DNA of 34,967 nt from a virus: IMG/VR virus record IMGVR_UViG_3300029319_006748, positions 1 to 34,967 of that record; one strand, given 5' to 3'. The notes below the pieces were generated by a model that saw only the letters and a list, made by a program, of their open reading frames with translations, ran no database searches and was not told where the DNA came from. Shown one piece after another: positions 1 through 34,967 of the stretch. Each line of letters starts with the position of its first letter. Position 1 is the stretch's first letter. A program made the position numbers and the translations under genes.

Positions 1-6
1 TCTTTT

Positions 7-279
7 ATGCCGTCTAAAAGCATGAAGATTCTGATGACAAACTTTGGAGTCATGCCAGTTACAGACAACAACTCCATTTCAAAGTCTTTTAATTTTTGGA
101 CTGGTCACACAAACTTTAATATCTCAGACTCCGTATCTAAAGACATACAGTCAGTGGAAGGCGTTGAAGCCCTAGACATCTACACAAGGTACAGATTTAG
201 AATAGCCATAGGCAAGTTGTTCAAAGATAGGGATGTCATGCATCGTATACAAGAAAAGCTGAAAGATGGCCAAGTCTAG
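7..279 (+). CDS. Hypothetical phage protein, possibly 5'-truncated by the window edge
   Basis: The first ATG is at position 7 and no stop precedes it in the six bases available, so the gene may begin to the left and 90 residues is a minimum. The protein is soluble-looking, with mixed charge and no membrane segment, Cys cluster or motif that I recognise. Its last 14 bases overlap the start of the ClpP-like gene, so the two are probably co-translated. No function is proposed. Confidence 0.6.
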   Translation: MPSKSMKILMTNFGVMPVTDNNSISKSFNFWTGHTNFNISDSVSKDIQSVEGVEALDIYTRYRFRIAIGKLFKDRDVMHRIQEKLKDGQV

Positions 280-895
280 AACGCTGAACCAAAAACATTC
301 TCTTGTTCAAGATATACATGAATATGGCATAAATCTAGATACAAGGGAGATATTTCTACATAGCCACCTCTCTTCAGATGAAGAGGCGGGTGTTGACTAC
401 AAGTCTGCAGTAAAATTTGAGAAAAATATCAGTGTGCTAAACAGCTTCTCGTCCGCTCCAATTACTGTCCATATGCACATCATAGGTGGTAGTTGGCACG
501 ATGGTATGGCCATGTATGACTGCATAAGGCTCTCAAAAAGCCCGATAACAATAAAAGGCTTTGGTCATGTAGGCTCAATGAGCAGTATTATTCTTCAAGC
601 TGCACATAAAAGATTGCTGGCTAAAAGCTGTGAGTTTCTAGTTCACTTTGGAAACATAGGATTGGATATGAATTCTATGGCGGCAAAATCAACTATAGAA
701 TGGAACGAAAAATGCAACTCTTTGATGCTCGATATATACTCACACAGATGTAAAGACTCTGAGGCATTTGAAGGTAAGCCAGCGTCTTACATAAAAAATT
801 ATATAAAGACAAAAATAAAAAACACTCAAGAATGGTTTATGACAGCTGAAGAAGCTATTTACTACGGCTTTGCGGATAGTCTGATAAAAGAGTAG
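266..895 (+). CDS. ClpP-like (S14 family) serine protease
   Basis: The 209-aa protein has the ClpP/crotonase fold signature. An oxyanion Gly-Gly segment lies near residues 74-75. The nucleophile Ser104 sits in a GSMSS context, His127 in LVHFG, and Asp204 in YGFADSL close to the C-terminus, matching E. coli ClpP Ser97, His122 and Asp171. The triad is therefore complete, and the length is close to a ClpP monomer. In phages, S14 proteins can be prohead proteases; free ClpP homologues also occur in aquatic phages. No portal or major capsid gene is visible beside it, so I cannot choose between head maturation and a modified Clp protease. The start ATG overlaps the preceding gene, and the next gene begins 2 bases after the stop. 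Confidence 0.8.
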   Translation: MAKSRTLNQKHSLVQDIHEYGINLDTREIFLHSHLSSDEEAGVDYKSAVKFEKNISVLNSFSSAPITVHMHIIGGSWHDGMAMYDCIRLSKSPITIKGFGHVGSMSSIILQAAHKRLLAKSCEFLVHFGNIGLDMNSMAAKSTIEWNEKCNSLMLDIYSHRCKDSEAFEGKPASYIKNYIKTKIKNTQEWFMTAEEAIYYGFADSLIKE

Positions 896-897
896 AC

Positions 898-1545
898 ATG
901 GAAAAATTTATAAGTCTGTACCATCAGCCAGTTCATAGCAGGGATGTTATGGAGGCTTGCTTCTTTTGTGTAGAACATAGTCTTTCCGGAATCTCAGTTA
1001 CTCCTGACATGCTCCCAAAAGCAAGAGACTTATTAGCTGGCGATTTCCTTTTGTCTTCTTGTGTGGACTTTCCCGGCGGGTTATCTTCGTGTGATGTTAA
1101 ATGTCACATGGCAATTAGCAATATAAGGAAAGGAGCCAACTGCATAGACTTCGTGGCTAACCCTTCTTACTTGTTAAATTCAAATGACCTAATAGAGTTT
1201 AAGGATGAAGTCAGTTCAGTCTTTGACATATGCATAGAAAGAAATGCTGTATTCAGAGTGATGATTGACTATAGGTTCCATACAAACAGAAAAATAATAA
1301 GTATTTTTAATGTCCTCAAAGAGATAGGCGTACAGAACTGTTTCCTATCAACAGGATATTTTTCAGACGACATAACAGACCAAATAGCATTAGCCAGATA
1401 TGCGGGCGATATATGCAATATGAATGTAATATATAATGGCAGGCTATGGTCGATAAACCATTATAATAAAATACAAGATGCTGAGTTATATGGAGCTTGC
1501 TTCAAATCTTTACGTTCTTATAAGTCCACTTTTGGTGTATTATAA
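898..1545 (+). CDS. DeoC-like aldolase-fold protein, catalytic lysines not conserved
   Basis: The 215-aa TIM-barrel protein resembles deoxyribose-phosphate aldolase. The segment VDFPGGLSS corresponds to the DeoC beta-strand 2 region, GANCIDFVANPSYL corresponds to the ADEVD/IDMV strand and keeps its Asp, and FLSTGYF corresponds to KTSTG. The Schiff-base lysine of DeoC (E. coli K167, two residues before STG) is Phe here. The position of the second lysine (K201, KPAGG) reads YNGRLW. The family fold is therefore fairly clear, but classical class I aldolase chemistry is unlikely. It may be a non-catalytic scaffold, or an enzyme with altered chemistry. It begins 2 bases after the ClpP-like gene. 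A 64-base gap follows, after which the probable virion protein starts. Confidence 0.65.
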   Translation: MEKFISLYHQPVHSRDVMEACFFCVEHSLSGISVTPDMLPKARDLLAGDFLLSSCVDFPGGLSSCDVKCHMAISNIRKGANCIDFVANPSYLLNSNDLIEFKDEVSSVFDICIERNAVFRVMIDYRFHTNRKIISIFNVLKEIGVQNCFLSTGYFSDDITDQIALARYAGDICNMNVIYNGRLWSINHYNKIQDAELYGACFKSLRSYKSTFGVL

Positions 1546-1609
1546 GTGTGGGAAAGGACTTTTTCATTAGGAAAATAGGAAAAATACTTACTAAGAAAGT
1601 GGAAAGAAA

Positions 1610-2287
1610 ATGGCTTTACCATATACTACTCAAATTGACGGAAGTTCCGTCACATCAAGCTCCACCAAAGATAACGGTGGTGTAATCCGTCATGGAGGAA
1701 CTGTTCCTGCTGACAGAAATCTAACAAGTAAAGACCTTGGTGCTACCCTTGGCGAAAACGTAGGTTCTAAAGTAGCTGACACTGCTGATACGGATAAATC
1801 GGTCAGCGCAGGTACTTTTGCCGACAATGCCGGAGAAGCTCAGGTAAGACTTGTAGGTAATGTTAATTATGATGCTGGTACTAGAAATAGAAACAGCTTC
1901 ACAGTAGCAGGTCAGACAGCAGACGCCCTTAGAGGTGGTGCTGGGTACGCTGATGCTCGTGGTATTCCAAAGCGTGATACAATTAGAACAGTAAAGACTG
2001 CTTCAGCTATCAGAGCTGGTCACTGGATTGCGTTTGGTATTCCCGGCAAAAGCACTAACTGGAATGTTGACCCAACTGGCGATGTCACTGGTATGCACGA
2101 CATATCGACAGGCACCGCAGCAACAGATGGAGCTGACAACGCAGCTAATGGAATCGGCGCACCTCACCAAAACGGTGGAACGCTTACGTTTCATTCTGGA
2201 AGACTTGGATTGCCAACGAATACTCTTAGCCAAATGGGTAATGAGTCTCGTGCAGTTTATAAGCCAAAGAATGGTACAGATTCTTAA
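1610..2287 (+). CDS. Putative virion (head decoration or appendage) protein
   Basis: The 225-aa protein is rich in Gly, Ala, Thr, Asn and Asp and poor in Cys, with many short polar repeat-like stretches. This composition is typical of phage surface beta-structured proteins. I do not recognise a family. It is set apart from neighbours by a 64-base purine-rich leader (GGAAAG/AAGAAAG before the ATG) and is followed by a strong hairpin, as expected for an independently and strongly expressed structural gene. TATAAGTG at 1541 faintly resembles a late-promoter box, but no good -35 goes with it. The structural role is inferred from composition and context only. Confidence 0.55.
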   Translation: MALPYTTQIDGSSVTSSSTKDNGGVIRHGGTVPADRNLTSKDLGATLGENVGSKVADTADTDKSVSAGTFADNAGEAQVRLVGNVNYDAGTRNRNSFTVAGQTADALRGGAGYADARGIPKRDTIRTVKTASAIRAGHWIAFGIPGKSTNWNVDPTGDVTGMHDISTGTAATDGADNAANGIGAPHQNGGTLTFHSGRLGLPTNTLSQMGNESRAVYKPKNGTDS

Positions 2288-2296
2288 TTTTAACTT

Positions 2297-2325
2297 GACT
2301 GAGCAGGGTTTCGGCCCTGCCAGTC
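2297..2325 (+). terminator. Strong stem-loop downstream of the putative virion gene
   Basis: The arms GACTG-A-GCAGGG and CCCTGC-CAGTC form 11 base pairs with one bulged A around the six-base loop TTTCGG. It starts 9 bases after the stop codon of the upstream gene. The following bases (TCTTACTCTT) are only moderately T-rich, so it may be a weak terminator, an RNA-stabilising 3' hairpin or a processing site rather than a full Rho-independent terminator. Confidence 0.55.
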
Positions 2326-2350
2326 TCTTACTCTTAAAAAGGAGACCCTA

Positions 2351-2530
2351 ATGGGTACTAAACTTAAAAACCTTGTTAAATCTAGACGCTTCTGGGTTGC
2401 TGTAGCCGGTGTCGTAGCTGTCACCGCACAAGCACTTGGATTTGAAGTATCTTCAGAAGTAGTTACTAACGTAGTTATTATCGGAGCTTCTTGGATTGTT
2501 GGAGAATCGCTTCGGTCTTCTGACAACTAA
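2351..2530 (+). CDS. Small membrane protein, 59 aa (holin-like or membrane-anchored)
   Basis: This short gene is preceded by AAGGAG about 5 bases before the ATG. The protein starts with a basic stretch (GTKLKNLVKSRRF) followed by a hydrophobic segment at about residues 15-30 (FWVAVAGVVAVTAQAL), and a second hydrophobic stretch at about residues 39-52 precedes a short polar tail. The pattern of a basic N-terminus ending in RRFW, two hydrophobic helices and a small size recalls small phage membrane proteins sometimes called holin-like. It lies between the hairpin and another small membrane protein, which supports a lysis or envelope role but does not prove it. Confidence 0.7.
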   Translation: MGTKLKNLVKSRRFWVAVAGVVAVTAQALGFEVSSEVVTNVVIIGASWIVGESLRSSDN

Positions 2531-2541
2531 CGGACAAGAAA

Positions 2542-2811
2542 ATGCCTTTATTTAAAAAATTAAAAGATAAAAAAGAAGATACGGAGTCTTCCGCAGAGCC
2601 AGATGTCAAGGAAGACAAAAGGGACAAAAGAAGAAGTTTTAGGATTGAAAAGATACAAGCAATAACAGCCAAGGCCAAAGAGGTAGCTGGTAAGAGAAAA
2701 TGGCTTGCCATAATCCTAGGCCTTGGCATCGTTATTTACTTTCTAGTATCAGGGGGTGGGTTTTCTAAAATGCTCCCTATGATAGAAAATATAAAAGGAT
2801 TTTTTAATTAG
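2542..2811 (+). CDS. Small single-pass membrane protein, 89 aa
   Basis: The N-terminal 50 residues are very highly charged (Lys/Asp/Glu/Arg-rich, coiled-coil-like). One strong transmembrane helix follows at about residues 54-71 (LAIILGLGIVIYFLVSGG) and a short amphipathic tail ends the protein. No signal peptidase site is evident, so an N-in/C-out anchor is likely. It follows the 59-aa membrane protein after 11 bases, and its TAG overlaps the GTG start of the oxygenase gene. It could belong to a lysis or envelope module. No family is recognised. Confidence 0.65.
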   Translation: MPLFKKLKDKKEDTESSAEPDVKEDKRDKRRSFRIEKIQAITAKAKEVAGKRKWLAIILGLGIVIYFLVSGGGFSKMLPMIENIKGFFN

Positions 2812-3485
2812 TGATAAACGCTCAGGAACTGGCGTCCTTTTATGATAAGGACGGATATGCGCCTCACGAACTCATAGACAGCTTTATAACTCAGGAATTC
2901 TATGATAAGCTTTTAGATAGCTTTCCTCCTGATGAATTATTTCAAGATGAGTTTCCGGCAACTCGCAAGAGAAATCAGAGACCTCACTGTAGAAGGTTTA
3001 TGTGTTATCATGTAACACCTCAATCTAGGTACTTCGAGCCTTACTTCGTAGATGTCAAACAATTGCCTGAGCTTTGGCAAGAATTGTGTGATTATATCCT
3101 CTATGACAGAGAGTACAGAGACTGGATTAGAGATACTCTTTTGATACAAGATTTTCATATCCGGCTAGATTTTCATAGAACAGCTAAAGGCCTTGACGTT
3201 TCGCCTCATGTTGACAGTGCTGGCAAATATGGCTCACATCTATTTTATTTCACACCCAAACATTGGAAAGAAGAATATGGAGGAAATACTGTATTCTACA
3301 AAGGTAAAAAGATACAAGCTATGAATCCAGAGCCAGAAGACTTTACAGAAAGTATATATTATCCTATAATAGGTAATAAATCCCTTTTGTTTAAGAATGT
3401 TTCTTATGGCTGGCACGGTGTCAAGCAAGTTAATGCTGAGGGTATGCACAGACAGCTCTTCAATGTTGTAATTCTAAAGAAGTAA
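2811..3485 (+). CDS. 2-oxoglutarate/Fe(II)-dependent oxygenase (prolyl-hydroxylase-like)
   Basis: The 224-aa double-stranded beta-helix protein carries a facial triad HxD (His133, Asp135 in SPHVDS) and a distal His202 (GWHGV). Arg214, 12 residues further on (MHRQLFNV), probably binds 2-oxoglutarate. These define the 2OG-Fe(II) oxygenase family, whose members hydroxylate protein side chains or small molecules, with O2 and 2-oxoglutarate as co-substrates. The start is a GTG overlapping the previous TAG, and no ATG lies close by. The next gene, a radical SAM enzyme, begins 5 bases downstream, so the two oxidative enzymes form one unit with the GT25-like gene. The substrate is unknown; a phage protein or a sugar is plausible. 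Confidence 0.8.
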   Translation: MINAQELASFYDKDGYAPHELIDSFITQEFYDKLLDSFPPDELFQDEFPATRKRNQRPHCRRFMCYHVTPQSRYFEPYFVDVKQLPELWQELCDYILYDREYRDWIRDTLLIQDFHIRLDFHRTAKGLDVSPHVDSAGKYGSHLFYFTPKHWKEEYGGNTVFYKGKKIQAMNPEPEDFTESIYYPIIGNKSLLFKNVSYGWHGVKQVNAEGMHRQLFNVVILKK

Positions 3486-3490
3486 TATCA

Positions 3491-4528
3491 ATGGAAAAAA
3501 TTCTTACGCCGATGAATCTGGAAAAAAAGCTATTTTATCATGGCGATAAAGTAAGTCAGTATCTAGAGACCGGCGATACAACGCCTGTTATGTGGGAGCT
3601 AGACCCAACTAATCTGTGTAACCATGAGTGCATAGGTTGTTTTGCAAAAGGAGCGGGTGGTAGAACAAACAATGAGACTCTTAAGCTAGAGCAGGCTAAA
3701 AGCTACATAGACCAAATGGTTGCTATGAAAGCAAAAGGAATTAGCTTCACGGGAGGAGGAGACCCGATGGTCTTCAAGTATACTCCACAGCTTATAGAAT
3801 ATGCCAAGTCTCAAGGCCTTGATGTTGGTATGGTCACTAATGGCACACTATTCAAGACAGATGAGTCAATAGATATTGTAGTCAAAAATAACTCTTGGGT
3901 TAGGGTTAGTATAGATGCTGGTAGCCATGAAGTTTATACAGCGATAAGAAGAGTTCCAAGTCCCGGACCTGCAGGTTTAGATACAGCATTTGCAAACATG
4001 ACTAAGCTAGCTAAAAGGAAGAAAGAGCTTGGTACTGACATTACTATCGGGGCAGGTTTTTTGACAAGCGAGCTTACAAACCCAGATATGGTCGCCGCGA
4101 CAGAGATGTGTAAAGAGGCTGGGATTGACTACATTCAGTTTCGTCCATTCCATGGAGACGGAACAATACCAGAGTACATAGATGAGTGTAGGGCAATGCA
4201 GACAGAGGACTTCAAAGTACATCTCTCTGAATTTAAATATGATACAAAATATAAAAAGCAATACGATAAATGTAGAGGGCAAAGCTTTAGTGGTGTAATT
4301 AATGTGCACAAAGTTTATGTTTGTTGCCATCTAAGAGGTATAGATAAATATGAGCTTGGAGACCTAAGAGAAAATACTCTTGAAGAGATATGGAACTCTG
4401 ATAGGAGGCAACACGTCATAAATAACATAGACTTCAATGACTGTATAGCACTCTGCAAGCTTGATTGTGTGAATAGGCAGCTACATCATATCACAATAGA
4501 CAAGCCTCAGCACACAAACTTCATCTAA
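3491..4528 (+). CDS. Radical SAM enzyme with SPASM-like C-terminus
   Basis: The 345-aa protein has the radical SAM cluster motif CxxxCxxC at Cys43, Cys47 and Cys50, a glycine-rich SAM-binding segment (FTGGGDPM), and further conserved-looking barrel strands. The C-terminal quarter contains several cysteines (DKCRG, VCCHL, NDCIALCKLDC) arranged like a SPASM/twitch auxiliary Fe-S domain. Such enzymes modify peptides, proteins or sugars by radical chemistry. It is sandwiched between a 2OG-Fe oxygenase and a GT25-like gene, with which its stop overlaps (TAATG). A joint modification pathway is inferred; the substrate is unknown. Confidence 0.85.
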   Translation: MEKILTPMNLEKKLFYHGDKVSQYLETGDTTPVMWELDPTNLCNHECIGCFAKGAGGRTNNETLKLEQAKSYIDQMVAMKAKGISFTGGGDPMVFKYTPQLIEYAKSQGLDVGMVTNGTLFKTDESIDIVVKNNSWVRVSIDAGSHEVYTAIRRVPSPGPAGLDTAFANMTKLAKRKKELGTDITIGAGFLTSELTNPDMVAATEMCKEAGIDYIQFRPFHGDGTIPEYIDECRAMQTEDFKVHLSEFKYDTKYKKQYDKCRGQSFSGVINVHKVYVCCHLRGIDKYELGDLRENTLEEIWNSDRRQHVINNIDFNDCIALCKLDCVNRQLHHITIDKPQHTNFI

Positions 4529-5262
4529 TGAAATCTTACATAATTTACAACTCTCCTGACATAGGCACCAAATACAAGGCAAAAAACCTGTTATCATCTC
4601 TTAATGACTTAGGTTATGATGCCGAGTTATTTGATGGCGTTTGGCATACTCAGTCGGATAAGTTTTGTCAGGACAGAGGTATTAACTTATATAAAGAATG
4701 GATTCAGAGTTCTGAATACCATATCAATAAAGGCACTGTTGATAAATTTATAAGAACATCTAGCACGCCTCAAAACAAAGGATGCTTTTGTTCTCATTTT
4801 CTTCTATGGGAAATGTGCCTTTCTCAGCAGTCTGCTATCTGCATCTTTGAGTACGATGCGATAATTAAGTCAAAGCTTCCTATAAATATACTTGATATGT
4901 TTGACGAGGCTATAGAAATATGTAGAGCTCCTGTTTATGATAAGGCTCCGTATGACAAAGTTAATGAAGACCCTAATTTCATTGACTATCAAGCCATAGA
5001 CTATCCAACTCCCGGATATGCAAGAGGCAACTCTACAGGGTATATACTTAAGCCGAAAGGAGCCGAGGCTTTGATAAATATATCTAAAAGCAAAGGTTAC
5101 TTATCTCTTGACACAATGTTAAATAGAGAGTGGTTAGATTATAAAAAGTTGATTCCCGGAGTAGCCACTAAAACACATGACTATTCGGTTGTAAATAAAA
5201 ACAAGTTTCATCAAAGCAGGCAATTTAGAAAAAAGCTAGAGAGAAATGACAAAACAATTTAG
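4528..5262 (+). CDS. Glycosyltransferase family 25-like protein
   Basis: The 244-aa protein resembles the LPS-biosynthesis / procollagen galactosyltransferase (GT25) group. It has an early KNLLSSLNDLGYDAELFDG segment, a GCFCSHFLLWEMC helix, and ICIFEYDAII in the position of the family's EDDA-type metal/nucleotide-sugar motif. A second block (GNSTGYILKPKGAEALI) matches the family's G-x-x-GY-x-i...A pattern. Because one acidic residue of the usual EDD is Tyr, the activity is probable but not certain. It starts on the last A of the radical SAM stop codon. Confidence 0.7.
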   Translation: MKSYIIYNSPDIGTKYKAKNLLSSLNDLGYDAELFDGVWHTQSDKFCQDRGINLYKEWIQSSEYHINKGTVDKFIRTSSTPQNKGCFCSHFLLWEMCLSQQSAICIFEYDAIIKSKLPINILDMFDEAIEICRAPVYDKAPYDKVNEDPNFIDYQAIDYPTPGYARGNSTGYILKPKGAEALINISKSKGYLSLDTMLNREWLDYKKLIPGVATKTHDYSVVNKNKFHQSRQFRKKLERNDKTI

Positions 5263-5431
5263 ATACAGAACATCTTTCAACCCTGATATAGCAGCGGCCT
5301 TCTCAAAAAGCAACTGCAAGAACTGTTATGGAAAAGGGTATGTGAGTGGAACTACACCCGCAGGAGAAAAGTACACCAATTACTGCACATGCGTGAAGAA
5401 AGCGCTAAAAGCACAAAAAATTTCTTATTAG
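5246..5431 (+). CDS. Small zinc-ribbon protein (DnaJ-like CxxCxGxG)
   Basis: The 61-aa protein has Cys24 and Cys27 in CKNCYGKG, the signature of half a DnaJ-type zinc site, and Cys47/Cys49 in YCTCVKK as the partner pair. It therefore probably folds around one zinc ion. It overlaps the end of the GT25-like gene by 17 bases and is the last gene before the non-coding leader region. The partner and role are unknown. Confidence 0.65.
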   Translation: MTKQFRYRTSFNPDIAAAFSKSNCKNCYGKGYVSGTTPAGEKYTNYCTCVKKALKAQKISY

Positions 5432-5471
5432 CCACTTTTTCTTGGTGTATTTATACTTAGCTGGAAACCTG

Positions 5472-5485
5472 AGCGAATCTTCGCT
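5472..5485 (+). other. Short hairpin AGCGA-AATCT region-TCGCT
   Basis: AGCGA at 5472-5476 pairs with TCGCT at 5481-5485 across a four-base loop. It sits just upstream of the larger inverted repeat in the 5432-5654 non-coding stretch, so that stretch has several adjacent paired elements rather than random spacer. The hairpin is too small to be significant alone. Confidence 0.35.
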
Positions 5486-5503
5486 AGAGCGACACATCCG
5501 GCA

Positions 5504-5531
5504 TTGCAAAGGTGTCTTAGTCCGTTATAAT
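5504..5531 (+). promoter_or_regulatory. Putative sigma70-type promoter (TTGCAA - 16 bp - TATAAT)
   Basis: A perfect -10 box TATAAT lies at 5526-5531 and a 4-of-6 match to the -35 consensus (TTGCAA, 5504-5509) is 16 bases upstream. The site is in the 223-base gap upstream of the 53-aa gene and nrdAB. Transcription would begin near 5538 and run through the mini-ORF and the terminator at 5594-5636. It would thus make a roughly 100-nt RNA, or the operon if the terminator is bypassed. Confidence 0.5.
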
Positions 5532-5546
5532 TTATAAGCAGCAAAC

Positions 5547-5573
5547 ATGAAGAACGGCTTTGACCCCAGATAA
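5547..5573 (+). CDS. Possible 8-codon leader peptide
   Basis: ATG AAG AAC GGC TTT GAC CCC AGA TAA would encode MKNGFDPR between the putative promoter and the terminator. There is no convincing Shine-Dalgarno (AGCAGCAAAC precedes it), and an ORF this short arises easily by chance. I list it only because of its position, which is where a leader peptide would be expected in an attenuator. Confidence 0.15.
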   Translation: MKNGFDPR

Positions 5574-5593
5574 GTGTCGCTTTTTTAAAACAC

Positions 5594-5636
5594 GACCTTG
5601 GATGCTAAATACTGTTGCGTCTGAGGTCTTTTTTTT
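5594..5636 (+). terminator. Rho-independent terminator
   Basis: The arms GACCTTGGATGC (5594-5605) and GCGTCTGAGGTC (5617-5628) form a continuous 12-bp stem with three G-U wobbles around an 11-base loop. Eight T residues (5629-5636) follow directly. It stands 18 bases before the 53-aa gene, so polymerase must pass it to express the RNR operon from any promoter visible upstream. That position makes an attenuator role possible. Confidence 0.75.
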
Positions 5637-5654
5637 ATATACTAGGATTTGAAC

Positions 5655-5816
5655 ATGAAGAAACAGCAGTCGCCTAGGATTGAGATTGTTCTTGTTGAAA
5701 GAGACGGAAGAGGAAATCCAATAGGCAAAAAGAAATCTTTTGAATCTGACAAAGGCCGAGAAGTCTTTGATTTTTTACAAAACACAAAACCAAGAAGAAA
5801 GCGTCGAGAAAAATAG
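5655..5816 (+). CDS. Small basic protein, 53 aa
   Basis: The ATG at 5655 is preceded by AGGA with an 8-base spacer, right after the terminator. The protein has a short beta-like segment (RIEIVLVERDGRG), a second segment with charged residues around KKKSFESDKGREVFDFL, and a strongly basic tail (PRRKRREK), which suggests nucleic-acid binding. Its TAG shares its last base with the GTG start of nrdA, so translation is probably coupled. No family is recognised. The reading frame is supported by its start, its spacing and the absence of any other gene here. Confidence 0.65.
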   Translation: MKKQQSPRIEIVLVERDGRGNPIGKKKSFESDKGREVFDFLQNTKPRRKRREK

Positions 5817-8248
5817 TGGCTGAGCAAAAAGTAAAGAAACGTAACGGCAGACTGGAAGACATCAACCTTGATAAGATTAATAAATGCGTAGAAAGAGCAT
5901 CTGAGGGTCTTGATTCTGTTTCTCCTAGCGAGGTGGTTTTAGATGCCAGCTTGCAGATTTACAACAAGATACCAACCGCAGAAATAGACAAAGCCTTGAT
6001 TATGTCCGCTCGCTCTAAGATAGAGAAAGAGCCTAACTATAATTATGTAGCTGCCAGAATATTGCTTAATAACCTTTACAAAGAGGTGTTTGGAAAGAGC
6101 GTAGACTGTCAGCTTGAAAAAGAGTACAGAAGCTGCTTTATTAAAAACATCAAGACTCTGGTAAAAGAAGACAGGCTTTCTCAAGAGATGCTCGGTTACG
6201 ACCTAGAAATGCTTAGTGAAAGCCTAGATATAGAGAGAGATAAAAATTTCAAATATCTTGGAATACAAACTCTTTATGACAGATACTTTATCCACAAAGA
6301 AGGTAGAAGAATGGAAACTCCACAAGCCTTCTACATGCGTGTTGCTATGGGTCTTTGTCTTCAAGAAGAGAATAAAGAGGAAAAGGCAATACAAATTTAC
6401 AATATGATGTCTGAGTTTCGGTATTCTCCTTCCACTCCTACCCTCTTCAATAGTGGTACGTGCCACTCGCAGCTTTCGTCTTGCTACTTAAGCACGGTAC
6501 ATGATTCAATTGATGGCATTTTTGGCACTATCCATGGGCAGGCTAGGTTGTCAAAATATGCAGGAGGTTTGGGCGTAGATTGGAGCTCTGTCAGGTCTAC
6601 TGGAGCTTACATAAAAGGTACAAATGGGCAGTCATCTGGCTTGATTCCTTGGTTGAAAATATTCAATGACACTCTTGTAGGCGTTAACCAAGGAGGAAAA
6701 AGAAAAGGGGCTGGATGCGCATATCTAGAGGTGTGGCATATAGACGTTGAAGACTTTCTTGACCTGAGAAAAAACACTGGAGACGACAGAAGGCGCTGTC
6801 ACGATATGAACACAGCTCTTTGGGTTTGTGATGAGTTTATGAAAGCCGCCAGAAAAGATGATGACTGGTATCTGTTTGACCCTTCTGAATTTCCATCGCT
6901 ACATGAAACGTATGGAAATGAGTTCTCAAAAGAATATAGAAAAGCTAAAAGACTTGCAAAAGACGGCAGTGTAAAAAGCTTCCGTATTATCTCAGCAAAA
7001 GAGCTTTGGAAGAAGATGCTTAAATCTCTTTATGAGACTGGTCATCCGTGGATTACTTTTAAAGACCCCTCAAATATAAGATATAGCAACAAGCATGAAG
7101 GCGTAGTACATTCCTCGAATCTATGCACTGAAATACTGCTTCATACAAAGCCAACTACGTACCAACAAGGTGAGGTTGTAGAGACCGGCGAGACTGCTGT
7201 TTGTAACTTAGCGAGTGTCAATCTTGAAAGTCATGTTAAAGTTAGAACATTAGACTGGAAGAAGCTACAAGAGACCGTCGAGGTCGCGGTTAGAGGTCTT
7301 GATAATGTTATTGATATAAACTTTTACCCTACAAAAGAAGCTAAAAATTCTAACCTACGTCACAGGCCTGTTGGGTTAGGCATTATGGGTACTCATGGAA
7401 TGCTCCATAAACTTGGTATTGCCTATGACTCAAAAGAAGCTGTAGAATTGTGTGATAAAATTCAAGAATATGTTTCTTACTATGCGATACTAACTTCATC
7501 AAAGCTTGCTAAAGAAAAAGGCAGGTATGAAAGTTACGAGCACTCAGAATGGAGTTATGGTAATTTACCAATAGATACTTACTGTAGGCTTATGAGAAAT
7601 AGAACTGGCCAAGAGTTCCATATTTCTGATTTTGAGACAATGGATTGGAATAAGGTCAGAGCCCATATCCGTGAGCACGGAATGAGAAACTCAAACGTAA
7701 TGGCAATTGCTCCTACAGCTACAATCTCCTACATACAAGGTTGTAGCCAGTCTATAGAACCAGACTATTCGGTATTGTTTGTATATTCGACATTGAGTGG
7801 CGAGTTCACTATGATTAATGAGCACTTCGTTGAGCTTGCAAAAAAGAAAGGTATTTGGTGCAAAGAGCTAGTTGATGCTCTAAAAGCAGCTGATGGAGAT
7901 GTACTTTCCATTGACTTAGATGAAGAATTCAAAGAGCACTTCAAGACTGCTTTCGATATTAGCTACGAAACACTTGTAGATGCAGCCGCAGCTAGACAGA
8001 AATGGATTGACATGGGTCAGTCTTTTAATCTTTATAATAAAGGAACAAGTCTTAAATACCTTAATGACATGTATAACTACTGCTGGGATAAAGGGTTGAA
8101 AACAACTTACTACCTAAGAAGCAAGTCTGCAACCAGAGTAGAAAAATCAACAGTAGAAGAAGTAAAAGAAGAAGATAGTGTTGCAGAGGACTTAAGTAAT
8201 GTTAAAGCCTGCGCAATAGATAATCCAGATTGTGAGAGTTGTCAATAA
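5816..8248 (+). CDS. nrdA: Ribonucleoside-diphosphate reductase, class I large subunit
   Basis: The 810-aa NrdA reduces ribonucleoside diphosphates to deoxy forms together with NrdB. An N-terminal ATP-cone lies at about residues 5-100 (KKRNGRLEDINLDKINK), so allosteric activity control by ATP/dATP is expected. Active-site cysteines are Cys223 (LSSCYL), the thiyl-radical Cys437 (SSNLCTE) and Cys463 (TAVCNLAS). The radical-transfer tyrosine pair is in KTTYYLRSKS. The C-terminal redox pair is in CAIDNPDCESCQ and would be reduced by a thioredoxin or glutaredoxin. The GTG start overlaps the preceding stop, and no better start exists because the ATP-cone begins immediately. The stop overlaps the nrdB ATG. 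Confidence 0.97.
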   Translation: MAEQKVKKRNGRLEDINLDKINKCVERASEGLDSVSPSEVVLDASLQIYNKIPTAEIDKALIMSARSKIEKEPNYNYVAARILLNNLYKEVFGKSVDCQLEKEYRSCFIKNIKTLVKEDRLSQEMLGYDLEMLSESLDIERDKNFKYLGIQTLYDRYFIHKEGRRMETPQAFYMRVAMGLCLQEENKEEKAIQIYNMMSEFRYSPSTPTLFNSGTCHSQLSSCYLSTVHDSIDGIFGTIHGQARLSKYAGGLGVDWSSVRSTGAYIKGTNGQSSGLIPWLKIFNDTLVGVNQGGKRKGAGCAYLEVWHIDVEDFLDLRKNTGDDRRRCHDMNTALWVCDEFMKAARKDDDWYLFDPSEFPSLHETYGNEFSKEYRKAKRLAKDGSVKSFRIISAKELWKKMLKSLYETGHPWITFKDPSNIRYSNKHEGVVHSSNLCTEILLHTKPTTYQQGEVVETGETAVCNLASVNLESHVKVRTLDWKKLQETVEVAVRGLDNVIDINFYPTKEAKNSNLRHRPVGLGIMGTHGMLHKLGIAYDSKEAVELCDKIQEYVSYYAILTSSKLAKEKGRYESYEHSEWSYGNLPIDTYCRLMRNRTGQEFHISDFETMDWNKVRAHIREHGMRNSNVMAIAPTATISYIQGCSQSIEPDYSVLFVYSTLSGEFTMINEHFVELAKKKGIWCKELVDALKAADGDVLSIDLDEEFKEHFKTAFDISYETLVDAAAARQKWIDMGQSFNLYNKGTSLKYLNDMYNYCWDKGLKTTYYLRSKSATRVEKSTVEEVKEEDSVAEDLSNVKACAIDNPDCESCQ

Positions 8249-9255
8249 TGAAAAAAAATAAAGAAATTATATCAGATAAAGTTGCGGTTGTAAACCAAAT
8301 TCTACCTCATACAAATAAATGGGCATGGGATTTGTTTATAGATGGCGCTGCGAATAACTGGATGCCTACAGAAGTTTCAATGGCTAAAGATATTGAACAA
8401 TGGAAAGGCAACAGTCTGTCTAATGAAGAGAAGCTTGTTGTAAAAAGATGTCTTGGTTTTTTTGCTGGCAGTGAGTCTCTTGTTGCCAATAATCTGCTGT
8501 TGTCAATATTTAAGTTTGTTACGGACGCAGAGTGCAGACAGTACATATTGCGTCAGGCCTATGAAGAAAGCTTGCACAACCTGACTGTTGTTTACTGTTG
8601 CGACTCTCTTTCTCTAGATATTGATGAGGTTTATCAAGCGTATAACTCTATTCCGAGTATCAAAGCAAAAGACGATTTCCTAATGGAAATATCTACAGAC
8701 ATTAATCGGCCCGACTTTAACATCAACACGATTGAAGGGAAAAGAGAATTTCTGAGAAACCTTATTACTTACTATGTTGTGTGCGAAGGAATTTTCTTCT
8801 ACTCTGGCTTTGCAATGTTGCTTTCTTTTAATAGGCAGAACAAGTTGCCGGGAATTGGTGAGCAGATACAGTACACACTAAGAGATGAAAGCCTCCATAT
8901 TAAGTTTGGTACTACGCTAATAAATAGAATCCGTGAAGACAATCCTCGCATATGGACAAAATCATTTGAGCTAGAAACCATGCAACACATACAGAAAGCC
9001 ATGGAACTGGAAATTGACTATGCCAAAGACGTGCTTCCAAACGGCATATTAGGGCTAAACTCTGAGATGTTTATTGAGTATATGTCTTTTATTGCTAATA
9101 GAAGGCTCACGAATCTTGGGATAGAGTCTCCCTATAAGGATGCTCAAAACCCGTTTTCTTGGATGAGTGAAATTATAGATTTGGAAAAATGCAAAAACTT
9201 TTTTGAGACAAGAGTAACTGAATATCAAGTAGCTAATATAGAAGATGACTTTTAA
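8248..9255 (+). CDS. nrdB: Ribonucleotide reductase small subunit, class Ic-like (no radical tyrosine)
   Basis: The 335-aa ferritin-like R2 protein has metal ligands Glu76, Glu107, His110, Glu180, Glu214 and His217. The spacings 76-107 (31) and 180-214 (34) are identical to E. coli R2 D84-E115 and E204-E238. The first ligand is Glu, not Asp, and the position of the radical Tyr (His110 + 4, residue 114) is Val, with Tyr at 116. This matches the class Ic pattern of Chlamydia R2 (E89, F127, Y129), where a Mn/Fe cluster replaces the tyrosyl radical. The C-terminus (YQVANIEDDF) is the usual R1-binding tail. I prefer the ATG at 8248, which overlaps the nrdA stop, over the in-frame TTG at 8239. Confidence 0.95.
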   Translation: MKKNKEIISDKVAVVNQILPHTNKWAWDLFIDGAANNWMPTEVSMAKDIEQWKGNSLSNEEKLVVKRCLGFFAGSESLVANNLLLSIFKFVTDAECRQYILRQAYEESLHNLTVVYCCDSLSLDIDEVYQAYNSIPSIKAKDDFLMEISTDINRPDFNINTIEGKREFLRNLITYYVVCEGIFFYSGFAMLLSFNRQNKLPGIGEQIQYTLRDESLHIKFGTTLINRIREDNPRIWTKSFELETMQHIQKAMELEIDYAKDVLPNGILGLNSEMFIEYMSFIANRRLTNLGIESPYKDAQNPFSWMSEIIDLEKCKNFFETRVTEYQVANIEDDF

Positions 9256-9944
9256 TGGCAAGAAAAACACCTAAATACCTGAAGGACGGCTATACAGAGG
9301 ATAAGAAAGTTTACCTAAAAAACAGGCTCGAAGCTAAGAGTGTAAATCAAAAACATTATATTAAGTCAATATATAAAAATGATATAACTTTTTGCGACGG
9401 CCCTGCCGGAAGTGGAAAGACGCATATAGCTGCTGCGTGCGCAGCAGAGTTTATGAAAAAAGGCATAGTTGATAAAATAGTGATAACTAGGCCTGTTATG
9501 TCTGCGGGTGAGGATATTGGCTTTTTGCCGGGAACTGCTGATAGAAAGCTGCATCCTTATATGCTGCCTGTCTTTGATGAGCTAAGCTACTATGTGTCTA
9601 GGCAGCAAATATCATCTTGGAAGAACGAAGGTGCTTTGGAGGTAGCTCCTGTAGGCTTTATGAGAGGTCGTTCTTTCCATAATGCGGTTATAATTGGTGA
9701 TGAGTGCCAGAATCTTTCTATGGAACAAATGAAAATGTTCTTGACAAGAATGGGCAAAAACTCTAAACTAATAGTAACCGGCGATATATCTCAGTCAGAT
9801 TTGCCTGACTTTAAGAAGGGAGCATTTCAAAACTGTCTGGACAAACTTGATGGTCTAGAAAAGGTTGGTGTTGTCTACTTGAAGAAAGAGGATATTGTCA
9901 GAAACTCTATTATTCCAAATATCATTGAAAGACTTGAACAATAA
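9255..9944 (+). CDS. phoH: PhoH-like P-loop ATPase
   Basis: The 229-aa protein has Walker A GPAGSGKT (residues 49-56), Walker B with the PhoH-type VIIGDECQN motif, and the downstream conserved TGDISQSDLP segment. PhoH-like proteins are common in aquatic phages. Their role is unsettled; phosphate-stress ATPase and RNA-related helicase/nuclease roles are proposed. The ATG shares its first base with the last base of the nrdB stop. The protein is close to the size of the PhoH ATPase domain alone, so no extra PIN or KH domain is fused. Confidence 0.92.
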   Translation: MARKTPKYLKDGYTEDKKVYLKNRLEAKSVNQKHYIKSIYKNDITFCDGPAGSGKTHIAAACAAEFMKKGIVDKIVITRPVMSAGEDIGFLPGTADRKLHPYMLPVFDELSYYVSRQQISSWKNEGALEVAPVGFMRGRSFHNAVIIGDECQNLSMEQMKMFLTRMGKNSKLIVTGDISQSDLPDFKKGAFQNCLDKLDGLEKVGVVYLKKEDIVRNSIIPNIIERLEQ

Positions 9945-10366
9945 TGCCAGAATACTCGTATATTTGTGATGAAGACAATGAAGGGTGCGGTCACTACTTT
10001 ACAGTGTTTCAAAAATTGTCAGAATACAAACTTCTTAAGAGGTGCCCAAGCTGTAAAAAGCATAGACTGAGAAGAGCGTATGAAGATGATATTGCTTATG
10101 GCTCTGTTAAAAAGTCAGACGGCGCAATAACAATCGGGCATCTAGCTGATAGAAACAGTTCAAGAATGAGCTCAAGTCAGAAGGCTGAGCTTCATGCTAA
10201 GCATAATGCTTATAAAGCTAAGGGTGGCTCTCTGCCTGATGGCATGAAGAGAGTTGAGAAAAGTTCTGAAAAGCCTTGGTATAGGACATCCAATCAGTCT
10301 GATATTAAAAATATGACAGAGACACAGAAAAAGAATTATATAAGGACAGGAAATAAAAATGGCTAA
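9944..10366 (+). CDS. FmdB-family zinc-ribbon protein
   Basis: The 140-aa protein opens with MPEYSYICDEDNEGCGHYF and a second pair, RCPSCKK. Cys8, Cys15, Cys34 and Cys37 probably bind zinc, as in FmdB putative regulatory zinc ribbons. The remaining 100 residues are polar, basic and probably flexible (Ser/Lys-rich, ending in MTETQKKNYIRT). It follows phoH with a one-base overlap and overlaps the next gene by 8 bases. FmdB proteins in phages have no established role; nucleic-acid binding is a reasonable guess. Confidence 0.7.
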   Translation: MPEYSYICDEDNEGCGHYFTVFQKLSEYKLLKRCPSCKKHRLRRAYEDDIAYGSVKKSDGAITIGHLADRNSSRMSSSQKAELHAKHNAYKAKGGSLPDGMKRVEKSSEKPWYRTSNQSDIKNMTETQKKNYIRTGNKNG

Positions 10367-10742
10367 CATTTCTAAAAATGAGATTGAGTCGTGCTTGGCT
10401 TCTCCGAAGAATAGCGATGAAAAAGCAACTTTGGAAGAAGACACCAGAGGCTCAGTGTGCTATACTGTAGGACTGGAAATCGTAAACGAATCCAGTAATA
10501 CCGCCTATGCAAAGCGTGTTGTTGTAAATGAAAAAGAAATACATTATATCAAACAAGATAGGTACGGCAATTTATTCAATCCACAGGGTATGTACTCAGA
10601 AAGAAACCAATCTCAAAGTACTAGATTTAGTAAGACTTGGGACTTCAGAGTTGTGACACCTAAAGCCTTTGATTTATACTTGAAATTTCTTGAAACTAAA
10701 AATGAAGCTTGGTTATCTAATGCAGAAAGAGAGTTGGCGTAA
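10359..10742 (+). CDS. Conserved-looking hypothetical protein, 127 aa
   Basis: I do not recognise a family. The protein has an acidic N-terminus, a central beta-rich stretch (SVCYTVGLEIVN...YAKRVVVNEKEIHYIK), a Tyr/Gly/Asn-rich loop, and a C-terminal helix. It looks like a single compact soluble domain. Its ATG lies in the 3' end of the FmdB gene and its TAA abuts the start of the HTH gene, which fits co-translation within the nucleotide-metabolism/replication operon. Confidence 0.6.
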   Translation: MANISKNEIESCLASPKNSDEKATLEEDTRGSVCYTVGLEIVNESSNTAYAKRVVVNEKEIHYIKQDRYGNLFNPQGMYSERNQSQSTRFSKTWDFRVVTPKAFDLYLKFLETKNEAWLSNAERELA

Positions 10743-11098
10743 TGGCTAGAGGCAAACTAACAAAATCAGAAAAATATATTATTGAGGGGATGAACAGAGA
10801 TGGTCATTCTGCTAAAGAGATAGCAAAAGAGATTGGCAGAACAGAGCCTACCGTTCAAAAAACGCTTGACGAAATGTCTGCACAGCGCAAGAAAAAGAAG
10901 AGAAAAGAGCAGGTAAAAAAGCAAGCCCCGAAAAGATTAACCGCAAAAGACATGATGATTAATGAGACAACGGCCAAAAGAGAAAGAGGCGTTGCAATCA
11001 TGACAAGAGCAGCATCATCTAGAGCCGACGAAACTAGACAGTCCGGCGTTTCCAGAACCTATACAAAAGCGGTACAGAAGATTAATCCAAATGAGTAA
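10742..11098 (+). CDS. Putative helix-turn-helix DNA-binding protein
   Basis: The 118-aa protein has a clear N-terminal HTH at about residues 6-42: SEKYIIEGMNRDGHSAKEIAKEIGRTEPTVQKTL, with the usual AKEIAKEIG / turn / TVQK recognition helix, as in sigma region 4 or response-regulator HTHs. A long Lys/Arg-rich linker follows (RKKKKRKEQVKKQ), then a tail with GVAIMTRAASSRADE. The linker suggests strong nucleic-acid affinity. It may be a phage transcription regulator acting with the sigma factor encoded later, but no target is visible. Its end overlaps the next gene by 8 bases. Confidence 0.6.
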   Translation: MARGKLTKSEKYIIEGMNRDGHSAKEIAKEIGRTEPTVQKTLDEMSAQRKKKKRKEQVKKQAPKRLTAKDMMINETTAKRERGVAIMTRAASSRADETRQSGVSRTYTKAVQKINPNE

Positions 11099-11513
11099 AC
11101 AAAAATTCCCATCTAGGTATTCTAGTGGGTCTTTTGTTACTGCCGCACAGTATATAGCTGAACTAATGTGTGAAAGACAGGCTTTACGCAAGAAGCTTGA
11201 CTTGCCTCAGAAGTTTTGGCAGATTGACCACTGGAAGAAGCCTTATAAAATCCAGCTAATAGCAGCTCAAGGCCTTCTTAAAATATATGAGCCAAAAGCA
11301 ATTCTTAATGCTTTGAAGGCAAGAGATGGCTCTAGCATATACTCCTTGCATGCTCCTCACCTTGATGATATAATCAAAAGGGAACAAAGGGCTCTACAGA
11401 CAAAACAACCTGCTGTAGAAAGCAAGATAAATAGGAAAAGCACGACTGAGCGCCCTAGAGACCATGTTGTCAAGAAAACGGCGTTAGGAAAGTTGAGGGA
11501 TTTAGATGACTAG
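11091..11513 (+). CDS. Hypothetical protein preceding RecA, 140 aa
   Basis: I do not recognise a family. The protein begins with SKQKFPSRYSSGSFVTAAQYIAEL. A mostly helical core is rich in Trp/Lys/Tyr around QKFWQIDHWKKPYKIQ, and the tail is basic and poorly ordered. Position and charge suggest a nucleic-acid-associated factor: it overlaps the HTH gene upstream and the recA-like gene downstream by 8 bases. No catalytic motif is visible. Confidence 0.55.
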   Translation: MSKQKFPSRYSSGSFVTAAQYIAELMCERQALRKKLDLPQKFWQIDHWKKPYKIQLIAAQGLLKIYEPKAILNALKARDGSSIYSLHAPHLDDIIKREQRALQTKQPAVESKINRKSTTERPRDHVVKKTALGKLRDLDD

Positions 11514-12522
11514 TGTAATAGAAAAAGACATTATCAAGCAATTTGGAGACGGAGTTATACGCTCAGGTTCTGCTGTTGTTGACTCAGAACTATTAGTGAT
11601 ACCTGTTTCTCCTGCTCTTAATTTAGTGCTAGGTGGAGGCATACCGGAAGGCAGTTTTATAACCTTCACTGGACAGCCTAAGTGTGGCAAGACAACAACG
11701 TCTCTGCATTTTGCTGCTAAGTGTCAGCAAGACGAGTATAAAGGCGAGCTTTGCCCAAATGGTAGAGAAGTCTTCTTCTTTAATATTGAAGGCAGACTTA
11801 AGAAAAGAGACTTAGAGGGCATAGAAGGTCTTGATTTAGATAGATTCCATGTTATTGGTTCAGAACCGGGAAAAATTCTTACTGCTGAAGATTATTTGTC
11901 TATAGCTGAAAAGACCATAAATAATGTGCCCGGCTCTGTGGTGATTCTTGATTCCTATTCTGCTTTGTGTACGGAAGCTGAAATCACATCTTCAATGGAC
12001 AAAATGCAAAGAGCTGATGGTGCAAAGCTGTTAGCAAAGTTTTGTCGCAAAGTTGCAAATGTAGTCCCTGTCAATAGAAACATAGTCATTGGAATTACCC
12101 ACCTGATGGGAAATCCTACAGGATACGGTGCTGCGTTTAAGGAAAAGTCTGGTCAGGCTGTTGCTTACCAAGTGGATGTCAAGTTAAGAGCAACAAGATT
12201 TTCGGCTTGGGAAGTTTCAGGAACACAGATAGGACAAACTATAGATTGGCAAGTGGTTACTTCTGCTCTTGGCCCTCCGGGAGGTAAAATCTCCAGCTAC
12301 TTAAGATACGGTGAAGGTATTGACGAGTGTACAGAATTAGTAATACTAGGCTCTGATTTAGGCCTAATAACAAAAGCTGGTGCTTGGTACAAGTTTGATT
12401 TTGTTGACTCTGAAGAAAAGCCTAAATTTCAAGGCGCAGAAAACTGCCGGATTGAACTAAATAGAAATGAGGAGTTGAGAACTAAGTTAATTGAGTCGAT
12501 GCACGAAATGTTGGGAATATGA
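11506..12522 (+). CDS. recA: RecA-like recombinase
   Basis: The 338-aa protein has the RecA core. The leader segment (PALNLVLGGGIPEGSFITF) precedes Walker A GQPKCGKTT at about residues 56-64. Walker B is VVILDSYSA at about residue 145, and the L2-like segment is replaced by a divergent THLMGNPTGYGAAFKEKSG loop. It lacks the long N-terminal helix and the acidic C-tail of host RecA and has the non-standard GQPKCGKT in place of GPESSGKT, so it is a phage RecA/UvsX-type strand-exchange protein and not a recent host copy. It probably drives recombination-dependent replication and repair. The stop overlaps the ATG of the nuclease gene. Confidence 0.88.
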   Translation: MTSVIEKDIIKQFGDGVIRSGSAVVDSELLVIPVSPALNLVLGGGIPEGSFITFTGQPKCGKTTTSLHFAAKCQQDEYKGELCPNGREVFFFNIEGRLKKRDLEGIEGLDLDRFHVIGSEPGKILTAEDYLSIAEKTINNVPGSVVILDSYSALCTEAEITSSMDKMQRADGAKLLAKFCRKVANVVPVNRNIVIGITHLMGNPTGYGAAFKEKSGQAVAYQVDVKLRATRFSAWEVSGTQIGQTIDWQVVTSALGPPGGKISSYLRYGEGIDECTELVILGSDLGLITKAGAWYKFDFVDSEEKPKFQGAENCRIELNRNEELRTKLIESMHEMLGI

Positions 12523-12926
12523 GAGTAATTGATTTAAACGGCGAATACTCAAATTGGAAAATAACTGGACACATACCTAAAGCTAACGATAAGAGGCTCA
12601 GGTCGCAGTACCATCTAAAAGCCAGAAGTTTGCTTAAAGAAATATATCCTACGTGTCCGATTCTAGAAGAGGTTCCAATATCCATAAGAAGGTCTGAGAC
12701 TTTGTTCTTGGACTTTTATATACCTTTACACTCTCTCTGTGTAGAGGTTCATGGAGAGCAGCATTACTCTTTCATTCCCCACTACCACGGGAACAGAATG
12801 GGGTTTGCAAAAGCCAAGAAGCGAGACAGAGAAAAGCTTGAATGGTGTGAGATTAACGGTATCACAGTCGTAGAATTTTCTTATAAGGACGATGAGAATG
12901 AGTGGCGAACAAGAATTGAAAACTAG
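12519..12926 (+). CDS. Vsr-like / PD-(D/E)XK-superfamily nuclease
   Basis: The 135-aa protein has LFLDFYIP with Asp65, then CVEVHGEQHY with Glu76, His78 and His82, followed by KKRDREKLEWCEINGITVVEF. This D...ExHGxxH pattern with a late RDxxKxxWC helix matches the Vsr-type very-short-patch / DUF559-like nuclease fold. A selfish (homing) or a recombination role is possible. The ATGA overlap with RecA and position inside the conserved operon favour a cooperating recombination or repair nuclease. Its last part overlaps the next gene by about 30 bases. Confidence 0.7.
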   Translation: MRVIDLNGEYSNWKITGHIPKANDKRLRSQYHLKARSLLKEIYPTCPILEEVPISIRRSETLFLDFYIPLHSLCVEVHGEQHYSFIPHYHGNRMGFAKAKKRDREKLEWCEINGITVVEFSYKDDENEWRTRIEN

Positions 12927-13401
12927 CACCAGTCCTGCCGCTGAAGAACTGAAGAAGTGGGACAGGATTCTTGATGAATATGAGACAAGAACAGGCCTGA
13001 TGCCTTTTATTCATGATTATACAAATACTGAGGCGATGTCTTTTTTGAACATGGACAGAAGGCAAATAGAAAAGCTAACTCCGGCAGACTGTGGCGCAGC
13101 ATCACTTGTGTTAAATGAGCTTGCGTTCCATATTCAAAGAGCGTACAATAGGGAGATGGCGAGGGTAAACTGGTCAGATAGCACGATTAAGTCAATACTC
13201 GCTACAGAAGTTAATAGCTACAAAGGCTATTCTTATGCGGAAAGATTACAGCAAGCAATAAGAGGCAACTCTCATGCTAGAAAACTTTGGAAGATAAATT
13301 TGTATGCGAAACAAAGAGCTGATAGACTTAACTTTTTGTCGTCAAGCATAAACAATAGGGTTGAAATTTTTCTTTCCATCCAGAGAACTAGGAGGACATA
13401 G
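12898..13401 (+). CDS. Hypothetical replication-block protein, 167 aa
   Basis: Two in-frame ATGs lie at 12892 and 12898. The AAGGA at about 12884 has a good spacer only for the second, so I use it. The protein is helical with repeated acidic/basic stretches and a conserved-looking centre (PADCGAASLVLNELAFHIQRAYNRE). It is not a recognised helicase loader, but it lies between the recombination genes and the zinc-ribbon/helicase genes, where phages often encode loaders or adapters. This is inference from context. It is followed directly by a strong AGGAGG for the next gene. Confidence 0.55.
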   Translation: MSGEQELKTSTSPAAEELKKWDRILDEYETRTGLMPFIHDYTNTEAMSFLNMDRRQIEKLTPADCGAASLVLNELAFHIQRAYNREMARVNWSDSTIKSILATEVNSYKGYSYAERLQQAIRGNSHARKLWKINLYAKQRADRLNFLSSSINNRVEIFLSIQRTRRT

Positions 13402-13402
13402 T

Positions 13403-13822
13403 ATGTTCGATGAAGAAACACAGCAAGCACTGTCCAGACTTTCTGAGGCTGACCTGACTAAGGTTAGCTTTATGATAAAGAAACTTGCAAAGAAGTCTTC
13501 TGTAATAAAACAAGATAAACCGAAGCAAGATAACTTTCATGTACAAAGCTCAAGCAAGAAAAATAGGAGTCCTGTTGTAGAGGATGGACAAAGACCAAAT
13601 CTTTTCCTGCAGATGGCAGAGTTTAACGAGCACAAAGAGGATGTTGAGATAGATAAACAACTATCTAAATTCCCTCCTACTCCACGTAACAGGAAAACCA
13701 CTCTGGTTGAAGTTACGTGTGCCGGATGTGGGAAGACTAAATCAGTCGCCTCTGCTTTAATCCCAGCAGATAAAAGCAGGTATCTATGCAACGATTGCCA
13801 AGTGAGAGGAGCGAGAGGGTGA
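13403..13822 (+). CDS. Zinc-ribbon protein upstream of the helicase, 139 aa
   Basis: AGGAGGAC at 13390-13397 precedes the ATG at 13403, which I prefer to the upstream in-frame ATG at 13361 that has no such site. The N-terminus is helical (ETQQALSRLSEADLTKVSF), the middle is basic and disordered, and the C-terminus holds a four-cysteine site: Cys106, Cys109, Cys129, Cys132 (CAGCGKTK...YLCNDC). It ends in TGATG overlapping the helicase start. A DNA-binding helicase accessory role is possible but unproven. Confidence 0.65.
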   Translation: MFDEETQQALSRLSEADLTKVSFMIKKLAKKSSVIKQDKPKQDNFHVQSSSKKNRSPVVEDGQRPNLFLQMAEFNEHKEDVEIDKQLSKFPPTPRNRKTTLVEVTCAGCGKTKSVASALIPADKSRYLCNDCQVRGARG

Positions 13823-15300
13823 TGGAACAGCAAAATAATTTTAATTTATCAGATACAGCCGCTGAAAGAGCTGTTCTGGCTGGTATATTTAGCTATGGTT
13901 CTACTGCATACTTTGATGTGGCTGACATAGTGTCTGAGAAAACGTTTACTGTAGACTCAAACATGGCTATTTACAAATGTATAAAGCATGTGCTTGAAGA
14001 TGATGACACCTCGCAGATTGACATGCCAACCATACTCTCTGCTGCGTCTGAACTGAACTTGTCGTCGTTCTTTGATAAAAAAGATGAAATAAAATACCTA
14101 GATGCGGTCGGAAGATTTCCAGTTAATTTAGAGAATGTCAGGAAATTTGCTGCGAAGATTAGGAAGCTAGAGATAGCTAGGCTTCTTGACAATCAGCTAG
14201 AACAAGCAAAAGGGAAAATCCAAAACCTGAAAGGCGACGAGACAGTAAATCACATCCTTGGTATAGCTGAGGATGCTATTTTTGATTTCGGCAATCTTCT
14301 TAACCAAGAAAATGAAAACCCAGAACTTCTTGGTAAAGACATACGTTCATATATCCAGTCTTTAGAAGAAAATCCGTCTGAATTGATGGGCATATCAACA
14401 GGATACCCTGTGTATGATGAAGCAATAGGAGGAGGACTTAGAAGAGGCACTGTGAATGTTATTGGAGCTAGGCCAAAAACTGGTAAAACTCTTTTGTCTG
14501 ATAATATAGGTATGCACATAGCGTCAGAACTAAATATTCCTGTGCTTAATCTAGACACAGAAATGACTGCTGAAGACCATAAACATAGGAGCTTGGCCGC
14601 TTTAAGCGAGGTTTCGATTAATGATATTGAAACAGGGACGTTCAAAGAAGTTCCAGACAAGCGAGAGAGAGTTTACAGGGCTGGTGACAAACTAGATGCA
14701 ATGCCTTATTACCACAGGTCTATTGGTGGCGTGTCATTTGAAGAGCAGTTAGCTATCATACGTAGATGGCTTGCTAGAGAGGTTGGGCTAAACGATGATG
14801 GAACAGCTAAGCAGTGTGTTATTATATATGACTATTTGAAGCTGATGACCTCAGACTCCATCTCTAACAGCATGGCAGAGTTTCAGGTGCTTGGCTTCAT
14901 GATGACTGGTCTTCATAATTTTGCTCTTAGGTACAAAGTTCCTGTCTTGTCTTTTATACAACTAAATAGAGACGGCATAAACAGAGAGTCTACCGACGCT
15001 GCAAGCGGTTCAGACAGAATTATATGGCTGTGTAGTAACTTTAGCATTTTCAAAAAGAAGTCTGATGAAGAGATAGCTGAAGACGGAGCAGGCAACGGAA
15101 ACAGAAAGTTAGTTCCTATTGTGGCAAGACATGGAGGAGGTCTTGAAGATGGTGATTATATTAACATGCACATGAAGGGTTGGTGTGCTAAAATTGAAGA
15201 AGGCGAAACTGCCTCTGAGCTTAGAAGAAACTCGGGCTCTTCTGAACAAGGTTTTGTAGTTGAGGGTGAAGAAGATGAAGACGACGAATTCCTATTCTAA
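13822..15300 (+). CDS. dnaB: Replicative DNA helicase, DnaB-like
   Basis: The 492-aa protein has an N-terminal all-helical DnaB_N-type domain (DTAAERAVLAGIFSYG, residues ~10-110) and a RecA-type C-terminal motor. Walker A GARPKTGKT is at about residues 215-223, the DxE region VLNLDTEMT follows, the Walker B stretch is CVIIYDYLKLM, and motif H4-like residues are in VPVLSFIQLNRDG. The start is the ATG at 13822 overlapping the TGA of the zinc-ribbon gene. Beginning at 13786 would add 12 residues with no support. It unwinds the fork as a hexamer and probably pairs with the primase encoded next. Confidence 0.93.
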   Translation: MEQQNNFNLSDTAAERAVLAGIFSYGSTAYFDVADIVSEKTFTVDSNMAIYKCIKHVLEDDDTSQIDMPTILSAASELNLSSFFDKKDEIKYLDAVGRFPVNLENVRKFAAKIRKLEIARLLDNQLEQAKGKIQNLKGDETVNHILGIAEDAIFDFGNLLNQENENPELLGKDIRSYIQSLEENPSELMGISTGYPVYDEAIGGGLRRGTVNVIGARPKTGKTLLSDNIGMHIASELNIPVLNLDTEMTAEDHKHRSLAALSEVSINDIETGTFKEVPDKRERVYRAGDKLDAMPYYHRSIGGVSFEEQLAIIRRWLAREVGLNDDGTAKQCVIIYDYLKLMTSDSISNSMAEFQVLGFMMTGLHNFALRYKVPVLSFIQLNRDGINRESTDAASGSDRIIWLCSNFSIFKKKSDEEIAEDGAGNGNRKLVPIVARHGGGLEDGDYINMHMKGWCAKIEEGETASELRRNSGSSEQGFVVEGEEDEDDEFLF

Positions 15301-16372
15301 AGTAGACCCATATAAGCTGGCTGAACTAGAGTTGCAAATCCTAGACAGGATAGAAGACCTTCTTGAATTCTTTGATATTGAGTATACAAGAAACTACAGC
15401 CGCATCATGTGTCAATGCCCAATACATCAAGGTGACAATCCAACAGCCTTGAACTTGTACTTAGACGGCCATACAAGACCGGGACATTGGGTTTGCAATA
15501 CTAGGCAATGTCAGGAAGTCTTCAAACCAACACTCACAGGCTTTATAAGAGGCATCTTATCAGCTAGAAAAGGATGGGAAAAGCCCGGAGACCAGATAGA
15601 AAGCTTTAAGAATACTGTTGACTTTATGACATCTTTCTGTGGCCGCAATCTGTCTAGCTTCAATGTAAGCGCAGCAGAAGCGGAGAAAAGAAAGTTTCAC
15701 TCCAAAATAAGCAGTATACGAAAAAGTGAAAAAGCGAACCAAATGTCTATTCCTAGACAAAGAGTGGTTTCTAGCCTAGCAATTCCTTCGCAGTACTATT
15801 CTATGAGAGGTTTTAGCCAAGACATACTTCGCAAGTATGATGTAGGAGAATGTACAAATCATGAGTCATTTATGCGAGGCAGAGTTGTTGTGCCTATATA
15901 CGACATAAAGCACAGAAACATGATTGCATGTTCTGGAAGGACACTCAAAGAAGGAGTAAAGCCAAAATGGATTCACAGCTCAGGCTTTGATGCAGACTCT
16001 TGCCTTTACAATTCTTGGTTTGCTAAGGACTTTATAAAAGAGTCTAATATAGCTATACTTGTTGAAGGGCCAGCAGATGTTTGGAGACTCGAAGAAAACG
16101 GGATTCATAACTCTGTGGCAATGTTTGGAACTACACTTAGCGATGGACAAAAAGATGTTCTTGATATGATGGGTGCTATGTCGCTGATTATTATGACAGA
16201 TAATGATGATGCAGGCAGGAAAGGCGCAATAAACACACTAAATAAATGCCAAAGAACATACCGTGTCTACATACCAAATTTTACTGGAAGTGATGTTGGT
16301 GACATAAGCCTAGACAGCATAACATCGGACATAAAACCTTTAATTGAAAAAATTAAGAGGACTCAATTCTAA
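15275..16372 (+). CDS. dnaG: DnaG-like DNA primase
   Basis: I chose the ATG at 15275 because GAGGG (15262-15266) lies 8 bases upstream; GTG 15266 and TTG 15260 are alternatives. The CHC2-type zinc site is Cys48, His51, Cys74 and Cys79. The Toprim domain has its catalytic Glu at about residue 264 (VEGPADVW) and the TDNDDAG motif near residue 308. The protein is 365 aa, much shorter than bacterial DnaG, and lacks a helicase-binding C-terminal domain. It synthesises RNA primers at the fork. It overlaps the helicase gene by 26 bases. Confidence 0.9.
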   Translation: MKTTNSYSKVDPYKLAELELQILDRIEDLLEFFDIEYTRNYSRIMCQCPIHQGDNPTALNLYLDGHTRPGHWVCNTRQCQEVFKPTLTGFIRGILSARKGWEKPGDQIESFKNTVDFMTSFCGRNLSSFNVSAAEAEKRKFHSKISSIRKSEKANQMSIPRQRVVSSLAIPSQYYSMRGFSQDILRKYDVGECTNHESFMRGRVVVPIYDIKHRNMIACSGRTLKEGVKPKWIHSSGFDADSCLYNSWFAKDFIKESNIAILVEGPADVWRLEENGIHNSVAMFGTTLSDGQKDVLDMMGAMSLIIMTDNDDAGRKGAINTLNKCQRTYRVYIPNFTGSDVGDISLDSITSDIKPLIEKIKRTQF

Positions 16373-17154
16373 TGGAACAGAGAATACTAGGATTTGCAGG
16401 TAGAAAGCAGAGTGGTAAAAACACCTGCGCAAACTTAATTATTGGTTTGGAGATGATGTCTCTTGGGCTGACATCTGGATTCAAGATAACCAATGAAGGT
16501 AAGCTTTGGGTGGCTGATGTCCTTGGAGACGTAGACAGCTCTGGCGTGTTTGATGTGTTTAATGAGTCGGTGGCGATGAAAGACTTTCTAAAGGTTAAGC
16601 TAGACCCGTTCATAAAGATATATTCTTTTGCTGATTTGCTTAAGAAAAATGTTTGCATGGATATTTTTGGACTAACAAGAGAGCAGTGTTATGGAACAGA
16701 CGAACAAAAGAACTCTGATTCAAATGTGTGTTGGGGGGACGTTCCATTTGCGAATAGCAATTTCCGCTCCAAAAAGCTAACTGCCAGAGAACTTATGCAG
16801 TATGTAGGAACAGACTTCTTTAGAGCAACAAACCCTAACATTTGGGTTGACGCTACAATTAGAAAAATTAAAGCTGAGGGTTGCTACATGCCGATTATAT
16901 GTGACTGCAGGTTTCCTAACGAGGTATCTGGCATACAAGAAGCAGGAGGCAAAGTTATAAGGCTGACTAGAGGTCAAAACTCAGAGGACTGTCATTCAAG
17001 CGAGACTGCTCTTGATGAAGATAACTATGATTGGAAAAACTTTGATGCTGTAATTGATAACAAAAATATGGTTCTAGCTGAACAAAACAAAGCTCTATAT
17101 GAGACACTTGCAAGTTTCGGCTGGGTAGACATGTCTGTTCTTCAGGAGGACTAG
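16372..17154 (+). CDS. Deoxynucleoside monophosphate kinase (T4 gp1-like)
   Basis: The 260-aa P-loop kinase has GFAGRKQSGKNT at residues 7-18. Further features include the FADLLKKNVCMDIFGL segment, a TARELMQYVGTDFFR helix and a late CDCRFPNEVSGIQEAGG segment with the D-R pair typical of dNMP kinases. It would phosphorylate deoxynucleoside monophosphates on the path from host DNA breakdown and RNR to dNTPs. It starts on the last base of the primase stop. The AGGAGG near its 3' end serves the next gene. Confidence 0.82.
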   Translation: MEQRILGFAGRKQSGKNTCANLIIGLEMMSLGLTSGFKITNEGKLWVADVLGDVDSSGVFDVFNESVAMKDFLKVKLDPFIKIYSFADLLKKNVCMDIFGLTREQCYGTDEQKNSDSNVCWGDVPFANSNFRSKKLTARELMQYVGTDFFRATNPNIWVDATIRKIKAEGCYMPIICDCRFPNEVSGIQEAGGKVIRLTRGQNSEDCHSSETALDEDNYDWKNFDAVIDNKNMVLAEQNKALYETLASFGWVDMSVLQED

Positions 17155-17160
17155 AAAATT
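17144..17160 (+). promoter_or_regulatory. Shine-Dalgarno AGGAGG followed by an apparent AUU start codon
   Basis: AGGAGGA spans 17144-17150 and ATT at 17158-17160 is 8 bases after the final G, an optimal spacing. No ATG, GTG or TTG is available there: the frame runs directly from the in-frame TAG of the upstream gene into AAA ATT ATA ATC. The first ATG (17203) would remove 15 residues that belong to the nuclease signature. Confidence 0.6.
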
Positions 17161-18180
17161 ATAATCACATATTTTAGGTCGTCTAGCTACAACTGCCACA
17201 CTATGTGTCCGCAGCAATATTTCTGCGAGTATGTACTTGGTTGGAGAGGGAAAGGTGGCCTCAAAGCAGACAAAGGCACTATCGTACACAAAGCCTTGGA
17301 AGTTCTTGCGTTATCAAAGAAAGCAAAGCAAGAAGGAAAAAAGATTTTTGTAGATGATGTAGTAGGCAAGGTCTTTACAAGCTACTGTGATATAAATGAG
17401 CTTGTTGAGAATGTCTATAATTATTATTCGTCGGCATTTGACTATCACGACTGGAAGCCTCTAGACTTGAAGCATTGCAAAGACTGGACTTGGAAAGCAT
17501 TGCAATTGAACGATGGAATGTTTGACCCAAGAAAAAGAACAATAGTAGATGCAGAACCTCATTTTGACTTTGAGATTGATGAAGACTGGGCTGACTATGA
17601 GTATGAAGTAAACGGAGAAAAAGTTTCTGGAAAGCTTGCAATGAAAGGAACTATTGACCTCATTACTAAGGTTGACGACGGGTTTTATGAAATCATAGAC
17701 TGGAAGACAGGCAAGAGGCTAGATTGGGCTACAGGCAAACAGAAAACATACGAGAAGCTTCAGAATGACCCCCAGCTTAGAATCTATCACTATGCCGCTT
17801 CAGTTTTATATCCAGACGTTGACAACATAATGATTACGATTTACTTTATCAATGATGGTGGGCCATTCTCACTGTGCTTCGATAGGTCTGATATTCCTAA
17901 GACTAAACAAATAATAAAAGAAAAATTTGAAAAAATTAAGTCCACTAGAATACCAAGGTTGAACAAGTCTTGGAAATGTAGTAAGCTGTGTCATCAGGGC
18001 AAGACGACTTTTGAAGGAACTCACATAAAACCTCAGTTGAATAGGTATGGAGAGACAATGACTAAGTGCCAGCAGGTTCGCCAAGCTATAGAGCTGCACG
18101 GCATAGATACTGTGTCTCAAAAGTATAAACAAATAGGTCATGAGGTTACGAAGTATAAAGCTCCCGGAAGTACAGAATGA
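17158..18180 (+). CDS. RecB/Cas4-like PD-(D/E)XK exonuclease
   Basis: Starting at ATT 17158 the protein is 340 aa and opens with IITYFRSSSYNCHTMCPQQY, the S-x-S...CPxxYxxxY...G signature of this family. GTIVHKALE holds the catalytic His motif, and Asp167 (TIDLI) and Asp181-x-Lys183 (IIDWKTG) form the nuclease core. A C-terminal CSKLC and a later Cys could join an N-terminal Cys in a [4Fe-4S] cluster, as in Cas4 and AddB. It probably resects DNA ends in phage recombination or replication. The only canonical start (ATG 17203) would cut off the conserved N-terminus. Confidence 0.82.
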   Translation: MIITYFRSSSYNCHTMCPQQYFCEYVLGWRGKGGLKADKGTIVHKALEVLALSKKAKQEGKKIFVDDVVGKVFTSYCDINELVENVYNYYSSAFDYHDWKPLDLKHCKDWTWKALQLNDGMFDPRKRTIVDAEPHFDFEIDEDWADYEYEVNGEKVSGKLAMKGTIDLITKVDDGFYEIIDWKTGKRLDWATGKQKTYEKLQNDPQLRIYHYAASVLYPDVDNIMITIYFINDGGPFSLCFDRSDIPKTKQIIKEKFEKIKSTRIPRLNKSWKCSKLCHQGKTTFEGTHIKPQLNRYGETMTKCQQVRQAIELHGIDTVSQKYKQIGHEVTKYKAPGSTE

Positions 18181-18389
18181 AAACTAGAATCCATGTAAGA
18201 CTAGAGCAGCTGAAAGGTGTTAAGAGAAACCTAGAGCTGTCAGCCACTGAGCATATAGATAAGTCTTCGTACATGCAAATGCTTGACATGAATATAGAAG
18301 CACTTACAGATATTGTGACTCTTGTAGATGCTGTAAATAACAATGAGTCAGATAAAGTTGAAGATTGGTTTAAGAGGTTCAAACAGTGA
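18177..18389 (+). CDS. Small helical protein, 70 aa
   Basis: The gene fits exactly between the nuclease and polymerase genes, with an ATGA overlap at 18177 and its stop overlapping the polymerase GTG. The protein is almost all helix (HVRLEQLKGVKRNLELSA...MLDMNIEALTDIVTLV) with an acidic C-terminal half. It could be a coiled-coil adapter. No family is recognised. Confidence 0.55.
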   Translation: MKTRIHVRLEQLKGVKRNLELSATEHIDKSSYMQMLDMNIEALTDIVTLVDAVNNNESDKVEDWFKRFKQ

Positions 18390-20302
18390 AATATTTTCCA
18401 TTAATATGCCACACACACTACAGTTTGCTAAAAGGTCTGAACAAACCAAAGGACATAGCTAAGCGGATAAAACAGCTAGGTCTTGATGGCTGTTCTATAA
18501 CAGACTTTTCTACGCTTGCTGGAGCTGTTGATTTTATTAAAGAGTTCAAGTCTCAAGAGCTTAAGCCTATACTAGGCTGCAAAATACCTCTTGAGACCGA
18601 ATATGGCCTAGCGTTTGTCACTGTGCTGGCTAAGAACACTGAAGGATGGAAAACGTTAGTAAGGCTTTCTTCTGAGTCTAACAACCCAGAAAACTACTCT
18701 AAGCAACCAAAATTGCCTTTAGATAAATTTAAAGAAATAGCTGACTCAAACATCTTTGTGATTGACGGACATATAGACTCACCACTATCTTGCGCTTTGC
18801 TTGACTATGATTTTTCAGAGTCTTCGGCACCTTACGATGCAGAGAGCTATGACGAAGCAAAAGCATATGTACATCCAGATTGGGTTGAAAGATGCAAAGC
18901 AATCATCTCTCACTATTGTGAAGCAGTTACTGAAGAAAATGTTTTGCTTTCTGTGCAGTTACAAGACTCGGCTAACCGTCCATGTCAAAAGCTTTTGGCA
19001 GATGGCATGAGATACCTGTCTAAGAATACAGGATGCAAGGCAATTGCTACGAATGACTCAAGATACGCAACACAACAAGACTGCGACGACCACAGAGTAC
19101 TGCTGTGCAATCTTATGAGGACAACGCTGCCTGAAGTAAAATCTAAGATGTCAAATGTATCGTCGGCTAGAAAAAATCTCCATAAACACTTCTTTAAGTC
19201 TTGCCAATACCACATACCATCTACTGAAGAGATGCAAGAATTGCATACTCAAGAAGAAATTTCAAACACGATGCTGGTGTCTTCTCAGTGTGGAGAGTAT
19301 GACATACTGAGAGCCCCAATCCTTCCTGAGTTCACTTGCCCAGAGGGTGAGTCACCTGATGACCACCTAAGAAATCTTTGCCGTAAAGGATGGAAAGAAA
19401 AAATAGAGGGAAAGATAACGCCAGAACAACAAGAAGATTATGTAAATAGAATAAACTCAGAACTTGAGGTTTTGCAAAGCTCAGGACTGTCTAGTTACTT
19501 TCTGATTGTTGCCGATATTATAAATGAAATTAGAGAAAGAGGCTGGCTTCCGGGTCCCGGCAGAGGCTCTGCTGCTGGATGTCTTGTTTCTTACCTTATT
19601 GGAATAACATCAATCGACCCTATAGAATATGGACTAATTTTTGAAAGATTCTATAACGCAGGTAGAAACACTGCCGATAGAGTATCTATGCCTGATATTG
19701 ATATGGATGTCCCTGTTTCTAAGAGAGATGAAATCATTGACTACATCAAGTCTAAATATGGCGAAGAAAAAGTTGCACAAATGATTACTTTTCAAACAAT
19801 GATGGGAAGGAGTGCAATGAAAGATGTCCTCAGAACCTATGGAGATGTTTCTTTTGAAGAGATGAACTCGATTACTGAAAACATACCTGATAAAGCAGAC
19901 ATAGCAGATGACCTTCAAGAGATGAAAGACTCTACTGGAGAATCCTCAATAATCAGATGGGCTTTGGAAAATAGAGCTGACAAACTAAGGGATTGGTGCT
20001 ACATAGATGAGAACAACAACCTACAAGGCAAGATGGCAAAGAGGTTTGAGCAAGCTATTAGACTAGAGGGAACAAAGAGAACTCAAAGCAAGCACGCTGC
20101 TGGTGTAATTATTTCTCCTCAGCCTCTTAATGAGATATGCCCTATGATTCTAGACCAGACAACTAAGAATATGGTTGCTGGAATGGAGATGCAGGATATG
20201 GAAGATATTGGTATGATTAAGTTTGATGTTTTAGGCGTTGCTATGCTCGATAAGATTATGGGAGTCCAGAGCATCTTGGCGAATGGAGATATAAATGACT
20301 GA
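18386..20302 (+). CDS. dnaE: DNA polymerase III alpha, N-terminal half (PHP + palm)
   Basis: The 638-aa protein matches the N-terminal part of bacterial DnaE. The PHP domain starts at once (HTHYSLLKG, His9/His11; the later TDH is TDF, so the PHP site is incomplete). The palm carries catalytic Asp437 and Asp439 (PDIDMD) and the third Asp614 (IKFDVLG), equivalent to E. coli D401, D403 and D555. The protein stops 24 residues after the last Asp, before the fingers. The GTG start overlaps the preceding stop. The fingers and C-terminal domains are encoded by a separate gene at 21817-23463, and the two together total 1186 aa, near the usual DnaE length. Confidence 0.92.
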   Translation: MKYFPLICHTHYSLLKGLNKPKDIAKRIKQLGLDGCSITDFSTLAGAVDFIKEFKSQELKPILGCKIPLETEYGLAFVTVLAKNTEGWKTLVRLSSESNNPENYSKQPKLPLDKFKEIADSNIFVIDGHIDSPLSCALLDYDFSESSAPYDAESYDEAKAYVHPDWVERCKAIISHYCEAVTEENVLLSVQLQDSANRPCQKLLADGMRYLSKNTGCKAIATNDSRYATQQDCDDHRVLLCNLMRTTLPEVKSKMSNVSSARKNLHKHFFKSCQYHIPSTEEMQELHTQEEISNTMLVSSQCGEYDILRAPILPEFTCPEGESPDDHLRNLCRKGWKEKIEGKITPEQQEDYVNRINSELEVLQSSGLSSYFLIVADIINEIRERGWLPGPGRGSAAGCLVSYLIGITSIDPIEYGLIFERFYNAGRNTADRVSMPDIDMDVPVSKRDEIIDYIKSKYGEEKVAQMITFQTMMGRSAMKDVLRTYGDVSFEEMNSITENIPDKADIADDLQEMKDSTGESSIIRWALENRADKLRDWCYIDENNNLQGKMAKRFEQAIRLEGTKRTQSKHAAGVIISPQPLNEICPMILDQTTKNMVAGMEMQDMEDIGMIKFDVLGVAMLDKIMGVQSILANGDIND

Positions 20303-20858
20303 TTTGAACTGTACTAGATGCACGCTCTGCGAAACAAGAACAAATGTCGTCGCTGGCAAAGGTAATAAAAAAGCTAAGCTAATGCTTGTCGGAGAAGCTC
20401 CGGGAGCTGACGAAGACCTACTCGGAGAGCCATTTGTAGGAAGATGTGGCGACTTACTTACGAAAATGCTTACAGATTTAGGGATAGACAGGGAAAATGT
20501 TTATATCACAAATACTGTGAAATGCAGACCAGTTGAAGGCAAAAAGAACAGACCTCCTAAGAAAGAGGAAATCCAATCCTGCAAGAACTGGCTCTGGAAA
20601 GAGATTCAAGAGGTTGCACCAAAGGTTATCGTTACCTTTGGTAAGGTTCCTACATCCCTACTGCTGAAAATCTCAAAACATAAACTCAAACTTGGAGATG
20701 TTGTTGGCAAAATGCAGTCTGTTGACTATACTGATTCAGTCATCGTGCCTTGCTACCACCCTTCTTACCTGATGCAGACAGGAAGAGGAAAGATGCAGCA
20801 CTCTTTAGACGCAATATCTGTCGCTAAGGATATAAGTGATGGAAAGACAATTTTCTAA
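20295..20858 (+). CDS. Uracil-DNA glycosylase, family 4 (Fe-S type)
   Basis: The 187-aa protein has the family-4 UDG motif A GEAPGADEDLLGEPFVGRCG at residues 33-52 and motif B HPSYLMQ near the C-terminus. Cysteines for a [4Fe-4S] cluster are at the N-terminus (CTRCTLC), in NTVKCRP and in IQSCKNW. It removes uracil from DNA, limiting misincorporated dUTP or cytosine deamination. It is one of three genes lying between the two polymerase halves, and its start overlaps the end of the N-half by 8 bases. Confidence 0.92.
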   Translation: MTDLNCTRCTLCETRTNVVAGKGNKKAKLMLVGEAPGADEDLLGEPFVGRCGDLLTKMLTDLGIDRENVYITNTVKCRPVEGKKNRPPKKEEIQSCKNWLWKEIQEVAPKVIVTFGKVPTSLLLKISKHKLKLGDVVGKMQSVDYTDSVIVPCYHPSYLMQTGRGKMQHSLDAISVAKDISDGKTIF

Positions 20859-21138
20859 AGACGAAGATATATTTGAAGCATGCCACCTATTCTTAGGAGA
20901 ATTCTACGACCCCTACATTAGCGATGTAGATGCTGTAGTACTGGCAATGTACAGAGCCTCAAAAGAATTAACCAAGCTAAGAGAACAAAAACATAAAACC
21001 AATATGATAACTTCGATGGTGCATGAATTTGAGAATAGCACTAATGAGTCTGTTATATCATCGCTGAAAGAACGGAATACAGATTTGCTGATGAAAATTA
21101 GAAAGATAATTAAACATGTTGGCGCTGGAGATAACTAA
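20839..21138 (+). CDS. Hypothetical helical protein between the polymerase halves, 99 aa
   Basis: AAGGA at 20826-20830 gives an 8-base spacer to ATG 20839, better than the GTG one codon earlier. The protein is entirely helical with many charged residues (ASKELTKLREQKHKTN, LLMKIRKIIKHVG). No family is recognised. It is the middle one of the three genes separating the polymerase halves, overlapping the UDG by 20 bases and abutting the exonuclease start. It is a candidate polymerase accessory factor by position only. Confidence 0.55.
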   Translation: MERQFSKDEDIFEACHLFLGEFYDPYISDVDAVVLAMYRASKELTKLREQKHKTNMITSMVHEFENSTNESVISSLKERNTDLLMKIRKIIKHVGAGDN

Positions 21139-21815
21139 TGAATCACAATAAAATTTGCGTATTTGACTTTGAAACTGATGGAACTAACACAGAGACGCTT
21201 AATCCTGTACAGTTAGCCGCCGTTATAGTTGATGCTAGAAAGCTTGAACTTATTGACGGAGCTGAGTTCAATTCTTTTATTAGGCCTCTCGATTTTGATG
21301 AGCAAGATTACTTTGATTCGCACAAGTCAACTATAGAGTGGCACTCAAACATCAGGAACTGTTCCGTTAAGGACATTCTGTCTCTTTGGGATAAATCGCC
21401 CTCGCAAAAGAGTGTGTGGGAAAACTTCATGACGTTTCTTGATAAATATCATATTTCAGGCAAAAGAAAGTCAAAGTTTACAGCACCTATAGCTTGCGGG
21501 TATAATATACTTGGCTTTGATATGCCAATCATCAACAAAATCTCAGAGAGATACTCGTCTGGTAAGCAGGTTTTCCATCCTAGAGATAAAGTTGATTTAA
21601 TGCACTGGATGTTTCCGTGGTTTGAAAACTCTGCTGAGGTCAAAAGTTTCAGCATGGACAATATGCGAGAATATTTTGGTATGTCAACAGCGGGCGCTCA
21701 CGATGCGTTGAAAGACGTTAAAGACACAGCTCAGCTATTCTGTAGATTTCAAAAACTATTTCGCAGAACAGCAGACAAAGTAAAGTTTAAGAATTCATTT
21801 TTATTGAGAGACTAG
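21138..21815 (+). CDS. DnaQ-like 3'-5' exonuclease (DEDDh)
   Basis: The 225-aa protein has Exo I FDFETDG with Asp10 and Glu12, an Exo II-like NILGFDMPIIN segment, and Exo III HDALKDVKD with His188 and Asp193, the DEDDh set. It is probably the proofreading subunit acting in trans with the split Pol III alpha, like the epsilon subunit. The gene lies directly before the C-terminal polymerase gene with a 1-base gap. No clamp-binding or theta-like element is seen. Confidence 0.88.
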   Translation: MNHNKICVFDFETDGTNTETLNPVQLAAVIVDARKLELIDGAEFNSFIRPLDFDEQDYFDSHKSTIEWHSNIRNCSVKDILSLWDKSPSQKSVWENFMTFLDKYHISGKRKSKFTAPIACGYNILGFDMPIINKISERYSSGKQVFHPRDKVDLMHWMFPWFENSAEVKSFSMDNMREYFGMSTAGAHDALKDVKDTAQLFCRFQKLFRRTADKVKFKNSFLLRD

Positions 21816-21816
21816 T

Positions 21817-23463
21817 ATGGCTAAGTTTGGATTTTCCTGCGGGTGCAGGTTTGATATAGAAGACAATGAAAGAATTAATTTCAAGCCTAATGTTGAAACA
21901 TTAAGGCTAGATTGCCCAAAAGCTTGGGATTTGATTTGCGATGGAAATACTAAGGGCTGCTTTCAGTTGGAGAGTAGACTTGGTCAGAGCCTAGCGAAGA
22001 AAACAAAACCAAGAACAATTGAAGAGCTGTCTGCTTTGGTTTCAATCATGAGGCCGGGATGTATGGAGGCTATGGTTGAAGGCAAAAGCCTAACCAATCA
22101 CTACATAGACCGTAAGCATGGTCGTGAAGCTGTAGATTATTTTCATCCTGCACTCGAAGAAATACTCTCTGAAACTTATGGGATTCTTGTATATCAAGAG
22201 CAGTCTATGCAGATTGCTAGGAAGATTGCTGGGTTTGACCTGCAAGAGGCTGATGTCCTGAGAAAAGCAATTGGGAAGAAAAAAGTCTCGGAGATGGCAA
22301 AGGTAAAGACCATGTTCTTGTCTGGCGCAGAAAGAGTTGGGCTAGTAACCGAAGAGCAAGCGGAAGAAATATTTGGCTGGATTGAAAAATCTCAAAGGTA
22401 TAGCTTCAACAAGTCTCACGCTGTGAGTTATGCAATGAATGCGTACCTCTCGGCTTACGCGAAATGCCATTTTGACAAAGAGTTTTTTACATCTTATCTG
22501 TTTTATGCAAAAGAAAAGGCTGTACCACACGAAGAGATTAGTGAGCTTATAGCAAACGCCAGACTTATGGACATTGATGTTATGCCTCCTGACATGAGAA
22601 TGTGCAATAAGAATTTTATTCTTGCTAATGGAAACATTTACTTTGGTCTATCCGATATCAAAAATGTAGGACAAAAGATTATTGAAAAAATATCTGAGTC
22701 AATATCTGAAGTAGAGCAAGAGCTTGATAAAAAAATTAATCAATGGACTTGGCTTGAGTTTTTGGCTTTCTTCTCAAAGAGAGTAAACAGCTCGGCTATG
22801 AAAGCAATGATTTCTGTCGGAGCACTAAGTTTCATAAACTCAAACAGGACAAAAATGCTTTACGAGTACGAGTTCATATCAAAGCTGACAGCCAAAGAAC
22901 TAAACTGGCTTAAACAGCATTTGATAGATAAGAAAGACTGTGAAGGCTATGAGCTGCTAGAAGCACTGAAGACTATGACTTTAGTTCCTCTAGGAAGGTC
23001 AGGAGCAATCGCCAATAAGAGGAGACTAGGTTCTTTCAATGAGATAATCAAATCACTAGAGAACCCTCCTTTTAAGCTTGAAGATTTCCCAGAATGGATT
23101 GCATCTAAAGAAGAGCTTTTGTTAGGCATACCTCTTACCTGCACCAAGGTTGATGCGTGCGACACAAGTTCGTCAAACTGCTGCTGCCGTGATATTGCGA
23201 ACAACAACGTTCCAGACTATCCGTTAGTTGCTGTTGAGATTAATTCAATAAGGGAAATCACCATCAAGAATGGTGCAAATAGAGGCAACAGAATGGCTTT
23301 TGTTGGGGTTAGTGATAGCTCCGCATCATTAGATTGTGTTGTCTTCTCCGATAGTTGGCATGAGTTTTCGGCACTTTTGTCTGAAGGCAATACTGTTATG
23401 ATTGGAGGAAAGAAAAATCGAGACGAAGATGGTCTCGTGATAGAGAAAGTTTGGCAAATTTAG
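21817..23463 (+). CDS. dnaE: DNA polymerase III alpha, C-terminal half (fingers, HhH, OB)
   Basis: The 548-aa protein begins with a short Cys-containing segment (FGFSCGCRFDI) not found at that place in E. coli DnaE, then joins the family sequence at CFQLESRLGQ. It contains the fingers and signature blocks RPGCMEAM, NHYIDRKHG, LVYQEQSMQIA, GKKKVSEMAKV and YSFNKSHAVSYA. A helix-hairpin-helix region and a C-terminal OB-like segment (DCVVFSDSW) follow. A Cys cluster (NCCCRD) may bind metal. It contains none of the three catalytic Asp residues, so it must act with the gene at 18386-20302. There is no intein signature at either end. Confidence 0.9.
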   Translation: MAKFGFSCGCRFDIEDNERINFKPNVETLRLDCPKAWDLICDGNTKGCFQLESRLGQSLAKKTKPRTIEELSALVSIMRPGCMEAMVEGKSLTNHYIDRKHGREAVDYFHPALEEILSETYGILVYQEQSMQIARKIAGFDLQEADVLRKAIGKKKVSEMAKVKTMFLSGAERVGLVTEEQAEEIFGWIEKSQRYSFNKSHAVSYAMNAYLSAYAKCHFDKEFFTSYLFYAKEKAVPHEEISELIANARLMDIDVMPPDMRMCNKNFILANGNIYFGLSDIKNVGQKIIEKISESISEVEQELDKKINQWTWLEFLAFFSKRVNSSAMKAMISVGALSFINSNRTKMLYEYEFISKLTAKELNWLKQHLIDKKDCEGYELLEALKTMTLVPLGRSGAIANKRRLGSFNEIIKSLENPPFKLEDFPEWIASKEELLLGIPLTCTKVDACDTSSSNCCCRDIANNNVPDYPLVAVEINSIREITIKNGANRGNRMAFVGVSDSSASLDCVVFSDSWHEFSALLSEGNTVMIGGKKNRDEDGLVIEKVWQI

Positions 23464-23464
23464 C

Positions 23465-23492
23465 TTTACAAACTTGAGTTTATCGTTATACT
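23465..23492 (+). promoter_or_regulatory. Putative sigma70-type promoter for the ssb gene
   Basis: TTTACA (23465-23470, 5 of 6 to TTGACA) and TATACT (23487-23492, 5 of 6 to TATAAT) are separated by 16 bases, in the only spacer of the polymerase-to-sugar-cluster region. Transcription would start near 23499 and supply ssb and the sigma factor independently of the long upstream operon. Confidence 0.6.
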
Positions 23493-23500
23493 TAGATTAA

Positions 23501-23518
23501 GTTAATTGTTAATTGTTA
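23501..23518 (+). repeat. Tandem GTTAATT direct repeat downstream of the ssb promoter
   Basis: GTTAATTGTTAATTGTTA carries two full 7-base repeats and a partial third, at about +2 to +19 of the predicted ssb transcript, just before the GGAG ribosome site. It could be an operator or an autoregulatory SSB/RNA site. AT-rich repeats this short can arise by chance. Confidence 0.3.
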
Positions 23519-23528
23519 GGAGAATTAA

Positions 23529-23954
23529 ATGAACATTGTTCATCTCAGTGGTAATTTTACCAAAAAACCAGAATTCCGAGACGTAAGTATCGGAGGAAGG
23601 GATACTAAAGTTGCAAACTTCACAATAGCTTCTTCAAGGAAGTTCAAAAAGAAGGATGGAACATTAGATGAAGAAACAACTTTTGTCAACTGCGAAGCTT
23701 GGGATAGTGGAGCAGAAACTATTTGTAAATGGTTTGACAAAGGCGATAGTATTATTGTCCATGGCTCACTTAAAAATGATAAGTGGGAAGATAAGGACGG
23801 CAATATGAGATATAGAGAAAAGATTAGAGTTAGTACTTTTGAATTTCCACCAAAGGGAAGACAAAAGAAGCAGGATGAAGAAACCTCTACATCCACTGAC
23901 TCAGGAAACTTTTCCTCTAAGCAAAATGTCCCTGAAGAGGCTCTGCCATTTTAA
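23529..23954 (+). CDS. ssb: Single-stranded DNA-binding protein
   Basis: The 141-aa bacterial-type SSB has an OB-fold N-terminus (MNIVHLSGNFTKKPEFRD, then VANFTIASSRKFK, FVNCEAWDSGAETICKWFDKG and IIVHGSLKNDKWEDKDG). A Gln/Ser-rich linker follows, and the acidic tip PEEALPF replaces the usual DDDIPF protein-interaction tail. It coats ssDNA at the fork and can recruit replication partners. GGAG stands just upstream of the ATG. Its stop overlaps the next start by one base. It has its own promoter (see 23465-23492). Confidence 0.93.
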   Translation: MNIVHLSGNFTKKPEFRDVSIGGRDTKVANFTIASSRKFKKKDGTLDEETTFVNCEAWDSGAETICKWFDKGDSIIVHGSLKNDKWEDKDGNMRYREKIRVSTFEFPPKGRQKKQDEETSTSTDSGNFSSKQNVPEEALPF

Positions 23955-24472
23955 TGTCTAAGGTAGAGGCACGGGCTAGGGAGCAACAACTTATATTGGA
24001 AAATATGGGGCTTGTTGTCTCTCTAGCTCGCTCTTTTAATCCTAAAAACAATCAAGAATTAGAAGAGTACATACAATCAGGAAGAATAGGGCTATGGAAA
24101 GCCATAAAAAAGTACGACCCTGACAGAGGGGCTCTGTCAACAATAGCTTGGAACTACATCCGCTGGGAAATAATTAGAACTCTCCCAGACTCAAAAAAAG
24201 CTAAAAACACAACTCTTAAACAAGTGTGCTTCACAGATATCAGCGAGCCTAGCTTTCCTCTGGCTGAGTATTACGATGACTCCGCTAGGCAGCGTATACA
24301 AGACCTCTTACCTAGTAGCTTGACAGAACAAGAGCATACTCTTATAATGTTAAAACTGGATGGCTTTACTATGAATGAAATAGGAAAGTATTTTGGTAAG
24401 TCTAGAGTCTGGGCTCATACAATATATAAAAAAGCGTTTGAAAAAATCAAGGAAGCAAATAGCCTAGCATGA
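23954..24472 (+). CDS. RNA polymerase sigma factor (sigma70 family)
   Basis: The 172-aa protein has region 2 (ENMGLVVSLARSF, EEYIQSGRIGLWKAIKKYDPDRG, LSTIAWNYIRWEI) and region 4 with a helix-turn-helix (LTEQEHTLIMLKLDGFTMNEIGKYFGKS). It lacks regions 1.1 and 3, so it resembles a compact alternative sigma factor. It probably switches host RNA polymerase to a class of phage promoters. It lies one base into the ssb stop and overlaps the first glycosyltransferase gene, so it is expressed with both. Confidence 0.88.
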   Translation: MSKVEARAREQQLILENMGLVVSLARSFNPKNNQELEEYIQSGRIGLWKAIKKYDPDRGALSTIAWNYIRWEIIRTLPDSKKAKNTTLKQVCFTDISEPSFPLAEYYDDSARQRIQDLLPSSLTEQEHTLIMLKLDGFTMNEIGKYFGKSRVWAHTIYKKAFEKIKEANSLA

Positions 24473-26121
24473 CTAAAAGAAAAATACTTATGTCTAATGA
24501 GGCGTCTTACCTATTTAGCGGCTACTCTAAATATGGAAGAGAGGTTCTGTCCAGACTGCACAACACAAATAAGTACGAAATAGCAGAATTTGCTACATAC
24601 GCAAGCATTGATGACAAGAGAGGTCTTTCTGTCCCTTGGCTGCTGTATCCAAATGTACCTGCTCAAAACGATGCGGCTGAAAGGAAGATATACAACTCAA
24701 GTGCCTTAAACCAGTTTGGCAAGTGGAGATTCGACAGAGTCTTGCTGGACTTTAAGCCTGATATTGTTTGGGATATCAGGGATTTTTGGATGATGGGCTA
24801 CCAGTACAACTCTCCTTTAAGAGACTACTACAATTGGACTATCATGCCGACAGTTGATTCTGCTCCACAACAAGCAGAATGGATTCATGTGTACTCAACC
24901 GCAGATGACGTATTTACATATTCAGACTGGGCGATTGACGTTCTGAAGCAGCAAGGCTCGGGGATGGTAAACACTCACAAGTCTGCGCCTCCGGGAGTTG
25001 ACCATGAAGTTTTTAAGCCAGTTCCAAATAAAGCAAAGCATAAAGAGCAATGTGGGCTTTTCGGCACAGCAAAAATAATCGGAACAGTCATGAGAAACCA
25101 GAAAAGAAAGCTGTTTCCTGATTTATTTATAGCATTCAGAAAATATTTGAATAAGTGCAAAGAGCTTGGAAAAGATGAGCTAGCAAAGAATACTTATTTT
25201 TATATGCACACTAGCTATCCTGACGTAGGTTACAATATACCTGCGATGTTAAAAGAGCAAGGCCTTGGAAACAAAGTTCTATTTACATACTTTTGCAAGG
25301 TAACAGGTAAGTGGTTCCCGTCTTTCTATCAGGGTCCAAATGCTTACTCGCCTTTCTCTGGCAAAATAACTGCTGTGCTTCCAAATGTTGTTAACGGACT
25401 GTCGGAAGAGGCGTTGGCTAACATCATGGGTCTTTTTGACGTGTATGTTCAGTATGCTATATGCGAAGGGTTTGGGATGCCTCAAGTGGAAGCTGCTTCT
25501 TGTGGTGTTCCTGTTATGTCGGTAGATTATAGTGCAATGTCAGATGTAGTTAGAAAACTTAAAGGCTACCCTATAAAAGTTAAAAAGCTTTTTAGAGAAA
25601 TGGAAACAGATGCTTATAGAGCTAATCCTGACAACGATGACCTCTGTGAAAATCTAATATCGTTCTTTTCTAAACCAGAATCGGTACGTCTAAGAAAAGG
25701 CTTTGAAACTAGAAAGGCACTTCTTGAACACTATACTTGGGATAAAACTGCTAAGATATGGGAAGAACATTTTGACTCTTTGCAGCTTAAAGGTCTTCAA
25801 GGTAAGTGGGACTCTCCACCAAGAATGGTCAATGAGAACTACCAGCCAAACATGCAGGATACCAATGAGTCTTTTGTAAATAACTCGTTTGATGGTTTTC
25901 TTTCAGGAAGATACTTTGAGTATTTTAAGATGGAGGCCATGAAGAACATAAATGATGGAGCTCGATTTGAAAGCAAAAAATGGAGACCATACTCTAGAGA
26001 AGAACTAGTGAATTCTTTAAAGACTATGGCCAGCAACATAAATCAGTGTGAGGCTGCAAGAACTGGCAGGCTAGCTATTCCAGAACAAGACTTTATTCGA
26101 TACGCTAGGAACAGACATTAA
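24469..26121 (+). CDS. Glycosyltransferase, family 4 (GT-B)
   Basis: The 550-aa protein has an N-terminal GT-B domain (EASYLFSGYSKYGREVL, DIVWDIRDFWMMGY) and a GT4 C-terminal domain with the EX7E motif in CEGFGMPQVEAASCGVPV, followed by SVDYSAMSDVV. About 120 extra residues at the C-terminus (after DSLQLKGLQGKW) form a separate, unrecognised appendix. Donor and acceptor are unknown. It is first in the sugar cluster and shares an ATGA overlap with the sigma factor. Confidence 0.82.
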   Translation: MTKRKILMSNEASYLFSGYSKYGREVLSRLHNTNKYEIAEFATYASIDDKRGLSVPWLLYPNVPAQNDAAERKIYNSSALNQFGKWRFDRVLLDFKPDIVWDIRDFWMMGYQYNSPLRDYYNWTIMPTVDSAPQQAEWIHVYSTADDVFTYSDWAIDVLKQQGSGMVNTHKSAPPGVDHEVFKPVPNKAKHKEQCGLFGTAKIIGTVMRNQKRKLFPDLFIAFRKYLNKCKELGKDELAKNTYFYMHTSYPDVGYNIPAMLKEQGLGNKVLFTYFCKVTGKWFPSFYQGPNAYSPFSGKITAVLPNVVNGLSEEALANIMGLFDVYVQYAICEGFGMPQVEAASCGVPVMSVDYSAMSDVVRKLKGYPIKVKKLFREMETDAYRANPDNDDLCENLISFFSKPESVRLRKGFETRKALLEHYTWDKTAKIWEEHFDSLQLKGLQGKWDSPPRMVNENYQPNMQDTNESFVNNSFDGFLSGRYFEYFKMEAMKNINDGARFESKKWRPYSREELVNSLKTMASNINQCEAARTGRLAIPEQDFIRYARNRH

Positions 26122-27251
26122 TGAACGTATTATTTATAGGTCCCTATCGTCAAGATGACGGATGGGGTAATGCAGCTAAGGCTTACATTAGAGCACTTGC
26201 GAGAATCGAATCTATAAATCTGTGCATAAGGCCTATCTACATGGGCAGTTCTGTTTGCGAAATAGATGAGGATATAATAGAGTTTGAGTATAATTCTTTT
26301 GACCAATACGATGTAGTTATTCAGAATGTTTTACCATCGTTTTGTGACTATAGCAGCAAATTCAAAAAAAACATATGCCTAGCCTACACAGAAACCAACA
26401 TGCTAGGAGAAACTGGATGGGTAGAAAAACTGAACCTTATGGATGAAGTCTGGGTTCCGAGTTCTCAAGAAAAAAGCAACTTAGTTGACAGTGGAGTAAC
26501 TTCAGATATATCAGTTGTTCCGATTCCTATGGATGTTGAAGGGATACAGTCTTTAGATGAAGAGTTGAATATAAACGAAATAGATTCAGATTCTTTTTTG
26601 TTCTTAGTCTGCGGAGAGTTCATAGAGAGAAAGAACATAGCGGCTGTTATCTCTGCTTTTCATGCTGAGTTTTCTCCAACAGAAAATGCTGAGCTGCTGA
26701 TAAAAACAAATAGGTCTGGCATGACACCTCATGATTTGCTTCAAGCAGTTACCGATAAAGCAAACAGTGTTAAGGCAAGACTGAGAATGTACCCTTCTCT
26801 TGATGTATACAAGAAAAATTATATAATCACTGACCGCATGCAAAAAGAACATCTGCTGGCGTTATTCAAGAGTGCAGATTGTTTTGTTATGGCTTCTCAC
26901 GGTGAGTCTTGGTGTATCCCAGCAGCTGAGTGTATGGCTTTAGGAACTCCTTGTATAGTAACCTCTAACACTGGCATGACTGAATTTGTCAATGATGACA
27001 ATGGTTGGCTAGTAGATAGTATTGAGACGCATGTGTCCACTAAAGAGGCGCCCCTGCCATACCTCTATACCGCACATGAGACTTGGAGACAAGTAGATAT
27101 GATGTCTCTAAGAAAAGCAATGAGACAGGCATTTGAAGACTCTAAGCTCCTCTCTGAGAAATCATCGAAATGCATAGAACAAGTTAAGAAATATTCATTC
27201 GGCTCTGTTTCAAAGAAAATCGAAGAGGTGTTGCAAGATGTTAGCAGTTAG
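26121..27251 (+). CDS. Glycosyltransferase, family 4 (GT-B)
   Basis: The 376-aa GT-B enzyme opens with FIGPYRQDDGWGNAAKAYI, the usual glycine-rich N-terminal loop, and has the C-terminal EX7E block HGESWCIPAAECMALGTP followed by TGMTEFV. VVPIPMDVEGI and FIERKNIAAVI are the linking and donor-domain strands of the family. It starts on the last A of the previous stop. With the neighbouring enzyme it probably builds an oligosaccharide; acceptor unknown. Confidence 0.85.
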   Translation: MNVLFIGPYRQDDGWGNAAKAYIRALARIESINLCIRPIYMGSSVCEIDEDIIEFEYNSFDQYDVVIQNVLPSFCDYSSKFKKNICLAYTETNMLGETGWVEKLNLMDEVWVPSSQEKSNLVDSGVTSDISVVPIPMDVEGIQSLDEELNINEIDSDSFLFLVCGEFIERKNIAAVISAFHAEFSPTENAELLIKTNRSGMTPHDLLQAVTDKANSVKARLRMYPSLDVYKKNYIITDRMQKEHLLALFKSADCFVMASHGESWCIPAAECMALGTPCIVTSNTGMTEFVNDDNGWLVDSIETHVSTKEAPLPYLYTAHETWRQVDMMSLRKAMRQAFEDSKLLSEKSSKCIEQVKKYSFGSVSKKIEEVLQDVSS

Positions 27252-27771
27252 AAGTCTAATGAGAAAAGAAACAAGACATGCAGACGAGCCTCTTAATATC
27301 ATAACGTTCTCTTTTAATTATCAGTATGAGCTTAGGCTAGCAGAAGCTGGGCATAATATGTATTATTGGACATCAGGCTATGACTTTTCTTGGGGTGTTG
27401 AAGACCATGAAACTCCTAAAAACTTTATAAAAATGCTGCCTGACAGTGTTCCTCTTTATACTGATTTTGATTTAATCTTGTGCCCGAATAGGGGAGTATA
27501 TAACATATGTGCTGGGCTATCATCTCACCTACACATACCAATAGTTTGCTTAGAACACGAAGCACCAACACAAGAATACAAGACACATAACTATGACAAC
27601 TGGTACAATATCTCAAGAATAGATGGCGACATAAACGTCTTTTCTAGCGAAGAATGTAGAGACGGCTGGGAGAAGATGGGCTACATAGCAGATGCATCTA
27701 AAGAAAATTTTGTTGACATATGGAAAAACATATTCTCACAAGCAGCTAACATTGTCTATACAAGGACATAA
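27238..27771 (+). CDS. Reduced glycosyltransferase-like protein (N-terminal half only)
   Basis: The 177-aa protein begins with strand-helix elements typical of a GT-B N-terminal domain (NIITFSFNYQYELRLAEAGHNMYYWTSG, TDFDLILCPNRG, IPIVCLEHEAP) but ends before any donor-sugar domain with an EX7E motif. It is not obviously damaged: the AGGTG site with an 8-base spacer supports the start at 27238. It may be an acceptor-binding or chaperone-like partner. The family assignment is weak. Confidence 0.5.
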   Translation: MLAVRSLMRKETRHADEPLNIITFSFNYQYELRLAEAGHNMYYWTSGYDFSWGVEDHETPKNFIKMLPDSVPLYTDFDLILCPNRGVYNICAGLSSHLHIPIVCLEHEAPTQEYKTHNYDNWYNISRIDGDINVFSSEECRDGWEKMGYIADASKENFVDIWKNIFSQAANIVYTRT

Positions 27772-27773
27772 CT

Positions 27774-28196
27774 ATGAAAATTGCAATACAAGTAAATAAT
27801 ACCTCTGAGCCTGCTGTAGGCGACTATGAAGTAATAGACTTCAATGACTTACAAAACATACATGATGCTTCATGTGAAGAGATATTTATAGGCGACTGTC
27901 TAGATTATTTTGAACGCCGTGAAGACACTACAAACTATATACTTTCAAAGATAAGATATGGAGGCAAAGGAACAATAACTGGCGTTGACCTCCTTACAAT
28001 ATGCTCTTTAAGAAAGTCATTTAAAATCTCAGACCAGCAAGCAAAAGACTTTATTTATTCACAAAGAAAGTCTGTTAGCTCAATGATTGAATGCTTAAAG
28101 CACCTTAAGTCGATGGGTATGAAAATAGATTCAAAACGTCTTGACGGAGCTAAGTACTGCATAAACTTTAGGAGGCCAAAAGTAGATGAGGACTAA
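27774..28196 (+). CDS. Reduced SAM-dependent methyltransferase-like protein
   Basis: The 140-aa protein resembles the C-terminal half of Rossmann methyltransferases found in sugar clusters: EIFIGDCLDYFERRE, LSKIRYGGKGTITGVDLL, then a helical segment and MIECLKHLKSMGMKIDSKRL. The N-terminal SAM-binding glycine motif is missing, so it is probably not an active methyltransferase on its own. It sits between glycosyltransferase-like genes. An accessory role is inferred. Confidence 0.5.
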   Translation: MKIAIQVNNTSEPAVGDYEVIDFNDLQNIHDASCEEIFIGDCLDYFERREDTTNYILSKIRYGGKGTITGVDLLTICSLRKSFKISDQQAKDFIYSQRKSVSSMIECLKHLKSMGMKIDSKRLDGAKYCINFRRPKVDED

Positions 28197-28974
28197 GTGT
28201 AAAAATTGTATCTTTGGTGCTTTTGAAGATAATAAGCAGGTTGGTTGTGTTCTAGGCAAGCTAGACATCTACAAAGAGCAGGGAACCGACATAAGCAGAG
28301 AGCTGGTTGAAACGACGGGTAGAGAGTATTATGTGATAAACGACAGGTACTGCATGGCTTGTCGTAATGAGAAATGGCTTGAATCTTTACCTGAAGGAAC
28401 TGACCATGTTAAAAAGATGGAAGAGGAATCTGCAATACAATGTCAGATTGTGCTGTTCCATAATTCAACTATAGATGACTTGCTAACTACGTGCTATTCT
28501 ATTGAAAGACAATCTCTAAAACCTAAAAAAGTAACTATTGTAGACAGACCTGAGTCATCGCAGCAGGATGAGTTTGATGCTGATAGAGCAGAGAGAATAA
28601 AATCAATAATGAAAGCCGTTGATTGGCTTGATGTTGAGTATGAAGTTCGTGCATTTACAGAGATGTTCAGTGATGGCAAGTGTATAGACATGTGCGTTGA
28701 AACAGTCAGGCCTCAATACTATTGTGTTGTGCAGTCGGGATGTGTGCTGCCTGATGAAATGCTAGAAGAAGTAAACACTTTTGTTACAAAGAAATTAGTT
28801 AGGTTTTCACTTATAGCTGCTGATGAGCATAATAACTATATGGTTGTCCCACATGCAGTTCACTGCTATCTAAATGGAAACGTAGGTAAGCCACTAATAG
28901 AAAAATTAAAGGAGCAGGAATGGGAAGAGAGCATTTATCCGATACAGATGGTATGTCCGAGCGTATCAGTGTAA
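28186..28974 (+). CDS. Cys-rich N-terminus + GT2-like domain protein
   Basis: The 262-aa protein has an N-terminal region with Cys5, Cys8, Cys21, Cys56 and Cys59 (CKNC, GCVLGK, CMAC) that could bind zinc or an Fe-S cluster. A domain beginning QCQIVLFHNSTIDDLLTTCYSIERQSL follows, which resembles the first strand-helix of GT-A/GT2 glycosyltransferases. No clear DxD is seen (VQSGCVLPDE lies at that point). It may therefore be a degenerate or non-standard transferase. Its end overlaps the following gene by 55 bases, each with its own start site. Confidence 0.5.
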   Translation: MRTKCKNCIFGAFEDNKQVGCVLGKLDIYKEQGTDISRELVETTGREYYVINDRYCMACRNEKWLESLPEGTDHVKKMEEESAIQCQIVLFHNSTIDDLLTTCYSIERQSLKPKKVTIVDRPESSQQDEFDADRAERIKSIMKAVDWLDVEYEVRAFTEMFSDGKCIDMCVETVRPQYYCVVQSGCVLPDEMLEEVNTFVTKKLVRFSLIAADEHNNYMVVPHAVHCYLNGNVGKPLIEKLKEQEWEESIYPIQMVCPSVSV

Positions 28975-29507
28975 CTTTTATTGTTCTTTTTGAAGGCTCT
29001 GATTCGGACGGATTAGAGGTTACAAACAAGAGTATAGAGTCGCAAAAAAACATAAGCTCTAATGTGATTACATGTGCGCCTGACGAGATTGCAGAGGCAA
29101 AAGAAGCTGCATCTAACCAAGGTGTTGTAATTATTATTCGTGCAGGAGACAAGTTCTATACAGAATTTTCTGCTGAAGAAATCGCAAAAGAGGTAAGTGA
29201 GTCTGTTGGCTGTGTGTACACAGACTCAATCATCAAAGACTCTGGAGATGAGCTTCCTCAACTTATGCTTCCGTTCAGCGTAGAAACGATATCTTCTGGT
29301 TATATGATAACAAATGTTGCAGTGTCTGCCGCACTTTTCAAGTCGATTGCTATTAGAGAAAAAGCAAACTTTCTGATAGGGCATGATATAATATCAAAGT
29401 CTTTCCAATTAAGTAAAGTCAGGCATCTAGCTGAATGTAAATTCATAATACCTTCAAGAAAGATAAATATCCAGCAAGAGCTACAGGAAATTGGAGTAGC
29501 TAATTGA
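28920..29507 (+). CDS. GT2-like reduced domain protein, 195 aa
   Basis: AAGGAG about 7 bases upstream of ATG 28920 fixes the start inside the previous gene. The opening ISVTFIVLFEGSDSDGLEVTNKSIESQ resembles a GT-A fold's first Rossmann strand and helix, and IIIRAGDKFYTEF resembles the region around the GT2 acidic motif, where A/RAGD stands in for DAD/DxD. It is smaller than a typical GT2. It is probably a paralogue of the preceding gene's C-terminal domain; activity is uncertain. Confidence 0.5.
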   Translation: MGREHLSDTDGMSERISVTFIVLFEGSDSDGLEVTNKSIESQKNISSNVITCAPDEIAEAKEAASNQGVVIIIRAGDKFYTEFSAEEIAKEVSESVGCVYTDSIIKDSGDELPQLMLPFSVETISSGYMITNVAVSAALFKSIAIREKANFLIGHDIISKSFQLSKVRHLAECKFIIPSRKINIQQELQEIGVAN

Positions 29508-30208
29508 AAAACACCACAGAGGCAATAAGAAGAAAGAAGGGTCTTAGCATAATCATACCTGCTGCTGGTACTGGCACCAGAATGAAAGCCTATGGGCCTA
29601 AGCCTCTTATAAAGATTGGAAATCAATCTATAATATCAAGACAAATAGACATACTAAAGTCTTGCTTCTATTGCCCTGAAATAGTCGTCGTCTCTGGTTA
29701 TGAGTCATGCAAAGTGATGAATAACTTACCCAGAAACATAGTAAAGGTAGAAAATGAAAACTATGACAGCACAAATGTTTCAAGAAGCTTGGCGTTAGGA
29801 TTGAGAGCATGCACTAGAGATAAGGTGTTGGTTGTATATGGAGACCTATTTTTTAACCCCGAGACATTTAAGAATATAAATCTTAACTCATCATGTTTAT
29901 TTGTAGATAAATCAGGCTGCATGACTAAAGATGAAGTTGGGTGCAATATATCGAATAAAAAAATACAATATCTCATACCTGATATAGAGAATAAATGGGC
30001 TCAGATAATGTACCTAAAAGGAGCAGAATTAGAGATGTTCTCGAAAAATGTCTTTAATAGAGATAATGATAGGAAGTTTGGTTTTGAGATAATAAATAAA
30101 TGCATTGAGTTTGGAGCAAAGTTTGATATGCTTACTCCAAATAATATGAGAGTTACAGACATAGATACATCTAAAGATTTACTTATAGCGAAAAAGATTT
30201 TAGCATGA
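29504..30208 (+). CDS. Sugar-1-phosphate or choline-phosphate-type nucleotidyltransferase
   Basis: The 234-aa protein has IIPAAGTGTRMKAYGPKPLIKIG near its N-terminus, the GxGTR...PKPL nucleotide-binding signature of NTP-transferases (GlmU/RmlA/LicC type). VLVVYGDLFF carries the expected metal-binding Asp, and KFGFEIINKCIEFGAKFDML is the sugar-site region. It starts at TTG 29504, sharing TTGA with the previous stop; GGAG is 8 bases upstream, and no in-frame ATG precedes the motif. It would make an NDP-activated sugar or CDP-choline for the neighbouring transferases. Confidence 0.78.
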   Translation: MKNTTEAIRRKKGLSIIIPAAGTGTRMKAYGPKPLIKIGNQSIISRQIDILKSCFYCPEIVVVSGYESCKVMNNLPRNIVKVENENYDSTNVSRSLALGLRACTRDKVLVVYGDLFFNPETFKNINLNSSCLFVDKSGCMTKDEVGCNISNKKIQYLIPDIENKWAQIMYLKGAELEMFSKNVFNRDNDRKFGFEIINKCIEFGAKFDMLTPNNMRVTDIDTSKDLLIAKKILA

Positions 30209-30993
30209 GATTATTAACTAAGATAGATGAACAAAACCCAAGAGTAATGGAAGGTATTCATAATGCTGCCTTTGACTGTGGGTTCTCAACATTGATATGG
30301 AATGAGAGAGCCAAGCCATCATTTGATGCTGTTTGTGAATTTAAGCCAGACCTTGTTGTATGCAATGGAGATACCGACGGTTCTGCGATAGAATCTGCTT
30401 GTAGAGAGTATTCTGTTCCTCTTGTGAATGTATCGCCAACAAAAATATCAGGAGATATGCTCGCTACTTTCCACAAACCCTCTGCAGACTTACTAAAATG
30501 TAAGCAAGACAGACAAAAAGAGCATGGTATAATAGCCCTGTCTGAAGTAGATGACAGACAGATACTTAAGCTTGCAAAGCTAGGTATAAAGTGCTTCAGT
30601 TATAAGAATAAACTTAATACACCTTCATATTTAGGGGTAGTGACATCTGAGGATTCTCACAAATTATTATGTAAATCAAAAATGTTTTTTGTTTTTAATG
30701 ATGATTGGGAGCTAATGGCAAACTGTATTGCATCTGACTGTCTACCAATACTTTTCAACAATAAGTTTCTAAACGAAGATATTCTGCCCGTGTTTACGAA
30801 TCAAGAAGAAATTGAAAATGGAATTGAAACGATATTAAGAGATGATGATTACAGATTGGCAGCACTCAAAAAAGCCAAGGAGCTTTTATTTTCAGGATAT
30901 ACTTATCACCATAGACTTTCTGATATAATGAATGTTGCTGGAAAAAAGGAAGAATCAAGTAGGGTTTTGCAGAAACTAGAGGAATACAAATGA
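30205..30993 (+). CDS. Glycosyltransferase-like protein (GT-B fragmentary)
   Basis: The 262-aa protein has KPDLVVCNGDTDGSAIESAC, VPLVNVSPTKIS and a later CIASDCLPILFNNKF plus EEIENGIETILRDDDY segment. These resemble the donor-site helices of GT-B/CgeB-like glycosyltransferases, but the classical EX7E is not evident. It starts in an ATGA overlap with the nucleotidyltransferase. It is probably a substrate-binding or divergent transferase of the same pathway. Confidence 0.5.
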   Translation: MRLLTKIDEQNPRVMEGIHNAAFDCGFSTLIWNERAKPSFDAVCEFKPDLVVCNGDTDGSAIESACREYSVPLVNVSPTKISGDMLATFHKPSADLLKCKQDRQKEHGIIALSEVDDRQILKLAKLGIKCFSYKNKLNTPSYLGVVTSEDSHKLLCKSKMFFVFNDDWELMANCIASDCLPILFNNKFLNEDILPVFTNQEEIENGIETILRDDDYRLAALKKAKELLFSGYTYHHRLSDIMNVAGKKEESSRVLQKLEEYK

Positions 30994-31454
30994 AAAGAAT
31001 AGGTGTTATGGCCGATGAGCTAGGAGCCTCTCAGCTTTCCGAATGTTTGCTAGAGTCTTTCAACAGTATTTGTGAGTCTGATGTAGATGCAGACACAATA
31101 GTCTTTTACAAGAAGCACCCAATCTTACAAGCTGTGCCTTTATTCTCGTGCATGGAGCAGACAGAGGTATGGGGATATGAAGGTATTGTTATAGCTACTT
31201 GCTTGTCATCCGCTGAGACCCTGCTGAAAATCACAGGTCCTAGTAAAAAATTCTTCTATGTGTGGGATTTAGAGTGGACTAGAAAAGCAGGTCAAAAATA
31301 TTCAAAGCTAAAGTCAATCTACGATAATCCAAATATACATCTGATTGCCAGAAGTGAGCATCATGCAAAAATAATAGAAGCATGCTGGAAGAAGCCTTTG
31401 GCGGTAATTAAAGATTTTGATGCACAAGCATTGCTTTCTTTATGCGGAGAATGA
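30990..31454 (+). CDS. Hypothetical sugar-cluster protein, 154 aa
   Basis: The protein has Rossmann-like alternation (RIGVMADELGASQLSECL, ADTIVFYKKHP, GIVIATCLSSAETLLKI, FFYVWDLEWT, IHLIARSEHHAKIIEACW). It may be a reduced GT-B N-terminal or C-terminal domain. No catalytic motif is visible. It overlaps the previous gene in ATGA fashion and closes the sugar cluster; the next gene is an endonuclease. Confidence 0.45.
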   Translation: MKRIGVMADELGASQLSECLLESFNSICESDVDADTIVFYKKHPILQAVPLFSCMEQTEVWGYEGIVIATCLSSAETLLKITGPSKKFFYVWDLEWTRKAGQKYSKLKSIYDNPNIHLIARSEHHAKIIEACWKKPLAVIKDFDAQALLSLCGE

Positions 31455-31455
31455 A

Positions 31456-32229
31456 ATGAAAGAGATAACAAAAGAATTCCTTTTTAAAGAATATTCTGTA
31501 AAAAACAGAAGCTTTTCTGATATTGCCAAAGAACTTGGAACTTATACTAACAAGGTAGTTAGAGCGGCAAGGAAGCATGGCATAGACATAAGAGATAGGA
31601 GCGAAGCTCAGAAAGCTGCCTTGAAAAATGGTAGACATAAACACCCTACCAAAGGTAAAAAAAGAAGTCAAGAAGTTAAAGAAAAGATAAGCGACACAGT
31701 ATATTCTTTCTGGGAAAATATAGACGAGGATAATAGACAGAAAAGGTCTTTAAAAGCAAAGCAGAACTGGGATAAGATGCCTGACGAAAAAAAAGCAGAG
31801 TTCCAAAGGCTCTCAAGTCAAGCAATAAGAAAAGCTAGTAAAGAAGGCTCTAAGCTAGAGAAGTTCCTCTTTGAGCTATTAACTAGACAAGGATACAGGG
31901 TTGAGTATCACAAAGAGCATTTACTTTTGAATGAGAAGCTGCACATAGACCTGTTCTTGCCAGAGTCTTCAATAGCGATAGAAATTGATGGTCCAAGTCA
32001 TTTTGAGCCTATATGGGGCCAAGAAGCCCTAGAAAGAACACAAAAATCTGACAGACAGAAGAGTGGTTTGATATTGAACTCAGGCCTTGTTCTTGTTAGA
32101 ATAAAGAATACGAAAGGCATTTCGGAGAAGTTTAAGAGGGACATAAAATCCAAGCTACTATCCGAAATAGAAAGAGTAACCGAGAAATTTCCTTCTAGAA
32201 ACAAAAGATATATTGAAATAGGGGAGTAG
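31456..32229 (+). CDS. Vsr-like homing endonuclease with NUMOD3 motif
   Basis: The ATG at 31456 lies 1 base after the previous stop, with GCGGAG upstream; starting at 31417 would add 13 unsupported residues. The 257-aa protein has an N-terminal HTH (RSFSDIAKELGTYTNKVVRAARKHG), a NUMOD3-type DNA-binding segment at residues ~58-85 (KHPTKGKKRSQEVKEKIS), and a C-terminal Vsr/EDxHD-type nuclease with Asp165 (DLFLPE), Glu176, Asp178 and His182 (EIDGPSHF). This is the structure of a free-standing homing endonuclease. It may have moved into the junction between the sugar cluster and the recombination genes. Confidence 0.8.
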   Translation: MKEITKEFLFKEYSVKNRSFSDIAKELGTYTNKVVRAARKHGIDIRDRSEAQKAALKNGRHKHPTKGKKRSQEVKEKISDTVYSFWENIDEDNRQKRSLKAKQNWDKMPDEKKAEFQRLSSQAIRKASKEGSKLEKFLFELLTRQGYRVEYHKEHLLLNEKLHIDLFLPESSIAIEIDGPSHFEPIWGQEALERTQKSDRQKSGLILNSGLVLVRIKNTKGISEKFKRDIKSKLLSEIERVTEKFPSRNKRYIEIGE

Positions 32230-32230
32230 T

Positions 32231-33136
32231 ATGAGCACTATGACTGTAAAAGAAATTAAAGAGAAGCTTGTTGAGGACTTTGGCTACAAAAGCGAAGACC
32301 TTACCAATATCAAGAAAGCAGAGCTGACAAACATTCTTACAGAAGAAATGAGAGCAACTAGCGTTGACCTTGATTTTGGAGATGGAGAAGACAGCGGAGA
32401 CTTTTCGTTGGTTGAAGATGATGTTGAGACTATGGAGGAGGTTGTTGAAGCTGTGCCGCCATCAATTAGCTCTCCAGAGTGGAGTGACTATGTCATTTCA
32501 AAATTTGAGTCTGATGAGATGGTAGATGGAAATCCTACTGTTGATGGCCTGCGGAGAGTAACTGAAGTAGTACTAGGACAGATTATTGCGACAGAAACAG
32601 ACATAGCACAAGTACCCACAAAAGAAAATGAAGGTAGAGCTACTGCTGTTTGCACTATTGTTGTAGAAACTCATTTTGGGAATGTAAGAAAAGCAAGTGG
32701 TTCAGGCGATGCTTGGCATAAAAATACAGACATGCCATATAGCAAGTTCCCTGTAGCCATGGCAGAGACCAGAGCTGAAGGTCGCGCACTGAGGCGAATT
32801 TTGCAGTTAAGGAAAGTTGTAGCCGCAGAAGAGCTTTCTGATACGCTAGATGACAGCATAGACTACGAAAAAAACATCACAGACAACCAAGTAAACTTCA
32901 TTGAAGTGATGTGTAAGCCGGAAGGTAGAGGCTTAGATATTAACATTGCCAAGTTTATTAACCAAACGGCTGATGGTGAACCAAAGAAAACAAGCATCAG
33001 AGAACTAAAACACTCTGAAGCAGCTAAATTTATTAAATTACTTTCCTCTTACCAGAACAATGCTGATGACATTCCTGTTGCTGTGAGAGGGTATGACGCA
33101 GAATGGAGGTCTTACTTCGATGTCAGTAACTCGTAA
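32231..33136 (+). CDS. Putative recombination / ssDNA-annealing-like protein with SAP-like N-terminus
   Basis: The 301-aa protein starts with a SAP-like helix pair (TVKEIKEKLVEDFGYKSED...LTNILTEEM), then a very acidic linker. A core holds KFPVAMAETRAEGRALRRIL, a helix of the type found in ERF/Rad52-like phage annealing proteins (AETRAxxRALR), preceded by beta strands (AVCTIVVETHFGNVRKASG). The annealase reading is plausible but not proven. The start is 1 base after the endonuclease stop. It overlaps the next gene's start by 17 bases. Confidence 0.5.
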   Translation: MSTMTVKEIKEKLVEDFGYKSEDLTNIKKAELTNILTEEMRATSVDLDFGDGEDSGDFSLVEDDVETMEEVVEAVPPSISSPEWSDYVISKFESDEMVDGNPTVDGLRRVTEVVLGQIIATETDIAQVPTKENEGRATAVCTIVVETHFGNVRKASGSGDAWHKNTDMPYSKFPVAMAETRAEGRALRRILQLRKVVAAEELSDTLDDSIDYEKNITDNQVNFIEVMCKPEGRGLDINIAKFINQTADGEPKKTSIRELKHSEAAKFIKLLSSYQNNADDIPVAVRGYDAEWRSYFDVSNS

Positions 33137-33647
33137 ACAAGAGCAATGGAGAATTTACAAGCCTCGTAAGGATGGTAGTGGAGCTGCCAGCCGAATAGAG
33201 ATGAAGATAGTGAGCGATGAGAAGCCCGGAAAGGATGGAAAAACATATCCTGTAAGAGATGTGCAGATGTTCTGGGTTGCCTCACCTCAAACTGGCTACT
33301 CCGACAACGGTAATGCGTCTTTCTCTTGGAGCCAAGCAAATGACTCTAAATCTGTGACGCTTAAGCTAGGAGAGCACGATATTGGTGAGATTCTAGCTAC
33401 GTTGAGTGGGCTAAAGGTAGAGGCAGGACAGACAGGAGGCAAGTATAGCGGACTGTTTCATCAGAACTCCAGAGGCAGTACTACCCTTCAATTTAAGAGA
33501 ATGGAAGGACAAGGGTATGCATTGCGCCTAGCCAGAAAACCAAAAGGAGGAAATGTGCAAGAGGTAAAGCACACTATCTCTTTTGGCGAAGGCGAAGTGT
33601 TAAGAGTTCTTTTGGAAAGTGCGGTGAGACAGATTTATCGCTGGTAA
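33120..33647 (+). CDS. Putative ssDNA-binding (Whirly/PC4-like) protein
   Basis: GGAGGT at 33105-33110 lies 9 bases before ATG 33120, so the first in-frame ATG (33093) is not used and the protein is 175 aa. It has a beta-rich layout: RIYKPRKDGSGAASRIEMKI, a Trp-containing strand (SFSWSQAND), VTLKLGEHDIGEILATL and TTLQFKRMEGQGYALRLARKP. The pattern of basic loops and strands followed by a regulatory-helix-like segment resembles Whirly or PC4-type ssDNA binders. I am not certain of the family. It is the last + strand gene, six bases before the end of the opposite-strand gene. Confidence 0.4.
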   Translation: MSVTRKQEQWRIYKPRKDGSGAASRIEMKIVSDEKPGKDGKTYPVRDVQMFWVASPQTGYSDNGNASFSWSQANDSKSVTLKLGEHDIGEILATLSGLKVEAGQTGGKYSGLFHQNSRGSTTLQFKRMEGQGYALRLARKPKGGNVQEVKHTISFGEGEVLRVLLESAVRQIYRW

Positions 33648-33653
33648 TCAAAC

Positions 33654-33905
33654 CTATTCTTCCTCTGGCTTATCGAGTCTGCCCCATTTTCCGATGGGGC
33701 ATTCTTGGTCAGCCCAAGCAAGTTTATTCAGAAACTTTGGCTTTCCTCCGCAGTTGCAACCACACTTAGAGCATCCATTACCTGTGAAATATTTGCACTG
33801 CTTGCAAATTGATAGCCTCTCATTTATCTCTTCCTGAGTACAGGTAGGCAAGCCACGACAGGCGTGCTTAATTGCCTCAATGCTAAATTTCCAAGCTCTT
33901 TTCAT
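33654..33905 (-). CDS. Small Cys-rich protein, 83 aa
   Basis: Starting at ATG 33905 and reading leftward, the protein has a basic helix at the N-terminus (MKRAWKFSIEAIKHACRG) and a cluster of cysteines (CKQCKYFTGNGCSKCGCNCG, then DQECPIGKW) that can bind zinc or an Fe-S cluster. This C..C..C.KCGC...CP.GKW pattern is seen in small phage proteins of unknown role. It is separated by 1 base from the upstream membrane-anchored gene and converges with the + strand operon. Confidence 0.65.
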   Translation of the reverse strand: MKRAWKFSIEAIKHACRGLPTCTQEEINERLSICKQCKYFTGNGCSKCGCNCGGKPKFLNKLAWADQECPIGKWGRLDKPEEE

Positions 33906-33906
33906 T

Positions 33907-34182
33907 TTACTCTCCTATCTTATCTAACTCAGACCTAAGCCTAGCTATTTCTATGTTAAGCTGACTTATAACCTGAGTATTATCCTTTAAGACTTCTTTC
34001 ATATCGTTTATGTTTTGCAGAACTAACTGCTTATCAACAAGATAAGGAGACTCTGTTTGTATCATATCAGAGACTTCATTTCTTGTTACATAGTCTTTTG
34101 CCTGAACCAGCCAGAAGCTAACCATCATTATAACACAGCTTGTTGCTGTGACTGCCGCCGTCTTCCAGTTATCTTTAATCAT
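33907..34182 (-). CDS. Membrane-anchored coiled-coil protein, 91 aa
   Basis: The protein starts at ATG 34182 (AGGGG about 8 bases upstream). It has a transmembrane helix at about residues 9-27 (AVTATSCVIMMVSFWLVQA) and then about 60 residues of coiled-coil-like sequence (NINDMKEVLKDNTQVISQLNIEIARLRSEL). This topology resembles an inner-membrane spanin or a small membrane regulator. The 51-base gap upstream holds AT-rich boxes (TATAAAAT and TATACT on the - strand) that might be a promoter, though no good -35 was found. Confidence 0.6.
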   Translation of the reverse strand: MIKDNWKTAAVTATSCVIMMVSFWLVQAKDYVTRNEVSDMIQTESPYLVDKQLVLQNINDMKEVLKDNTQVISQLNIEIARLRSELDKIGE

Positions 34183-34233
34183 CTAATACCCCTTTAGTAT
34201 AATGCCTAGATAATATTTTATACACCATAAGCA

Positions 34234-34967
34234 CTAATCTCCTCCTGTAGAGCTTGTGCTTTCAGGGTCATCTGAACAGTAGCTATCACCTGCACCAGCT
34301 TCATCAAGAGGATGTAATGGTTCTGCATCAGCATCGGCATAGCTTTCACAGCAGTTCCTTCCACCGTCTTTGACTCTTTCAAATCCATTAAATCGTTCTA
34401 TATTCAATATTGGCGCCTCTAAGTTTTCTTTAGCGTGCTGCCCATTAAGCTCTTGAGCGGCATAGCTAGATATCATATCTTGTAGAGGTGCTTCATTAGG
34501 CCGATTTTTCCACCAATGATTTGTTTTTCTGCTGTTGAACGTAGGCATATTTGGAAGGTCAGCATCAACATTAGGTGTCTTACTATTAACATCAAGCTGA
34601 AATCCTTGTCTGTCATAACTACCCATAACTTTACTCCACATTGCTTGTAGATAAATCATTCTTTCCCCAACATCTATCTTCAATTCAGGATAGCTTGGAT
34701 ACTGTACCTTTACGTCTATGTCAAAACAGAAGTCTGTTGCTGCTTTAGCATACAGCGTGTTGTAAAATGAAGGACTAGGAGGGTTTGGATTTGGGTCTGT
34801 TGGGTCCTCAGGAACGTAAGGTGTTCCCGTAGGTGGAAATACTTTGGTGCAATCACACTCTGTGACACAAAGGTTGTCTCTAAGCTGTTGTACAAATGCG
34901 TTATAACCGCCGGGCCAAACGTCGTCTATTGCTTCTAGAAACTCATCATTATTAGGACATATACATG
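34234..34967 (-). CDS. Partial protein running off the right edge, Cys/Pro-rich segment and Ser/Thr/Gly tail
   Basis: The frame is open from the right edge to the TAG at 34234-34236, so the 5' end lies outside the window and at least 243 codons are visible. It contains a Cys-rich piece (CPNNDEF...NLCVTECDCTK), a Pro-rich linker (PTDPNPNPPSPS), a beta-like FCFDIDVKVQYPSYPELKI block, a Trp/Asn-rich middle and an acidic Ser/Thr/Gly tail. The composition fits a phage structural or adhesin-associated protein, but I recognise no family. The TTG at 34683 is not needed as a start because the frame continues upstream without a stop. Confidence 0.65.
   Translation of the reverse strand, partial: CICPNNDEFLEAIDDVWPGGYNAFVQQLRDNLCVTECDCTKVFPPTGTPYVPEDPTDPNPNPPSPSFYNTLYAKAATDFCFDIDVKVQYPSYPELKIDVGERMIYLQAMWSKVMGSYDRQGFQLDVNSKTPNVDADLPNMPTFNSRKTNHWWKNRPNEAPLQDMISSYAAQELNGQHAKENLEAPILNIERFNGFERVKDGGRNCCESYADADAEPLHPLDEAGAGDSYCSDDPESTSSTGGD

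Follow-up and report, generated by a model that had tools for sequence, protein, structure and literature searches.

A pseudoknotted leader RNA, apparently of an undescribed family, ahead of phage RNR genes

Positions 5460-5586 of the window, by which we mean the entire virus record of 34,967 bases analysed here, are apparently a member of an undescribed RNA family. The element lies on the plus strand and has the form of a structured leader RNA, an H-type pseudoknot with a hairpin in each long loop and a T6 run at its end, as judged from two alignments of relatives (A1 and A5), covariation and a search model (R1). These relatives uphold the original prediction that the RNR operon is headed by a structured non-coding RNA and a terminator, and the feature is confirmed to be real and wider than had been described. 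Comparison of the relatives establishes that the fold is conserved, where promoter and terminator signals are placed and that the RNA is tied to several kinds of RNR. As to function, we lean towards a cis-acting RNR leader with regulated termination, which would decide whether transcription passes the terminator.

Fold of the leader RNA and covariation among relatives

In the window the region 5432-5654 folds with an energy of -59.7 kcal/mol, compared with -47.0 ± 4.1 kcal/mol for 200 shuffled versions (z = -3.1). No shuffle was equally stable, and the fold exceeds chance. The anatomy of the element consists of a TATAAT-like box, helix P1, a P2 hairpin, a core of GCTARA-RCGRCAC (GTTAAA in some copies), the P1 3' strand, a variable P3 domain and GTGTCGC, the last mostly followed by a T-tract. 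Because the RCGRCAC strand is enclosed by the P1 loop and pairs with a strand outside it, this arrangement is an H-type pseudoknot.

All of these parts can be placed on the plus strand of the window. Covariation identifies both strands of P1, GCTGGA at 5460-5465 and its partner TCCGGC at 5497-5502. The P2 hairpin (5472-5485) pairs AGCGA at 5472-5476 with TCGCT at 5481-5485 and was recognized when the 53 A1 sequences were folded individually. The 5' strand of the pseudoknot helix, (G)AGCGACAC, occupies 5487-5495 and is supported by covariation and by recovery of its partner. The 3' strand, GTGTCGCT, runs into T6 within 5574-5586 and constitutes the first terminator-like site, with a U-tract present in relatives as well. 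Between them lies the variable P3 domain (5511-5567), in which CCGTT at 5522-5526 pairs with AACGG at 5553-5557, together with an outer stem, an assignment that comes from folding and is weak for the window itself. The original prediction had noted that AGCGACAC at 5488-5495 and GTGTCGCT at 5574-5581 form a perfect 8-nt inverted repeat entering T6 (5581-5586). That repeat is present and conserved, but it is one helix of a pseudoknot and not a simple hairpin. From the strand order we also considered an HDV-like ribozyme. In the nested double pseudoknot of HDV a hairpin stands between the second helix's 5' strand and the 3' strand of P1. We rejected this identity because too few nucleotides lie between these two strands, only a few in A1 and A5 and a single one in the window.

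Covariation was assessed in A1, with 53 distinct sequences left after five minus-strand artefacts had been removed from 58 regex sequences, and in A5, with 66 distinct sequences. In A1 94% of cells were paired, compared with 36-51% when the partner was slid. A5 contained two-sided changes in 7 of 8 P1 pairs and 5 of 9 pseudoknot pairs, with 98.7% of the cells of the pseudoknot helix paired and a covariation score matched by none of 500 shuffles. The original prediction had named compensatory changes in homologous regions as its check, and across the relatives these occur in both P1 and the pseudoknot. Further pair types did not rise above shuffles, being reached by 269 of 500 in A1 and 89 of 500 in A5. 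Run unguided on alignment A2, RNAalifold predicted P1, where 8 of 8 pairs show two-sided changes; it did not call P2 there, and P2 rests on the individual folds. For P3, RNAalifold made a prediction in two subgroups that we selected, one of 12 sequences with two-sided changes in 9 of 11 pairs and one of 16 with such changes in 2 of 9.

The regexes demanded complementary pseudoknot arms, and the alignment rows are consequently biased towards that helix. This bias is reduced because 5' domains found by R1 also have the partner strand and because the arms in L124 and L114 are compensated. R1 was built from 37 relatives, with the window left out and with no partner-strand information. All 28 distinct R1 5' domains were followed by an 8-nt partner when G-U pairs were allowed, compared with 0.6% in shuffled DNA, where six of the 28 are R1 training rows, L007 duplicates another in truncated form and some of the loci had previously been found by searches using both strands. 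Watson-Crick pairs by themselves supplied the partner in 19 of the 28. The two compensated arm pairs, both first met by R1, read GTGACAC/GTGTCAC in L124 and AACGGCAC/GTGCCGTT in L114. Applied to the whole window, R1 gave its best match at 5458-5505 (23 bits, E = 0.0008), the next match scoring 12 bits.

Two further elements of the original prediction were not borne out by the relatives. GACAC at 5491-5495 is complementary to GTGTC at 5512-5516 as well in the window, and this alternative pairing had been taken to favour a switch with mutually exclusive pairings; it occurs in the window only, 1 of 57 elements, and that argument consequently falls. The 8-codon ORF from ATG at 5547 to TAA at 5573 is likewise not conserved. 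Some short ORF is present in 16 of the 57 elements, the window included, with differing sequence and place, and we rejected a leader-peptide attenuator because a conserved short ORF is missing.

Association with RNR genes

Downstream of the leader RNA the window encodes on the plus strand a 53-aa basic ORF (5655-5816, with the SD sequence AGGA at 5644-5647, 7 nt past the T8 run of a second terminator), nrdA for the class I RNR large subunit (5816-8248; PRK07207 above the NCBIfam cut-off), nrdB for the small subunit (8239-9255; PRK07209 above cut-off) and then a PhoH-like gene. The 53-aa ORF has no match in PHROG, NCBIfam or Pfam, and its tblastn relatives in other phages sit between the leader RNA and nrdA or nrdJ. 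A small basic ORF in the interval between the leader RNA and an RNR of either class was observed in several phages (5655-5816 in the window, 9572-9796 in L086 and, by eye, 12547-12852 in L251), and in L122 the interval before nrdJ (2390-3000) holds a small basic ORF together with an ORF that, from its look, we take to be thermonuclease-like. On the other side, a 61-aa CxxC-type ORF (5246-5431) lies immediately 5' of the leader; it has relatives at the same location in one phage subgroup, and family searches with it gave no match. Before it, just 5' of the leader, are ORFs for a radical SAM/SPASM protein and a family 25 glycosyltransferase-like protein (3491-4528 and 4528-5262). Elsewhere in the window DNA polymerase III alpha is apparently split into two ORFs (18386-20302 and 21817-23463), the first with the PHP and NTPase domains and the second with the finger, HHH and OB domains, and the ORFs between the halves include uracil-DNA glycosylase and exonuclease genes.

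A search with NrdB provided viral loci, of which the best 80 of 177 were used. Among the 71 of these with more than 150 nt upstream of nrdA, an element of the same anatomy was found in 54, plus the window, L045 and L047 having been added to the element set after the first pattern pass. The remaining 17 of the 71 loci with evaluable DNA upstream of nrdA gave no element, model search included. Loci fetched with NrdJ contained the element in 9 of 80 cases, and the 71 without it include several in which the upstream DNA is truncated.

Searches that used no protein information led to the same genes. Two-strand patterns retrieved 14, 25, 8 and 5 loci, and in 52 of 52 a same-strand gene for an RNR large subunit followed 22-610 nt 3' of the element, with the proviso that the patterns were built from RNR-adjacent copies and that many matches are contigs already in the NrdB set. 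The gene is nrdA in 44 of these loci and class II nrdJ in 8, and small ORFs intervene in some. A pattern of promoter plus 5' domain, blind to both the partner strand and RNR, retrieved 40 loci. The partner strand was present in all 40 and a detectable RNR lay downstream in 38; the two exceptions, L252 and L255, are truncated before RNR could appear, and RNR is present in L253 and L258, which are near-identical to them. Pattern p1 matched 52 loci, 28 with the pseudoknot partner and RNR at every one of these. The other 24 had neither partner nor RNR and were counted as chance. In pattern-found elements the RNA is adjacent to RNR wherever the locus is long enough.

At an E value of 0.05 or better, R1 gave exactly one match per positive record, in 31 of 50 and 14 of 14 records, the two sets sharing one record and having been chosen for holding RNR loci or elements. 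Positions were mapped for 29 of the first 31, and all are upstream of RNR on the same strand.

The RNR genes themselves differ in kind. NCBIfam assigns a PRK07207-type NrdA to the window, a PRK09103-type NrdA to L249 and L253, and NrdJ_Z to L254 and L250, while an RTPR-type NrdJ scores below the NCBIfam cut-off in L086, L245 and, as a fragment, L251. The leader RNA thus precedes two class I nrdA subtypes and two kinds of class II RNR. Upstream neighbours vary as well: the nearest upstream ORFs of the 57 elements, called mechanically and not curated, fall into 12 single-linkage clusters. One cluster is common to ten nrdJ loci, its L086 member being dCMP-deaminase-like, and another contains both L062 (nrdA) and L162 (nrdJ). 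At the level of sequence comparison the family shows one hallmark of riboswitches, a conserved structured domain in the 5' leaders of genes with related functions. The constant pairing with RNR despite the change of RNR class favours cis control of RNR dosage and argues against sensing of a class-specific cofactor.

In named phages nothing convincing turned up. The RNR loci of named phages L260-L264 and L096 have no element, and distant blastn of named phages with four relatives returned only one 48-nt match, in a Microviridae record. L095, named 'Acinetobacter phage MD-2021a', has no element either; its record (CAKLQH020000007.1) has the look of a bacterial contig, with rstA, rstB, yddE, LysR and TetR genes flanking nrdAB. 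One pattern, covering only part of the variants, was run over one genome per prokaryote species and gave a single match, in Vibrio maerlii. We rejected this as a bacterial copy since it lies opposite an ABC-ATPase-like ORF and has no model match, and took it as chance.

Promoter, terminators and passage to the RNR genes

The original prediction placed a promoter at 5504-5531 and a 5' end near 5538. The TTGCAA (5504-5509) and TATAAT (5526-5531) hexamers are indeed present in the window at a spacing of 16 nt, but only three of 57 elements (the window, L005 and L061) have a TATAAT within the RNA, and P1 and P2 lie upstream of the proposed site. A start at about 5460 is instead indicated by a -10 box matching in at least 5 of 6 positions just before P1 in 43 of the 57 elements, a rough count in that P1 was mis-assigned in a few rows, among them the window, which is not one of the 43. 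The corresponding box in the window is TATACT at 5452-5457, 2 nt ahead of P1, with GGTG at 5444-5447 upstream as in relatives. Together with TAGCCA at a spacing of 17 it forms the probable leader promoter found by consensus scan (5429-5457, plus strand; 9 of 12 matches), and transcription would begin at or near the first base of P1. Consensus scans by themselves say little, as they reported 55 promoter-like sites in positions 1-18000 compared with 43 ± 7 expected and 15 terminator-like sites compared with 12 ± 4.

The two terminators of the original prediction are both present in the DNA. Beyond the T6 site the window has a second, canonical intrinsic terminator (5594-5636, plus strand), in which GACCTTGGATGC at 5594-5605 pairs with GCGTCTGAGGTC at 5617-5628 through 12 pairs, three of them G-U, followed by T8 at 5629-5636; an equivalent hairpin exists in relatives. 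This hairpin is absent from the list of the terminator scan because its 11-nt loop exceeds the limit of that scan. At least 6 T occur in the 10 nt after the pseudoknot helix in 47 of 57 elements, a set that includes the hand-anchored L005, L114, L099 and L124. The 8 elements with fewer than 5 T all have a canonical hairpin terminator (L003 and L004 among them), and L186 has 5 T, a canonical terminator not being found there. Eight more hand-anchored elements (L245, L246, L248-L251, L253 and L237) extend the set to 65; of these a U-tract is seen in L248, a canonical terminator in six and neither in L245. In L245 (13400-13460; L257 has the same element) the pseudoknot is kept and no U-tract or terminator precedes nrdJ. 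Thus a recognizable terminator, either U-tract or canonical, is conserved in 63 of 65 elements, L245 and L186 being the exceptions. The attenuator originally proposed was a good first guess. Canonical terminators starting 10-17 nt past the pseudoknot were found in 28 of the 65.

Such counts would also be expected if the region were a plain, unregulated terminator that separates the RNR operon from the gene block before it and the remaining sequence were drift. We regard that reading as very improbable. It is already disfavoured by covariation, since the 5' domain and the pseudoknot covary across very different sequences, and the structure persists where the U-tract is lost and in L245, where no terminator remains at all.

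In 22 of 57 elements fewer than 50 nt separate the pseudoknot from the RNR start, which leaves no room for a promoter of its own. The SD sequence of L124 directly adjoins the U-tract, the DNA reading GTGTCAC-TTTTTT-AGGAG-ATAACG-ATG. From the placement of the terminators it follows that RNR transcripts from the leader promoter must pass a terminator in nearly all lineages. We propose that the leader would be transcribed from a promoter with its start at or beside the first P1 base, and that the nascent RNA would fold P1 and P2 first and P3 after. The emerging 3' strand, GTGTCGCT in the window, would then pair back into the P1 loop and close the H-type pseudoknot. In nearly all lineages this helix leads into a U-tract, has a canonical terminator 10-17 nt further on, or both, a short way before the first gene of the RNR operon, and RNR would be made only from transcripts getting past the stop. 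That this passage is regulated seems plausible to us; what is seen is terminators rather than regulation, and simple leakiness may account for it. Pairing between the 5' half of the terminator and the leader RNA, as an antiterminator would require, was not above chance in 28 elements (mean z 0.06). This result and L245 are the strongest ones against a textbook terminator riboswitch.

The missing antiterminator pairing would also suit a small RNA in its own right, about 125-180 nt long and bounded by its own promoter and terminator, which would act in trans on targets in host or phage. RNR would then be a neighbour and no more, expressed by leaky read-through or from upstream promoters. Both ends of the RNA look defined, by consensus, given the frequency of the -10 box at P1 and of the terminators (L245 lacking one), and the fold and core sequence are conserved beyond the needs of a plain attenuator. 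Yet RNR of four kinds follows every untruncated pattern-found copy while upstream contexts vary, and terminators 17-48 nt before the RNR start would throttle RNR without reason. We consider an independent small RNA rather unlikely, and return to the cis-acting leader in comparing the element with known RNAs.

Relation to known RNAs and a possible sensor

The original prediction recognized no known riboswitch family, and Rfam agrees, with no match to the window or to 15 relatives. At the gathering score the window gave no match, nor did its region 5380-5700 up to an E value of 10, and the 15 relatives gave only an ordinary tRNA in L122. A relaxed search of L168 and L049 returned sub-threshold hits only, the best being RF02617 SSRC10 (E = 0.02; 23.6 bits compared with a gathering score of 56). 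In the window and 15 relatives the covariance models for cobalamin and purine/2'-dG riboswitches and for other Rfam families found no member, that tRNA apart. We did not find the leader RNA described in the literature searched, which does not establish its absence from print.

AdoCbl (cobalamin) riboswitches are RNA leaders ahead of nrd genes. The phage leader differs from them in having no Rfam match and in preceding B12-type as well as non-B12 RNRs. The SAM-II and preQ1 classes are H-type pseudoknot riboswitches with expression signals at the 3' strand. The phage leader resembles them in both respects, but has hairpins in both long loops, a near-fixed second helix of 8-9 bp and no Rfam match.

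The put RNA of phage HK022 and EAR RNA are leader RNAs at the transcript start ahead of terminators, and they are not known to be tied to RNR. The phage leader is similarly situated, at a probable transcript start and ahead of terminators, but is tied to RNR and has no Rfam match. By analogy, it might act by processive antitermination, with the nascent RNA acting on the polymerase, alone or with a factor, such that transcripts from its own promoter pass the terminators and polymerases arriving from upstream are stopped. The near-constant 10-17 nt between the pseudoknot and canonical terminators that do not pair with it would fit such an activity, as would the window, where the RNA is a single copy heading a long co-directional block of mechanically called ORFs. 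Confinement to RNR operons would be unexpected for a general antiterminator, the window and 15 relatives have no Rfam match, and a literature search on put gave nothing. We judge this mechanism unlikely.

For a cis-acting leader of RNR genes there is a bacterial precedent. The 2'-dG riboswitch of Mesoplasma florum is described as a structured RNR leader that acts by transcription termination and has a mapped antiterminator helix (PMC12268651). The phage RNA is likewise a structured 5' leader of an RNR gene with terminators, but has no Rfam match in the window and no antiterminator pairing. The manA and wcaG motifs, structured RNAs with ties to metabolic genes, are described as nearly confined to marine metagenomes and cyanophages (PMC2864571). 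Unlike them, the phage leader adjoins other genes, those for RNR, and has no Rfam match.

We suggest that the pseudoknot, with its conserved A-rich loop, could be the sensor of a cis-acting RNR leader. Its signal would have to be common to every RNR type, such as nucleotide or dNTP supply or an infection-stage factor, and presumably not B12 or iron. Taken further, and tentatively, the sequence comparisons would be compatible with a new class of phage riboswitch in which an H-type pseudoknot senses nucleotide or dNTP supply, gates RNR of any class and is exchanged as a module before unrelated RNR genes.

Leaders of the L245 type, lacking a terminator, form a naturally occurring test of whether control can take some other route. 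If the RNA stays before RNR across the change from class I to class II, it would be a class-independent controller of RNR, and the leader RNA would offer a testable handle on whether phages sense the cell's supply of DNA precursors.
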